Assembly (NCBI GenBank): GCA_017517865.1
Contig: JAFWYB010000016.1
Location: 1-48,012, forward strand
DNA from: Clostridia bacterium
GTDB taxonomy: Bacteria > Bacillota > Clostridia > Oscillospirales > Acutalibacteraceae
Direction: 5' to 3'
Length of the DNA stretch: 48,012 bases
Shown one piece after another: positions 1 to 48,012 of this stretch. The notes under the pieces are model-generated. The model did not search any database and had not been told where the DNA came from. It worked only from the letters and a program-made list of their open reading frames with translations. A program made the position numbers and the translations under genes. The stretch's first letter is position 1, and the number at the start of each line of letters is the position of its first letter.

Positions 1-9
1 GTCATTCAT
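1..9 (-). CDS. 5' end of an unidentified gene, cut by the window
   Basis: Only the first three codons (Met-Asn-Asp) of a leftward gene are visible. They are recognised from a strong AGGAGG ribosome binding site at 18-23, eight bases before the ATG at 9-7. The product cannot be named. Its leader holds an 11-bp inverted repeat (19-29 with 62-72) that covers the ribosome binding site, so initiation may be controlled by folding. Confidence 0.5.
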
Positions 10-18
10 TTGAATGTC

Positions 19-72
19 CTCCTTTTGGTTTTTGTGCAGTTGGTAGCCGCACTTCTATTTTACCAAAAGGAG
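19..72 (-). promoter_or_regulatory. leader hairpin that can hide a ribosome binding site
   Basis: The arms ACCAAAAGGAG and CTCCTTTTGGT (62-72 and 19-29) are perfectly complementary over 11 bp. The downstream arm in the leftward transcript contains most of the AGGAGG of the gene starting at 9. Between them GTGC/GCAC (34-37 and 49-52) forms a smaller inner stem. This looks like a translational on/off leader. I could not match it to a known riboswitch or ribosomal-protein leader. Confidence 0.5.
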
Positions 73-105
73 TTTTATTTTTCACTCACCGCTTAAGCTT
101 TTTTG

Positions 106-130
106 AACCCCTGGCACAGCCAGGGGTTTT
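106..130. terminator. GC-rich hairpin
   Basis: A 10-bp stem (106-115 with 119-128) with a three-base loop runs into TTTT on the plus strand. It could be a rightward terminator, or a back-up stop downstream of the leftward tRNA gene. Confidence 0.4.
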
Positions 131-137
131 CATATAC

Positions 138-178
138 AAAAAGAACGAACTTTTGACAAGCAAAAGTTCGTTCTTTTT
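138..178 (-). terminator. terminator of the tRNA-Gly gene
   Basis: An 18-bp perfect stem (138-155 with 161-178) with a 5-base loop begins directly after the encoded CCA of the tRNA and ends in a T-rich arm on the minus strand. It is a classic intrinsic terminator. Confidence 0.85.
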
Positions 179-253
179 GGAGCGGATGACGAGGCTCGAA
201 CTCGCTACCTCCACCTTGGCAAGGTGGCGCTCTACCAGATGAGCTACATCCGC
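178..253 (-). tRNA. tRNA-Gly (GCC anticodon)
   Basis: Read leftward, the 76-nt sequence folds as a tRNA: a 7-bp acceptor stem GCGGATG/CATCCGC, a D arm starting TAGCTCA, an anticodon stem CACCT/AGGTG around loop TGCCA with anticodon GCC, and a T arm with GTTCGAGCC. The discriminator base is U, usual for bacterial tRNA-Gly, and CCA is encoded in the DNA (178-180). It has its own near-consensus promoter and terminator and so is a single-gene unit. Confidence 0.97.
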
Positions 254-269
254 ACAAACAACAGTTGCT

Positions 270-298
270 ATTATACACACAGCATTGTCGTTTGTCAA
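270..298 (-). promoter_or_regulatory. sigma-A promoter of tRNA-Gly
   Basis: TTGACA (293-298) and TATAAT (270-275) on the minus strand are both perfect consensus hexamers with a 17-bp spacer. The -10 box lies 16 bases before the tRNA 5' end, as expected for a highly expressed stable RNA. Confidence 0.9.
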
Positions 299-372
299 GA
301 GAAAATTCAAAAAATTTTCAACTTTCATTACATTGATTTTTATATTTTAGCATAATGTTTACATTGTCGCTA

Positions 373-401
373 TTGATTTGCAGAAAAAAACAATGTATAA
401 T
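373..401 (+). promoter_or_regulatory. promoter of the LCAT-like lipase gene
   Basis: TTGATT (373-378) and TATAAT (396-401) with a 17-bp spacer lie 42 bases before the ATG at 443. Confidence 0.7.
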
Positions 402-442
402 TTCTTTATAATAATTTCCAAAACCGTTTGGAGGTAATATTT

Positions 443-1885
443 ATGAAAAAAATACTTTGCATTATTCTGGCGCTTGTGCTCGGCCTTTCCTGTTCGGTCA
501 GCGCTTTCGCTCAGGGCTCACAGCCCGAAAACCCGATTGTCATAGTCCGTGGTATGGATTTCGGCGGACTTATTCTTGACCAGGGCACGGAAAACGAACG
601 CCCTGCAATGAGCGTTGAAGCCGGCCCGATTGTCGCCTCTGTTTTCAAGGGACTGTTTATGAGCATTTTCAAGGGCAGTGAGGCCTTTGCCGATATGGCA
701 ATTGAAATTGCAGGCGGCATTTTCGCTCCCCTTGCGTGCGATAAAAACGGCGACAGCATAGGCAATATTACCGTCAAGGAATATCCCCTTGCAATGAGCA
801 ACTACCCCGAGGAGCTGGCAAACCGCTTCAATATCGAAACCGGTGCCGAGGGTGCAGTTGTGCGTGAGGCCATTGAGCGCTACGGCGCAGAAAACGTTTA
901 TTTTGTTACGTACGACTGGCGTCTTGACCCCTACGATACCGCAAAGAAGATTGATGCCGCAGTCAACCGTGCACTTGCCGACAGCGGTGCTGACAAGGTG
1001 CGCATTATCTGCTGCAGCCTCGGCGGTGTTATGACCCAGGCTTATCTCGATGAGTACGGCTACGAAAAGGTTGAAAACTGTATTTTCCTCTCTTCCGCAA
1101 TTTACGGCTCATACTGCTCGTCCGACCCGTACGCAGGCAAGGTAGGAATTGATGTTGACATTCTGATGACCTTCCTCAACGACTCACTTTCCGACCTCAA
1201 GGTGCTCTGGACGGTGCTTAAAGCACTCGGCCTTGTTGATGCCGTTGCAGGTTTTGCCAACAACCTTATGAACGAGCACAAGGAAAAGGTTTATGCAGAG
1301 CTTATGCGCAGCACCTTTGCAACCTGGCCGGGTCTGTGGGGTATGCAGCAAACGGCTGATTTTGATGCCGCAAAGAAGCTGATGTTCAGCGGAGTTGAAG
1401 AAGAGTACGCAGGCCTTATCGCAAAGCTTGACAAGTACCAGCAGTACAGACTCCAGCGTGACGAATTCCTCACAAAAATGCAGGCAGACGGCGTTGGCGT
1501 TATGCTCGTAACCTCCTACGGCAAGCCCCATATCCCTGCCTTTGAGCACTCCTATGTACAGAGTGATGCAGTGCTTGAAACCGAGCTTATGAGCGCCGGT
1601 GCAACAGTAGCGCCCTACGGCAAAACACTCGGCGATGATTACGTTGCCGCAGACCCGACAAAGCTCTCACCCGACAGAGTTGTTGACGCTTCAACCTGCC
1701 TTTTCCCCGACTCCACCTGGTTTATCAGGGGCGCATCTCACGTGTGCTGTAACTACGGCTCGGATATTGCGGATATGTTATTCTGGTTAAGCGAATTCGA
1801 CGGCCAGCCGACAGTAAAATCCAACGAAAAATACCCGCAGTTCCAGTACTGTGACGACGCACAGAATCTCTATTTCTTTGATTGA
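443..1885 (+). CDS. secreted LCAT-like alpha/beta hydrolase (putative lipase/acyltransferase)
   Basis: A 480-residue exported protein. The ATG at 443 is chosen because GGAGG at 430-434 lies eight bases upstream; the open frame extends to a TTG inside the ribosome binding site. Residues 1-24 form a signal peptide ending SAFAQ. The Y-D-W-R-L segment followed by an aliphatic strand and C-C-S-L-G-G (about residue 195) matches the lecithin:cholesterol acyltransferase/phospholipase branch of alpha/beta hydrolases, with Ser as nucleophile. A late G-A-S-H (about residue 436) can supply the catalytic His. The usual G-x-S-x-G elbow has Cys in place of the first Gly, a common variant in this branch. Substrate is unknown; an extracellular or envelope lipid ester is the inference. 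Confidence 0.8.
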   Translation: MKKILCIILALVLGLSCSVSAFAQGSQPENPIVIVRGMDFGGLILDQGTENERPAMSVEAGPIVASVFKGLFMSIFKGSEAFADMAIEIAGGIFAPLACDKNGDSIGNITVKEYPLAMSNYPEELANRFNIETGAEGAVVREAIERYGAENVYFVTYDWRLDPYDTAKKIDAAVNRALADSGADKVRIICCSLGGVMTQAYLDEYGYEKVENCIFLSSAIYGSYCSSDPYAGKVGIDVDILMTFLNDSLSDLKVLWTVLKALGLVDAVAGFANNLMNEHKEKVYAELMRSTFATWPGLWGMQQTADFDAAKKLMFSGVEEEYAGLIAKLDKYQQYRLQRDEFLTKMQADGVGVMLVTSYGKPHIPAFEHSYVQSDAVLETELMSAGATVAPYGKTLGDDYVAADPTKLSPDRVVDASTCLFPDSTWFIRGASHVCCNYGSDIADMLFWLSEFDGQPTVKSNEKYPQFQYCDDAQNLYFFD

Positions 1886-1901
1886 TTAACAAACTGTTAA
1901 T
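1885..1901. promoter_or_regulatory. ATTAACA-N3-TGTTAAT inverted repeat (candidate operator, copy 1)
   Basis: Two perfect 7-bp arms separated by AAC, overlapping the last base of the lipase stop codon and lying 37 bp upstream of the next gene's -35 box. Identical arms with the same spacing occur at 7841-7857 in the promoter of the DUF4838 gene. The regulator is unknown. Confidence 0.4.
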
Positions 1902-1917
1902 GAAAGATTACAAATAG

Positions 1918-1931
1918 TTACAATATTGTAA
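1918..1931. promoter_or_regulatory. 14-bp perfect palindrome TTACAATATTGTAA
   Basis: A perfect palindrome seven bases before the -35 box of the WG-repeat lipoprotein gene. The TACA/TGTA arms resemble BlaI/CopY-type operators but with wider spacing, so the family of the regulator is uncertain. Confidence 0.4.
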
Positions 1932-1937
1932 TTCATA

Positions 1938-1966
1938 TTGACTTTTACCCTCCTTGTTGCGATACT
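1938..1966 (+). promoter_or_regulatory. promoter of the WG-repeat lipoprotein gene
   Basis: TTGACT (1938-1943) and GATACT (1961-1966) with a 17-bp spacer. A 10-bp inverted repeat (1947-1956 with 1972-1981) brackets the -10 box and ends in the ribosome binding site. Because its left arm lies inside the promoter, it is more likely a protein-binding site, or acts only on read-through RNA, than an RNA hairpin of this promoter's transcript. Confidence 0.6.
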
Positions 1967-1988
1967 GTAATCAAGGAGGGTTATTATT

Positions 1989-3482
1989 ATGAAAAGAGTT
2001 ATTTTTGCAATACTTGTTCTTCCCTTAATTATGTGTGGCTGCAGCACATTGCCCAACGGCGGAAAAAGCACTACGACCTCACCTTCCGAGCAATCGGCAC
2101 AACCAACGGCTAACTTCGTGCCCCGTAAGGACTACGGCGAGCTTGCAATTTTCACAGGCGGCTACCGTGACGATATATGGTTTGATGAAACCATACCCAA
2201 GCGTTACGGACTTATGACGCTTGATGGCAAAATTGTTGCCGAAGCCGTTTACAACAGATATGAAATTTTTGAGCTTGACGGCAAAAAGTACTACAGCATG
2301 ATGATATCAGAAAATGAAATGGGCTCACCTGAGGAGCTTAAATGCACGTCGCTGTTTATGCCTTCCGACGGCTCGTGGGCTGTTACGCTTGACGGCGATA
2401 TAAACCACATTACACCCGAAAGAATTATTACAAGCAAATACGACGAATACTTTAAGATTTACGATTACAGCGGAAAACTCATATACAAAGCCGACAAAAA
2501 TCTTTCCGTTACGTGGAATAACGGCACGAGCTCACACGCAAAGCTTGTCGGTGCATACAACTGGTATGATGACGGTACGCCTCTGCTCATTTTCGATATG
2601 AACGGCAAGGTTGTGTTTGACGAGTTCACATTTTTTATAGGCTTTGAAAACGGTAAATCCGTTGTAAGGGTTACAGAAACCGACCTTTACGGAATCATTA
2701 CCGACAGCGGCGAATGGCTGCTTGAGCCCGTTTACAGCGACATTGACACAGTAAACGACGAATACTTTGTTGCCGTAAAGGATGACCGGGAGGTAACGGT
2801 TTTCGACAAAGAACTCAATAAGTTATACGAATTCGACACCTGGAGCTACAAAGGCGAACACCGTTATTATGAAATTGTAGAGGACAGACCGCTTTACTAC
2901 TGCGGTCATTCGAGTGCCGTGGACGATTACTACCGTGATATGTTCACCGATGAAATCATCACCTGCAAGGAAAACGGTCTGCCTGCAACACAGTACCTCG
3001 GCAACAATCGCTTCTGTGCTGTTGATGAGAATTCAACAGCGTGGGTGTTCGACATTGACGGCAACCTGATACTGAAAATACATAATACCGAAAACGTATT
3101 AAGCGAATATAATAAAGCCTACCTGACAGCCTGCACTTACGGCGATATTGCAACCGAAACCTACTATCGCTCCGATAATGGCGAAAAGCTCGGTAAAGTG
3201 AGTTTCAGAGAGGATGAAATGAAGTCGCTTGATTTTATTGATTTTGAAAGAAAACTTGCAATAGCAAGCGACCTGAAGGAAATTGAATTCCCGTATTTTG
3301 ACGGCACATATTCGATTATCAATTACGAAACCGGAGAAGTGCTCTTTGACGGCTGTGAAGAAATAACCGTCGGCGAATACGGCGGTAAAACTTTTATAAA
3401 CGCAGTTTATACTGACCGAATCAATGTTTACGATTCGGATTTAAACCTTATACTCAACACAGAAAACGTACTGTGTGATTGA
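1989..3482 (+). CDS. WG-repeat lipoprotein
   Basis: A 497-residue lipoprotein. The N-terminus has a hydrophobic segment ending in a lipobox (M-C-G-C-S, lipidated Cys about residue 18), then a Ser/Thr linker. The body carries units of the WG-repeat type: Y-G-L-M-T-x-D-G-K-I-V at about 77 and Y-G-I-I-T-D-S-G-E-W at about 235, with other short strands of the form V-F-D-x-D-G/N-x, suggesting a beta-propeller-like surface domain. AAGGAGGG at 1973-1980 sets the start. WG-repeat proteins are common surface or secreted proteins of gut Clostridia, and a binding role is inferred. No enzyme motif is visible. Confidence 0.75.
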   Translation: MKRVIFAILVLPLIMCGCSTLPNGGKSTTTSPSEQSAQPTANFVPRKDYGELAIFTGGYRDDIWFDETIPKRYGLMTLDGKIVAEAVYNRYEIFELDGKKYYSMMISENEMGSPEELKCTSLFMPSDGSWAVTLDGDINHITPERIITSKYDEYFKIYDYSGKLIYKADKNLSVTWNNGTSSHAKLVGAYNWYDDGTPLLIFDMNGKVVFDEFTFFIGFENGKSVVRVTETDLYGIITDSGEWLLEPVYSDIDTVNDEYFVAVKDDREVTVFDKELNKLYEFDTWSYKGEHRYYEIVEDRPLYYCGHSSAVDDYYRDMFTDEIITCKENGLPATQYLGNNRFCAVDENSTAWVFDIDGNLILKIHNTENVLSEYNKAYLTACTYGDIATETYYRSDNGEKLGKVSFREDEMKSLDFIDFERKLAIASDLKEIEFPYFDGTYSIINYETGEVLFDGCEEITVGEYGGKTFINAVYTDRINVYDSDLNLILNTENVLCD

Positions 3483-3738
3483 CTTGAAAAGCGCAAAGTG
3501 ATAGAATAAATTACAGTTTACCGAAATGAATGCAAAGTGCTTCGCTTTGAATTATAATTATTATTTATTAGTTATTATCTTTTATCTAAACGATATAGGA
3601 ACAACGCAAGATAAGAGGTAAAAGATAATAGTTTTTACAAATGGGTGAGGGTGAAGCCCTCCCACAATTTTGCATTTTGAACTTTGCATTTTGAACTTTG
3701 CATTTTACATTATTACAGTTTTACGGAGGAAAAACCAT
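3483..3738. repeat. intergenic region with inverted and tandem repeats
   Basis: A gene-free stretch. An 11-bp inverted repeat (3574-3584 with 3619-3629) is followed by nearly three tandem copies of a 14-base unit TTTGCATTTTGAAC (3669-3682, 3683-3696, 3697-3710). It looks like a non-coding dispersed intergenic element. No second copy was noticed in this window. No clear promoter for the next gene was seen. Confidence 0.5.
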
Positions 3739-4428
3739 ATGTCAAACATCTGTATGATTGCCCACCGTGGCTACAGCGCAAAATACCCCGACAACACGGC
3801 GGTTGCCTTTGAAAAGGCTGCCGAAAACCGCTCGGGCGGTGCGGAAACTGACGTGCGAATCACCAAGGACGGTGTTTTTGTAGCCTGCCATAATTCAGAG
3901 GCAAAGTTCTTTGACGGCACTGAGCTGCTCGTCAGCGAAAGCACCTTTGAGGAGCTTACAGCAAAGCCCCTTTTCAACGACAAAAGTGACGATACTGTTT
4001 ACCTTTGCACCTTCAAGGAATACCTTGAGATAATGAAGAAGAACAATATGGTCTGCTTTATTGAGCTCAAGGGCAGCTACACCGACGAGCAGGTAAAGGC
4101 TGTTTTCGACCTTGCCGCCGAAATTTACGACCTTTCAAAGTGCATTCTCCAGTCCTTTGATTTCGACAACCTTATCAAAGCCCGTGAGATGTTCCCCGAC
4201 CTGCCTCTCATGTACACCTACGGTATGTGCGAAAGCCACTACGAGCGCTGTTTTGATTACGGTATCGCAATTGATGCCGACAGACTTGTTATCACGCAGC
4301 AGATGGTTGATGAATTCCACGCACACGGCCTTGAGGTCGGCGTATGGACAGTCAACACACAGGATGAGCTTGAGAGAATCAGCGCAATGGGCGTTGATTA
4401 CATAGAGTCCGACTGCTTCGGAGGATAA
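3739..4428 (+). CDS. glycerophosphodiester phosphodiesterase family protein
   Basis: A 229-residue cytoplasmic enzyme expected to hydrolyse glycerophosphodiesters to sn-glycerol 3-phosphate and an alcohol. The GDPD signature is complete: A-H-R-G at residues 8-11, P-D-N-T about 18, the metal-binding A-E-T-D about 36, then a catalytic-type C-H-N about 54, followed by the expected E-L-K strand about 115 and a final W-T-V-N near 200. GGAGG at 3726-3730 fixes the ATG at 3739; the frame is open further upstream through a repeat and that extension is not believed. Six bases separate it from the next gene, so the two are probably co-transcribed. Confidence 0.88.
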   Translation: MSNICMIAHRGYSAKYPDNTAVAFEKAAENRSGGAETDVRITKDGVFVACHNSEAKFFDGTELLVSESTFEELTAKPLFNDKSDDTVYLCTFKEYLEIMKKNNMVCFIELKGSYTDEQVKAVFDLAAEIYDLSKCILQSFDFDNLIKAREMFPDLPLMYTYGMCESHYERCFDYGIAIDADRLVITQQMVDEFHAHGLEVGVWTVNTQDELERISAMGVDYIESDCFGG

Positions 4429-4434
4429 GGTACA

Positions 4435-5292
4435 ATGAGCAGGTTTCTTGAAGAATGTATGGAATACATTGAAACCCTGCCGTTCAGAATTATCCGCCTT
4501 ACGGAAATTCACAACGGCGTATCCGAAACAGACGAGGATGTTCAGGGCAACCCCTGCCAGAACACCTATTCCGTTGCAAAGGCGTTCACAATGACAGCTG
4601 TAGGTCTGCTTTACGACAAGGGGCTGATCCGCACGGAAGAAAAGCTCTGCGACATTCTGGCTGACGAGCTGCCCGAAAGCGGTATGGACGAACGCTGGAA
4701 GGATGTCACGGTTGATATGCTTCTGCGCCACCGTGCAGGTCTGCCCGGCGGCTTTCTGGACATCGACACGCACAAGTCAAGCGAATTCACCGAGGATTAC
4801 CTGAAATACACCCTCACCTATCCCCTTGCTTACACACCCGACACAGAGGAGAGGTATTCCGACGGCGCTTATTACCTGCTTTCCTGCATAGTCGAAAAGA
4901 AAAGCGGTCTTACGCTTGATAATTTCTTGTGGAAAGAGCTTCTTTTCAGGCTGGGCTTTCAGGAGATGGCGTGGAGCCATTGCCCGAAGGGTCACGCAAT
5001 GGGCGCAACCGGTCTTTACATCAGCAGTGAGGATATGGCAAAGCTCGGCCTTGTTTACCTCAACAAAGGTATTTTTGAGGGCGAAAGAGTGCTCAGCGAG
5101 GAATGGTGTAACACCGCCGTTGAAAGAGACTACGCCTTCGAGTGGGACGAAAGCCACACAATTTATTTTAAAGGCGGTATGTGCGGACAAAAGCTGATTA
5201 TTGCCCCCGCACAGAACAGAGTTGTTGCGCTTGAGGCATACGGCGCAAACAGCAATCTGATAGCAGATTTTGTAAGGGATTATAAAGACTGA
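4435..5292 (+). CDS. class C beta-lactamase-like serine hydrolase
   Basis: A 285-residue protein of the beta-lactamase/transpeptidase-like fold. S-V-A-K (about residues 46-49) is the S-x-x-K active site, with the nucleophile Ser and general-base Lys. Y-S-D (about 142) stands where Y-x-N is usual, and F-K-G-G-M-C-G near 245 matches the K-T-G/H-x-G region. No signal peptide is present, so it is probably cytoplasmic, acting as an esterase or peptidase rather than an antibiotic resistance enzyme. It follows the GDPD gene by six bases, its ribosome binding site lying in the end of that gene, and is followed by a strong terminator. Confidence 0.8.
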   Translation: MSRFLEECMEYIETLPFRIIRLTEIHNGVSETDEDVQGNPCQNTYSVAKAFTMTAVGLLYDKGLIRTEEKLCDILADELPESGMDERWKDVTVDMLLRHRAGLPGGFLDIDTHKSSEFTEDYLKYTLTYPLAYTPDTEERYSDGAYYLLSCIVEKKSGLTLDNFLWKELLFRLGFQEMAWSHCPKGHAMGATGLYISSEDMAKLGLVYLNKGIFEGERVLSEEWCNTAVERDYAFEWDESHTIYFKGGMCGQKLIIAPAQNRVVALEAYGANSNLIADFVRDYKD

Positions 5293-5307
5293 TAACACAA
5301 AAATTTA

Positions 5308-5344
5308 AGGCTTGCACGGTCTTCGTGCAAGCCTCGTTTTTTAT
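5308..5344. terminator. terminator between convergent genes
   Basis: An 11-bp GC-rich stem (5308-5318 with 5324-5334) and a T-rich tail on the plus strand end the GDPD/serine hydrolase unit. The convergent kinase gene stops at 5341, inside the tail. Confidence 0.85.
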
Positions 5345-5865
5345 ATTATGCTTTTATAAATTTCATCAATATCGTACTGCTCATCTATCAGCACATAATT
5401 ACAGCCGTTTTCTTTACATCTCTGCAGATACATCGTGTTTTCTTCGATTGCCAGTTCTTTTGTGAAGTCGGAATCGTCGAGCCTTTGTTCAATTGCGTTG
5501 GCGTTGTTTTTGATATGCGCAAAATGCTTTTCGATATAGCTTTCACTTAAAACAAGGCAGACGTATTTTATGTGCTGTAAATATTCGGGTGCAAAATCCT
5601 CTGCCCAACTGAAAGGTATGTAACAGCCCTCGACGATTAAGTTCTGCCCGTTTTCAATGGCAGTTTTCACAATTTCCTTTACGATATCCCACAGATAGGG
5701 AGTCAGAAGCGCATCATCCTCGGGGGTGAGTTTGGTCTGACCGCTTCGGATAAGACCCATTTTAAGGTGGTCTATCGAAAGGTAGGGAAACTTAAACCGC
5801 TCCAGCAGCCGTTGCGCAAGCAGAGTTTTGCCCGTGTGAGAAGCACCTGAAACAAGAATTATCAT
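5341..5865 (-). CDS. small P-loop kinase-like ATPase
   Basis: A 174-residue protein beginning with G-A-S-H-T-G-K-T at residues 7-14, a Walker A loop on an N-terminal beta strand, as in small-molecule kinases of the AAA_33/zeta-toxin-like group. Later E-G-C-Y (about 105) and a strand ending L-V-L-S fit a nucleoside- or sugar-kinase core. The substrate cannot be read from the sequence. The ATG at 5865 follows the stop of the upstream DUF4838 gene by 11 bases, with AAGG as a modest ribosome binding site, so it is probably the second gene of that operon. Confidence 0.7.
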   Translation of the reverse strand: MIILVSGASHTGKTLLAQRLLERFKFPYLSIDHLKMGLIRSGQTKLTPEDDALLTPYLWDIVKEIVKTAIENGQNLIVEGCYIPFSWAEDFAPEYLQHIKYVCLVLSESYIEKHFAHIKNNANAIEQRLDDSDFTKELAIEENTMYLQRCKENGCNYVLIDEQYDIDEIYKSII

Positions 5866-5876
5866 ATACTATACCT

Positions 5877-7778
5877 TCAGGCGTTGAAGAAATTGTAAAC
5901 CTTTTCAAGGAAAGCATAGAGCTTGAGCATATAGGGGTTGAGTGCGTCCCAGAACGGCTCATCATAAAGCACAGACCACTTGAAAGGCTCTCTTATCAGG
6001 TGGAGAATATCACAATCGGAAAGGTAACGGTTGTTGCCCTCGCCGACACGGATTACTCCGAATGCCTTGAGGTCGTTATAAAGGTCGTCCTGTGCCTTCA
6101 TCCACAAATACGGGAACTGCAGGCGTGAAAACTCAACCTTGGCATTGGCACATTTCCAGTATCTCCAGGAGAGTCTTGACTGCAAAATATTTCTGAACTG
6201 CTGTGAGGTTGTTGCCGCATCCATAGCAGACTGCCACAGCTCGTCACAGTGTGCAATATCGGAGTTTGTCATACCGTAGAGTGTTTTCTTTGCTTCCTGG
6301 TAAATTGTAAGGTGCTTTCTGTCTGTTACAGCGTGGTCGGTTATAATTTCAAGAAACTCCTTTATGCTCTCCCAGCCCGGACCGTAAACGGCTGCAAGAT
6401 AGCCGTCAAACTCCTTTTCAAGATCAATGTACGGGTTCTGCATCAGTTTCTGAAGCAGATAGGTGCGAAGTTCGGCAAACTCGCCGTCACACTCGGCTAT
6501 GTAATAGTTGCCCTCTTCGTAAACTCCCTTGACGTTGTTTTCATAGAAAATCTGAACGTTTCTCTGCATAACGCCAAAGTTGGGGAATATGCAAATTGTT
6601 TCACGGTAGTTATTTACATAGTCCCAGATATAAACTCTGTTGCAGATTTTTCCCCACGCCTCAAGGTCTGCCATAAATGCAGCATTTTCCTTGCACTTTT
6701 CATCGTCAAGTGTATGGCCGAAGCAGCACTCAATTGAGCAAAGGCGGACTATGACGTTATCACGGGGAACAACCTTTGTCGGTGCCTTGCGGGTGTACTG
6801 GTAGGCAAAGGTGTCAATGGCAATGTTCGTGTAGCCGGCATCCTCAACAGCCTTTGCAACAGCGTTTACAAAGGTAATCATAGTTCCCGATTGCGAGCCG
6901 TTTTCCCTGTCGAGAGCCTTGCAGCTTTCGCACTCGCAGTACTCCTGATTGTCGTGCTGTGTGAGTGAAACGATCTGTACGCTTGCGCTCGGGTCGTGAT
7001 TGGCTTTGATTACGGCGAGAACCTCGTTTGTAACAATTTCAAGCGTTTTAGGGTTGGTTAGACAAAGCTGATTGGGTGTACGCTTGCCATTGTGCAGTGC
7101 AAAGTACTCCGGATTGGTTTCAAAATAATCAGCCGATTTACAGAACTGTGTTGTAAGCGTGTGAGCAAAGCTGCCGATATAGCCTACGCTTCCGCCCTGC
7201 TCAGGGCTGAGATTGCAGTAAACGTTGCCGTTGTGACCGTTTGCAACAGAAAACTCAGTGTCACGGGAGCTGTTTGTATCGGTCTGCGTGTACTCAAAAA
7301 AAGGCTTGTAGCTGTAATCAATATCCGCAGGAACAGTAAGGTCTGCGTTTGAAGGTGTGGAGATAACGTCGTATCTGTACCAACGGCAGTTGCAGTACTG
7401 CTCAAGGAAGCCGTAAACACCGTAGATAGTGCCTCTTGTACCTGCACCGCAGATATATACGCTGTCGCCCTCGGATTTGATGATATAACCGCCGTTGTCG
7501 TAATCGCTCAGTTCAAACTGTTTTCTTGCGGTTTCGCCGACAACAATTTCCGCACCGCTTTTGGCAGTTGAATCGGTTGCAACCGTATATTCGCTGCCCG
7601 TTACCTGACCGAGGTAGTAGGCTAACTTTTCGGCGGCATAGCGGTCTGTCTGCGAAGCGTTTGCGCCGACAACAATTGTTGCGTTCTTCACGGAAATACC
7701 CTCCTCATGTGCGGCAGAAACAAAGACAAAGCCGCAGCAAAGGCTGATACAAAGAATAAGCGAAATGAGTTTTTTCAT
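5877..7778 (-). CDS. secreted DUF4838 glycosidase-like protein
   Basis: A 633-residue exported protein. The start at 7778 is supported by AGAGAGG at 7788-7794; an upstream in-frame TTG falls inside that site. A signal peptide (about residues 1-22, ending VSAAH) precedes a domain at about 30-150 resembling the non-catalytic N-terminal domain of alpha-glucuronidases and hexosaminidases (I-V-V-G-E, then G-T-I-Y-G-V-Y-G-F-L-E), then a DUF4838 region at about 200-480 with paired Cys in E-C-E-S-C. DUF4838 proteins are annotated as TIM-barrel-like glycoside hydrolase relatives; the actual sugar is unknown. It has its own strong promoter with an operator-like inverted repeat on the -35 box. Confidence 0.8.
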   Translation of the reverse strand: MKKLISLILCISLCCGFVFVSAAHEEGISVKNATIVVGANASQTDRYAAEKLAYYLGQVTGSEYTVATDSTAKSGAEIVVGETARKQFELSDYDNGGYIIKSEGDSVYICGAGTRGTIYGVYGFLEQYCNCRWYRYDVISTPSNADLTVPADIDYSYKPFFEYTQTDTNSSRDTEFSVANGHNGNVYCNLSPEQGGSVGYIGSFAHTLTTQFCKSADYFETNPEYFALHNGKRTPNQLCLTNPKTLEIVTNEVLAVIKANHDPSASVQIVSLTQHDNQEYCECESCKALDRENGSQSGTMITFVNAVAKAVEDAGYTNIAIDTFAYQYTRKAPTKVVPRDNVIVRLCSIECCFGHTLDDEKCKENAAFMADLEAWGKICNRVYIWDYVNNYRETICIFPNFGVMQRNVQIFYENNVKGVYEEGNYYIAECDGEFAELRTYLLQKLMQNPYIDLEKEFDGYLAAVYGPGWESIKEFLEIITDHAVTDRKHLTIYQEAKKTLYGMTNSDIAHCDELWQSAMDAATTSQQFRNILQSRLSWRYWKCANAKVEFSRLQFPYLWMKAQDDLYNDLKAFGVIRVGEGNNRYLSDCDILHLIREPFKWSVLYDEPFWDALNPYMLKLYAFLEKVYNFFNA

Positions 7779-7813
7779 AAAAAACAACCTCTCTTATCTA
7801 TAATGTTAATTCC

Positions 7814-7841
7814 ATTATACAATAAGAAAGGTTGGTGTCAA
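7814..7841 (-). promoter_or_regulatory. promoter of the DUF4838 gene
   Basis: TTGACA (7836-7841) and TATAAT (7814-7819), both consensus, with a 16-bp spacer, on the minus strand. Confidence 0.85.
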
Positions 7842-7857
7842 TTAACAGAATGTTAAT
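7841..7857. promoter_or_regulatory. ATTAACA-N3-TGTTAAT inverted repeat (candidate operator, copy 2)
   Basis: Same arms and spacing as the copy at 1885-1901, here touching the outer edge of the -35 box of the DUF4838 promoter. A single half-site TGTTAAT lies at 7804-7810, downstream of the -10 box. The position suits a repressor or a class-II activator. Confidence 0.45.
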
Positions 7858-7871
7858 TATATTCTAGAATA

Positions 7872-8456
7872 TTAAAATATTCCCTCAATGAAAATTTTAA
7901 GACCGATTGCAATAAGTATAACGCCGCCGAGAACTGAAGCCTTGCCGGCAAATTTCGTACCGAATTTTTTGCCGAGCACAAGACCGCCGACACAAAGGAA
8001 AAAGGTCACAACAGCAATCACAAGGCAGCAGACGAAAGCACTTAAGCCGTCGTAATCGGCAATTGTGAAGCCGACAGAAAGCGCATCAATTGAGGTTGCG
8101 ACACCCTGCACAAGAAGCCCTGCTATACCTACGGCAGGCTTTTCGTCGCCGCCGTCCTTTTCCTTGATACCCTCAATGAGCATCTTACCGCCGATAAAAA
8201 GAAGCAGACCGAAAGCAACCCACGGAATAATTTTACCACAGGCGGCAAAGCACTGCATTACTGTATGTACGCACACCCAGCCGATAATCGGCATTGCAAA
8301 CTGAAACAGCGCAAACACACTGGCAATACCGCACAGCCTGCCTTTTTTCATTTTTGGCTCGTTAAGTCCGTTTGCAAGCGACACGGAAAACGCATCCATT
8401 GCAAGACCTGCACCGAGCATTATGCTTGTACAGAAAAAAGAAAAATCCCAGTTCAT
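7872..8456 (-). CDS. mntP: MntP family manganese efflux pump
   Basis: A 194-residue integral membrane protein with six predicted helices in two repeats of three. Each repeat carries the family's acidic motif: A-M-D-A-F-S-V-S about residue 20 and S-I-D-A-L-S-V-G about residue 122. Length and motifs match MntP (formerly DUF204), which exports Mn2+ from the cell. GGAGGAG seven to ten bases upstream supports the ATG at 8456. The short leader leaves no room for the yybP-ykoY manganese riboswitch that often precedes this gene. The function as Mn exporter is family knowledge; the sequence shows only the fold. Confidence 0.88.
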   Translation of the reverse strand: MNWDFSFFCTSIMLGAGLAMDAFSVSLANGLNEPKMKKGRLCGIASVFALFQFAMPIIGWVCVHTVMQCFAACGKIIPWVAFGLLLFIGGKMLIEGIKEKDGGDEKPAVGIAGLLVQGVATSIDALSVGFTIADYDGLSAFVCCLVIAVVTFFLCVGGLVLGKKFGTKFAGKASVLGGVILIAIGLKIFIEGIF

Positions 8457-8459
8457 AAA

Positions 8460-8491
8460 AAAATCTCCTCCGCCGAAACGAAGAAGATTTT
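8460..8491 (-). terminator. terminator of the phosphoesterase gene that overlaps the mntP ribosome binding site
   Basis: A 13-bp stem with two G-U pairs (8479-8491 with 8460-8472) and a seven-T run on the minus strand. The second arm contains the GGAGGAG of mntP, whose ATG follows directly. Read-through RNA would both terminate and hide the mntP start. Confidence 0.65.
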
Positions 8492-8515
8492 ATCATATTA
8501 TGGCGAAAAATGCAA
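8487..8515 (-). promoter_or_regulatory. promoter of mntP
   Basis: TTGCAT (8510-8515) and TAAAAT (8487-8492), spacer 17 bp, between the upstream stop and mntP. Transcription starting near 8480 would omit most of the first arm of the hairpin, freeing the ribosome binding site. Confidence 0.55.
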
Positions 8516-8520
8516 GTTGC

Positions 8521-9642
8521 TTATACGGTAATGGTGCGGTCAAGCTTGACGTTGCCGCTGTCATCAATCGAAAGCATACGGATTGTTCCGTTTTCAAGGG
8601 TGAGCATTGAAGCAATCCAAGCGTCGGAGCCGTCGTTCTGCTTGCCGCCGTCAATAAATACGGGCAGAGGCTCTTCGATAAACTTGTTCATGTGGTGATG
8701 ACCGCCTACGATAAGGTCCATGCCGAGGTCAAGCATAGGCTGTGTCCAGTCCTTACCAAAATGGTCTGTAAGTGTGGGGTCGTGGCTGAAAACAATTTTG
8801 TATGCTGCATTTTCAAAATCGCTTGCATCAAGCGAGCAGAGCCAGTTATACTCCTGCTCACGGTAGGCTGCAAAATCAATAAGACCGCTGTATTCCTCGT
8901 GGTCGTCCTCCTTGTCCTCGCCCGAATCAACAACTATAGCCGAAAGCGGTCCGAAATCAAAGGTGAAATAGTATTCGCCCGTTTCACTCGGCAGATACTT
9001 GATTGCCTGTGAGCCGAATTCGCCTCGTGTTTCGTGGTTGCCCCTTGTGTAAACAACGGGAATTTCACCGCCACTGAGAGTGAATGCATTCTCAAGAACG
9101 TGGTCAACAAAATCGCTCTTGAATTCCATTTCGCCCTTGACATCACCGAGGATAAGCACCATATCGGGCTTGTCAGTAAAATATGAAACGGATTGCGACA
9201 TTTCCTTTTTCATTTCGTGAATATCGGAAATGCACAAAAGCTTCAGACCGTCCTGCTTGGCAACACCGTCGAAGCTGTATTCCTTGCTTTCAACCGTCTT
9301 GCGTTTAAAAGCGCTGTAGCCGAATTTGAAGCCGACCTGCTGTGAGCCGACCTTGTATGTATTGCCCTGAAGCTCTGCCTTGGGCACCTGAACACTGTGT
9401 ATTGTGTCATCTGTTCTGATAAGACCGCCCGAAGCATCCCACACGGTTTTTTCTTCACCGTTGTAAGTGTATTTCACATAGCCGCTGCCCTTGCCCGAGG
9501 TAACCCAGACAACGGAATAGTATTCGCCGCCGCAATCGAAAACGGAAGGCTCAACAGTAATATTGAAGTTTACGGGCAGATATGCACCTATTGTTGAAAA
9601 CAAAGCAACAAACATAGCATAAAGCAAAGAGAAGATTGTCAA
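8521..9642 (-). CDS. membrane-anchored metallophosphoesterase
   Basis: A calcineurin-like phosphoesterase of about 373 residues. All metal-binding motifs are present in order: D-I-H (about 143), G-D-V (about 167), G-N-H-E (about 203), S-H-D (about 290) and G-G-H-H-H (about 313). The N-terminus is a hydrophobic anchor (residues 1-22) followed by a beta-rich domain of about 90 residues that resembles a purple-acid-phosphatase-like N-terminal domain, so the enzyme probably faces outside. The start is uncertain: a TTG at 9642 has GGGGG at 9651-9655 at good spacing, while the TTG at 9648 is too close. Substrate unknown. Confidence 0.82.
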   Translation of the reverse strand: MTIFSLLYAMFVALFSTIGAYLPVNFNITVEPSVFDCGGEYYSVVWVTSGKGSGYVKYTYNGEEKTVWDASGGLIRTDDTIHSVQVPKAELQGNTYKVGSQQVGFKFGYSAFKRKTVESKEYSFDGVAKQDGLKLLCISDIHEMKKEMSQSVSYFTDKPDMVLILGDVKGEMEFKSDFVDHVLENAFTLSGGEIPVVYTRGNHETRGEFGSQAIKYLPSETGEYYFTFDFGPLSAIVVDSGEDKEDDHEEYSGLIDFAAYREQEYNWLCSLDASDFENAAYKIVFSHDPTLTDHFGKDWTQPMLDLGMDLIVGGHHHMNKFIEEPLPVFIDGGKQNDGSDAWIASMLTLENGTIRMLSIDDSGNVKLDRTITV

Positions 9643-9673
9643 ATCCAAGACCCCCTATACTGATTATAATTAT

Positions 9674-9702
9674 AAATTAGCATTTTGCCTTATCTTTGTC
9701 AA
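9674..9702 (-). promoter_or_regulatory. promoter of the metallophosphoesterase gene
   Basis: TTGACA (9697-9702) and a weaker TAATTT (9674-9679), 17-bp spacer, minus strand. Confidence 0.55.
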
Positions 9703-9772
9703 TCACAAAAAGAAAAAATACAATTGCACAAAAATTTTTGTTTTAATCGGGTAATTAGCGGTAAAAATACTG

Positions 9773-9801
9773 TTGATTTTTGTTTTCAGATATTTTATAA
9801 T
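9773..9801 (+). promoter_or_regulatory. promoter of guaA
   Basis: TTGATT (9773-9778) and TATAAT (9796-9801), 17-bp spacer. No purine riboswitch was recognised in the leader between here and the start codon. Confidence 0.7.
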
Positions 9802-9855
9802 AAATCATCCCGTTTTTTTAAACTTGTTAATCTTTCTCAAGGAGGAAACAAATAT

Positions 9856-10839
9856 ATGGATTCAAACAAAAGACCCGAATCAATGGCACGCATTACAACC
9901 GTTGAGCTTGCAAACGCATTTATCGACGAGCAGGTTGCTCTCGTGCGTGAGCAGGTAGGCGACAAAAAGGTTCTCCTCGCTCTCTCCGGCGGTGTTGACA
10001 GCTCTGTTGTTGCAGCACTTCTTATCAAGGCTATCGGCAAGCAGCTTGTCTGCGTTCACGTCAACCACGGCCTTATGCGCAAGGGCGAAAGCGAAAACGT
10101 AATCGAGGTTTTCAAAAACGGCCTTGACGCCAACCTCATTTATGTCGATGCAACCGACCGTTTCCTCGACAAGCTTGTCGATGTTGCAGACCCCGAAACA
10201 AAGAGAAAAATTATCGGCAACGAATTCGTTTACCTCTTCGCAGAGGAAGCACGCAAGCTTGCAGACGATGTTGATTTCCTTGCACAGGGCACAATCTACC
10301 CCGACATCATCGAAAGCAAGGGCGTAAAGGCTCACCACAACGTCGGCGGTCTCCCCGAGGACCTTCACTTCGGCCTTGTTGAGCCCATCAAGCTCCTTTA
10401 TAAAGACGAAGTCCGTGTAGTCGGCAGAGCACTCGGTCTCCCTGCAGAAATGGTTGACCGTCAGCCCTTCCCCGGCCCCGGCCTCGGCGTACGCTGCCTT
10501 GGTGCAATCACCCGTGACAGACTCCACGCACTGCGTGAGGCAGACGCTATCCTTCGTGAAGAATTCGACAAGTCAGGCCTTGCAAGCCACGTTTGGCAGT
10601 ACTTCATCGCAGTACCCGATATGAAGAGCGTAGGCGTAAGAGACGGCAAGCGTTACGAAGGCTGGCCCGCAATCATCCGTGCAGTCAATACAACAGATGC
10701 TATGACAGCAACAATCGAGGAAATCCCCTACACAGTCCTCAACACAATCACAGCAAGAATCACCGCAGAGGTAGAAGGCATCAACCGTGTCCTCTACGAC
10801 CTCACTCCCAAGCCCACAGGCACAATCGAGTGGGAATAA
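9856..10839 (+). CDS. guaA: GMP synthase, ATP-pyrophosphatase subunit only
   Basis: A 327-residue protein that makes GMP from XMP, ATP and ammonia. The PP-loop S-G-G-V-D-S-S-V (about residues 44-51) and the GMP synthase C-terminal domain with P-G-P-G-L-G-V-R-C-L-G (about 205-215), ending in the typical T-I-E-W-E, are intact. The usual N-terminal class-I glutamine amidotransferase domain of about 190 residues is absent: AAGGAGG at 9839-9845 and the ATG at 9856 begin just before the PP-loop domain. A separate glutaminase gene elsewhere, as in archaeal two-subunit GMP synthetases, is inferred. The last 12 bases are repeated at 33903-33914 and are read as an attachment site. Confidence 0.93.
   Translation: MDSNKRPESMARITTVELANAFIDEQVALVREQVGDKKVLLALSGGVDSSVVAALLIKAIGKQLVCVHVNHGLMRKGESENVIEVFKNGLDANLIYVDATDRFLDKLVDVADPETKRKIIGNEFVYLFAEEARKLADDVDFLAQGTIYPDIIESKGVKAHHNVGGLPEDLHFGLVEPIKLLYKDEVRVVGRALGLPAEMVDRQPFPGPGLGVRCLGAITRDRLHALREADAILREEFDKSGLASHVWQYFIAVPDMKSVGVRDGKRYEGWPAIIRAVNTTDAMTATIEEIPYTVLNTITARITAEVEGINRVLYDLTPKPTGTIEWE
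10828..10839 (+). repeat. attL of the guaA islands (GAGTGGGAATAA)
   Basis: The final 12 bases of guaA, identical to 33903-33914 and in the same orientation. The 3' end of guaA is an established integration site for genomic islands that use tyrosine recombinases, and insertion here leaves the enzyme intact. Confidence 0.75.
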
Positions 10840-10896
10840 TATCATAAAATTAAAACCCACGCAGAATAGCCGTTTGCGGGACTTTTTCAAAACCCG

Positions 10897-10914
10897 TGAC
10901 AACAAAACGACAAC
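10897..10914 (+). repeat. candidate integrase arm-type sites, left end of island 1
   Basis: Two direct TGACAAC-like motifs (the second CGACAAC) 11 bp apart. The same pattern is found at 33784-33801, and in diverged form at 33975-33991, always close to a proposed border. Confidence 0.5.
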
Positions 10915-10931
10915 ATTTTTCAGATTTTCTT

Positions 10932-10985
10932 AAAAAGTATAAGAGCTAACTGATTTTTTTAAGTCAGTTAGCTCTTATACTTTTT
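10932..10985. terminator. bidirectional terminator at the island left end
   Basis: A perfect 22-bp stem (10932-10953 with 10964-10985) flanked by A and T runs. It ends guaA on the plus strand, and the leftward membrane protein/small peptide pair on the minus strand, whose stop codon overlaps the stem. Confidence 0.85.
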
Positions 10986-11100
10986 ATTTTTGTTTATCTT
11001 TTGGTTTTATTGGCTTAGGAGGCTTATTGCCAGTTTTGGAATTTGGTGAACGTGTTTCTCCACCGCCGCCGCAAAACAACTTGTGTTTATTGCTAATCAT
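10984..11100 (-). CDS. 38-residue Gly/Pro/Lys-rich peptide
   Basis: A short gene supported by a strong AAAGGAG eight bases before the ATG at 11100, and by its position 18 bases after the stop of the membrane-protein gene and immediately before a terminator. The peptide has one Cys followed by four Gly (residues 10-14), then a Pro/Lys/Asn-rich tail with four lysines near the end; it has no hydrophobic segment. I do not recognise it. Its pairing with a three-segment membrane protein at the tip of a mobile island suggests they act together, for example as a defence or toxin-antitoxin pair; that is inference only. Confidence 0.6.
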   Translation of the reverse strand: MISNKHKLFCGGGGETRSPNSKTGNKPPKPIKPKDKQK

Positions 11101-11118
11101 TTGTTTATCTCCTTTCTA

Positions 11119-11691
11119 TTAAAATATCCAACTTATTGAATATCCAAAACGCACCATAAGAACATATGTAACTATTAAGAGCACAAAAGAAATAGAAGCA
11201 ATATTGTCAAATATGATTAGCGCACTTTCTCTTTTGCTATTTATGTTTGCGTTTGTATATGCGCAAAATTGGTATGAATCATTTAAATAATTATATAAAT
11301 CTTGTTCATCTTTTGTTCCACATAGATTGTTTTTATGAATATAAAAATGGAACATTCGAATATCTACCGTTGGCATAACTTTATAATTCTTTTTTGCTCT
11401 AAAAAAGCATTTGTAAAATGAACAGCACAGACAAAGTAAAAGCGTTACCGACAACAATGATAAAATCTTACACAATATTTGCTTGTTGTATTGTATACAT
11501 TCCAAATTATCTGAATCGGGGAAAAATACTGTTGTGAAAATCACAAAACTTGCCGTTGTTATTGCAACTAAAAGCGTTAATCGTGAAGAAAATTTATCAT
11601 CTAAACTTCTTTTCCAATCCAACTCATTATTATAAATATTTTCGTATATTGAAACTATTTTTTCGTTCATTAAAGCAGTTTTATTATCCAT
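11119..11691 (-). CDS. three-segment membrane protein of unknown function (SLATT-like)
   Basis: A 190-residue protein with predicted membrane helices at about 38-57, 71-93 and 158-180, separated by a charged loop (about 95-155) and preceded by a soluble helical N-terminus. Two close helices followed by a cytoplasmic portion recall the SLATT and related membrane effectors of bacterial conflict systems, but no diagnostic motif is visible, so this is a resemblance only. Base composition is more AT-rich than guaA next door, consistent with transfer. GAGGCG supplies the ribosome binding site; it leads a two-gene unit with the 38-residue peptide. Confidence 0.65.
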   Translation of the reverse strand: MDNKTALMNEKIVSIYENIYNNELDWKRSLDDKFSSRLTLLVAITTASFVIFTTVFFPDSDNLECIQYNKQILCKILSLLSVTLLLCLCCSFYKCFFRAKKNYKVMPTVDIRMFHFYIHKNNLCGTKDEQDLYNYLNDSYQFCAYTNANINSKRESALIIFDNIASISFVLLIVTYVLMVRFGYSISWIF

Positions 11692-11761
11692 ATATTTCGC
11701 CTCGTTATTGCTTTTTTGTTGTTAAATAGAATGATCAACTTATACAAGTATATCATAGGCC

Positions 11762-12202
11762 TTAACTTGGGTACGAATATCTCCACTTGTCGTATTCTTC
11801 TTTGCTGATTTCTCCATTACGGTATTTCTCTGCCATCTCCTGCCAATCAGAAAAACGCTCGAACATTAAGGTGTAGGTTGTACCGGTTTCACGGTTAAGA
11901 CGGATGCAGATTTCATCATTGAGCTTGTCAATTTTCAATCCGTAAATATCCTCCATTGCAAAGAGTGTGTGCATCAAGCCGATATAGCTGTCAATATCCG
12001 GTACGGTCAATGCATTCGGTGATACATCCAACACCTTAGCCAATGATTCAGTTAAATCTGCCTTAGGTGTTCTTGCGCCGGATTCATATTGAGCCATACG
12101 GATATCCGCTGTTTTTTCGGGAAATCCGACAGAAGCGCCGAGATATTTCTGAGTCATTTTTCTTAAGTTTCTGAAATAACGAATTCTTTCACCTATAGCC
12201 AT
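11762..12202 (-). CDS. XRE family repressor of the island
   Basis: A 146-residue DNA-binding protein. Residues 4-60 form a Cro/cI-type helix-turn-helix (I-G-E-R-I-R-Y-F-R, then M-A-Q-Y-E-S-G-A-R-T-P as recognition helix and turn). The rest is an alpha/beta tail ending in Lys/Tyr/Trp-rich segments. The ATG at 12202 has AAAGGA nine bases upstream; the longer frame from 12211 begins next to that site and is not preferred. It is transcribed divergently from excisionase/integrase and most likely represses them by binding the palindromes between the promoters. Confidence 0.85.
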   Translation of the reverse strand: MAIGERIRYFRNLRKMTQKYLGASVGFPEKTADIRMAQYESGARTPKADLTESLAKVLDVSPNALTVPDIDSYIGLMHTLFAMEDIYGLKIDKLNDEICIRLNRETGTTYTLMFERFSDWQEMAEKYRNGEISKEEYDKWRYSYPS

Positions 12203-12233
12203 AAAAGTCAATCCTTTGATATTTATTGACCGT

Positions 12234-12263
12234 ATTATAGCATATTTGCTTAATATGGGTCAA
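12234..12263 (-). promoter_or_regulatory. promoter of the island repressor
   Basis: TTGACC (12258-12263) and TATAAT (12234-12239), 18-bp spacer, minus strand. Confidence 0.7.
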
Positions 12264-12264
12264 T

Positions 12265-12279
12265 ATTTGTTAAACAAAT
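12265..12279. promoter_or_regulatory. palindrome ATTTGTT-A-AACAAAT, candidate repressor operator
   Basis: A perfect 15-base palindrome just outside the -35 box of the repressor promoter and between the two divergent promoters. Related half-sites (AGCAAAT, TAAACAAAT) recur nearby at about 12313-12319 and 12345-12353. Confidence 0.5.
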
Positions 12280-12305
12280 TTGCTAAGTTTGTGCATTTTG
12301 CTCAG

Positions 12306-12334
12306 TTGACTTTAGCAAATATGTTTAGTACAAT
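12306..12334 (+). promoter_or_regulatory. promoter of excisionase/integrase of island 1
   Basis: TTGACT (12306-12311) and TACAAT (12329-12334), 17-bp spacer. The start codon of the excisionase is about 110 bases further, leaving a leader with a short inverted repeat GGATA/TATCC. Confidence 0.7.
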
Positions 12335-12448
12335 ATGAATACACTAAACAAATAGCGTTAGGTTAAAACGAATTTGGATAACACAGATACGGGATACACT
12401 CTATCCTTAAGCGCCCAACGCAAATAATTAAAAAGGAAGGTATCATCC

Positions 12449-12649
12449 ATGTCAGAAACCAGTTTTATGACAGTTGATGAAGTAGCCGAAGCGTTGAGAG
12501 TTTCCAAATCCTATGCTTACAAAATAATCAGACAATTAAACGCCGAGCTAAAAAAAGAAGGTTATATTGTAATATCCGGAAGAATAAACAAACACTACTT
12601 CATTGAAAAAACCTGTTATAAGCCCACTTCAAAAGAAAGGAGTAATTAG
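12449..12649 (+). CDS. xis: excisionase / helix-turn-helix protein
   Basis: A 66-residue winged-helix protein. T-V-D-E-V-A-E-A-L-R-V-S-K-S-Y-A-Y-K-I-I (residues 8-27) is the MerR/excisionase-type DNA-binding helix pair. The small size and its place four bases before the integrase are typical of recombination directionality factors. GGAAGG lies upstream. A close relative precedes the second integrase at 34617. It would bias the integrase towards excision. Confidence 0.82.
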   Translation: MSETSFMTVDEVAEALRVSKSYAYKIIRQLNAELKKEGYIVISGRINKHYFIEKTCYKPTSKERSN

Positions 12650-12652
12650 AAC

Positions 12653-13720
12653 TTGCCTGTATACTATGACTCTAAACGCAAAAATTGGTATGTAGTTTAT
12701 CGCATCAAAGATACCACGGGCAAAGAGAAACAATCAACAAAAAGAGGTTTTCCAAAAAAGAGAGACGCTACAGCGTGGGAAAACGAATTCAACCTTAAAC
12801 GGGATACAAATATGGATATGAGCTTTAAAAGCTTGTGTGAAATATATCTTGATTATGCTGCTTCCCGTAACAAACCCACTACATACATTACAAAAGAAAA
12901 CATTATCAACAATAAAATTCTGCCGTATTTCAAGAACAAAAAAGTCAGTGAAATCACACTTAACGATGTTGGGGCGTGGCAGAATGAAATGATAAAAAGC
13001 GGTATGTATGCTCCGTCTTATCTTCGCCAAATGCACTCACAGCTCAGTGCTATTTTCAATTATGCTATCAAGCATTATAAGCTTAAAAAAAATCCGGCAA
13101 AAGAGGCCGGAACGATGGGAAGCAAAAAGGCAAAGAAAAAAATGGTTATATGGACTCCCGAAGAATACAAAAAATTCTCTTTTGCAATTATGGATAATAT
13201 CATTTCCTTCTATGCTTTTGAGATGCTTTTTTGGATCGGTATTCGTTTGGGAGAACTTCTTGCTCTTACGCCAGCGGATTTTGACTTTAAAAACAACACC
13301 GTTACTATTGACAAGAATTTACAGCATATCAAAGGTCAGGATATTATTCTCCCGCCCAAAACAGAAAAAAGCGAGAGAACAATCAGTCTTCCCCAGTTTT
13401 TAAGTGAAGAAATAAAAGAGTATATTGATTCGCTTTATAAAACTGAAGATTCGGAACGTATATTCAATATCAGCAAGAGCACACTTCACCGTGAAATGAC
13501 AAGAGGCAGCAAAGCATCAGGTGTAAAGCGCATACCGATTCATAATTTGCGTCACAGTCATATATCGTTACTTATACATATGGGGTATACCGCTGTTGAT
13601 ATCGGCGACAGAGTGGGTCACGAAAGTCCATATATTACGTTTCATTACGGTCATATTTTTCAGGCAGTAAAAAGAGAAATGGCAAACGACCTTGATAACT
13701 TAAGAAATCAGGAGGTATAA
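12653..13720 (+). CDS. int: tyrosine recombinase (integrase) of island 1
   Basis: A 355-residue integrase starting at TTG 12653 behind AAAGGAG. It has an N-terminal AP2-like arm-binding domain (about 1-55, with R-G-F-x-K-K-R-D-A-x-A-W-E), a SAM-like core-binding domain (about 60-155) and a catalytic domain with Arg in R-L-G-E-L-L-A-L (about 198), H-N-L-R-H-S-H (about 300-306), G-H-E-S and the Tyr of H-Y-G-H-I near 338. All catalytic residues are present, so it should be active. Its likely target is the guaA 3' end. It resembles the second integrase over its whole length. Confidence 0.93.
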   Translation: MPVYYDSKRKNWYVVYRIKDTTGKEKQSTKRGFPKKRDATAWENEFNLKRDTNMDMSFKSLCEIYLDYAASRNKPTTYITKENIINNKILPYFKNKKVSEITLNDVGAWQNEMIKSGMYAPSYLRQMHSQLSAIFNYAIKHYKLKKNPAKEAGTMGSKKAKKKMVIWTPEEYKKFSFAIMDNIISFYAFEMLFWIGIRLGELLALTPADFDFKNNTVTIDKNLQHIKGQDIILPPKTEKSERTISLPQFLSEEIKEYIDSLYKTEDSERIFNISKSTLHREMTRGSKASGVKRIPIHNLRHSHISLLIHMGYTAVDIGDRVGHESPYITFHYGHIFQAVKREMANDLDNLRNQEV

Positions 13721-13722
13721 AA

Positions 13723-14037
13723 ATGAGCGAAAGAGCACTTGACAAACAAGGGAGATGGCGTTGCAAAAATGTAAATTTCAGAATGTCATCCGAAGAAGCA
13801 GAATTACTTGATACTGCTGTTAAGCTGTCGGGACTGACAAAACAGGAATATCTTGTCAACAGGGTTTTGAATAGAGAAATAATCGTAAAATCCACCCCCA
13901 AAATTTACAAAGCTCTCAAAACAGAAATGGACAACATCCTTTCTGAGCTTCGCAGAATGGAGTCTTGTTCAGAAGCGAATCCGGATTTTCTTGCCATTAT
14001 TGAGTTTGTCGCCAGAACAGTAGAAGGAATGAAATAG
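13723..14037 (+). CDS. ribbon-helix-helix mobilization accessory protein
   Basis: A 104-residue protein beginning two bases after the integrase stop, with its AGGAGG inside the integrase gene. F-R-M-S-S-E-E-A-E-L-L-D-T (about 19-31) and S-G-L-T-K-Q-E-Y are typical of the MobC/plasmid mobilization relaxosome group, which bind near oriT to help the relaxase. The second half is helical. A close relative follows the second integrase at 35892. Confidence 0.8.
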   Translation: MSERALDKQGRWRCKNVNFRMSSEEAELLDTAVKLSGLTKQEYLVNRVLNREIIVKSTPKIYKALKTEMDNILSELRRMESCSEANPDFLAIIEFVARTVEGMK

Positions 14038-14050
14038 TAAACTACATATC

Positions 14051-14090
14051 AAAAATCGCAGCACCGCATCTGATTCACAGATACGGTGCT
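14051..14090 (-). terminator. terminator of the relaxase gene of island 1
   Basis: A 13-bp stem with one G-U pair on the minus strand (14078-14090 with 14060-14072), followed by a T run. It lies between the convergent RHH and relaxase genes. Confidence 0.75.
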
Positions 14091-14124
14091 GTTTACTTAT
14101 TTAAGATTTAATTTGGTTTCATCC

Positions 14125-15165
14125 CTAATACTCATATTCATCTTTTGATGAATCTCTGTCATAGTAGGAATTGCTACGTTCTTTTTCTTCACGAAAAGCT
14201 CTTTCTTCCTCCATCTGCTGTTTTACAAGTTTCTCAACCATTTTAACTGCAGGATCAAACTCATGGTCGATGCTTACCTGAAGGAAAGCACCGTAGAAAT
14301 CAACCGATGTTTTAATAAATCTGTCACTATCCTTGATTTTTTCAATTTCTTTTCTATATTCGTCAAGTTCTTGAATGCTCTTTTTCTTGTTATAAATTAA
14401 AATGTTCTGTTCGTTTTTTAGATGATCGGTTTCTCTTTGAATGCTTTCTTTTTCAGCTTCAAGCTCTGCAATCTGCTGAGTCATAATATACTGTTCTTTT
14501 TCAAGATGCTTTTTTCCTTTGCCTGCATCAGGGTGGTGGATTTCTATACCGTGAGAACGGCATATAGCATCCAGCACTTCTCTTTCTCTATGATTCCATT
14601 GTGTAAGCTCGGTCTCCCTACACTTACCTCTCGTATTTCTGAATCCCATCTCCCGCAAAGCTCCGCTCTGTGAACACTGTGTACGCATACCTCTTTTGTT
14701 CTCATAAGAAACCGGTATATATGTAATATGAGCATGCGGTGCACCCGGTTCATCTGCGTGCCAATAGGCACCGATAAGTTCGAGGTTCGGATTCCTTTTT
14801 TCCCAACCCAAGGTATACTCTTTAACAATGCTTCTTGATACAAATTCCGGTGGACAGTAATCCTTGTTTCCGATTGTAACAATTACCTCATAGCACGGAT
14901 TCTTCTGTTTGGATCTGTTGATATGCTGATAGTAATTATCAATCTGTCTGCGTTTATCCGGCTGTACGGCATTATACTCCTTTACAGAATCTCCGAAAAT
15001 TCTTTCAAAAGCATCTGAAGCCATTTCGTGATACCAAATCTCGAAATGACCGTTCGGGTCGATATGTTTCTCTTTTTCAACAATTTTGCGCTCACGTGCA
15101 TTATGCAGCTGTTTGACGTCTGGCCCGTTATGAACCGATGATGTCATAGGTGGATTTTTCATCAT
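14125..15165 (-). CDS. mob: Mob_Pre family relaxase of island 1
   Basis: A 346-residue MobV/Mob_Pre-type relaxase that should nick oriT and pilot single-strand transfer. H-N-A-R (about 21-24) corresponds to the N-terminal motif, and H-A-D-E-P-G-A-P-H-A-H (about 136-146) is the metal-binding histidine triad motif. Residues about 230-320 form a long charged coiled coil, ending in an acidic/Tyr-rich tail. It is transcribed opposite to the integrase. Upstream of its start lies an inverted-repeat-rich region, the natural place for oriT. Confidence 0.88.
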   Translation of the reverse strand: MMKNPPMTSSVHNGPDVKQLHNARERKIVEKEKHIDPNGHFEIWYHEMASDAFERIFGDSVKEYNAVQPDKRRQIDNYYQHINRSKQKNPCYEVIVTIGNKDYCPPEFVSRSIVKEYTLGWEKRNPNLELIGAYWHADEPGAPHAHITYIPVSYENKRGMRTQCSQSGALREMGFRNTRGKCRETELTQWNHREREVLDAICRSHGIEIHHPDAGKGKKHLEKEQYIMTQQIAELEAEKESIQRETDHLKNEQNILIYNKKKSIQELDEYRKEIEKIKDSDRFIKTSVDFYGAFLQVSIDHEFDPAVKMVEKLVKQQMEEERAFREEKERSNSYYDRDSSKDEYEY

Positions 15166-15199
15166 AAAAAATCATTCCTTTCAAATATGTTTTTATCGG

Positions 15200-15510
15200 T
15201 ATGCTTGCAACCTTTCGGCAGCAGTTGCGGCTGACTGAGGGCTTTGGTTTCTTATATGGAATAGAGGTTTCCATAATAAGAAACGATATCAGCTTTATTT
15301 ACCGAATCTTGGCTGAGCCGATAACCAAAGCCCCTTTTACGGTTTATGCTGCTTCCGGCTGCACTCGTGTTTGCTGCGCATAGCCGATAACTCAATAGTG
15401 GTTGTGCGCGGCACAACCCCATTTCGCTCCTCGTGCCGGAGGGGCATATGGGGTGCGGCGGACCACGCGGCAAAGAATATAAACCGAATATCATTGCCGC
15501 TTTGAAATTG
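15200..15510. other. candidate oriT / single-strand origin region of island 1
   Basis: About 300 gene-free bases upstream of the relaxase with a dense set of inverted repeats: an 11-bp pair (15239-15249 with 15323-15333) enclosing a second pair (15248-15261 with 15268-15283, one bulge), an 8-bp pair with a 3-base loop (15400-15407 with 15411-15418), and a 7-bp pair (15467-15473 with 15494-15500). Position and structure suggest oriT. No known nic consensus was identified. Two short open frames crossing it have no ribosome binding sites and are not believed. Confidence 0.5.
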
Positions 15511-15889
15511 CGTTTTGAGCTAATTTTATAGGTATACCCAAAACTCAATTTCAGCCTTTTTTCTACCGTGGTAAACAACTGCTTTTTTATTCAAATACGC
15601 TCCTTCCACAAGAACTGCAGAACATATGTTCGTAAAAAATATGTAAGCTCAGACAACAAAAAAGTAAAAAAACTCTTCATACAGCAAAAAAATTTTGATT
15701 CATAAAACTTAAATTCGTCCCTTTCATACAAGTGATAATTTTTTATTTCTACCTAAAATATGTGCAGATTGATCTGAAAAAACGACAAAAAGCTCCCCAT
15801 ACACCAAAAATTTGACGTATAGGGAGCTTGAATCGTTGAGTATATTCAGTTGTTTTTATGATGTTTTTCGGTATTGACAGTCAGTAAAA
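15511..15889. other. gene-free spacer between mobilization genes and the surface operon
   Basis: AT-rich, no credible gene. It contains a 13-bp hairpin with one mismatch (15790-15802 with 15817-15829) followed on the minus strand by a T run, probably a second terminator for the surface operon. A weaker related sequence lies near 15660-15700. Confidence 0.5.
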
Positions 15890-15924
15890 CACCCGGCCTG
15901 AGCTTATTGCTCAAGTCGGGTGTT
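15886..15924 (-). terminator. terminator of the surface-protein operon
   Basis: A 16-bp imperfect stem (15909-15924 with 15888-15903) followed by TTTT on the minus strand, 16 bases after the stop codon of the 1680-residue surface protein. Confidence 0.75.
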
Positions 15925-15939
15925 GCGTTAAAATGATAT

Positions 15940-18900
15940 TTAGATTATAAATGAGAAAATGAGAGATAAAATCTTCTTGATGAAGTCAAATATATTTGTG
16001 AAGATAATTTCAAAATCCACATGGTCTTCAGTTACTGGCTCATCAGGTTCAACTGTTTCGTTTGTTTCAGGTGTTGTTGCACCCTGCTCTGTTTCGTCTG
16101 TATCGGGTTCGACATTGAGTCCTGCAGACTGGTCAATAAGCATTACATATTCAATGTAATCTGCGTTTGTTGCAAGCTCTGCAACTGTTTTGGTCTGGTT
16201 AACATCATTGAGTTTAAGACCGGCACCGCTGAGCAAGTCAACATCAGCTTCATCAATCACGCCATCGTGGTTACAGTCGGCAGCAGTCCAGATTGCCTCA
16301 CCTACATCTTCTTCGTCAAGCAAACCTTTGGCGATAAGATTAACAAGAAATGCATCTTCGCCGTCGTACCATCCGTCACCGTTGACATCGCCGAATAGAA
16401 TAGTTTTATAAACATCCACAGTATTTCCATTGTACTGAACTCCGACAACTGAACCGCTGCCAAACCTCAAAGCCGAAGCAATAGCATAAAATTCTATGTC
16501 TTCGCTGACTGTTTCAAAATAACCATCAAGACTTTCGAGACCGGCTTTAAGCCCGTAGACATAGCCGTTGTTTTCAACTGCACCCGATTGTGGCACAACA
16601 TAAATCGGATCAATAAGTACAGCGGTGTTCTCAATTTTAAGTTCAACATCTTGCCAAGCCTCGTTGTATGTATCCTGTTGGGAATAAGCAAATGAAATAT
16701 CTGACACACAAATATCTATATTTGATGCAACGGCAAATTCAAGAACCAAAAGCTCTCCGTCTTTTGTAAGGTTAGCAGTGTTATTCCACACAATTTTAAA
16801 GCTACCGGATGCCCTGGAAATATTGTTATCCATTAATCCATCAGTTAGTATTTCGCCTCTACTGACTGAAATGGGAGTAAGTATGCTATCGTCATATTCA
16901 ACAGTAAGTCCAAATCCCATAATTCCGTTATTATACTTTATATAAACCGGAATTCTAACAGTACCACCTGCACTTGTTATTGCAAGGTCAGTTTCAAGTC
17001 TTGTTGTTTTGGGCAGCAGCTTATTGATAGAAACCACTGTACCGATATCATCGATATTCTCGGGAATAATGCAAGCAACTGTTACATCTGTTTCGCCCGA
17101 AGCAAACTCTGAAGCCTCAAAATATATGTTTAACACTACTTCATCCTGAACAATTTTTGTACCTGACCACTTCAGAGAATACTTTTTACCGGAATGAGTT
17201 AGTTCAACATTTCCATCAGGCAAACCGCTGCAAATAACCGTATTGGGCAACATAACATCTCTATCACACACAAGTTCAAATTTAAACTCTGTCACCCCAA
17301 GCATATTTTTAAGCTTGAGCGGAAGAATTATTCTATTTGATTCATCTGCAAAAGCATCCGCAAAAGCAATATACGGCACAGTTCCAACGCTTGAAATAAT
17401 CTGAATTTCAAACGGAGAAGTATTAAAGTAAACCGTGTTCCATTCTTCATCAAAACAGTCTGCTTCAATCGCCTTGATTTCCACTTTACTCAGCTGACTG
17501 GACACATCCTTAATAGCCTCAAACTCAACTGTGAAAAGCGTTCCGTCAGCAGTTATGTTTTTGGAAGCATAGAACACCACTTTGAGTGTTCCGCTTTCAA
17601 CAACACCGCCAATGCTGTCGTTGAGATTACCTGATGAGAGTATCTCTCCTGCTGAAACACTTACCGGAGCCAAAACAGCATCATCATAGCTTATTTCAAT
17701 GGCAAAACCCATAAAGCCTGTATTTTGCTCCACAATAAAAGGAATCGCCACGGTTTCTCCTGCTTGAACAGCAGCATGAGATGCTGTTATGGTCGGTTTA
17801 CCGTCGGCCTGCTTTTCATTTACCGTAATCGTGAAATCTGCGGTAACAGTAATTCCGTTTTCTGTATACGATACAGTAACAATCGCTGTTCCGGCCGCTT
17901 CCATATTACAGCTTATTGTGTAGCCGCTTGTAATAATCTTCGTACTTGAATCATTATAACTTGCCGTTAATTTCATTCCCGTCGTGTCAAAATCATCACC
18001 GATCGTATAGGTCGTTTTGTTCGGAGGGGCTGTAATTTCAATTGCTGTAATATCTTTTTCTTTTACAGTAACAAAAAATGTTGCGTATTTATCCCCGTAA
18101 TAAGCCTTGATGAGTTTTTTGCCAGGACTTGAAAATTGCTCAACAGAAAAATCAACAAATGATGTGGGAATTTTAACCTTTATCCCATTCTCATTCTCAG
18201 CCATAATTTCCAAGCCCTCTGTGTCCAAATATTCTCCAACAAAATATTCATTTTTGGTAATGGGATTGCTAATTTCGAGTTTGGTAACTGCAAAATCTAA
18301 AACTTCAATTTCAAAGGAACAACTGATTCCGTTAAACGAAACCGTAACTTCTTTAATTCCGGTTGTATTCATATCAGGCTGCGAAACTGTAAATCCGTCA
18401 TCAATCAGTATGCTTTCTCCATCTTCTGTGTAAACCAACAACGATAATCCGAATAAATCAAGTTTTTCAAATAAATAATAATTTGTTTTAATCGGCAATT
18501 CATTTACAGATAAAGTAAAGCTCTTAAACTTCGCATACAAGGTATGGCTTTGAGTTTGAGTCATTATCGTTGATTCGTTTATCTTTTCTCCATCGTTCTG
18601 ACCTGTATACCAACCTACAAACAGCATTTTATCTTTGTATGCTTGTGGCAGTTCGCTGTAAGTCTGACCATACTCAATATCTTTTTTAGAAAAAGAACAC
18701 TCTCCGTCATCAGAGTCGAAATTCACTGTAACAACTAACACATCCCATGATGCATAGAATGTCTGCGATTGAGTTATTTTAACAAGCGAGTCCTGTGTTA
18801 TATGATTACCTTGAGAATCAAACCAGCCAAGAAAATTATATCCAGTTCTTTTAGCAACAGGGAGTTTACCATAACAAGTATCAAAAACAACTGTTTTTTC

Positions 18901-20982
18901 AGTTATGTCGCACTCACCTTCGCCGGGATCAAACATAACCGTATATTCATTAGCTGACCATAATGCATAGAGATAATGATCACCGGAAACGGAAACTATT
19001 GATTCCTCCGTTATAAGTTCATTGTAAGACTGCGTTTTATACCAACCAAGAAATGTATAGCCGATACGTGTCGGAACAGGCAACTGTCCGTAGCAATCAT
19101 CAAATTCTATATTTTTATCTGATATATTGCACTCGCCTTCACCGGGATCAAAGCTTACAGTATATACATTCGGAGACCAAACCGCATAAAGCACTTGATC
19201 ATCAGTGATTTCAACAGTGGTTTGCTCGGTAATGATCGTTCCATTATTAACGGATGTATGCCATCCCTCAAAGGTATAACCATTTCTTGCCGGTATTGGC
19301 AAGGAGCCATAAAGACCAGAATAAATTACTGTTATGTCGTCAAAAACCTCATCCGATCCGTTTGAATCAAAGCTGACAGTAAACTTCGGACGCTCCCACT
19401 GAGCTAAAAGCGTCATGTCCTGAGAAAGATCATCTAACTCTCCCATTTTTTTACCGTCGCTTCCAGCAGTATACCAACCGCAAAAAACATAATTTTCTCT
19501 GTAAGGAACAGGGAGTCTTTCTGCCGTTTGGTAGTTCCATTGAGCATATAATTCCGTATTCTCGTCGTTTGCAAAGTTCGAATAAGAACAAAAGGCTGTT
19601 CCGCTCATATCCGGTGAAGAATTCCATTTTACAAATTCGGCATCATAAGCAAATGTGCTTTCAGCAACTTTGCCGCCATTTGCATCAAGGACAATTTCAA
19701 TCTGTTTTTGAGGAATCGTGCCAGTCAACGGATAAGTAACTCCGCTATATTTTGTTTGAGAACATAGCATCTGTTCTGATGCATCAGAATAATATGACAG
19801 TTGGTAAGTTTTTGCATCAAATGTTTTTGCTGTAGAATTTAACGCTGAATTACCACTGTCAATTGTAATCGAATCCCAATCATCCTTTGAGCCTGAATAA
19901 TAAACAGAGTTTAAAGAATCACAGTTTCCAAAAGCATTTGAACCGATACGTATAACATTGTTTGAAAAAGCAACAGTTTTCAATGCTTTACAACCATAAA
20001 ACATATATTCGCCAATTATAGAATATGTTTGTGGAAGAACTACAACTTCAAGTGAATCACACGAAATAAACGTATAACCGCCAAGATAAGTAACGCCTTC
20101 TTCTATTACAACTTTTTCAAGCGAAAAACAATTGGAAAAAATAGCCATTGAATTATTCAACTTGGCCAAAGTACCGGGCAAAGTTATCTCAGTAAGGGAT
20201 GTGCAATATTCAAACGCATAATCCTTAATTGAAATCAAGCCCTCAGGAAGAGTGATCGAAAGTAAATTTTGTGCAGATTTAAAAGCTCCATTTGAAATTA
20301 CGGTTACACTATTAGGAACTTTATAGCTTGTACGGGTATTTTTAAACGGATACTGAATAAGTTTAGTGATATTTTTATCAAATAAAACAGAATCCTTTGA
20401 AGCATAAAAACTATTTTCAGGGTCAACAATAATCTCAGCAAGTTTTTTACTATCGAAAGAACTTTCATCCAACGATGATACGCTTTTAGGCACAAAAAAA
20501 GAGGAAATATTAGTGCTTTCAAAGGCTTTCATACCAATAGTTTCTACTGTATCCGGAATTGTAATTTCAATTAAGCTTGTACCGCTGAACGCACAAGCAT
20601 CTATCAGGGTAAGGCTTTCAGGTAGATCCACTTGGGTTAAAGCGGTACATTCATAGCAAAAATATCTGCCTAAGGTGGTTACACGGTCATCAATATTAAC
20701 TTCATTGATCTCTGAGCGGTACGAATACCACGGAACAGAGCTTATTGAGGACCAATAGTCCATTTCTCCCGTACCGGAAATTGTTAGTACACCGGCACAT
20801 AACGTCCAAGTAAGGTCTTCACCGCAGGTGCCCGAATAAGTTGGGTTAGAGGTTGAATCCTGCTCTTCTTCAGCTGCAACAGCCGAAAACATTAGAGAAT
20901 TATTGCAGTTCAGCGGAACAGCCGAAAATATCACGGCAATCGAAAGCGCAAATGTTAAATATTTTAAAAGCTTATTTTTCAT
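15940..20982 (-). CDS. giant surface protein with LRR, InlB-type, Ig-like, cohesin and dockerin domains
   Basis: A 1680-residue exported protein. Domain order: signal peptide (1-37); BspA-type leucine-rich repeats (about 50-385); five or more Listeria/Bacteroides InlB-type repeats with G-Y-T-F-x-G-W and L-Y-A-x-W signatures (about 410-820); three Big_3-like Ig domains (about 820-1060); three cohesin-like domains (about 1062-1200, 1203-1325, 1326-1450), the first and third with N-D-S-I or N-N-I motifs; a dockerin-like pair of Ca2+ loops D-V-N-G-D-G and D-C-N-H-D-G (about 1527-1590); an acidic Thr/Glu/Pro linker; and a hydrophobic C-terminal tail. GGGAGGT at 20991-20997 sets the start. Carrying both cohesin and dockerin suggests a scaffold or adhesin that can chain with partners on the cell surface. 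No enzyme domain is visible. Confidence 0.88.
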   Translation of the reverse strand: MKNKLLKYLTFALSIAVIFSAVPLNCNNSLMFSAVAAEEEQDSTSNPTYSGTCGEDLTWTLCAGVLTISGTGEMDYWSSISSVPWYSYRSEINEVNIDDRVTTLGRYFCYECTALTQVDLPESLTLIDACAFSGTSLIEITIPDTVETIGMKAFESTNISSFFVPKSVSSLDESSFDSKKLAEIIVDPENSFYASKDSVLFDKNITKLIQYPFKNTRTSYKVPNSVTVISNGAFKSAQNLLSITLPEGLISIKDYAFEYCTSLTEITLPGTLAKLNNSMAIFSNCFSLEKVVIEEGVTYLGGYTFISCDSLEVVVLPQTYSIIGEYMFYGCKALKTVAFSNNVIRIGSNAFGNCDSLNSVYYSGSKDDWDSITIDSGNSALNSTAKTFDAKTYQLSYYSDASEQMLCSQTKYSGVTYPLTGTIPQKQIEIVLDANGGKVAESTFAYDAEFVKWNSSPDMSGTAFCSYSNFANDENTELYAQWNYQTAERLPVPYRENYVFCGWYTAGSDGKKMGELDDLSQDMTLLAQWERPKFTVSFDSNGSDEVFDDITVIYSGLYGSLPIPARNGYTFEGWHTSVNNGTIITEQTTVEITDDQVLYAVWSPNVYTVSFDPGEGECNISDKNIEFDDCYGQLPVPTRIGYTFLGWYKTQSYNELITEESIVSVSGDHYLYALWSANEYTVMFDPGEGECDITEKTVVFDTCYGKLPVAKRTGYNFLGWFDSQGNHITQDSLVKITQSQTFYASWDVLVVTVNFDSDDGECSFSKKDIEYGQTYSELPQAYKDKMLFVGWYTGQNDGEKINESTIMTQTQSHTLYAKFKSFTLSVNELPIKTNYYLFEKLDLFGLSLLVYTEDGESILIDDGFTVSQPDMNTTGIKEVTVSFNGISCSFEIEVLDFAVTKLEISNPITKNEYFVGEYLDTEGLEIMAENENGIKVKIPTSFVDFSVEQFSSPGKKLIKAYYGDKYATFFVTVKEKDITAIEITAPPNKTTYTIGDDFDTTGMKLTASYNDSSTKIITSGYTISCNMEAAGTAIVTVSYTENGITVTADFTITVNEKQADGKPTITASHAAVQAGETVAIPFIVEQNTGFMGFAIEISYDDAVLAPVSVSAGEILSSGNLNDSIGGVVESGTLKVVFYASKNITADGTLFTVEFEAIKDVSSQLSKVEIKAIEADCFDEEWNTVYFNTSPFEIQIISSVGTVPYIAFADAFADESNRIILPLKLKNMLGVTEFKFELVCDRDVMLPNTVICSGLPDGNVELTHSGKKYSLKWSGTKIVQDEVVLNIYFEASEFASGETDVTVACIIPENIDDIGTVVSINKLLPKTTRLETDLAITSAGGTVRIPVYIKYNNGIMGFGLTVEYDDSILTPISVSRGEILTDGLMDNNISRASGSFKIVWNNTANLTKDGELLVLEFAVASNIDICVSDISFAYSQQDTYNEAWQDVELKIENTAVLIDPIYVVPQSGAVENNGYVYGLKAGLESLDGYFETVSEDIEFYAIASALRFGSGSVVGVQYNGNTVDVYKTILFGDVNGDGWYDGEDAFLVNLIAKGLLDEEDVGEAIWTAADCNHDGVIDEADVDLLSGAGLKLNDVNQTKTVAELATNADYIEYVMLIDQSAGLNVEPDTDETEQGATTPETNETVEPDEPVTEDHVDFEIIFTNIFDFIKKILSLIFSFII

Positions 20983-21135
20983 TAAACATTACCTCCCGGT
21001 ATTAAAAATGCAACTGCACCGACACAGCTTGAAAGGTTTCTCTTTCAGACTATGTCGGTACAGGGGACAAAGAAACTCTTTGTCCCACATACCATATCCG
21101 ATAAGCCGAAAAGGGCTCTTCGGAACAATTTAAAT
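20983..21135 (-). other. structured intergenic leader between the two giant genes
   Basis: In the leftward RNA three hairpins follow each other: 21106-21123, a 9-bp stem at 21064-21086, and a 14-bp stem (21050-21063 with 21014-21027) topped by a second GAAAG/CTTTC stem. The last is followed by a T5 run near 21004-21008, just before the ribosome binding site. It could be an attenuator, a processing site or a riboswitch-like element setting the ratio of the two proteins. No known RNA family was recognised. Confidence 0.5.
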
Positions 21136-24100
21136 TCAGATAGTTTCTTTGCCTACAAGATATCTTGAAACCATCGATGCATCACGGTTGTTTATGTATC
21201 CGTCACCGTTTACATCAATTGCAACCATCTGTGCAAAATCTGCAGTTTCTTTTTCAACAAGATATCTTGTGATCATCGCAGCATCACGGTTGTTAACAAG
21301 TCCGTCACCTGTCATATCTCCGGTTACAACTACATTAACACTGTCGATAACTGTATCGCCGTCAGAGAAGCTGATTACCGTACCGGTACCTACAGCAGCA
21401 TCCTCATCAAGAACATTACCGTTGATATCTGTAAACACAAGGTCAGTGTTTGCGAACTGCTCTTTTACGCTTGCAACTGTACTAACAGTGTGCTTAACTC
21501 CTCTGAGCAGCTTGTTTTCAGCATCCAGAGTAAGTGTTGAGCCTATGTTCAGACAAAGCGATTCACTCGGATTTGCCGTGACAGTAATTACACATTCCGC
21601 GTATTCACCGGTAGCTTCGGCTACAACGCTGACTATTGCAATGCCTTCACCTATTGCTGTAACAACACCGTCATCAGTAACTGTAATGACAGAGGAATTA
21701 TCTGTATACCATTCAAGGTTCTTGTTAAGGCTATCTTCGGGAGTTACTGTTGCATTCAGCTGAACGGATGTGCCTGCCATCATATAATACTTACTTCTGT
21801 CAAGAGAAACAGTGCAATATTCATCCTGAGGCACATACACAGCTGTAACAATAAGGTTTTCGGTTGTAAATTCATAAGCATCAGTATCCCAGCCTATGAA
21901 GACATAACCATCTCTTCCTTCGGGTTCGGGAACTTCGGCATATTCGCCGTATGAAACCGTCTGTTCAGAAAGAACAGTTGAATCATAATCAACAAAAATC
22001 ACGTCAAAGGTATGTGCTGAATATTTTGGATAGAGATTAAGATCGCTTGTAACAGCTTGAGTTTCATAATCCCAGTATGTTGCAAATTCAGGGTCGGTAA
22101 AGAAGCCGAGAAAATCATAACCCTCATAATCGTAATCTCTCTTATCAATTTCAAGCATTTCGTTTGCAACTATTATCTGGGTCTGACTTCCAGATCCGAA
22201 AACCGAGTAATCGGGAATAATATTTACTATGAACATTTCGGGAATATGGTACTGATAAATTGCAGCTGTTTTTGTTTCTCTGGTTTCTTCAGCAGAGGGT
22301 TCACCAACAGTCCATTCAGACCATTTGAAAAGATTGAATATTTTCATTCTGTAACGGTACATCATATAGTCCGGAATGACATCAACATTTACAAGAGTCT
22401 GACTAAACCATTTTTCTCCGTTGAGAGCATAGTAAGGTGTCGTTGTTCCGCTGATGAAACCGCCAACAGAAAGCTTTGATTCACTGATATGCTCTTCCCA
22501 TTCGCCTTCAACACCTTCAACCTCTTCGGCTGAGTAAACTGCGGTTCCGTTTTCATCAAGATATTTAAAACGAACATACCTGTATCTTGACTCAGTTACC
22601 GGATCGGGCTGCCGTGTTTCGACCTCATATGCCAGTCCGTCAAATATGGGTTCTGTAAGGCTCCAGTCACTCCATTCACCAAATTCCGAGCCGTTGTTTG
22701 TCCAGCCTTCGTTTTCAAGCTGAAGAATATAGCTATAATCGGAGGTTTCAATTACATCCTTGCAACTGTATCCCTCGTCGGTGGTTATGGTGTAGGTTTC
22801 AGTATCGTTAAGAACATACTGCGGAATATCTGCATACTCCATCCAGTCACTTGTCATAACGCCTGCATTGACTGCGTAGTAGTTGTTCATAACTTCGCTG
22901 TCATTCTTCTCAAATGCGCAGGCATAGTATCTGAGCTCAACACTTCTGTCAATGGTAATCGGTCCTGCATATTCCTCGCCGCCCTCTTTGGGATCCGAAC
23001 CGTCAAGCGTGTAATAGATTATTGCATTTTCGGTTTCCGTTGTGAGTTCAACTGTCTGAGTCTCATAATACGTGCCATTTTCGAGGCTTGAAACAGGGTC
23101 AGCAACGGTTTCCTCAAAGACAAAGGTCGGATAGAAATTTACTGCTCCGCTTGTGTTTTCAAGACCGTTATCATAGCTGGTCCAATCAATGAAAACATAG
23201 TTATCCTTATCGGTTATATCAACCGCCGAAGGTGTTTCGCCATAGGGAACAATTTGTGTACTGACAAGGTTATTCTCATAATCATAAAAATTAACTTCAT
23301 AGGTCTTCTTTGCAAATTCAGCCGTAATAACCATATTGTCCTTAACAACTGTTTCGCCAAGAACAACATCACCCCACCGAACAAGGTCGTATCCGTCAAC
23401 CTCATCTGCTTCGGGCGGAACAAGGTAATCGCCGTATTCAAATGTTTTTGTTACAACCGTTTTATTGCTCCAGTCAACAAAAACAACTGTGTAGCTATTT
23501 TTGATATAACGAGCGGTAAGGTTAATATCGGAATCTATACAACTCAGATCGGAATCCCAGCCTACAAAGGTATAGCCCTCTTTTTCAGGGTTTGCAGGAG
23601 TTACTGCGGCCTCACCCTCAGTAACGGTCTGAGTTTCAATAACTGAACCATCGTCATTATAGAAAGTTACTGTATATTCAGGTTTGGGAGCTGAAATAGT
23701 GCCAATGGTGATGGCTTCTGTTGTTCCCTCAATACCTAAGGACATTGTGAAATCACCGGTTTTTATCGAAGGCTCTTCTCTGAGCTTAAAAGTAAAACTG
23801 TAAGATCCGTCCTCAGCGATAACCGTCTGGCCCACATATTCGCCAGTCCAGTCGGAAGCCTCATCAATCTTATAAATAAAGAGAGTCGCCTCTTCACCGG
23901 CAAGTGAGGCATCAAGAGTACCTGAAACCGTTCTGAATACGCCGTCTTTATTTTCTTCGGCAGCAAAACCGGTGTTCTTATATCTGTAAAGAGGTCTCGT
24001 ATTCACCTCACGATTTGATGTTGCAGATACAGGAGTGTCGCTCCAGTTGCTCCAGCCTCCCCACTTCCAGAAATAATAGGTGTAATAAGTATCTGTATAA

Positions 24101-27100
24101 TCATAGTGGGTGATGTGATAATCCTCTACTTGTCTGGTTTGCTGATTGTACCAATGAGTACAACCGCAACTGCATTTTGTGCTGCTGGTACTTCCGTATT
24201 TTGTTGCACCGCCAGCATTTGAAGTACCTGATATAGCATAGGGCTTATCCATCCATGCTGTTTCATGAAGGGTATACTTGTCATACTTAACAGGAGAAAC
24301 TGTGTACTGAGTTGGATGTCTGTAATGGTTATACTTATACTGAGTTTTATAAAAGGTTTCAGTCCATGTGCTCACTGTTCTTTTATGGGCATCCGTATTT
24401 ATTGCACCGACATAAGAGGTTGAACTGCCACGTGACGATGTGCTTGTTGTGTCGTAATGTGTCCAACCGGAAAGAGTTTTTGAGCTTGCGGTTGTAAACT
24501 GTTTATCGCGGTATTTATATTGAACCTTTGTTTCAATTTCATTATAAAGGTTGTCTGCCGGTTTGTTTTCTGACCAATCCGACCACTGGTCATGCAGGTC
24601 GATGGTGCAGCTCTTTGAAGAAGAAATCGGAACTGCATCCTTGAAGCTGTTTACAACATAAACCTCTGCAATAGAGGCGGGAGAATCGGCAGGAGTATAA
24701 ATACTCTTGGGATAATCACTGGTGCCACTTGCGAGACTGAATGCCTCCGATTCGGTTGTGGAAATGAGCTTGCCTTCTGCCGTTTTGATTGCAACAACAG
24801 CTCTACCGTTTGTAACAGCCTCCGTACACGAAACATTGAATGTAACATTATATCCGCCGGAAATAAGGTCGGCCTTAACGTTGGTAACCATTACGGGCAG
24901 TTCATCGTTACCCCACTTATAGGAAGCGGTAACAGTTAGATCGCGCTTTACCTTTGTCCATTCATCAGTATCCCAACCGACAAATACCCAACCGGTGGGA
25001 ATATTCTTGTCCTCGGGCTCAACGGCACTGCTACCATAATTAATACGCTGAGTACTGCCAAGCTGATTTCCGTCACGATCAATGAACTTAACATTGTATG
25101 TATTAATTTTATAGCCTGCGTGAATTGTAAGGTTGGTTGTAACCTTTTCATAGTTGCCTTCCCAGCCGGTAAATGTATAACCCTCTCTTGTGGGCGGATC
25201 AGGAGCTATAGCATTGGAGCCGTAGGCAACGCTTCTGGTTTCTGTTCTGCCATCCCAGTCAACAAAACTGACTGTAAGCGGTGCATGAGCAGTAAAGCTT
25301 GAAGAAGCAACGGATTCCACGCTGTATTTTTCGTTTACTGCGCAAACAGTAATATGATATTTACCTGCATTGCTGACGGTGAAGGAAACACTTCTGCCGG
25401 TAATACCTTCGGATGTATCAACTACCGTTCCGTTGCTATCCTTAAGATAGGCTGTGTATGTATCTGCATTAGCAACTGCGTTCCAGCTTGCTCCAACTAT
25501 TGCTCCTGTGGGAACATTCGCTTCACTTGTAAGCTTCACTGTGGGCGCATCGGGCTTTTTAACGGTTTCAAGTGCCCTTATCCAGGTTGCATATTTCAGG
25601 CATATCCAACCTGTTTTTCCGTTATAAACCGTCTTGCCCCAGCCGTTTGAGGAGATTTCCGTAACTTCAACCTCTGTGCTTCTGGGGATTGCGCTTGTGG
25701 CCAAAGAATAGCCCGAACCCGGTCCGGTGCGTATATTGAGATTATCCGCTGATGTTGTACGATATACACCGGTATTGTAGGTTGGAGCAGAAACAGTATT
25801 ATTAACCGGAGTTTTATCTGTTGAGGGCTTATTGTCAGGCTCAACAGGTTTAACAAGTTCGTCGGTCTTTTTCAATATAACTTTTAAAGCATCGATTATT
25901 TCTTCCGCTTGTGAAGTTTTATTTGGATCCACAACGCAGAAGCTTGCCTTTTCAACCACGATGTAATCCTTACTTCCGTCAAGCTTAACAGAAATTTCCA
26001 AGCGATAATTACCTTCACCAAGCGACTTGAAAGTCATTGCGTTGTCGATTATTCCGTTTTTACTCAGTGTACATATCTTTGAATTGTTAGTAAGATTACC
26101 GGTACATGCGGTTGAAGTAACAATACCAAACAAACTCGTTTTGTAGATTGTTGCTTTTACATCAACAATATTTTTTGTGTAAGATGTCAGCGTTCCTCTG
26201 ACAGAGAAAGTTTTTCCCTTTGTATGAGTTCTTCCGTCAAGTGCTGCAGCAACATTGTTATTATCGTGATAATTCGCCTCAAAAACAACGGGCTTAAGAG
26301 TCTGCTGTGGGTTTTTGCTCAGGTGTCCGGAATAAATCCAACCCTGAACACCCTTGTACTCGGTATAATACCACTTACTGCCGTGACCGTTATCGCCGAT
26401 GAAGCCGGTTACAACAAACTGCTGACCCTTCGAAACAGCAGCTTCAACCGCATTTTCAGCATCAGCAAACGGCTCTTTTTTCATATAGAAACCAGATTTA
26501 TTAGCGGTATATTGAGCATACTCGGATTCTTTTTGGGAGAGGTAGGGATCTCGATTATCAGTATATTCATCTTTAGAAAGATATCTCCAATTTGAATATA
26601 GCGGTTTTTTTATTTTTACACCTTCAGTAGGAACAAAAAATGCATCGTAAATATGCACTGGAGAATTTGCGCTTTTCAAATCCATACTTGTGAAAATTTC
26701 CATATGAATATGATTTCCTGTGCCGATACCTTTACAACCTTCTTGATAAAAAACTGTACCTTGAGGAATAACTGCACCTTCCCCCAAAGCAATAAGATTA
26801 TCAATATACCAATCGTGTCCAATCGTAATGTACATATGCTGTAATCGACCATCTGCATAATGTACAGGATCTTTACTTTTTAAAAAAATAGAATTTGAAG
26901 CTGTATCCCAATCAATGTCAGTGATAACACAAGTGAAGGGTGCATAAAAGCCATCTATTTCGCCATCTTTTCCAGTTAAATCGTTAGCATACCTGTAACG
27001 AGAAAATGCGCCCTCGCTATTATATTTTTTCCAAGTATGATTACCTGTACATTCACCTTGATTAATGTACATATATTCCATGGGGAAGATTGCATTTTCG

Positions 27101-27288
27101 TATCCATCTGCTGCTACGGATGTAAACAAAACAGTACCATTTAACTCTTCATCTTCCTTTGCCGCTTCTGCTTCAATTGCGAACAGCGAAGAAAAGTCTA
27201 TGCCTGTAAGGCTTTCGATGGGTGCGGAGCCAAAGAGCATTACCGCAACAAGAAGGGATGCTACAACTCGTTTGAATATATTTTTCAT
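21136..27288 (-). CDS. giant surface protein with M23-like, SH3, FN3, InlB-type, Big_2 and dockerin domains
   Basis: A 2050-residue exported protein. Domain order: signal peptide (1-42); a lysostaphin-like M23 fold (about 60-230) with N-H-I-H near 194 but no clear H-x-x-x-D partner; an SH3-like domain (about 270-330); a classic bacterial SH3 domain with L-N-I-R-T-G-P-G (about 510-575); an FN3-like domain (about 576-670); InlB-type repeats (about 670-790, 1200-1390, 1700-1820); Trp-rich W-S-D-W/W-S-N-W repeats (about 900, 1080, 1535, 1680); a chitobiase C-terminal-like domain (about 1390-1480); Big_2 (about 1825-1905); and a type-I dockerin with D-M-T-G-D-G-L-V-N-N-R-D and D-V-N-G-D-G-Y-I-N-N-R-D (about 1988-2050). 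SH3 and M23 imply cell-wall contact; the dockerin should bind one of the cohesins next door. Its ATG overlaps the upstream stop by four bases (ATGA). Confidence 0.9.
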   Translation of the reverse strand: MKNIFKRVVASLLVAVMLFGSAPIESLTGIDFSSLFAIEAEAAKEDEELNGTVLFTSVAADGYENAIFPMEYMYINQGECTGNHTWKKYNSEGAFSRYRYANDLTGKDGEIDGFYAPFTCVITDIDWDTASNSIFLKSKDPVHYADGRLQHMYITIGHDWYIDNLIALGEGAVIPQGTVFYQEGCKGIGTGNHIHMEIFTSMDLKSANSPVHIYDAFFVPTEGVKIKKPLYSNWRYLSKDEYTDNRDPYLSQKESEYAQYTANKSGFYMKKEPFADAENAVEAAVSKGQQFVVTGFIGDNGHGSKWYYTEYKGVQGWIYSGHLSKNPQQTLKPVVFEANYHDNNNVAAALDGRTHTKGKTFSVRGTLTSYTKNIVDVKATIYKTSLFGIVTSTACTGNLTNNSKICTLSKNGIIDNAMTFKSLGEGNYRLEISVKLDGSKDYIVVEKASFCVVDPNKTSQAEEIIDALKVILKKTDELVKPVEPDNKPSTDKTPVNNTVSAPTYNTGVYRTTSADNLNIRTGPGSGYSLATSAIPRSTEVEVTEISSNGWGKTVYNGKTGWICLKYATWIRALETVKKPDAPTVKLTSEANVPTGAIVGASWNAVANADTYTAYLKDSNGTVVDTSEGITGRSVSFTVSNAGKYHITVCAVNEKYSVESVASSSFTAHAPLTVSFVDWDGRTETRSVAYGSNAIAPDPPTREGYTFTGWEGNYEKVTTNLTIHAGYKINTYNVKFIDRDGNQLGSTQRINYGSSAVEPEDKNIPTGWVFVGWDTDEWTKVKRDLTVTASYKWGNDELPVMVTNVKADLISGGYNVTFNVSCTEAVTNGRAVVAIKTAEGKLISTTESEAFSLASGTSDYPKSIYTPADSPASIAEVYVVNSFKDAVPISSSKSCTIDLHDQWSDWSENKPADNLYNEIETKVQYKYRDKQFTTASSKTLSGWTHYDTTSTSSRGSSTSYVGAINTDAHKRTVSTWTETFYKTQYKYNHYRHPTQYTVSPVKYDKYTLHETAWMDKPYAISGTSNAGGATKYGSTSSTKCSCGCTHWYNQQTRQVEDYHITHYDYTDTYYTYYFWKWGGWSNWSDTPVSATSNREVNTRPLYRYKNTGFAAEENKDGVFRTVSGTLDASLAGEEATLFIYKIDEASDWTGEYVGQTVIAEDGSYSFTFKLREEPSIKTGDFTMSLGIEGTTEAITIGTISAPKPEYTVTFYNDDGSVIETQTVTEGEAAVTPANPEKEGYTFVGWDSDLSCIDSDINLTARYIKNSYTVVFVDWSNKTVVTKTFEYGDYLVPPEADEVDGYDLVRWGDVVLGETVVKDNMVITAEFAKKTYEVNFYDYENNLVSTQIVPYGETPSAVDITDKDNYVFIDWTSYDNGLENTSGAVNFYPTFVFEETVADPVSSLENGTYYETQTVELTTETENAIIYYTLDGSDPKEGGEEYAGPITIDRSVELRYYACAFEKNDSEVMNNYYAVNAGVMTSDWMEYADIPQYVLNDTETYTITTDEGYSCKDVIETSDYSYILQLENEGWTNNGSEFGEWSDWSLTEPIFDGLAYEVETRQPDPVTESRYRYVRFKYLDENGTAVYSAEEVEGVEGEWEEHISESKLSVGGFISGTTTPYYALNGEKWFSQTLVNVDVIPDYMMYRYRMKIFNLFKWSEWTVGEPSAEETRETKTAAIYQYHIPEMFIVNIIPDYSVFGSGSQTQIIVANEMLEIDKRDYDYEGYDFLGFFTDPEFATYWDYETQAVTSDLNLYPKYSAHTFDVIFVDYDSTVLSEQTVSYGEYAEVPEPEGRDGYVFIGWDTDAYEFTTENLIVTAVYVPQDEYCTVSLDRSKYYMMAGTSVQLNATVTPEDSLNKNLEWYTDNSSVITVTDDGVVTAIGEGIAIVSVVAEATGEYAECVITVTANPSESLCLNIGSTLTLDAENKLLRGVKHTVSTVASVKEQFANTDLVFTDINGNVLDEDAAVGTGTVISFSDGDTVIDSVNVVVTGDMTGDGLVNNRDAAMITRYLVEKETADFAQMVAIDVNGDGYINNRDASMVSRYLVGKETI

Positions 27289-28424
27289 TTTTTTATTGCC
27301 TCCTCGTTATTTTTGAGTTTGCGCTTTTTATGTAAAACGACAATTACCGCAACAGCGATTATTACAATCAGGCCTGCGCCCGCTGCTACAATAATTATCA
27401 CCGTACTGTTTTCAGGGCCTTTTAACGGAACTTTTTTGCCTTGTGCAATCTGTTCTGCATTTTCGCCGTCAAGCTCTGCAATTGCGCCGATTGCCTCATC
27501 TGCGCTGAGCGTATCGGATATGCCGTCGATGTCAGCTGCCTGATTTTTCAAAGCATTTTCAACCGACTGAACAAAATTCTGCTTTTTATCTTCAGGGATT
27601 TTTTCAATGGATTCCGCATTGACTTGTGTCAGTGCATCCGAAACAGCGGACTTTATTATATCGGGGTCAACCGCCTCAAGCGAAGTATTTACAAAATCCT
27701 TGGCAACTGCGTCTTTATATCCGCTGACAAGTGAATCAACATCCGCAAAGTGATTTTCCTTACCTGTCATAAGATTCAATGTATTGTTTGCTGACTCAAG
27801 CAGTTTATCCGCAAGGTCGGGGTCAATTTCGTTCACCAAGCTGAAATTCAGTTCTTTAAGTGCCGCATCAACCGAAACTATAATGTCACTGTAATCAGGC
27901 TCTTTTATCTCACCTACATATGCGTTTGATATTTCTTCGCCGCCAAACGATATATCAATATCTTTACAGTCAAAAACAACATCATTGTAGCTTTCGTCAA
28001 ACGTATCATTCTGACTGTAGGATAGTTTCAGATTTGTGTTTTTCGCATCGGTATCATCAACATTAAAGCTGAGCACAAGCAGTGTACCGTCACTCGTGAC
28101 AGCGGAATCGTTTGTCCACACAATGTCAAACGTGCCTTCATCTGTTACACCTATGCTGTCATTTAGCATTCCGCCTTGCGTTACCGTGCCCCTTGTAACC
28201 ACAGGAAGCGACAGGACTTCTTTATCGTAGCTGACGGTAAGCTTGAAGCCCATCAATCCGGGATTGCCTTTGACATTTACAGGCACAAAGAAAATTGAAT
28301 TAGGCTTGGTACTTATCTTATCCGCATAAACAAGCGCTTTATCCGCCGCAACAGCGGATGATGAAAACAAGAACACAGCAATAAGCACAAGCACTGCAGT
28401 CTGAAAAATTCTTTTCGCTTTCAA
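27285..28424 (-). CDS. membrane-anchored cohesin protein
   Basis: A 379-residue protein: signal peptide (1-27), one cohesin-like domain (about 28-165, with G-L-M-G-F-K-L-T-V-S-Y-D and M-L-N-D-S-I-G), a helical Asp/Glu/Ala-rich stalk (about 170-330), and a C-terminal transmembrane helix (about 342-364) followed by a Lys/Arg-rich cytoplasmic tail. This is the expected shape of an anchoring scaffoldin: the cohesin is displayed outside and the helix holds it in the membrane. Its stop overlaps the start of the dockerin-bearing giant gene, so receptor and ligand are translationally coupled. The start follows the upstream gene by 12 bases. Confidence 0.87.
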   Translation of the reverse strand: MKAKRIFQTAVLVLIAVFLFSSSAVAADKALVYADKISTKPNSIFFVPVNVKGNPGLMGFKLTVSYDKEVLSLPVVTRGTVTQGGMLNDSIGVTDEGTFDIVWTNDSAVTSDGTLLVLSFNVDDTDAKNTNLKLSYSQNDTFDESYNDVVFDCKDIDISFGGEEISNAYVGEIKEPDYSDIIVSVDAALKELNFSLVNEIDPDLADKLLESANNTLNLMTGKENHFADVDSLVSGYKDAVAKDFVNTSLEAVDPDIIKSAVSDALTQVNAESIEKIPEDKKQNFVQSVENALKNQAADIDGISDTLSADEAIGAIAELDGENAEQIAQGKKVPLKGPENSTVIIIVAAGAGLIVIIAVAVIVVLHKKRKLKNNEEAIKK

Positions 28425-28436
28425 ACAATCAGCTCC

Positions 28437-29132
28437 TTATTCAAAAATTGAAACAATCCACGCAAACGGCAAAGCAAAAATGCCAAGAATAATATTCAGC
28501 GGCACCGGCAGACCGTTCGCCCATGCACGTATTCTTTCTGAAAGCTTTTGAGATACATCGGGGGTATCCTGCGGCTGTGTGGGAGCTTCTGTTGTTTCTT
28601 CCTCAGGCTCTTCTGTTGGTTCCTCCGGCTGAACTGTTGTAAGTTCAGTTTCAGGTTCAACATAAGAAACACTGACACTTATGGGTTCACAGTTGAAGTT
28701 GACATCCGCCCAGCCCTCTTTGAAAGTATCCGGCTGCGAATATGAAAGCGATATGTCATATTTTCCGCTTACGTTATCTGCAACATCAAACACCATATTA
28801 AATAAAATGCAATCATCAGTAAAATTTTCTGTTCCGGTAAACACAGCTTTGAAAGTATTGTCTGATGAGGTAGATATACTGTCGTTAAATATGCCCTTAA
28901 GCATTTCTCCCTTTGACACAGAAACCGGTGTGAATATGTCTTTATCATAGCTGACAATCACCGCAAATCCCATAAAGCCGCTGTTGCCTTCAATTTTTAT
29001 TGGTATCGTAATTCTGTCACCCTTTTCACAAACCACCGGTTCTGAATAAACCCTGTCAGAAACAGCTGACACATTTGTTGCTACCGTAAAAAGCATAACA
29101 AATGCTAAAATTGCCGAGATAAATCTTTTCAT
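28437..29132 (-). CDS. small membrane-associated cohesin protein
   Basis: A 231-residue protein, first gene of the leftward operon. It has a signal peptide (about 1-23), one cohesin-like domain (about 30-155, with G-F-M-G-F-A-V-I-V-S-Y-D and I-F-N-D-S-I), a Thr/Glu/Pro-rich linker (about 160-195) and a C-terminal hydrophobic segment (about 208-229) with aromatic residues that could sit in or on the membrane. AGGAGG six bases upstream supports the start. With the next gene it offers two anchored cohesin receptors for the dockerins of the two giant proteins; pairing specificity is inferred, not shown. Confidence 0.85.
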   Translation of the reverse strand: MKRFISAILAFVMLFTVATNVSAVSDRVYSEPVVCEKGDRITIPIKIEGNSGFMGFAVIVSYDKDIFTPVSVSKGEMLKGIFNDSISTSSDNTFKAVFTGTENFTDDCILFNMVFDVADNVSGKYDISLSYSQPDTFKEGWADVNFNCEPISVSVSYVEPETELTTVQPEEPTEEPEEETTEAPTQPQDTPDVSQKLSERIRAWANGLPVPLNIILGIFALPFAWIVSIFE

Positions 29133-29183
29133 ATCATACCTCCTGTATGTTAATTATTTACTTTAATAAATTGCCTACAATTA

Positions 29184-29213
29184 ATAATATATCTATATAG
29201 TGCAATTTGTCAA
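29184..29213 (-). promoter_or_regulatory. promoter of the cohesin/dockerin operon
   Basis: TTGACA (29208-29213) and TATTAT (29184-29189), 18-bp spacer, minus strand, about 52 bases before the first start codon. Confidence 0.65.
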
Positions 29214-29251
29214 GTTTGATGTTTTGCACATTTAACTTGTTTTTAAAATCA

Positions 29252-29260
29252 TATACTATA
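29252..29260. promoter_or_regulatory. TATACTATA motif, candidate XRE operator
   Basis: The 9-base motif occurs here, in inverted orientation at 29304-29312 over the start codon of the XRE gene, and as a perfect 14-bp palindrome at 29698-29711 between the XRE and LytTR genes. This arrangement suggests self-control by the XRE protein and control of the neighbouring units. Confidence 0.45.
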
Positions 29261-29311
29261 ACTATAAAGATATTGTACAAAAGCACAAGATTGTTCAGAA
29301 AGGTATAGTAT

Positions 29312-29638
29312 ATGGCTAACGAAACGATAGGGCATATTATTAAAGCCAAACGCAAGGAACTGAATCTCACTCAAGCCCAATTGGCAGAACTGATAAATTC
29401 CGACGAATACTACATCAGCGCTATTGAGACCGGGCGCAGAAAACCAGGCAGGAAATTTCTCGTTGCACTTTCCAATGCACTTAATATTCCGGTTGACGTG
29501 CTTCTGGGAATTGAGTCAAATATCGTTTTGCATGAAACCGTTTCTGAACTCGAAAAGAAACTCCAAAAACTTTCCAACGAAGATAAGGAATTTGTGCTTG
29601 GAATTATCGAACAACTGATTGACAGACTTTCAATCTAA
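29312..29638 (+). CDS. XRE family regulator divergent from the surface operon
   Basis: A 108-residue protein with a full Cro/cI-type helix-turn-helix (about 5-62: L-T-Q-A-Q-L-A-E-L-I, then Y-I-S-A-I-E-T-G-R-R-K-P), and a C-terminal amphipathic helix of 35 residues that probably dimerises. It has no metabolite-binding domain. It lies head to head with the cohesin operon and ends in its own terminator. TATACTATA motifs at its promoter and downstream are its likely operators. AAAGG is the ribosome binding site. Confidence 0.85.
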   Translation: MANETIGHIIKAKRKELNLTQAQLAELINSDEYYISAIETGRRKPGRKFLVALSNALNIPVDVLLGIESNIVLHETVSELEKKLQKLSNEDKEFVLGIIEQLIDRLSI

Positions 29639-29651
29639 TAAATTCACCGAC

Positions 29652-29700
29652 AAAAGTGTAAAAGTGAAGTTATCGCTTCATTTTTGCACTTTATTTTTAT
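29652..29700 (+). terminator. terminator of the XRE regulator gene
   Basis: A stem of about 17 bp with small mismatches (29652-29669 with 29676-29692) and a T-rich tail, 13 bases after the stop codon. Confidence 0.75.
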
Positions 29701-29711
29701 ACTATAGTATA
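29698..29711. promoter_or_regulatory. 14-bp palindrome TATACTATAGTATA
   Basis: A perfect palindrome joining two copies of the TATACTATA motif seen at the XRE promoter. It lies upstream of the LytTR promoter and could link the two regulators. Confidence 0.45.
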
Positions 29712-29771
29712 GCTTTTCTAAATTCCATTTTATCCACTGAAGCTCATTGGTCAATACGGTTCAGAGGCTGA

Positions 29772-29803
29772 ATGTAATAACTTGCAAATTCATGTAATAA
29801 CTT
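29772..29803 (+). promoter_or_regulatory. pair of 12-base direct repeats, candidate LytTR binding sites
   Basis: ATGTAATAACTT occurs at 29772-29783 and again at 29792-29803, a 20-bp period ending 33 bases before the -35 box. Response regulators of the LytTR class bind two direct repeats about two helical turns apart at this distance, so positive autoregulation is likely. Confidence 0.6.
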
Positions 29804-29836
29804 TTCATCGTTTTTCAAAACTTGCCGGTTGATTTG

Positions 29837-29865
29837 TTGACTTGCAATACTTTTACAGATATAAT
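29837..29865 (+). promoter_or_regulatory. promoter of the LytTR/GHKL two-component operon
   Basis: TTGACT (29837-29842) and TATAAT (29860-29865), 17-bp spacer, 26 bases before the start codon. Confidence 0.8.
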
Positions 29866-29891
29866 TTAATAAATAAGGGTGGTGAAATAAA

Positions 29892-30611
29892 ATGAAATTT
29901 GTCGTATGCGATGATGATGAAATATTCCTTAACGGTTTTAAAAGTGAACTGCTTAAAGCCGATAATTCTCTCGATGTTGCTTGTTTTGATAACAGCAAGC
30001 AAACACTTGAGTATTTAAAAACAGAGCATAATAATACAGATGCTGCGTTTATTGATATCCGCCTTTCCGATTCAAGCGGTATTGACCTTGCTCAACAGCT
30101 TTCAAATAATTATCCCGATATCAAACTGATTTTTATTACAGGATTCGGCAATGAGTATTTTGAAGAAATATTCCTGACGGTGCGACCTTTCGCAATCCTT
30201 CAAAAACCGATAAAAAAAGACTACCTTTTAAAGCATATAAATGGAATAAAAACTGCTGAAGACATAAATCAGCAAAAATTGATAATTAAAGTAAACCGTT
30301 CAGAGCTTTCTTTAGCTTTCGATAAAATTATTTATATTGAATCCGACAAAAGAAAAGCTCACATATATACTAAAGATGATGTGTTTACGGTTTATGAAAA
30401 GCTTGACGATATTCAACGCAGACTTGATGAAAGTTTCATAAGGTGTCAGAAAAGCTTTATTGTCAACCTTTGTCATATTTCGTCACTTGAGTCAAACAAC
30501 TTCGTTATGACAGATAATAAAAAAATAAGCATCAGCCCTTCAAAAAGAACCGATGTAAAAACGAAATATATGGAATTTAATTTTAATCTGCTTAATAAAA
30601 CAGGGGTGTAA
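29892..30611 (+). CDS. LytTR-type response regulator
   Basis: A 239-residue AgrA/ComE-like regulator. The receiver domain (1-118) has D-D-D at 8-10, the phospho-acceptor Asp in F-I-D-I-R (about 55), T-G in F-I-T-G and the conserved Lys of Q-K-P. The LytTR DNA-binding domain (about 130-235) has I-Y-I-E-S and F-I-R-C-Q-K-S-F-I-V-N. It is expected to be phosphorylated by the kinase encoded five bases downstream. Targets probably include its own promoter (direct repeats at 29772-29803); control of the surface operon is suggested only by proximity. Confidence 0.9.
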   Translation: MKFVVCDDDEIFLNGFKSELLKADNSLDVACFDNSKQTLEYLKTEHNNTDAAFIDIRLSDSSGIDLAQQLSNNYPDIKLIFITGFGNEYFEEIFLTVRPFAILQKPIKKDYLLKHINGIKTAEDINQQKLIIKVNRSELSLAFDKIIYIESDKRKAHIYTKDDVFTVYEKLDDIQRRLDESFIRCQKSFIVNLCHISSLESNNFVMTDNKKISISPSKRTDVKTKYMEFNFNLLNKTGV

Positions 30612-30616
30612 AATCA

Positions 30617-31918
30617 ATGGGTTTACCTGCATATTTAATGGTTATACTTTTATCCGGAATACAGGCGATAATTGCTGCTATTTTCTTCGGTACTACGCTC
30701 AAACGCAAACTTTCACTTCCAAAAAGCTGTATAATTTACACGATAGTTATAGTTGCCGCTGTACTTATTATGTTTGAAAGGGTTGTTCAGCCGTATCGCG
30801 GACTTGTTACTTTTGGATTGCCGCTAATAATGGTATTTACTTTATTTGGCGATTCAATCAAAAACAAAATTATAGCATATATTATATGGATGTTTTTCTC
30901 CTGTGTTACCGACCCGGTCAGCTATTATTTGGTACACTGGCTCAACATATCAGATCCGTTTGCAAGCGACTTGGTAATGAATTGCGTTTTCTCTGTTATG
31001 TATGCTTTTTCTCTTGCTGTTGCGCATCAGTACATAAAATCATTCAAAGGTTTGCCGGACAAAAAGCTATTTATTGCATTCTTATTTATTCCCATTATAC
31101 AAATTGTAACATATATTTATTTCTTCTACCTTCAGTTTGATGTCGGTATTATTACATTTGACGGTGTTGCAAACGAATACACAGGTGACAGTAAATTCCC
31201 GATATTCTTTATTATTCTTTCACTTGCTACTTTAGCTGCAGATTATGTATTTATGCATATAGCAATAAAATCCGTCAACGGTATTCAGGAAAAGCAGCGC
31301 CTTGAACTGCTCGAAAAAGAAAGTGAACTGAACTACGAGTATTATGCGGAATTGCAGGAAGATGCTGCCGAAATGCGCAAATACAGGCATGATGTAAACA
31401 ATATCATTCAGACAATACGTTACATGATGGATATGCCTTCCGAAGAAAGCAAAGAAGAAATATTAAGAATTACTAATCAGCTTGAAAAAGAAATTAATGA
31501 AGTCGGACTTAAAAAGTACACTAACAACAACCTGGTAAATTGCATACTTGCAAATAACGAAAAAAGATTTAACAACAAGAATATTTCCTGTGATTTCAAT
31601 GTTGTCTTTCCGGAAACAACAAATATTTCTGAGCTTGATATCTGCAGACTTCTTACTAATATTTTTGATAACGCTTATAACGCCTTAACTTCATCAGAAG
31701 CAGCAGACAAATCCGTGCTTTTAAATATCGATTGCAAGGATGGTTACATTTACCTGAGAGAAGAAAATAGCACCGCAGAAAACACAGATGAACAAAGAAA
31801 AAAAGATTCACATTACGGTCTTGAAATCATTAAATCAATTTCCGAAAAATATAACGGTATTTTCGAAAGCAAAGTTAAAGATAATATGTTCTGTATCAGT
31901 GTTTCTTTGAAGTATTAA
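30617..31918 (+). CDS. AgrC/ComD-type sensor histidine kinase (GHKL)
   Basis: A 433-residue membrane kinase. Six or seven helices span about 1-215, without a large extracellular domain, as in peptide-sensing kinases. A coiled linker leads to the phospho-acceptor His in Y-R-H-D-V-N-N (about 257), then an N-box I-F-D-N-A-Y-N-A-L (about 352) and a G-L-x-I-I-x-S-I glycine box (about 405) of the HATPase_c_5 type. Such kinases usually sense a secreted peptide, but no AgrB-like protease or convincing pheromone precursor is encoded nearby. Confidence 0.88.
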   Translation: MGLPAYLMVILLSGIQAIIAAIFFGTTLKRKLSLPKSCIIYTIVIVAAVLIMFERVVQPYRGLVTFGLPLIMVFTLFGDSIKNKIIAYIIWMFFSCVTDPVSYYLVHWLNISDPFASDLVMNCVFSVMYAFSLAVAHQYIKSFKGLPDKKLFIAFLFIPIIQIVTYIYFFYLQFDVGIITFDGVANEYTGDSKFPIFFIILSLATLAADYVFMHIAIKSVNGIQEKQRLELLEKESELNYEYYAELQEDAAEMRKYRHDVNNIIQTIRYMMDMPSEESKEEILRITNQLEKEINEVGLKKYTNNNLVNCILANNEKRFNNKNISCDFNVVFPETTNISELDICRLLTNIFDNAYNALTSSEAADKSVLLNIDCKDGYIYLREENSTAENTDEQRKKDSHYGLEIIKSISEKYNGIFESKVKDNMFCISVSLKY

Positions 31919-32277
31919 TTTCAGAAAAAATAACAAGGAAGTAGATGCATAGATAACTCTATAAAAACATTGTCAAAAAACTACATTTGCAATAATTCGC
32001 ATTGTATTTTCTCGGCGTTTTTTGCTATGATATAACTTCTCAAAAAACCACACGGATTTAAACACCGTGTGGTTTCTATATATAGCATATCGTTTATATG
32101 TTTATTAACATTTTCTTAGTCGTTTACACGTTATTTGTGCGCTATAGCTGGCCATAATTCGTTATTCGCGTTAAAGATCGTGCGCTTTTGAACGTGACGT
32201 TATATTTCGTTTTCGGTAAAATATTTACGAGAGGAATTCACACAATTCCGAATAAATACCGAAAGGAAGAATGATTA
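31919..32277. other. gene-free region with promoter-like sequence and hairpins
   Basis: About 360 bases without a credible gene. A promoter-like TTGTAT/TATGAT pair (spacer 18) lies at about 32002-32031. It is followed by an 11-bp hairpin at 32045-32075 whose T run is on the minus strand. The last 70 bases form a nested leader: outer arms 32211-32218 with 32257-32264 and an inner hairpin GGAATT/AATTCC at 32233-32249, partly covering the ribosome binding site of the next gene. A 19-codon frame at 32098 has no ribosome binding site. Confidence 0.5.
32045..32075. terminator. hairpin terminator downstream of the kinase gene
   Basis: A perfect 11-bp stem with a 9-base loop. The six-T run is on the minus strand, while the plus strand has only TTT, so it may also stop a leftward transcript. 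Confidence 0.6.
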
Positions 32278-32811
32278 ATGTACGCAGCTGCAGAGCTTAT
32301 CGTGTTGGGCGTATGCCGTGAATACGGAATGGAGCCCGGCATACTGATTAAAATGTTTAACGAACCGAAAAAATCGTTTTCAAGTGCCGAGCATGTGATT
32401 GTGCGAAACTGGCTGAGGCTTGATTCGATAGCGCCGCTTATCTATGAACAACGGCTGTTTATGTACCTTCTTGAAGATGAGGCAAGAAAAATAAAGGCAA
32501 AGAAAAATGAAGTTCTGCTGACAGACAACTCAATCCAATTCAACGGTATTGAGCCCGGAGATATTCTCCTTTTTGATCCTAGAGACACCGTACTTGACGG
32601 ATATATGGCACTCGAAATAGACGGTTTCAGGTTTGCCGCTGTTGTTGAGGACTTTAAGCATGAACCGGACAAGTATTATATTGTGCCTGATTTGCATTAC
32701 AACAGGGATTTCATCATATTCAAGCACAAGGTAAAAGTGCTCGGAAAAATCATCGGTTGGAGAAAATCCGGAGAGAAAACATACAAGGATTTTGTGCAGA
32801 AGAAAGGTTGA
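32278..32811 (+). CDS. S24/LexA-fold-like protein of unknown function
   Basis: A 177-residue protein. The N-terminal 90 residues are helical and unrecognised. The C-terminal half (about 92-168) has I-E-P-G-D-I-L-L-F-D-P, a strand with D-G-Y-M-A-L-E-I-D-G and a final V-L-G-K-I-I-G-W, the order of strands seen in the peptidase S24/LexA C-terminal domain. The S-M-x-P nucleophile motif is missing, so it is probably not a protease. GAAAGG sits 13 bases before the ATG, inside an inverted repeat that may control translation. It is expected to be an accessory gene of the mobile island. Confidence 0.6.
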   Translation: MYAAAELIVLGVCREYGMEPGILIKMFNEPKKSFSSAEHVIVRNWLRLDSIAPLIYEQRLFMYLLEDEARKIKAKKNEVLLTDNSIQFNGIEPGDILLFDPRDTVLDGYMALEIDGFRFAAVVEDFKHEPDKYYIVPDLHYNRDFIIFKHKVKVLGKIIGWRKSGEKTYKDFVQKKG

Positions 32812-32816
32812 GTATA

Positions 32817-33089
32817 GTGAATTTCATCGAAGATTTCTATTACGGCAACATTGAACCGCAAACACGCAATATTAAGCAAAATTCGGACTTTCAAAAGGAT
32901 TTCAGCAGACTTTGCGAGATAGAAGCCGAACTCAGGACAAAACTCTCAGGCGGTGAGAAAAAGCTGTTTTTAGAGTATGTTGATTTGTGGGGAATCATCT
33001 CGGGAGACATTGATTTTGACAGCTACAAAACAGGCTTCAGACACGGAGCTGCATTTGCTGCCGATACATTTAACATAGAAAATAATTAA
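32817..33089 (+). CDS. DUF6809-like small protein
   Basis: A 90-residue protein starting at GTG 32817, nine bases after AAAGG. The start is supported by homology: F-I-E-D-F-Y-Y-G-N-I-E-P-Q at residues 3-15 matches the N-terminus of the protein at 39416. It is helical, with a Glu/Lys-rich middle, and ends in a conserved G-F-R-H-G-A-x-F-x-x-D. Members of this family sit next to relaxases and other mobile genes in gut Firmicutes; their role is not known to me. It begins five bases after the stop of the S24-like gene. Confidence 0.75.
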   Translation: MNFIEDFYYGNIEPQTRNIKQNSDFQKDFSRLCEIEAELRTKLSGGEKKLFLEYVDLWGIISGDIDFDSYKTGFRHGAAFAADTFNIENN

Positions 33090-33112
33090 TCATATCAAGA
33101 GGATGAGAGGTT

Positions 33113-33415
33113 ATGTCCAACCAAGATATACCTGATATTGTAAAACTGATCCACGATCTCAACCGTACGGACCCGGATGAAATGTATTTTAAAGTGTTCG
33201 CTGATAGAGTCAGATATTTTAAAGAGACACTGGAAGGTCAGGCAGAGATATTTAAAATGTTTGACGATGCTCGCAAAGAAGCTTCCGATGTAAGGGCGAC
33301 AAAGATTGCAAAGAGTTTACTGAATACTACCTTTTCTGTTGAACAAATAGCAAAATATTGCGGTCTTTCAGTTGAAGAAGTTCAAAGAATCATAGAGGAT
33401 CAACAAGATGAGTAA
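33113..33415 (+). CDS. helical protein resembling the tail of Rpn/PDDEXK transposase-like proteins
   Basis: A 100-residue protein. The last 50 residues (A-R-K-E-A-S-D-V-R-A, then S-V-E-Q-I-A-K-Y-C-G-L-S-V-E-E-V) are the helical tail found at the C-terminus of Rpn-type PD-(D/E)XK nuclease-like proteins. No nuclease core is present in this window, so it may be a remnant or a stand-alone regulator. GAGAGG supplies the ribosome binding site. Its last codons overlap the start of the next small gene. Confidence 0.6.
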   Translation: MSNQDIPDIVKLIHDLNRTDPDEMYFKVFADRVRYFKETLEGQAEIFKMFDDARKEASDVRATKIAKSLLNTTFSVEQIAKYCGLSVEEVQRIIEDQQDE

Positions 33416-33572
33416 AATAATGGATGAAATTCGTGAAGAAGCATCTGATTTAAGAGCCAAGGAAATCGCTGCGAGATTGTTTGAGACAAATCTTTCCGAA
33501 GAAGAAATAGCAATGCACACCTGTCTTTCAATTGAAGATGTTCAAAGAATTAAAGAAGAAAGAAAAGAATAA
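33408..33572 (+). CDS. 54-residue helical protein, partial duplicate of the preceding gene
   Basis: The ATG at 33408 overlaps the last codons of the previous gene by eight bases. The protein repeats the same pattern (E-E-A-S-D-L-R-A-K-E-I-A, then L-S-E-E-E-I-A and L-S-I-E-D-V-Q-R-I), so it looks like a tandem duplication of the C-terminal tail. It is followed by a terminator eight bases after the stop, which supports its being expressed. Confidence 0.6.
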   Translation: MSKIMDEIREEASDLRAKEIAARLFETNLSEEEIAMHTCLSIEDVQRIKEERKE

Positions 33573-33579
33573 AGCAAAG

Positions 33580-33604
33580 CAGCTCGATTCGGCGAGCTGT
33601 TTTT
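33580..33604 (+). terminator. terminator of the right-end gene cluster of island 1
   Basis: A 7-bp GC-rich stem (33580-33586 with 33593-33599) followed by TTTTT. Confidence 0.8.
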
Positions 33605-33783
33605 CGCTCATTAACATATACCGATACAAAATATCGCATTGCATATGAGTGGTTAATAAAGTCGATACCGGATATAGACATTTATTTTTTTCGTAGTATA
33701 ATATAGAAGTAGTTGTCAAATGGTTTAACAGCACAGGTTTTTATTCTTTCATAAAAGTCAAGGCTTTAATCGGATAATAGCCG

Positions 33784-33801
33784 TGACAACAAAATGACAA
33801 C
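33784..33801 (+). repeat. candidate integrase arm-type sites, right end of island 1
   Basis: Two TGACAAC motifs 11 bp apart, matching 10897-10914 at 17 of 18 positions, about 100 bp before the att repeat. Confidence 0.5.
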
Positions 33802-33902
33802 AAAAAATCGGATAGCCAATATTCTAATGATAATCTGAAAAATACAAATAGTATGAGATAAACCGCTATAACAAAAACGTTTAAGATTAAATTGATACGT
33901 AA

Positions 33903-33914
33903 GAGTGGGAATAA
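33903..33914 (+). repeat. att repeat GAGTGGGAATAA (attR of island 1, attL of island 2)
   Basis: Exact 12-base copy of the end of guaA in the same orientation, outside any gene. Confidence 0.75.
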
Positions 33915-33974
33915 GAAACGAAAAGTCCATAAAGCCTTATATATCAAGGGTTTTGAGACTTTCAGAAAGCCTCG

Positions 33975-33991
33975 TGATACAAAAATGATAC
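33975..33991 (+). repeat. candidate integrase arm-type sites, left end of island 2
   Basis: Two TGATAC motifs 11 bp apart, a diverged version of the pair at 10897-10914 and at the same distance from the att repeat. About 20 bases upstream of each also match (GACTTT then CA). Confidence 0.45.
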
Positions 33992-34030
33992 TGTATACGG
34001 CTTTCCCACATTAATTTCATACAAGAGAAA

Positions 34031-34076
34031 ACCTCTCTCGTTTGAACACTTAGTTCATTCGAGAGAGGTATTTTTT
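34031..34076 (+). terminator. terminator-like hairpin near the island 2 left end
   Basis: A 17-bp stem with two mismatches (34031-34047 with 34053-34069) and a run of six T. Confidence 0.75.
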
Positions 34077-34162
34077 ATGCCCATTTTTTGAAATCGTGAT
34101 ACTGCAACAGTAACCTATATTTTTTGAAAAATTTTATTTAAAAACGCAACTGATAATCCAAA

Positions 34163-34553
34163 AATGTCCCAATAAAGAGTAGAGGATATTTGAAAAATTA
34201 TTTTTGCAAAAAGCTGAATTTATGTCGCAATAGAGAAGTGTAGGAGAAAATTTTCAAAAAAAGTGGGATGATACGCAAAAAATGTCGCAATAAAGAAGTA
34301 GAGGTGGTTATCAAGTTGATCGTAGATAATTTGTGAATTTACGAGAATTTTGGTTACCAAAACTACAAAATTCGTGCGGTATATAAATGGGAACTGATTT
34401 TGACATATTTTTAAAAATTTGGCGAGCAAAACCTGAATTTTGTTGCGGTATAGAAGTAAGGGGTATTTACAATGTAATTGTAAATAAACCGTAAATTTAT
34501 GGAATCTTTTTTTTGCAAGTATGCAAAAAAATGTCCCAATAAAGAAATAGAGG
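34163..34553 (+). repeat. array of six degenerate 23-base repeats before the second excisionase
   Basis: Copies begin near 34163, 34221, 34281, 34369, 34439 and 34530. The best four share ATGTCSCAATA followed by an A/G-rich half ending TAGAGG or TAGG; the fourth and fifth are diverged (GTGCGGTATA, GTTGCGGTATAG). Spacings are 58, 60, about 90, 68 and 91 bp, and most copies follow a GCAAAA stretch. A 14-base piece of the fourth copy (34368-34381) recurs exactly at 36455-36468 before the primase gene. Iterons, regulator sites or a structured leader are possible. Confidence 0.6.
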
Positions 34554-34616
34554 GTTATGTGTTCGATGTCGGTCATCCGACTTGTAATAAATACTAACCG
34601 AAAGGAGGAAAACCAA

Positions 34617-34799
34617 ATGGCAGTATTAATGACAGCAAAGGAAATCAGCGAAGAGCTCGGTATTTCCAAAACACTTGCTTATCAGATTATGGAAAAGCTC
34701 AACAAAGAGCTTGAAGCAAAAGGCTTCTTCGTAATCAAAGGCAAAGTCAGTCGCCGTTATCTTTCTGAACAGATTTACGGTATGCCTGAAAAAGACTAA
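34617..34799 (+). CDS. xis: excisionase / helix-turn-helix protein of island 2
   Basis: A 60-residue protein starting at ATG 34617, behind AAAGGAGG; the longer open frame upstream is ignored. T-A-K-E-I-S-E-E-L-G-I-S-K-T-L-A-Y-Q-I-M (about 6-25) is the same excisionase-type helix pair as in the gene at 12449, followed by the same G-x-V-S/N-R/K-x-Y wing. It is followed 20 bases later by the integrase, and should act as recombination directionality factor. Confidence 0.82.
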   Translation: MAVLMTAKEISEELGISKTLAYQIMEKLNKELEAKGFFVIKGKVSRRYLSEQIYGMPEKD

Positions 34800-34819
34800 G
34801 TAAAAAAAGGAGAATGCAA

Positions 34820-35890
34820 ATGGCAGTCTACAAAGACAAACAAAGAGGAACGTGGTATGTTTCGGTCTATTACACAAACTGGAAGGGTGAAAGTGATCGC
34901 AAGTTGAAGCGCGGCTTTAAAACCCGTAAGGATGCGGTTGCTTGGGAAAATACTTTTCTCAACAAAAATGCCGGTGATCTGAATATGACATTTGCGGAGT
35001 TTTATGACATCTACAAAAGTGACCTTGAAGAGCGTTTGAAAGAAAACACTTGGGTTATGAAAGAAAGCGTAATTGAGCTTAAGATTTTGCCGTATTTCAA
35101 GAAAAAGAAAATGTGTGAAATTAAGGTGTCAGATGTTATTGCTTGGCAAAAGGAAATGATGGCATACAGGGATGCAAACGGTCAGCCATATGCTACGGGG
35201 TACCTCAAAACAATTCACAATCAGCTCAGTGCAATCTTCAATCACGCAGTAAGGTTTTACGAGCTTCCGTCAAACCCTGCAGCAAAGGTCGGTAACATGG
35301 GCAGAGAAAACACAAAGGAAATGCTCTTCTGGACAAAGGAAGAATACACAAAGTTCTCCGATGCGATGATGGACAAGCCTTTATCCTACTACGCATTTGA
35401 AATGCTTTATTGGTGCGGCATCCGTCTTGGTGAGTTGTTGGCTCTTACCTACGGTGATTTTGATTTCGTGAAGCAGACAGTACGAATAAATAAATCCTAT
35501 CAGTGTATCAAGGGCAAGGATGTTGTTACTACTCCGAAAACAAAAAAGAGCAACCGTATAATTGCGATGCCTGACTTTCTTTGTGATGAAATGCAAAGGT
35601 ACTTCAAAGGTCTTTACAAGCCGAAGAAGAATGACAGAGTGTTTCTTATAACCAAAGCATATCTCCATAGTGAGATGCGAAGAGGCTGCAAAGAAACAGG
35701 AGTTAAGAAAATCCGTATACACGATTTGAGACATTCACATGTTTCACTTCTCATTGATATGGGTTTCACACCGCTTGCTATTGCGGACAGAGTCGGTCAC
35801 GAGAGCATTGACATCACTTACAGATATGCTCACCTCTTCCCATCAAAGCAGACGGAGATTGCAGAAAAACTTAATATGGAGCGTGCTTAA
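34820..35890 (+). CDS. int: tyrosine recombinase (integrase) of island 2
   Basis: A 356-residue integrase. ATG 34820 is preferred to ATG 34814 because AAAGGAG ends at 34812. Domains are as in the first integrase: AP2-like arm-binding (about 1-55, K-R-G-F-K-T-R-K-D-A-V-A-W-E), SAM-like core (about 60-155), and a catalytic domain with R-L-G-E-L-L-A-L, H-D-L-R-H-S-H, G-H-E-S and Y-R-Y-A-H containing the nucleophile Tyr. All active residues are kept. Homology with the integrase at 12653 extends over the full length, consistent with both using the guaA site. Confidence 0.93.
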   Translation: MAVYKDKQRGTWYVSVYYTNWKGESDRKLKRGFKTRKDAVAWENTFLNKNAGDLNMTFAEFYDIYKSDLEERLKENTWVMKESVIELKILPYFKKKKMCEIKVSDVIAWQKEMMAYRDANGQPYATGYLKTIHNQLSAIFNHAVRFYELPSNPAAKVGNMGRENTKEMLFWTKEEYTKFSDAMMDKPLSYYAFEMLYWCGIRLGELLALTYGDFDFVKQTVRINKSYQCIKGKDVVTTPKTKKSNRIIAMPDFLCDEMQRYFKGLYKPKKNDRVFLITKAYLHSEMRRGCKETGVKKIRIHDLRHSHVSLLIDMGFTPLAIADRVGHESIDITYRYAHLFPSKQTEIAEKLNMERA

Positions 35891-35891
35891 A

Positions 35892-36215
35892 ATGTCAGCA
35901 AAAAATTTAGATCGGCATAACCGTTTCCGCAGTATAACGGTTGGCTTCAGAGTCTCACCCGAAGAAAACGAACAGATAAACAAGGTCGTTGCAATATCGG
36001 GACTGAGCAAACAGGAATACTGCTACCGTCGTTGTATGCAGCAGGACATAATTGTTCACAGCGGTAATCCGAGAGTGTTCAAAGCACTTCGTAACAATCT
36101 TGCAGAAGTTCTCGAACAGCTCAAAAATAAAAAAGAGGTGACCGATGAGATGCTTGAAATAATCAGGCTCATCACCGAAACACTTCAGGAACTGAAAGGA
36201 GATTTTAATGAATGA
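35892..36215 (+). CDS. ribbon-helix-helix mobilization accessory protein of island 2
   Basis: A 107-residue homologue of the protein at 13723: F-R-V-S-P-E-E-N-E-Q-I-N-K (about 19-31), then S-G-L-S-K-Q-E-Y, then a helical half with a Lys/Glu-rich stretch. ATG 35892 is one base after the integrase stop, with GGAG inside the integrase end. Expected to bind near oriT and assist the relaxase. Confidence 0.78.
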   Translation: MSAKNLDRHNRFRSITVGFRVSPEENEQINKVVAISGLSKQEYCYRRCMQQDIIVHSGNPRVFKALRNNLAEVLEQLKNKKEVTDEMLEIIRLITETLQELKGDFNE

Positions 36216-36306
36216 TGTGAAAAAAGAAAAGACCGTCCTAAGCACATCTGCGGCAACAGATGACGGACAGTCAAAGCAAAACCTTGATAACAGTATAACC
36301 GAATAA
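36208..36306 (+). CDS. 32-residue hydrophilic protein
   Basis: A short frame with GAAAGGAG six bases before ATG 36208, overlapping the end of the RHH gene by eight bases. The product is Lys/Asp/Ser/Thr-rich with no predicted structure. Good spacing and tight packing favour a real gene; function unknown. Confidence 0.45.
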   Translation: MNDVKKEKTVLSTSAATDDGQSKQNLDNSITE

Positions 36307-36396
36307 AATGAATTTTTCAAGGATTATTATGAAGTTTTATCAGCAAAGTAAAAATTAAATCTCGTTTGCATATAGTGTGAGTTTATTTATTTCCCT

Positions 36397-36428
36397 GCGT
36401 ACATACGTACACTTGTACGCACGTACGC
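36397..36428. repeat. GTAC-rich inverted repeat upstream of the primase
   Basis: Two 14-base arms (36397-36410 with 36415-36428) built from GCGTAC/CGTAC units, with two mismatches and a 4-base loop. With the GTGCGGTA repeat at 36455-36468 it forms a likely control or origin region for the replication gene. Confidence 0.5.
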
Positions 36429-36510
36429 AGAGGAACACCTTAAATCTCATATATAAATTCGTGCGGTACTACATACACTGGCCGTTCTTTCGGCAAGGAG
36501 GTTAAATAAA

Positions 36511-36561
36511 ATGAAAGGAGCAAAAACAAAGGATGCCGAAGAAAGGAGGAAAAAGAAATGA
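36511..36561 (+). CDS. 16-residue leader peptide coupled to the primase
   Basis: A very basic peptide (nine Lys/Arg of 16) with a strong AAGGAGG before ATG 36511. Its stop overlaps the primase ATG as ATGA, and the primase ribosome binding site lies inside it. This is typical of a leader frame for translational coupling. Confidence 0.5.
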   Translation: MKGAKTKDAEERRKKK

Positions 36562-37913
36562 GAAAAGGTTCAGATGATAAATTTTCAAATGACGAGTTTG
36601 GTGTTGAGGGACCTTCATGGGCAGACGGGAAAATAATCAACGAGGCAATATTTTGTGAAGAGTTTCTGAGTAAGCATAAAATTCTCTTCTCGGGTGGTTC
36701 GTTCTTTACTACTGAAGGCAGAGTTGTTGACGAAATACCTCTTAAAAGAATGGTGTTCGATGACCTCAAAATTTGTGCAGTAGCTAATGTACCGCAGAAG
36801 ATTTCTAATATTGTTGAACTTCTGAAAATAGAAGCACTTGATGAAACCTTTGCACCTGAAACAGACAGAATACACCTGCAGAACGGAACACTGTATATTG
36901 ACGGTACTTTTGATGAAAGCAAGTCGGAGATTGTAAGAAGCAGACTTCCCATAAGCTACAATCCAAATGCTCCTGTACCAAAGCTATGGCTGTCTTTTCT
37001 CAGTGAGCTTCTGTATCCCGAGGATATACCCACGCTTCAGGAGTTCATAGGCTATTGCCTGATACCGAGTAATAAAGGTCAGCGAATGATGGTTATCAAA
37101 GGTAACGGCGGTGAAGGTAAATCGCAGATAGGTGCTGTTATGACAACGCTTTTCGGTAGCAATATGAAAGACGGAAGTATAGGCAAAATCTCTGAGAACA
37201 GATTTGCAAGAGCAGACCTTGAGCATATTCTGCTGTGTATTGATGATGACCTTCGCATGGAGGGACTCAAGCATACAAACTATGTCAAATCCATTGTAAC
37301 CGCACAAGGAAAGATGGACCTCGAAAAGAAGAATAAGCAAAGCTATCAGGGATATATGTATGCAAGACTTCTTGCTTTCAGCAACGGTGACCTGCAGGCT
37401 ATGTTTGATAAAAGTGACGGCTTTTTCAGACGACAGCTTGTACTGACTACAAAGGATAAAAATGCAGAGAGAATAGATGACCCTCATATAGCAGATAAAA
37501 TGCGTGAGGAAATTGAGGGTATATTTCTGTGGGCATTTGAAGGCTTACAGAGATTACTCTCAAATAACTTTCAGTTTACCGAGAGTGAGCGTGCAATAAG
37601 TAACCGTGAGACAGTTAAGCGTAATAATGTCAATGCAGTTGAATTTATGGAGTCAGACGGCTACTTTGTATTCGCAGAAGACAAGTCCGTAACCTCAAAG
37701 GAATTGTATGCGATTTACAAGCTGTGGTGCGAAGAAAATGCTCTGTCGCCTATGAGTTCAAGAAGCCTGAGCGATTTCCTGATTGCCAATGAAAACAGAT
37801 ACGGCATTAAAAGCAGTAACAATGTTTACAACAGAGAGCATCGCAGAGTAAGAGGCTTCATTGGCATAGAGGCGACGGCATCACCATTTATGAATAATCT
37901 GTATGGTTCATAA
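36558..37913 (+). CDS. P4-type phage/plasmid primase-helicase
   Basis: A 451-residue replication protein. The N-terminal third is a D5_N-like region. The ATPase core has Walker A G-N-G-G-E-G-K-S-Q (about 179-187), an acidic Walker B strand L-L-C-I-D-D-D-L (about 225-232) and an SF3-type sensor region L-L-A-F-S-N-G-D (about 271). The C-terminal winged-helix-like region has residues typical of plasmid/phage P4 alpha-type proteins. The zinc-binding and TOPRIM primase modules of larger relatives are not obvious, so it may be mainly the helicase. It suggests that island 2 can replicate as a circle after excision. GAAAGGAGG supports the start. Confidence 0.85.
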   Translation: MRKGSDDKFSNDEFGVEGPSWADGKIINEAIFCEEFLSKHKILFSGGSFFTTEGRVVDEIPLKRMVFDDLKICAVANVPQKISNIVELLKIEALDETFAPETDRIHLQNGTLYIDGTFDESKSEIVRSRLPISYNPNAPVPKLWLSFLSELLYPEDIPTLQEFIGYCLIPSNKGQRMMVIKGNGGEGKSQIGAVMTTLFGSNMKDGSIGKISENRFARADLEHILLCIDDDLRMEGLKHTNYVKSIVTAQGKMDLEKKNKQSYQGYMYARLLAFSNGDLQAMFDKSDGFFRRQLVLTTKDKNAERIDDPHIADKMREEIEGIFLWAFEGLQRLLSNNFQFTESERAISNRETVKRNNVNAVEFMESDGYFVFAEDKSVTSKELYAIYKLWCEENALSPMSSRSLSDFLIANENRYGIKSSNNVYNREHRRVRGFIGIEATASPFMNNLYGS

Positions 37914-37936
37914 ATGGTGAGTGTGAAGTTTTACGG

Positions 37937-37985
37937 GCATAACAACCGAAGTGCTGCCGGTGGCAGATGAAACGAGGTTGTTATG
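37937..37985. other. inverted repeat, candidate oriT of island 2
   Basis: A 10-bp pair CATAACAACC/GGTTGTTATG (37938-37947 with 37976-37985) encloses a 5-bp hairpin CTGCC/GGCAG (37954-37958 with 37962-37966). It lies upstream of the relaxase and overlaps the start of the 82-residue gene. Confidence 0.5.
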
Positions 37986-38231
37986 GCGCAGCGGTCAAAA
38001 TTCATAGGCGCTACAAGCCGTAATGAATTTTGGGCACCGCAAGAGGGCGTCTATATGGGTGGCAATTCGCAAATTGCAGGGCAAAGCCCTATAACCCCCT
38101 CGGAGAGCGCAACAGCATCTTTTGATAGCCTTATAGATGTCAAAAGTGCTTTTGCGTTACTCTTGACAAGAGTAACAGAACTTTTTATAAGGTTTGTAGA
38201 TTATAAAAGTAAAGGAAAGGTGATTCTATAA
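37983..38231 (+). CDS. 82-residue protein of unknown function
   Basis: A small protein with a Gln/Gly/Ser-rich first half and a helical second half (F-D-S-L-I-D-V-K-S-A-F-A-L-L-L-T-R). It is not recognised. Its start lies in the inverted repeat proposed as oriT, with only a weak ribosome binding site, and its stop overlaps the proposed ATA start of the relaxase (ATAA), so translation of the two may be coupled. The place before the relaxase fits an oriT-binding accessory protein, as inference only. Confidence 0.5.
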   Translation: MAQRSKFIGATSRNEFWAPQEGVYMGGNSQIAGQSPITPSESATASFDSLIDVKSAFALLLTRVTELFIRFVDYKSKGKVIL

Positions 38232-39409
38232 GACGAACAATCAGTATATGCGTAGGTAAAGGTTCGGTGAAACACAACAGCAGAGAGTTCAATGCAAAGA
38301 ATACTGACCCCGAAAGAACTCATATGAATACCGAATACTGCAATGAAAAAATTAAAAATGTATACCATCAACTGTTTGATGAAGCACTTCAAAGATATAA
38401 CGATAAACAAAAACGAGCCGACAGAAAAATAGAAAACTACTATGAAAAAATCCGTTCAGGTAAGCAAGAAAAACCGTTTCATGAGATTATTATCCAAGTT
38501 GGTAACTGTGATAATATGAATTCAAAATCTTCTGACGGCGAGCTTGCAGAGATAATACTCGATGAGTATTATCAGGGTTTTCAGAAACGTAATCCCAGCT
38601 TAAAAGTCTTTTCGGCGCATTTGCATATGGACGAAGCAACACCTCATCTGCATATCGACTTCGTACCATTCACAACGAAAAGTAAACGAGGACTCGATAC
38701 AAGAGTTTCACTAAAACAGGCTTTGGCTAATCAAGGTTTCACCGGCAACTCAAAACATGAAACTGAATGGAGTCTTTGGGTAGAGTCTGAAAAGGAAGCA
38801 CTTTCAAAAGTTATGGAACGGTACGGTGTTGAATGGGAGCAGAAAGGCACTCACGAAAAGCACTTATCTGTTTATGATTACGAAAAGAAAATGCGTTCTC
38901 AGGAGGTTGAAAAGCTCACGGCAGAATCTGAAAAGCTGAATTTAAAGGTTGAAGAACTAACCGAAAAGGCAGAAGCTCTGATGCAGTTTAATTCAGATAT
39001 AAGTGAGATAACAGAAGACTTTTATGAAACTGATGAGTTCAAATTACCTGAACCTCCGCCTCTGATGACAGCAAAAGTTTATAAGTCAAAATTTGTTGAA
39101 CCTCTTTTCAGGAAGCTTCTTGACCTTGCAAAAACTGCAGTACGAAAGTGCTTTGAGCTGCAGAATCAGTTTAACAGTATAAAGTTATGGGGTAAGGCTG
39201 ATAAAGTCAATGCAGGGCAAATTTTGTCTGAAAATCGCACCTTAACTGAACAGAATGAGAAGCTCAACAGAGATGTTCAGAACTACAAGCTGCTTCGTAA
39301 AATCTTCGGTGATGAACAGATTGATTCTCTTGTAGCAAAAGCAAAAGAAACCGAAAGAGCAAACCGTCAGTCACGTTACAGAAAACAAACACCACGAAAA
39401 GAAAGGTAG
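38228..39409 (+). CDS. mob: Mob_Pre family relaxase of island 2, probable ATA start
   Basis: A relaxase of about 393 residues from ATA 38228, or 380 from GTG 38267. The segment before the GTG reads I-S-I-C-V-G-K-G-S-V-K-H-N-S-R, the normal N-terminus of such relaxases, but no ATG, GTG or TTG lies between the in-frame stop at 38210-38212 and that GTG. The ATA overlaps the upstream stop. The metal motif H-L-H-M-D-E-A-T-P-H-L-H (about 137-148 from ATA) is intact. A long coiled coil follows (about 225-260, 325-360), ending in a basic tail. It should nick oriT and lead strand transfer with helper conjugation machinery. Confidence 0.85.
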   Translation: MRRTISICVGKGSVKHNSREFNAKNTDPERTHMNTEYCNEKIKNVYHQLFDEALQRYNDKQKRADRKIENYYEKIRSGKQEKPFHEIIIQVGNCDNMNSKSSDGELAEIILDEYYQGFQKRNPSLKVFSAHLHMDEATPHLHIDFVPFTTKSKRGLDTRVSLKQALANQGFTGNSKHETEWSLWVESEKEALSKVMERYGVEWEQKGTHEKHLSVYDYEKKMRSQEVEKLTAESEKLNLKVEELTEKAEALMQFNSDISEITEDFYETDEFKLPEPPPLMTAKVYKSKFVEPLFRKLLDLAKTAVRKCFELQNQFNSIKLWGKADKVNAGQILSENRTLTEQNEKLNRDVQNYKLLRKIFGDEQIDSLVAKAKETERANRQSRYRKQTPRKER

Positions 39410-39415
39410 GTCGAT

Positions 39416-39682
39416 ATGAAAAGCTTTATTGAAGAATTTTATTACGGCAATATAGAGCCGCAGGAACTTAGTTCTGAGCTCGGCTCTTCCCTTAAAAAGA
39501 AGCTGAACTCACTCGTAAAAAACGAAGATGAGTTCAGAGAAAAGCTAACCGAGGAAGAAAAGAAACTGCTTCAGCAATACACAAATTTATACAACGAATT
39601 TCTCAGTATGAGTGTTGCCGACAGTTTTATTTCCGGTTTTCGGCTCGGTGCAAAATTCACACAAGATGTATTTGTAAAATAA
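39416..39682 (+). CDS. DUF6809-like small protein
   Basis: An 88-residue paralogue of the protein at 32817: F-I-E-E-F-Y-Y-G-N-I-E-P-Q at residues 4-16, a Glu/Lys-rich helical centre, and a conserved ending S-G-F-R-L-G-A-K-F-T-Q-D. It starts seven bases after the relaxase, behind AGGT. Occurrence in both islands indicates a core accessory gene of this element family. Function unknown. Confidence 0.78.
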   Translation: MKSFIEEFYYGNIEPQELSSELGSSLKKKLNSLVKNEDEFREKLTEEEKKLLQQYTNLYNEFLSMSVADSFISGFRLGAKFTQDVFVK

Positions 39683-39699
39683 GAAAGGATGATATTAAT

Positions 39700-40077
39700 A
39701 TGAATAATAAATCTTCATTTGAGAAAAACGGTGGCACTTACAGAATGGTTAACGGTTATAGAATCCCCAATTTGGATTTACCGGAAGAAGCTAAGAAACC
39801 TCTCAGCAGATGGGGACAAGCACATTTGGATTATCTTTCTCATAATAAACAGGTGTTGCTTACAACAATGCTTGCCAAGGGTTCTTTATGGAAGTATCTT
39901 CAGGAAATAGACAAACAGGCCCAGGAGATGTTTGAAGCACTTGTTGAAGATATGTGCATAGATAATGATATAACTGAAGATCTGAAAGAAAACGACCAGA
40001 TGAAATGGGTGCAGGAAATGAATCGCATCTATTCTTTTGCAGCAGAGCTTGTGCTCGAAGATTTAATTTATAGCTAA
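39700..40077 (+). CDS. tnpV: TnpV family transposon-encoded protein
   Basis: A 125-residue protein matching the TnpV family of Firmicutes mobile elements: R-I-P-N-L-D-L-P-E-E near residue 21, R-W-G-Q-A-H-L-D-Y-L about 39, W-K-Y-L-Q-E-I-D-K-Q-A about 63, N-D-Q-M-K-W-V-Q-E-M-N about 97. Its molecular role is unknown, but it marks integrative elements of the Tn4451/Tn916-like world. GAAAGG lies upstream and a strong terminator follows, closing the mobilization operon. Confidence 0.85.
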   Translation: MNNKSSFEKNGGTYRMVNGYRIPNLDLPEEAKKPLSRWGQAHLDYLSHNKQVLLTTMLAKGSLWKYLQEIDKQAQEMFEALVEDMCIDNDITEDLKENDQMKWVQEMNRIYSFAAELVLEDLIYS

Positions 40078-40084
40078 CTAAAAT

Positions 40085-40118
40085 GAGGGGCAGTGATTTT
40101 ACTGCCCCTCGAACTTTT
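40085..40118 (+). terminator. terminator of the mobilization operon of island 2
   Basis: A perfect 10-bp GC-rich stem (40085-40094 with 40101-40110) and a T5 run. Confidence 0.88.
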
Positions 40119-40233
40119 TCTGTTACTTTTTCGGCTTTTTGACACTATATTATAAAAGGTGGCAATATACAAAGTGCACAATATTTTACTACTAATATTT
40201 TAATATAAAATGTAGTTTTAACTCGATTTTTTG

Positions 40234-40262
40234 TTGCAATATCAAAATCAGATTGTTATAAT
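40234..40262 (+). promoter_or_regulatory. promoter of the restriction locus
   Basis: TTGCAA (40234-40239) and TATAAT (40257-40262), 17-bp spacer, 35 bases before the XRE start codon. Confidence 0.75.
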
Positions 40263-40296
40263 AATAAGTGGATTATTATATTTAAGAGGTGTGCTT

Positions 40297-40506
40297 ATGG
40301 CTGTTAGTTATAAAAAACTCTGGAAACTCTTGATTGACCACGATATGAAGAAAAAAGATCTTGCAAAGGTCGCCGATATCAGCAATTACACAATCACAAA
40401 AATGAGCAAGGGTGAAAATGTCACCGTCGAAACCCTTGGTAAAATCTGCGCTGCATTGAATTGTGGTGTGGACGATATTATGGAATTTGTTCCGGAAGGA
40501 AAATAA
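40297..40506 (+). CDS. XRE family regulator of the restriction locus
   Basis: A 69-residue helix-turn-helix protein with almost nothing outside the DNA-binding domain (L-W-K-L-L-I-D-H-D-M-K-K-K-D-L-A about 7-22, then T-I-T-K-M-S-K-G-E-N-V-T). It resembles the short controller-type regulators before restriction-modification genes. ATG 40297 is chosen because AAGAGGTG lies seven bases upstream; the longer frame crosses the promoter. It probably times expression of the following genes. Confidence 0.83.
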   Translation: MAVSYKKLWKLLIDHDMKKKDLAKVADISNYTITKMSKGENVTVETLGKICAALNCGVDDIMEFVPEGK

Positions 40507-40517
40507 TAGGTCTTACT

Positions 40518-41507
40518 ATGAATAGAAATCAAATCGATATAAAAGAAAACTATATATACAAGCTCGATAATGAACTATTGGAGATATTGTTAAAAGATCG
40601 ATCCTCAAAGAAAAACATTATTTGGGCTACAGATAACTATGCGCATAAAGGGTTCGGTTATCAATTCTCAGATGAGATAACTATTATGGCGATTACTGGT
40701 CATAAAGGCGGAGTAGTAAAGCCAAGAACCGAAAAGTCTAAAAAAGAACAGGCTGATCGCATCCGCGATAAAGCGGAAGTATTCACGCCTTCTTGGATAT
40801 GCAACAAACAGAATAATCTCGTGGACAACGCATGGTTCGGAACAGACTTTGTGTTCAATGAGGAAACAGAAAAGACTTGGGTAGCAACCACCGAGCCGAT
40901 CGTGTTCCCCACCGCAACAGGCAAGACTTGGCGAGATTATATTAACGATGTTCGTTTGGAAATCACCTGCGGTGAAGCACCGTACCTTGTTAGTCGTTAC
41001 GATACTGTCAGCGGATATATGATAGAACTTTCACAGCGTATTGGCTTGCTTGACAGAAAACTCCGTGTTGTGAGTGAGAATACACAAACAGAAAAAGAAT
41101 GGCTGAAATGGGCAATCAAATCCTTTCAGAATATCTATGGCTACGATTGGCAGGGCGACAATGTGCTTTTGGCACGTGAAAATCTACTTTTTACTTTCAT
41201 TGATTACTACAAAGCAAAGTTTGACAAAGAACCCGATATCGATATTCTCAAGAAAATTGCTGAAATTCTCTCGTGGAATATATGGCAGATGGACGGTTTG
41301 AAATTCGTAATCCCCGAAAGTTGTAAAGAGGTAGAAGAAGGACAGCTTACGTTATTTGATATGAATACAGAAAAACAGCCTTGTCCCGGATGTGCCAAGA
41401 ACGATCCTTATGCACACACAGGGGTTTACTGTATTATAAAAGACTGGAAAGAAAATAAAACGACATCGTTTGTATCGTTATTAAAGGAGAAAAATTATGA
41501 CAAATAA
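40518..41507 (+). CDS. restriction-modification partner protein (subunit M-like)
   Basis: A 329-residue protein. K-A-E-V-F-T-P-S-W-I-C-N-K-Q-N (about 84-98) resembles the start motif of N6-adenine methyltransferases of the Eco57I/type I M group (x-V-F-T-P), and F-Q-N-I-Y-G-Y-D-W-Q-G-D-N (about 198-210) resembles the region after motif I, but no N-P-P-Y motif is present. The C-terminus has C-P-G-C. It overlaps the next gene by 11 bases. The pair is probably one system in which this protein helps recognition or methylation; its exact part is unknown. The ribosome binding site is weak, so translation may be coupled to the XRE gene. Confidence 0.65.
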   Translation: MNRNQIDIKENYIYKLDNELLEILLKDRSSKKNIIWATDNYAHKGFGYQFSDEITIMAITGHKGGVVKPRTEKSKKEQADRIRDKAEVFTPSWICNKQNNLVDNAWFGTDFVFNEETEKTWVATTEPIVFPTATGKTWRDYINDVRLEITCGEAPYLVSRYDTVSGYMIELSQRIGLLDRKLRVVSENTQTEKEWLKWAIKSFQNIYGYDWQGDNVLLARENLLFTFIDYYKAKFDKEPDIDILKKIAEILSWNIWQMDGLKFVIPESCKEVEEGQLTLFDMNTEKQPCPGCAKNDPYAHTGVYCIIKDWKENKTTSFVSLLKEKNYDK

Positions 41508-44500
41508 TTTCAGTATAGATGATACAATCATTGAAAAAATAGTTTTTGGTAGAATCGAACCAAAGATTTATGCTTTTGAAACGGATACTATTCCTAGATA
41601 TCTTAAAGTAGGCGACACTTTTCGTTCAGTTGATGAACGTTTAAATGAATGGAAGAAAGCTGGCTTTAGCGACTTAAAACACGTTGGAGATTGGTCATCC
41701 GAAATAGCGGGAAAAGATATTTATTTTAGAGATTATTCTGTCCATAGTTATCTAGAGGACAATGGGAAAACGAGATTAACAAGAGATGTTTATCCGGGTA
41801 AACCATATTCTAAAGAGTTTTTTAAGGATGCTTCTAAAGAAGATGTTGAACAAGCCATTGCAGATATCGTTGATTCAAGCGAAAAAGATTATACAAAGTA
41901 TATTTATTATGCAATTGGAAATAGAGCCACAGTTGAAACGGAATATAAAAGAGATAGTTTTGATTGGGAACCTCGCAGACCTCTTCAAACAGATACTATC
42001 GATAAGTTTAACCAAGCTCAAGCAAACGGTAGAAGTAATTTGCTAATGTATGCAGTAATGCGTTTTGGTAAATCTTTTACCTCTTTGTGTTGCGCAAAAG
42101 CAATGAACGCAAAATCTGTTTTGGTTGTATCGGGAAAAGCAGATGTTGCAGATGAATGGAAGAAAAATGTACAAAAACCTGGACAATTTAACAATTTCAA
42201 ATTCTTAAATTCAAAAGAATTAAAGAAAAACGATAAAGCTATTACCGATGCACAAGCTGACGGAAAATGTATCGTCTTATTCCTCACTTTGCAGGATTTA
42301 TCGAAAGAGAAAAAACGTTTTTCAGAGCTGTTTAATTCCCAAATAGATTTGATGATCATTGATGAAACTCATTTTGGCGCAAGAGCTGAAACACTCGGAA
42401 AAGTAATTGCTGATGCTCATTACAAGGAAGATACTGCATTAAAACAGATAGAAAAAGAAGATGGAATTAATAGTGAAGCACTAGGCAGTCTGCAAGTGGA
42501 TAAAGCTGAAAAAGAACTCGAGAAAGAGACAAAAGGATTAGACGTAAAGGTAAAACTGCATTTATCTGGAACTCCTTATCGCATATTGTTGGGCAGTGAG
42601 TTCGAAAAAGAAGATGTAATATCTTTTTGCCAATATTCTGATATAATTAGCGAAAAAGAAAAATGGTATAAAGAAAATATTGCTGGTGGCAAGCAGGAAG
42701 AAACCGGTAAAGAAGAATGGGATAACCCTTATTATGGTTTTCCACAAATGGTTCGCTTTGCGTTCAATTTGAACGAGTCTTCCATGAGCAAGATAAAGGA
42801 ACTGGAAGAACAAGGATATTCATATCATTTATCTGCACTTTTTGCACCTCAGTCAATAGAAAAAGATAATGAAGGCAAATATCAAAAATTTGAATACGAG
42901 AACGAGGTTTTAGATTTCCTCCAAAGCATTGATGGAACTAAAAATGATAGGAATGTTTTATCGTTCCTTGACAATGAGCGCATTAAAGAGGGTAAGCTTT
43001 GCCGTCATATTGTGATGGTTATGCCCTACTGTGCTTCTTGTGATGCAATGGAGAAGCTGATAAACGATAATAAAGACGCTTTAAAAAATCTTTCCGATTA
43101 TGAAATAATAAATATTTCCGGTCTCAACTCCCAGTACACGAAAATTCAAGAAGTAAAATCCAAAATTGCAATCTGCGAATCGGAAGACAAAAAGACTATA
43201 ACTTTAACTGTAAATCGTATGCTTACAGGTTGTACTGTACCCCAGTGGGATACGATGATTTTCTTGAAAGATACAGCATCTCCACAGGATTATGACCAAG
43301 CGATCTTTAGACTTCAAAGTCAATACGTAGTTGAATATGAAGGCAAAGAATTGGTTAATGGCGAAGAGGTTAAAAAGGTTATAAAAAAAGATATGAAACC
43401 TCAAACCCTTTTGGTTGACTTCAATCCACAGAGAATGTTTTATCTGCAAGAGACAAAATCGCGTATTAATAATATCAATACAGCCGATGCTGGTAATGAT
43501 GAAAGTGAGGAAAGAATCAAGCGAGATCTAGAAGTTTCACCCATTATTCATATATCAGAGAACAAATTGGTTGAAGTTGAACCAACGGATATACTGAAAG
43601 CAGTTAGTGAATATTCAACCAATCGCGGTATTACCGAAGCCGCAAACGATATTATTGTTGATGAAAATCTAATAAATTTTGAGAATGTAAAAAATGTAAT
43701 TGACAAGGAATTTGAAATAGGTTCGGGCAAAGGGTTTGCAGAACAAGCATATTCAGGAGATGAAACTGATCTGGACGATGATGATATTCACACTGGTGGA
43801 GAGACTGACGAAACTCCTGATGATCATGAAGCAAAACAAGACGATAACACCGGAACTGGCGAAACGCAAGAAAAAGAAACCGATGTAAAAGTCTTTGTCA
43901 AAAAATGCCGTTCATATTATCGTAGAATTCTCTTTTATGCTTTTCTTAGCAAAGGCGAGAAAGAGATTAAGAACCTTAATGCTGTAATTGAAAGCCTAAG
44001 TAATGCCGAGAATGAGAGAATTTTTAACAATCTTGGTATGAATAGAGATTTTGTAGAATTTCTCAAAAACAATATGTCTGGCGCAGCTTTACGTTCTTTG
44101 GATAACAAAATTTATGATTTGTATCGATTATCCCACGAGTATGAAAATAGCGAAGATGATCCTATTAAGCGTGCGACAACAGCAATTCAAAGATTTGGTA
44201 AAATTAGTGATTCTGAAGTGGTAACCCCGCAAAGAATCGCAAAAGAAATGGTTGATTTAATCCCGGATGACGATTTCAAAAAAGTCTTTGAATGTGGCAA
44301 AAAGTTTTTGGATATTGCTTCTAAAATGGGTGAATTTGCTGTTGCAATTTACAGACGTGCCGAATCGTTGGGCATATCTAAGGAAGTAATCAAAAATAGT
44401 ATTTATTCAATCCCCACATCTAATATAGCATACGAATTTACAAGATTTGTATATGAAAAACTTGCTTTAAACGAAGAGAATTTAGCGGAAAAATTTAATT

Positions 44501-45639
44501 CTTATGACCTGATAGGTTTAATTGATGAAAACGGAAAAGTTGATTATGAATCTATTGCTAAATTCTTAAAACAGAATAAGTCATTTAACAGCATTACAAT
44601 GAACGATGAAATTACAGAAGGAGATGAGATAGTGAATTTTGATGTAGTATTGGGTAATCCTCCGTATCAGTTAACTGGAGGTTCTGGTGGAACTAATGAT
44701 GCACCCATATATCAACACTTTGTTGAAGTTGCGTATGAAGCAAATCCGACATTTGTTTCTCTTATAATACCTTCTAAATGGTTTGCAACTGGTAGAGAAC
44801 ACTTGTTGGGTGATTTCAGAAAGAAAATGCTCGGTGATAAATCTATCAAGGGAATGGTCTCTTATTCAGATTCACATGAAGTGTTCCCAGATGTCGCAAT
44901 CAAGGGTGGAATATGTTACTTCTTGCATGATGGCAAATTTACAGGAAATTGTGCATACAAGCTTATTCAAAACGGTACAGAAAGTCTTGTCAGCAGAAAA
45001 CTCGATGAGTTCGATATTTTGATTCAGGATCCAAGATTGGAAAGTATTGTTAGAAAAGTTAGCCAAGATATTAAAGATCAGGACAATACCGTAGCATCTA
45101 TTATTTCGGGCGATACTCCGTTTGGTATACCTACCAATCCTAAAACAAGTAGCAAACGAGCATTCCCTGTATATGATACATGCGATGGTTCACATGATAC
45201 CATGTTGTTCTATCTTGAAAAGGCGACAAGAAAAATATCCTATATCGACAAGCAACAAATAAGCAAGAATTCTCAAGATGTCGAAAAATATAAAGTATTC
45301 CTTCCCAAAGCATATGGAGCTGGTGATAGTTTTCCGCATCAAATTGTAGGACAACCCGAATATGCACCGACCAACTCAGTATGTTCGCAAACATACCTAT
45401 ATGCAGCGTTTTCTTCCGAAATTGAAGCAAAAAACTTTATCACTTATCTTAAGACAAAAATGTTTAGAGCTTTGGTTTTGGCAAGTAAAACTTCTCAAGA
45501 TTTACCAAGTAAAACATATAGATTTGTTCCAATTTTGGATTTTTCAAAACCGTGGACAGATGAGGAATTGTATGCTAAATACGAACTGACAGAGGAAGAA
45601 ATCGCATTTATCGAATCTATGATTAAGCCGATGGAGTGA
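41497..45639 (+). CDS. single-chain restriction-modification enzyme: GIY-YIG nuclease, SF2 helicase and N6-adenine methyltransferase
   Basis: A 1380-residue fusion. Residues about 20-125 match the GIY-YIG/T5orf172 nuclease fold: I-Y-A-F, Y-L-K-V-G-D-T-x-R-S-V-D-E-R, then V-H-S-Y-L and K-E-F-F with the catalytic Glu. An SF2 translocase follows: Walker A-like M-R-F-G-K-S-F-T (about 188-195), D-E-T-H (about 288-291) and a RecA2 domain to about 660. An acidic linker spans about 753-798. The methyltransferase has V-V-T-P-Q-R-I-A (about 908), an unusual motif I F-L-D-I-A-S-K-M-G-E-F (about 937) and motif IV G-N-P-P-Y (about 1053). The final 200 residues are a likely target-recognition domain. The layout recalls type ISP enzymes, but those carry a PD-(D/E)XK Mrr-like nuclease in first position. 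Confidence 0.85.
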   Translation: MTNNFSIDDTIIEKIVFGRIEPKIYAFETDTIPRYLKVGDTFRSVDERLNEWKKAGFSDLKHVGDWSSEIAGKDIYFRDYSVHSYLEDNGKTRLTRDVYPGKPYSKEFFKDASKEDVEQAIADIVDSSEKDYTKYIYYAIGNRATVETEYKRDSFDWEPRRPLQTDTIDKFNQAQANGRSNLLMYAVMRFGKSFTSLCCAKAMNAKSVLVVSGKADVADEWKKNVQKPGQFNNFKFLNSKELKKNDKAITDAQADGKCIVLFLTLQDLSKEKKRFSELFNSQIDLMIIDETHFGARAETLGKVIADAHYKEDTALKQIEKEDGINSEALGSLQVDKAEKELEKETKGLDVKVKLHLSGTPYRILLGSEFEKEDVISFCQYSDIISEKEKWYKENIAGGKQEETGKEEWDNPYYGFPQMVRFAFNLNESSMSKIKELEEQGYSYHLSALFAPQSIEKDNEGKYQKFEYENEVLDFLQSIDGTKNDRNVLSFLDNERIKEGKLCRHIVMVMPYCASCDAMEKLINDNKDALKNLSDYEIINISGLNSQYTKIQEVKSKIAICESEDKKTITLTVNRMLTGCTVPQWDTMIFLKDTASPQDYDQAIFRLQSQYVVEYEGKELVNGEEVKKVIKKDMKPQTLLVDFNPQRMFYLQETKSRINNINTADAGNDESEERIKRDLEVSPIIHISENKLVEVEPTDILKAVSEYSTNRGITEAANDIIVDENLINFENVKNVIDKEFEIGSGKGFAEQAYSGDETDLDDDDIHTGGETDETPDDHEAKQDDNTGTGETQEKETDVKVFVKKCRSYYRRILFYAFLSKGEKEIKNLNAVIESLSNAENERIFNNLGMNRDFVEFLKNNMSGAALRSLDNKIYDLYRLSHEYENSEDDPIKRATTAIQRFGKISDSEVVTPQRIAKEMVDLIPDDDFKKVFECGKKFLDIASKMGEFAVAIYRRAESLGISKEVIKNSIYSIPTSNIAYEFTRFVYEKLALNEENLAEKFNSYDLIGLIDENGKVDYESIAKFLKQNKSFNSITMNDEITEGDEIVNFDVVLGNPPYQLTGGSGGTNDAPIYQHFVEVAYEANPTFVSLIIPSKWFATGREHLLGDFRKKMLGDKSIKGMVSYSDSHEVFPDVAIKGGICYFLHDGKFTGNCAYKLIQNGTESLVSRKLDEFDILIQDPRLESIVRKVSQDIKDQDNTVASIISGDTPFGIPTNPKTSSKRAFPVYDTCDGSHDTMLFYLEKATRKISYIDKQQISKNSQDVEKYKVFLPKAYGAGDSFPHQIVGQPEYAPTNSVCSQTYLYAAFSSEIEAKNFITYLKTKMFRALVLASKTSQDLPSKTYRFVPILDFSKPWTDEELYAKYELTEEEIAFIESMIKPME

Positions 45640-45644
45640 ATTGT

Positions 45645-46397
45645 ATGACAAACAAGAAAGAAACTCTAATATATACAGCAATTACTTCGGTTGCTTTTTT
45701 TGCATTATCGTATTTGTTTGGCATTGTCATTTCTTTTGAGTGCAAGTGGTTTTCAAATGAGTTCTTATTTGTAATTTTCAGCGGAGCTTTTGCAAGTTCT
45801 TTGGTTGTCTTGATTAGTGAAATTTTTGGTTATAGACAACTTAAAAAAGCTATGGAAAACGAGTTGTATAGTCATCTTTCGTACTTGTATGTTGCTGCCA
45901 AAGTTGCAAAAAATACAATGACAGCAGTCATTGAAAATACAGGAATTCATGTAGTCCCAGATATGCTCGATCAGCAGCAGTACCAAATATCGTCAGCATT
46001 AAACTGTATATTTAACTTGGATTATTCAACATTTTGCAAAAAACAAGAGTTGTTTGTTGGGTTGACCGCATTTAAGGAAAAGCATACTGCCTATATGGCG
46101 ATGATAAGGGAGTGTGCTTATTTGCGGATGTCGATAAATCAAACACAAATTGATGAATTGATGAAAAATCCCCATTTTAATGGCCCGATCAACACTACGT
46201 ATCCATTGGTGTTAAAAACAGCACAAATATTACAAAAGCATTTTGATACAATTATGGGCGACTGTGAGCAGTTGTTTGATAAAGTTGACTATTCTGGGCG
46301 GTTTAATTGGAAAGAAGGCAAGAAAAAGGTTTCTCAAGTAAACAGTATAGATTTAGAGGACGGTTCTCTTGAATACTTTTTCAAGAGAAATCTATGA
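45645..46397 (+). CDS. two-helix membrane protein of unknown function
   Basis: A 250-residue protein starting at ATG 45645, with GGAG at 45633-45636. Two predicted membrane helices lie at about 8-30 and 38-60, followed by a cytoplasmic helical domain of about 185 residues ending in a basic tail. Two close N-terminal helices and a soluble helical domain are a frequent design of membrane-acting defence proteins, but no known family was recognised. It starts five bases after the restriction gene and belongs to the same transcript. Confidence 0.6.
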   Translation: MTNKKETLIYTAITSVAFFALSYLFGIVISFECKWFSNEFLFVIFSGAFASSLVVLISEIFGYRQLKKAMENELYSHLSYLYVAAKVAKNTMTAVIENTGIHVVPDMLDQQQYQISSALNCIFNLDYSTFCKKQELFVGLTAFKEKHTAYMAMIRECAYLRMSINQTQIDELMKNPHFNGPINTTYPLVLKTAQILQKHFDTIMGDCEQLFDKVDYSGRFNWKEGKKKVSQVNSIDLEDGSLEYFFKRNL

Positions 46398-46416
46398 TAA
46401 AGCAAATAGAGTGAAA

Positions 46417-46761
46417 ATGACAGATTACTTAAAGATATACGAAAAATTCAAGGATGTCAAAGAGGTTAAGGATTATATCGATGATATAATCCTCCTCCGA
46501 CACCATTACGCAACACAGCAGTATTCTCAAATGCAGGATCATATTCGCAAGTTGATGAATAAGCATCTTGTTGAAACTCTTGCTTGGAATGCTGTGAATA
46601 CTTCTCAGCCGACAACGATAGAGCAATCTTATATCAATGCTGAACACTTTTTGCAAATGCAAGGCGCAAAGATAATAACAAAAACGGTTAAGAATTATGC
46701 TCAGCGTCTGTCTAAAGAAGAAATTGAGTTTGTTAAATCGTTAGAAGTTATAAGGAATTAA
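46417..46761 (+). CDS. hypothetical helical protein
   Basis: A 114-residue, mostly helical, charged protein; no family recognised. A longer frame begins at TTG 46369 and would overlap the previous gene by 29 bases, so ATG 46417, preceded by AGAG, is preferred. The middle has an R-H-H-Y-A-T-Q-Q-Y-S-Q-M-Q segment. It sits between two other unknown genes of the locus with no promoter in between, so it is likely co-expressed. Confidence 0.55.
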   Translation: MTDYLKIYEKFKDVKEVKDYIDDIILLRHHYATQQYSQMQDHIRKLMNKHLVETLAWNAVNTSQPTTIEQSYINAEHFLQMQGAKIITKTVKNYAQRLSKEEIEFVKSLEVIRN

Positions 46762-46776
46762 AGCGAGGTCACCGTT

Positions 46777-47604
46777 ATGACATTAAAACAAATAGAAAAA
46801 ACGAGAAATTTATTATCAAGAGTTGATTCTGTAAACGGATTAAGAGAGGTGCAAGAATTTGTTTCCGAAGTAAAAGCGTTTTATGGAGACGATTTTACAA
46901 CAAAGTTGAAAATAACGACTTGGAACACACAGGATACATATTCGCAAGTGTATGAAAAGAATGATAAAATTGCAATTCGCAATTTCCTTGAGTCATTGCT
47001 TGCCCAGGATATAAATGCCTCTGCAATAATTGACATCTTGAATTTAATTGAAGAAGGCGAGAATATAAAAAACAACAGAGAGTTGTGGGAAAGATATGTT
47101 TCTAAGGTATATTATTCGTATTCAGATAAAATTGCTTTTGATCAAATGACTGCTACAATTGCAACTGCACCACAAGAAATGTGGAATCTAAATATGTATC
47201 AAGTTTCAGAAGAGATGATTGATGGTATTATTGCAAAAATGAAATCGTATGCCAACATTCTAAGCAAACCTAAGCCGCTTGCCAAGGATGGTAATTCTTC
47301 GGTGCAAAATAAGCAGGAGATAAATTTTCAACCGCATATTAACATTGAAACAAAAAATGAGACAAATATAACTATAGATGCTGTCTTTGATAATGCACGG
47401 CAACAAATTGAGGATGCAGGCCTGTCGGATGTGCAGACACAAGAACTGTTTATCAAACTGTCAGAGTTAGAAGAAATAGCCAAAAGTAAAGAGAGCAAGG
47501 GAAAACGCTGGGCAAAGGCAAAAGAAATAATGAAATGGCTTGTTGAACAAGGTATCGCAGCCGCAAGCATTCTAATTCCTGTTCTATCTGAATCTATAAA
47601 ATAG
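46777..47604 (+). CDS. hypothetical protein of the defence locus
   Basis: A 275-residue protein. The N-terminal 150 residues are helical, a polar Asn/Thr/Glu-rich linker follows (about 165-205, with I-N-I-E-T-K-N-E-T-N-I-T-I), and the C-terminal 65 residues are a charged helix (S-K-E-S-K-G-K-R-W) running into a hydrophobic segment G-I-A-A-A-S-I-L-I-P-V-L. A similar C-terminal arrangement is common in uncharacterised defence-associated proteins and may dock on a membrane or a partner. GCGAGGT lies upstream of ATG 46777. No enzyme motif was seen. Confidence 0.6.
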   Translation: MTLKQIEKTRNLLSRVDSVNGLREVQEFVSEVKAFYGDDFTTKLKITTWNTQDTYSQVYEKNDKIAIRNFLESLLAQDINASAIIDILNLIEEGENIKNNRELWERYVSKVYYSYSDKIAFDQMTATIATAPQEMWNLNMYQVSEEMIDGIIAKMKSYANILSKPKPLAKDGNSSVQNKQEINFQPHINIETKNETNITIDAVFDNARQQIEDAGLSDVQTQELFIKLSELEEIAKSKESKGKRWAKAKEIMKWLVEQGIAAASILIPVLSESIK

Positions 47605-47631
47605 ACCTAAATAGCAAGGAGGTGTGTGCTT

Positions 47632-48012
47632 TTGATAAACAAGCTTATTACAGAAATCAACGAAGCTTTATCTCATAACTTATATTTTGCTGCATTATCA
47701 TTGGCACTTACTCTCCCTGATATATGCGGCAAAGCAGAGTATCCCGAAAAAGGTTCTACAAGCCGCTACAAACTTTGGTATGATGAGTATATCGGACAAT
47801 ATGAAAAATCTCCACCTATTGACGGGGTTCCGGACATGCCTTATTTGAGTGGCGAAATAATATATAATTTGAGAAGCTCGCTTTTCCATCAAGGAAATCC
47901 TAACCTGGATAATGGCGAATATAAAAAGCGCAATAAAAAAGAGTGTCCCATTGAACACTTCAAAATTGTTGTCGAGACTGAGAAACCATATAAAATATAC
48001 GGTGGAGAAGCA
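47632..48012 (+). CDS. partial gene with HEPN-like RxxxxH motif, cut by the window end
   Basis: A frame of 127 codons open to the window end, starting at TTG 47632 behind a strong AAGGAGG (47616-47622). The protein begins with a helix (L-I-T-E-I-N-E-A-L-S-H-N-L), then L-A-L-T-L-P-D-I-C-G-K, then Y-L-S-G-E-I-I-Y-N-L-R-S-S-L-F-H-Q-G-N (about 79-97). The R-S-S-L-F-H part fits the R-x4-H active site of HEPN RNases, and the whole pattern resembles conserved proteins of defence islands. RNase activity is inferred. Confidence 0.6.
   Translation, partial: MINKLITEINEALSHNLYFAALSLALTLPDICGKAEYPEKGSTSRYKLWYDEYIGQYEKSPPIDGVPDMPYLSGEIIYNLRSSLFHQGNPNLDNGEYKKRNKKECPIEHFKIVVETEKPYKIYGGEA

Follow-up and report, generated by a model that had tools for sequence, protein, structure and literature searches.

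What could a cohesin/dockerin operon display on the surface of a gut bacterium when it encodes no enzymes for plant fibre? Docking between cohesins and dockerins is known mainly from plant-fibre digestion, and isolated wall hydrolases have been reported in cellulosomes. The question is raised by four same-direction genes, in the order D-C-B-A, on the minus strand of the stretch of Clostridia DNA analysed here, which has a full length of 48,012 nucleotides and is referred to as the window.

Gene D (28437..29132, minus strand, as are all features of the operon given below) encodes a protein of 231 aa with a signal peptide (by eye), one cohesin and a conserved hydrophobic C-terminal tail. The product of gene C (27285..28424; 379 aa) also has one cohesin, and by eye a signal peptide and a C-terminal transmembrane-like helix with a basic tail. 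Gene B (21136..27288; 2050 aa) combines a lysin-like N-terminus with SH3 modules, InlB-type repeats, a conserved core and a C-terminal dockerin, and gene A (15940..20982; 1680 aa) encodes a scaffold with LRR, five InlB-type repeats, three Big_3 domains, cohesins, a dockerin and a hydrophobic C-terminus. Pfam matches were obtained for LRR_5, Flg_new, Big_3, cohesin and dockerin in A, and for SH3_3, Flg_new, a chitobiase-C-type Ig domain, Big_2 and dockerin in B. The Pfam scan found no glycosyl hydrolase catalytic domain or CBM in A-D, in agreement with the preliminary description of this locus, and the four co-directional genes, the two dockerins and the ATGA overlap coupling C to B that it had reported are all real. 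D and C are separated by 12 bases, B and A by 153 bases. A promoter-like site, by consensus only (11/12 match), precedes D (29184..29213), a terminator-like hairpin of 18 pairs with a T-rich tail, the first in the list of such sites, lies 3' of A (15790..15829), and none of the terminator-like sites listed falls in the D-C or B-A gap. It is therefore plausible that D-C-B-A form one transcription unit, with the limitation that such consensus sites are not much commoner in the region than in shuffled sequences (48 versus 42.5 for promoter-like and 19 versus 11.1 for terminator-like sites).

The cohesin fold was found in the cohesin/dockerin set of the operon. Profile matches place the cohesin of D at 28665-29060 and that of C at 27942-28340; the first and last cohesins of A (residues 1062-1196, 17395..17799, and residues 1326-1458, 16609..17007) flank a divergent cohesin-like domain (residues 1202-1322; 17017..17379) that is only probable, one line of its support being circular and another of low confidence. 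The count of five cohesins given in the preliminary description is thus reduced to four firm ones, with this middle domain as a probable fifth. Like the scaffold of a cellulosome, A carries two firm cohesins, one probable cohesin and its own dockerin (residues 1527-1588; 16219..16404). The dockerin of B (residues 1986-2050; 21139..21333) is composed of two similar F-hand halves. In the organism's own genome (95.6% complete), cohesins are present at four places and dockerins at two, every one inside the operon and none found elsewhere, and any docking is therefore most likely confined to the A-D set, as judged from the domain inventory. No dockerins besides those of A and B were found, and the dockerin-bearing plant-polysaccharide enzymes and CBM expected of a cellulosome were thus not found in this assembly. 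Within the bacterial family of the window, the cohesin family as such was found in 193 of 300 genomes.

The operon had been considered enzyme-free, and this view does not hold for B, which begins with a phage tail-lysin/M23-like domain (residues 57-222; 26623..27120) matching the endolysin family phrog_9066 (8.7e-12). A tblastn search with the N-terminus of B matched 57 phage records, with phi29-like tail lysins among the 20 of these that are listed, and the domain is homologous to M23 and to the phi29-type tail lysins. A complete M23-type zinc site consists of H, D and HxH. In the alignment the window copy has kept the metal-site Asp, the HD and the HxH, and the first zinc-ligand His is replaced by Arg, leaving the site incomplete. 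Catalysis may thus be weakened or lost in this copy, which could act mainly as a wall-binding tip. An SH3_3 module further along B (residues 515-563; 25600..25746; E 9.7e-9 for the whole protein) is a possible wall-binding module. The N-terminus of the window B gave no match to Pfam M23, nothing in a PDB sequence search and no relative in the viral-contig search; among 398 genomes of the bacterial family it was found in G230 and, as a weak match, in two others. A structure prediction for B 41-260, made from a 5-row alignment, reached a pLDDT of 30 and is not used as evidence.

The occurrence of these genes together elsewhere, on which the preliminary description had staked its reading, could be established. 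Of 398 family genomes, 39 contain a match to protein C, and in seven of them, its own genome apart, the match is near full length; the plasmid search with C found none. The first eight relatives were found through protein C, and the probe made from the conserved core of B (residues 792-1212; 23653..24915), excluding the N-terminus and the dockerin, is therefore partly trained on them. With this core, 17 loci were retrieved from 84,980 species genomes, among them all eight earlier relatives, together with one IMG/VR contig, giving 19 loci when the window is included. Duplicates had been dropped before counting (L080=L067, L083=L068, L090=L069, L096=L070, L088=L071, L095=L073, L085=L074, L086=L076); the genome of L070 (G021) is placed in the bacterial family of the window, though titled Bacteroides sp. 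Among the ten loci that the core probe was the first to reveal, nine have the dockerin, seven have cohesins and six have a Pfam lysin domain. A profile search with the core in 295 genomes of the order gave seven matches, which were kept out of the counts; five of these were partial and came from beyond the family.

The dockerin of B is present at 18 of the 19 loci, and cohesin genes adjoin or lie near B at 16, in gene orders that include D-C-B-A, C-B-A, A-B-C and B-A-C. This association lends support to the suggestion, made in the preliminary description, that anchored cohesins and dockerin proteins are the receptor and ligand halves of a surface assembly. Three loci show no neighbouring cohesin genes: at L081 the contig ends inside B just past an A-type dockerin and cuts the locus off there; L089 has an atypical dockerin beyond a gap in the record and no cohesin genes beside B on its 11.4-kb contig; and in L094 (Ruminococcus flavefaciens SAb67) the core is followed by a C-terminal membrane anchor (by eye), with neither a dockerin nor cohesins beside B.

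A recognisable peptidoglycan-hydrolase-type domain (M23, CHAP, NlpC/P60-like, GH24 or tail lysozyme) precedes the core at 12 of the 19 loci; ten of these domains exceed the Pfam cut-off (partly scanned as slices), and those of the window and L067 were assigned by PHROG and identity. Over the cut-off are M23 in L068 (2.9e-15) and L093 (3.7e-20), tail lysozyme plus M23 in L074 (1.6e-29 and 4.3e-22), an endolysin-like/NlpC domain in L076 (1.5e-13), CHAP in L071, L087, L091 and L092 (4.9e-9 to 2.7e-6) and GH24 phage lysozyme in L084 (3.9e-32) and L097 (1.2e-38). The motifs are complete for M23 in L068, L074 and L093, and for GH24 in L084 and L097; a cysteine-peptidase pattern, being crude, did not enter the counts. 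The other seven loci (L069, L070, L073, L081, L082, L089 and L094, the last left out of this examination) have no firmly assigned lysin domain. No lysin domain was seen in the N-terminus of L073; phage tblastn searches found no counterpart for the N-terminus of L069, L070, L081 or L089; and PDB sequence searches yielded nothing for L082 and only hits of E 0.1 and worse for L089. The N-terminus of L070 is tentatively C39-like, by way of L097, whose own C39 match is below the cut-off. The exchange is clearest between close relatives: L069 and L091 share 77% in the core and 29% in the N-terminal part, and L071 and L074, from one genus, share 70% in the core and carry CHAP versus tail lysozyme plus M23. 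The recurrence of dockerin and cohesin genes, with unlike N-termini on otherwise similar proteins, points to a recurring operon that displays exchangeable lysin-type domains. Polymorphic toxin systems have their variable toxin domain at the C-terminus, whereas the variable domain of B is N-terminal. No immunity gene was noticed in the ORF maps of the loci, going by the maps alone.

We propose that the operon builds a dockerin/cohesin surface complex displaying the giant protein B with an exchangeable phage-lysin-type N-terminal domain, a reading that we consider probable. Secretion and anchoring (by eye), binding partners, catalysis and target are features that we infer as follows. B would be secreted (by eye) and would carry, behind its tip, the SH3 modules, a long Ig/InlB-type stalk and the C-terminal dockerin. 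A would be the scaffold, with cohesins that probably take the dockerin of B, an adhesive LRR/InlB part and a further dockerin that differs in sequence from that of B. C and D would be small membrane-anchored proteins (by eye), whose cohesins probably take the dockerin of A, or that of B directly. Once docked, the stalk would hold the lysin-type domain away from the cell, and its target would most likely be the peptidoglycan of neighbouring cells.

Cohesins group by gene position in a family tree, with 6 label changes versus 18.6 when shuffled (the tree leaves out L067, L077, L094, domains of <=100 residues and domains above E 1e-25). A dockerin is present in the A proteins of the window, L067, L097 and L084 (two), and weakly in L071 and L074; no dockerin was found in many A proteins among the relatives, so a two-tier scheme cannot be general. 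The comparison of the window with L067, from genome G230 (a goat caecum MAG of another genus of the family), also bears on the docking partners. The two share 17 kb with 95% identity, as a mosaic. Base differences are as low as 0.1% in B 1-1700 (a payload identity of 99.9%), 0.5% in A 1-900, 0.3-2% in the cohesins and middle domain of A, and 4.6%, with no amino-acid change, in the dockerin of B. They rise to 7% in A 901-1061, 6-10% in the cohesins of C and D, 11-13% in the rest of C and D, 25% in the dockerin of A, 27% in the part of B before its dockerin and 38% in the tail of A; the response regulator differs too. Little change in the A cohesins and the B dockerin, against divergence of the A dockerin and the C and D cohesins, fits docking of B on A and of A on C and D; as a single comparison in which other parts differ as well, the pattern may also be plain recombination or assembly chimerism. 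A single-insertion cassette common to both genomes was dropped as an explanation, the shared 17 kb being a mosaic. A serine recombinase was seen near this stretch in G230.

An adhesion or wall-binding matrix, in which a dead lysin domain and the SH3 modules of B grip peptidoglycan so that the complex makes cells adhere to one another or to surfaces, is the alternative that survives best, and we regard it as unlikely. It would account for the replaced zinc ligand of the window, for the same domain being carried at 100% identity by L067, for the absence of a visible lysin domain in L073 and for the predominance of LRR, InlB-type and Ig modules. However, a pure adhesin has no need to exchange unrelated lytic folds, nor would it explain why relatives keep the complete M23 and GH24 motifs listed above. 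The wall binding suggested in the preliminary description may apply to the window copy, which may have lost catalysis; the view of an enzyme-free adhesion operon is not supported, given the hydrolase domains at the 12 loci.

The operon for the display complex proposed here shows signs of mobility. Candidate attL (10894..10915, plus strand), 55 bp after the stop of a guaA-like gene, and candidate attR (33781..33802, plus strand) agree in 21 of 22 bases; with up to three mismatches they are the only two such repeats in the window, where 0.01 are expected, and the att 20-mer occurs exactly twice in the own genome (reversed control, 0). A tyrosine integrase (12653..13720, plus strand) and a NikA-like mobilisation accessory protein (13723..14037, plus strand) are encoded 1.7 kb and 2.8 kb inside the left repeat, respectively. 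An integrase with flanking direct repeats, as in an integrative element, predicts an island of 22.9 kb that brackets the operon, which strengthens the earlier suggestion of a mobile island. Of 20 congeners, 19 lack the 20-mer, and the remaining one has a single copy about 60 bp after a guaA stop; no exact empty site could be demonstrated among these 20. On the prophage-like contig of L097 the operon lies just downstream of a holin gene, with portal, capsid, tail, holin and resolvase-type recombinase genes upstream of it and an XRE-like gene (by eye) and a serine integrase downstream. Serine recombinases akin to those of this contig (25-29% identity) are found near the operon in L067, L070 and L076, and an invertase-type recombinase in L084. 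Taken together, the att repeats, the integrase, the near-identical payload in another genome and the prophage-like copy predict that the operon is mobile.

Beyond gene D, the plus strand of the window carries a 108-aa ORF resembling an XRE-type regulator by eye (29312..29638), a LytTR response regulator (29892..30611) divergent from the operon and a GHKL histidine kinase (30617..31918). LytTR systems often answer peptides. Similar LytTR/histidine-kinase pairs (22-26% identity to those of the window) adjoin L081 and L093, and the vicinity of L082 contains a zinc-ribbon protein and a Ser/Thr kinase in which the beginning of the Pfam model is missing. ORFs of a size like the latter two were seen by eye at L072, L075, L089 and L091.

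A role in competition would lead one to expect features of this kind: lytic folds that are exchanged, mobility and control by LytTR. We put forward, tentatively, a more specific possibility: the operon might be a mobile, polymorphic, contact-dependent antibacterial weapon, in which cellulosome-type docking mounts interchangeable phage-lysin warheads on the cell surface. Its control might be peptide-sensing (LytTR), and integrative elements and prophages would spread it. It would then be a genuine 'lyticome', as discussed below. If the complex is assembled as proposed, it could serve as a surface tool against other bacteria, and the operon would suggest ways in which gut Clostridia might attack their neighbours or feed on them.

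It is improbable that B instead serves the producer's own wall, as a tethered autolysin opening or remodelling it for growth, division or export of giant proteins. Membrane-anchored cohesins (by eye) would keep B near that wall, and its SH3 modules would suit such a role, but the operon is accessory, protein C being unmatched in the six congeners listed; exchange of lytic class and mobility would be unusual for a housekeeping autolysin, and one copy resides on a prophage-like contig. Finally, it is highly improbable that the complex is a helper of the mobile element or prophage, assisting its transfer or establishment through mating contact, by opening the wall locally, by superinfection exclusion or by lysis. 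Integrases or recombinases do lie near the operon in the window, L067, L070, L076, L084 and L097, the L097 copy lies just after a holin, and a conjugation system is described as using a multidomain wall hydrolase in the part covered of PMC11323569. Against this, the element types differ (tyrosine integrase, serine integrase, phage), and the selected island ORFs scanned revealed no transfer apparatus.

The proposed display complex resembles several known systems in part. The phi29-type tail lysins (B103 gene 13, WhyPhy tail lysin) and the EF24C tail lysin show 26-32% identity to B ~60-226 among the 20 of 57 records listed; unlike them, the window B lacks the first zinc ligand and is fused to a dockerin giant. 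Other non-cellulosomal cohesin/dockerin proteins likewise stand outside plant-fibre degradation, whereas here a scaffold, anchors and cargo recur as a gene set. The sections covered of PMC4081043, PMC6118326, PMC4217186 and PMC5814915 do not describe such an operon, and no operon joining a dockerin with a wall hydrolase, prophage or antagonism appeared in titles and abstract beginnings among the matches listed from mainly open-access literature.

Closer parallels come from ruminococci. According to the parts covered of PMC3573020 (see also PMC5301203), RflaF_05439 of R. flavefaciens has two NlpC/P60 domains and an X-dockerin, and docks on the surface cohesin ScaE. It thus shares with B a dockerin-borne lysin-type module that binds a surface cohesin, binding being predicted in our case. 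RflaF_05439, however, is a component of a large fibre-degrading cellulosome, and these parts mention neither a dedicated operon nor an exchanged lysin tip. R. flavefaciens also has many dockerin peptidases and LRR proteins (PMC2930009, in part). The cellulosomal GH25 lysozyme of Ruminococcus champanellensis (ScaK; Morais et al. 2016, as cited in passages of PMC6780208 and PMC6403190) is similarly a lysozyme in a cohesin/dockerin scaffold; as far as these passages go, it differs in being part of a cellulosome and in belonging to GH25, a class that none of our B proteins was found to carry.

The nearest counterpart is a concept. In the portion covered, the 2019 review PMC6403190 proposes a 'lyticome', an extracellular multi-enzyme complex for bacterial cell lysis, an idea prompted by several dockerin-containing wall hydrolases (citing Bensoussan et al. 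2017); the term was not found elsewhere in the searched literature. There it is a concept without a locus, and the operon is much like what was imagined. A small, complete and mobile operon with unrelated peptidoglycan hydrolases in the cargo position would make the 'lyticome' directly testable, offering a simple assembly of two to three proteins and, through the exchange, a natural set of lysin domains on one chassis.

The C-terminal end of protein D, one of the two small single-cohesin proteins of the operon, is occupied in the window by a tail (28437-28547) that is also recognizable by eye in D of four relative loci (L068, L073, L084 and L097), and that approximates the pattern LSxxIRxW..L..P....I...P....ISxFE. 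Visual inspection revealed neither an LPXTG motif nor a basic stop-transfer sequence in these five tails, and we propose that they represent a putative, uncharacterised anchor. D of L093 has, as judged by eye, a different C-terminal end. In some loci, the cohesin-bearing scaffold A finishes in a short hydrophobic tail.

In several genomes the operon has as neighbours a gene for a short Ser/Thr kinase, an ORF of 153 aa and a gene for a zinc-ribbon protein (L082:5535-7406, L072:3441-5354 and L075:5465-7366; also L089 and L091); the kinase assignment has a Pfam basis in L082 only, and in the other four loci the neighbours were recognised from size and by eye. In the window, a perfect 12-bp direct repeat, ATGTAATAACTT, with a distance of 20 bp (29772-29803), was identified upstream of the LytTR regulator gene, and constitutes a candidate binding pair.

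The source genome contains two guaA-like synthetase copies which are 84% identical (window 9685-10839 and G000:C41:50908-51918), and the candidate att site of the window island adjoins the former. Elsewhere in the window, a Type II methyltransferase and, next after it, a type IIG restriction-methylation protein of 1380 aa are encoded (40461-45639; PADLOC E-values 6.2e-128 and 0). This pair appears to reside on a second mobile element, which carries an integrase of its own (34814) as well as NikA-like, Mob_Pre and TnpV genes.

Two such operons occur in one genome, the goat caecum MAG G230: L068, in which B (the lysin-like dockerin protein), C and D are 42-45% identical to those of the window, and L067, the copy that is nearly identical to the window operon. 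Pieces of such operons, B-C and A-B, were found on two unverified human faecal contigs labelled 'Bacteriophage sp.' (L132 and L133), which are too small to tell if these are phage. Finally, Ruminococcus flavefaciens SAb67 (L094:9968-13006) encodes the conserved core of B with, as seen by eye, a C-terminal membrane anchor replacing the dockerin.
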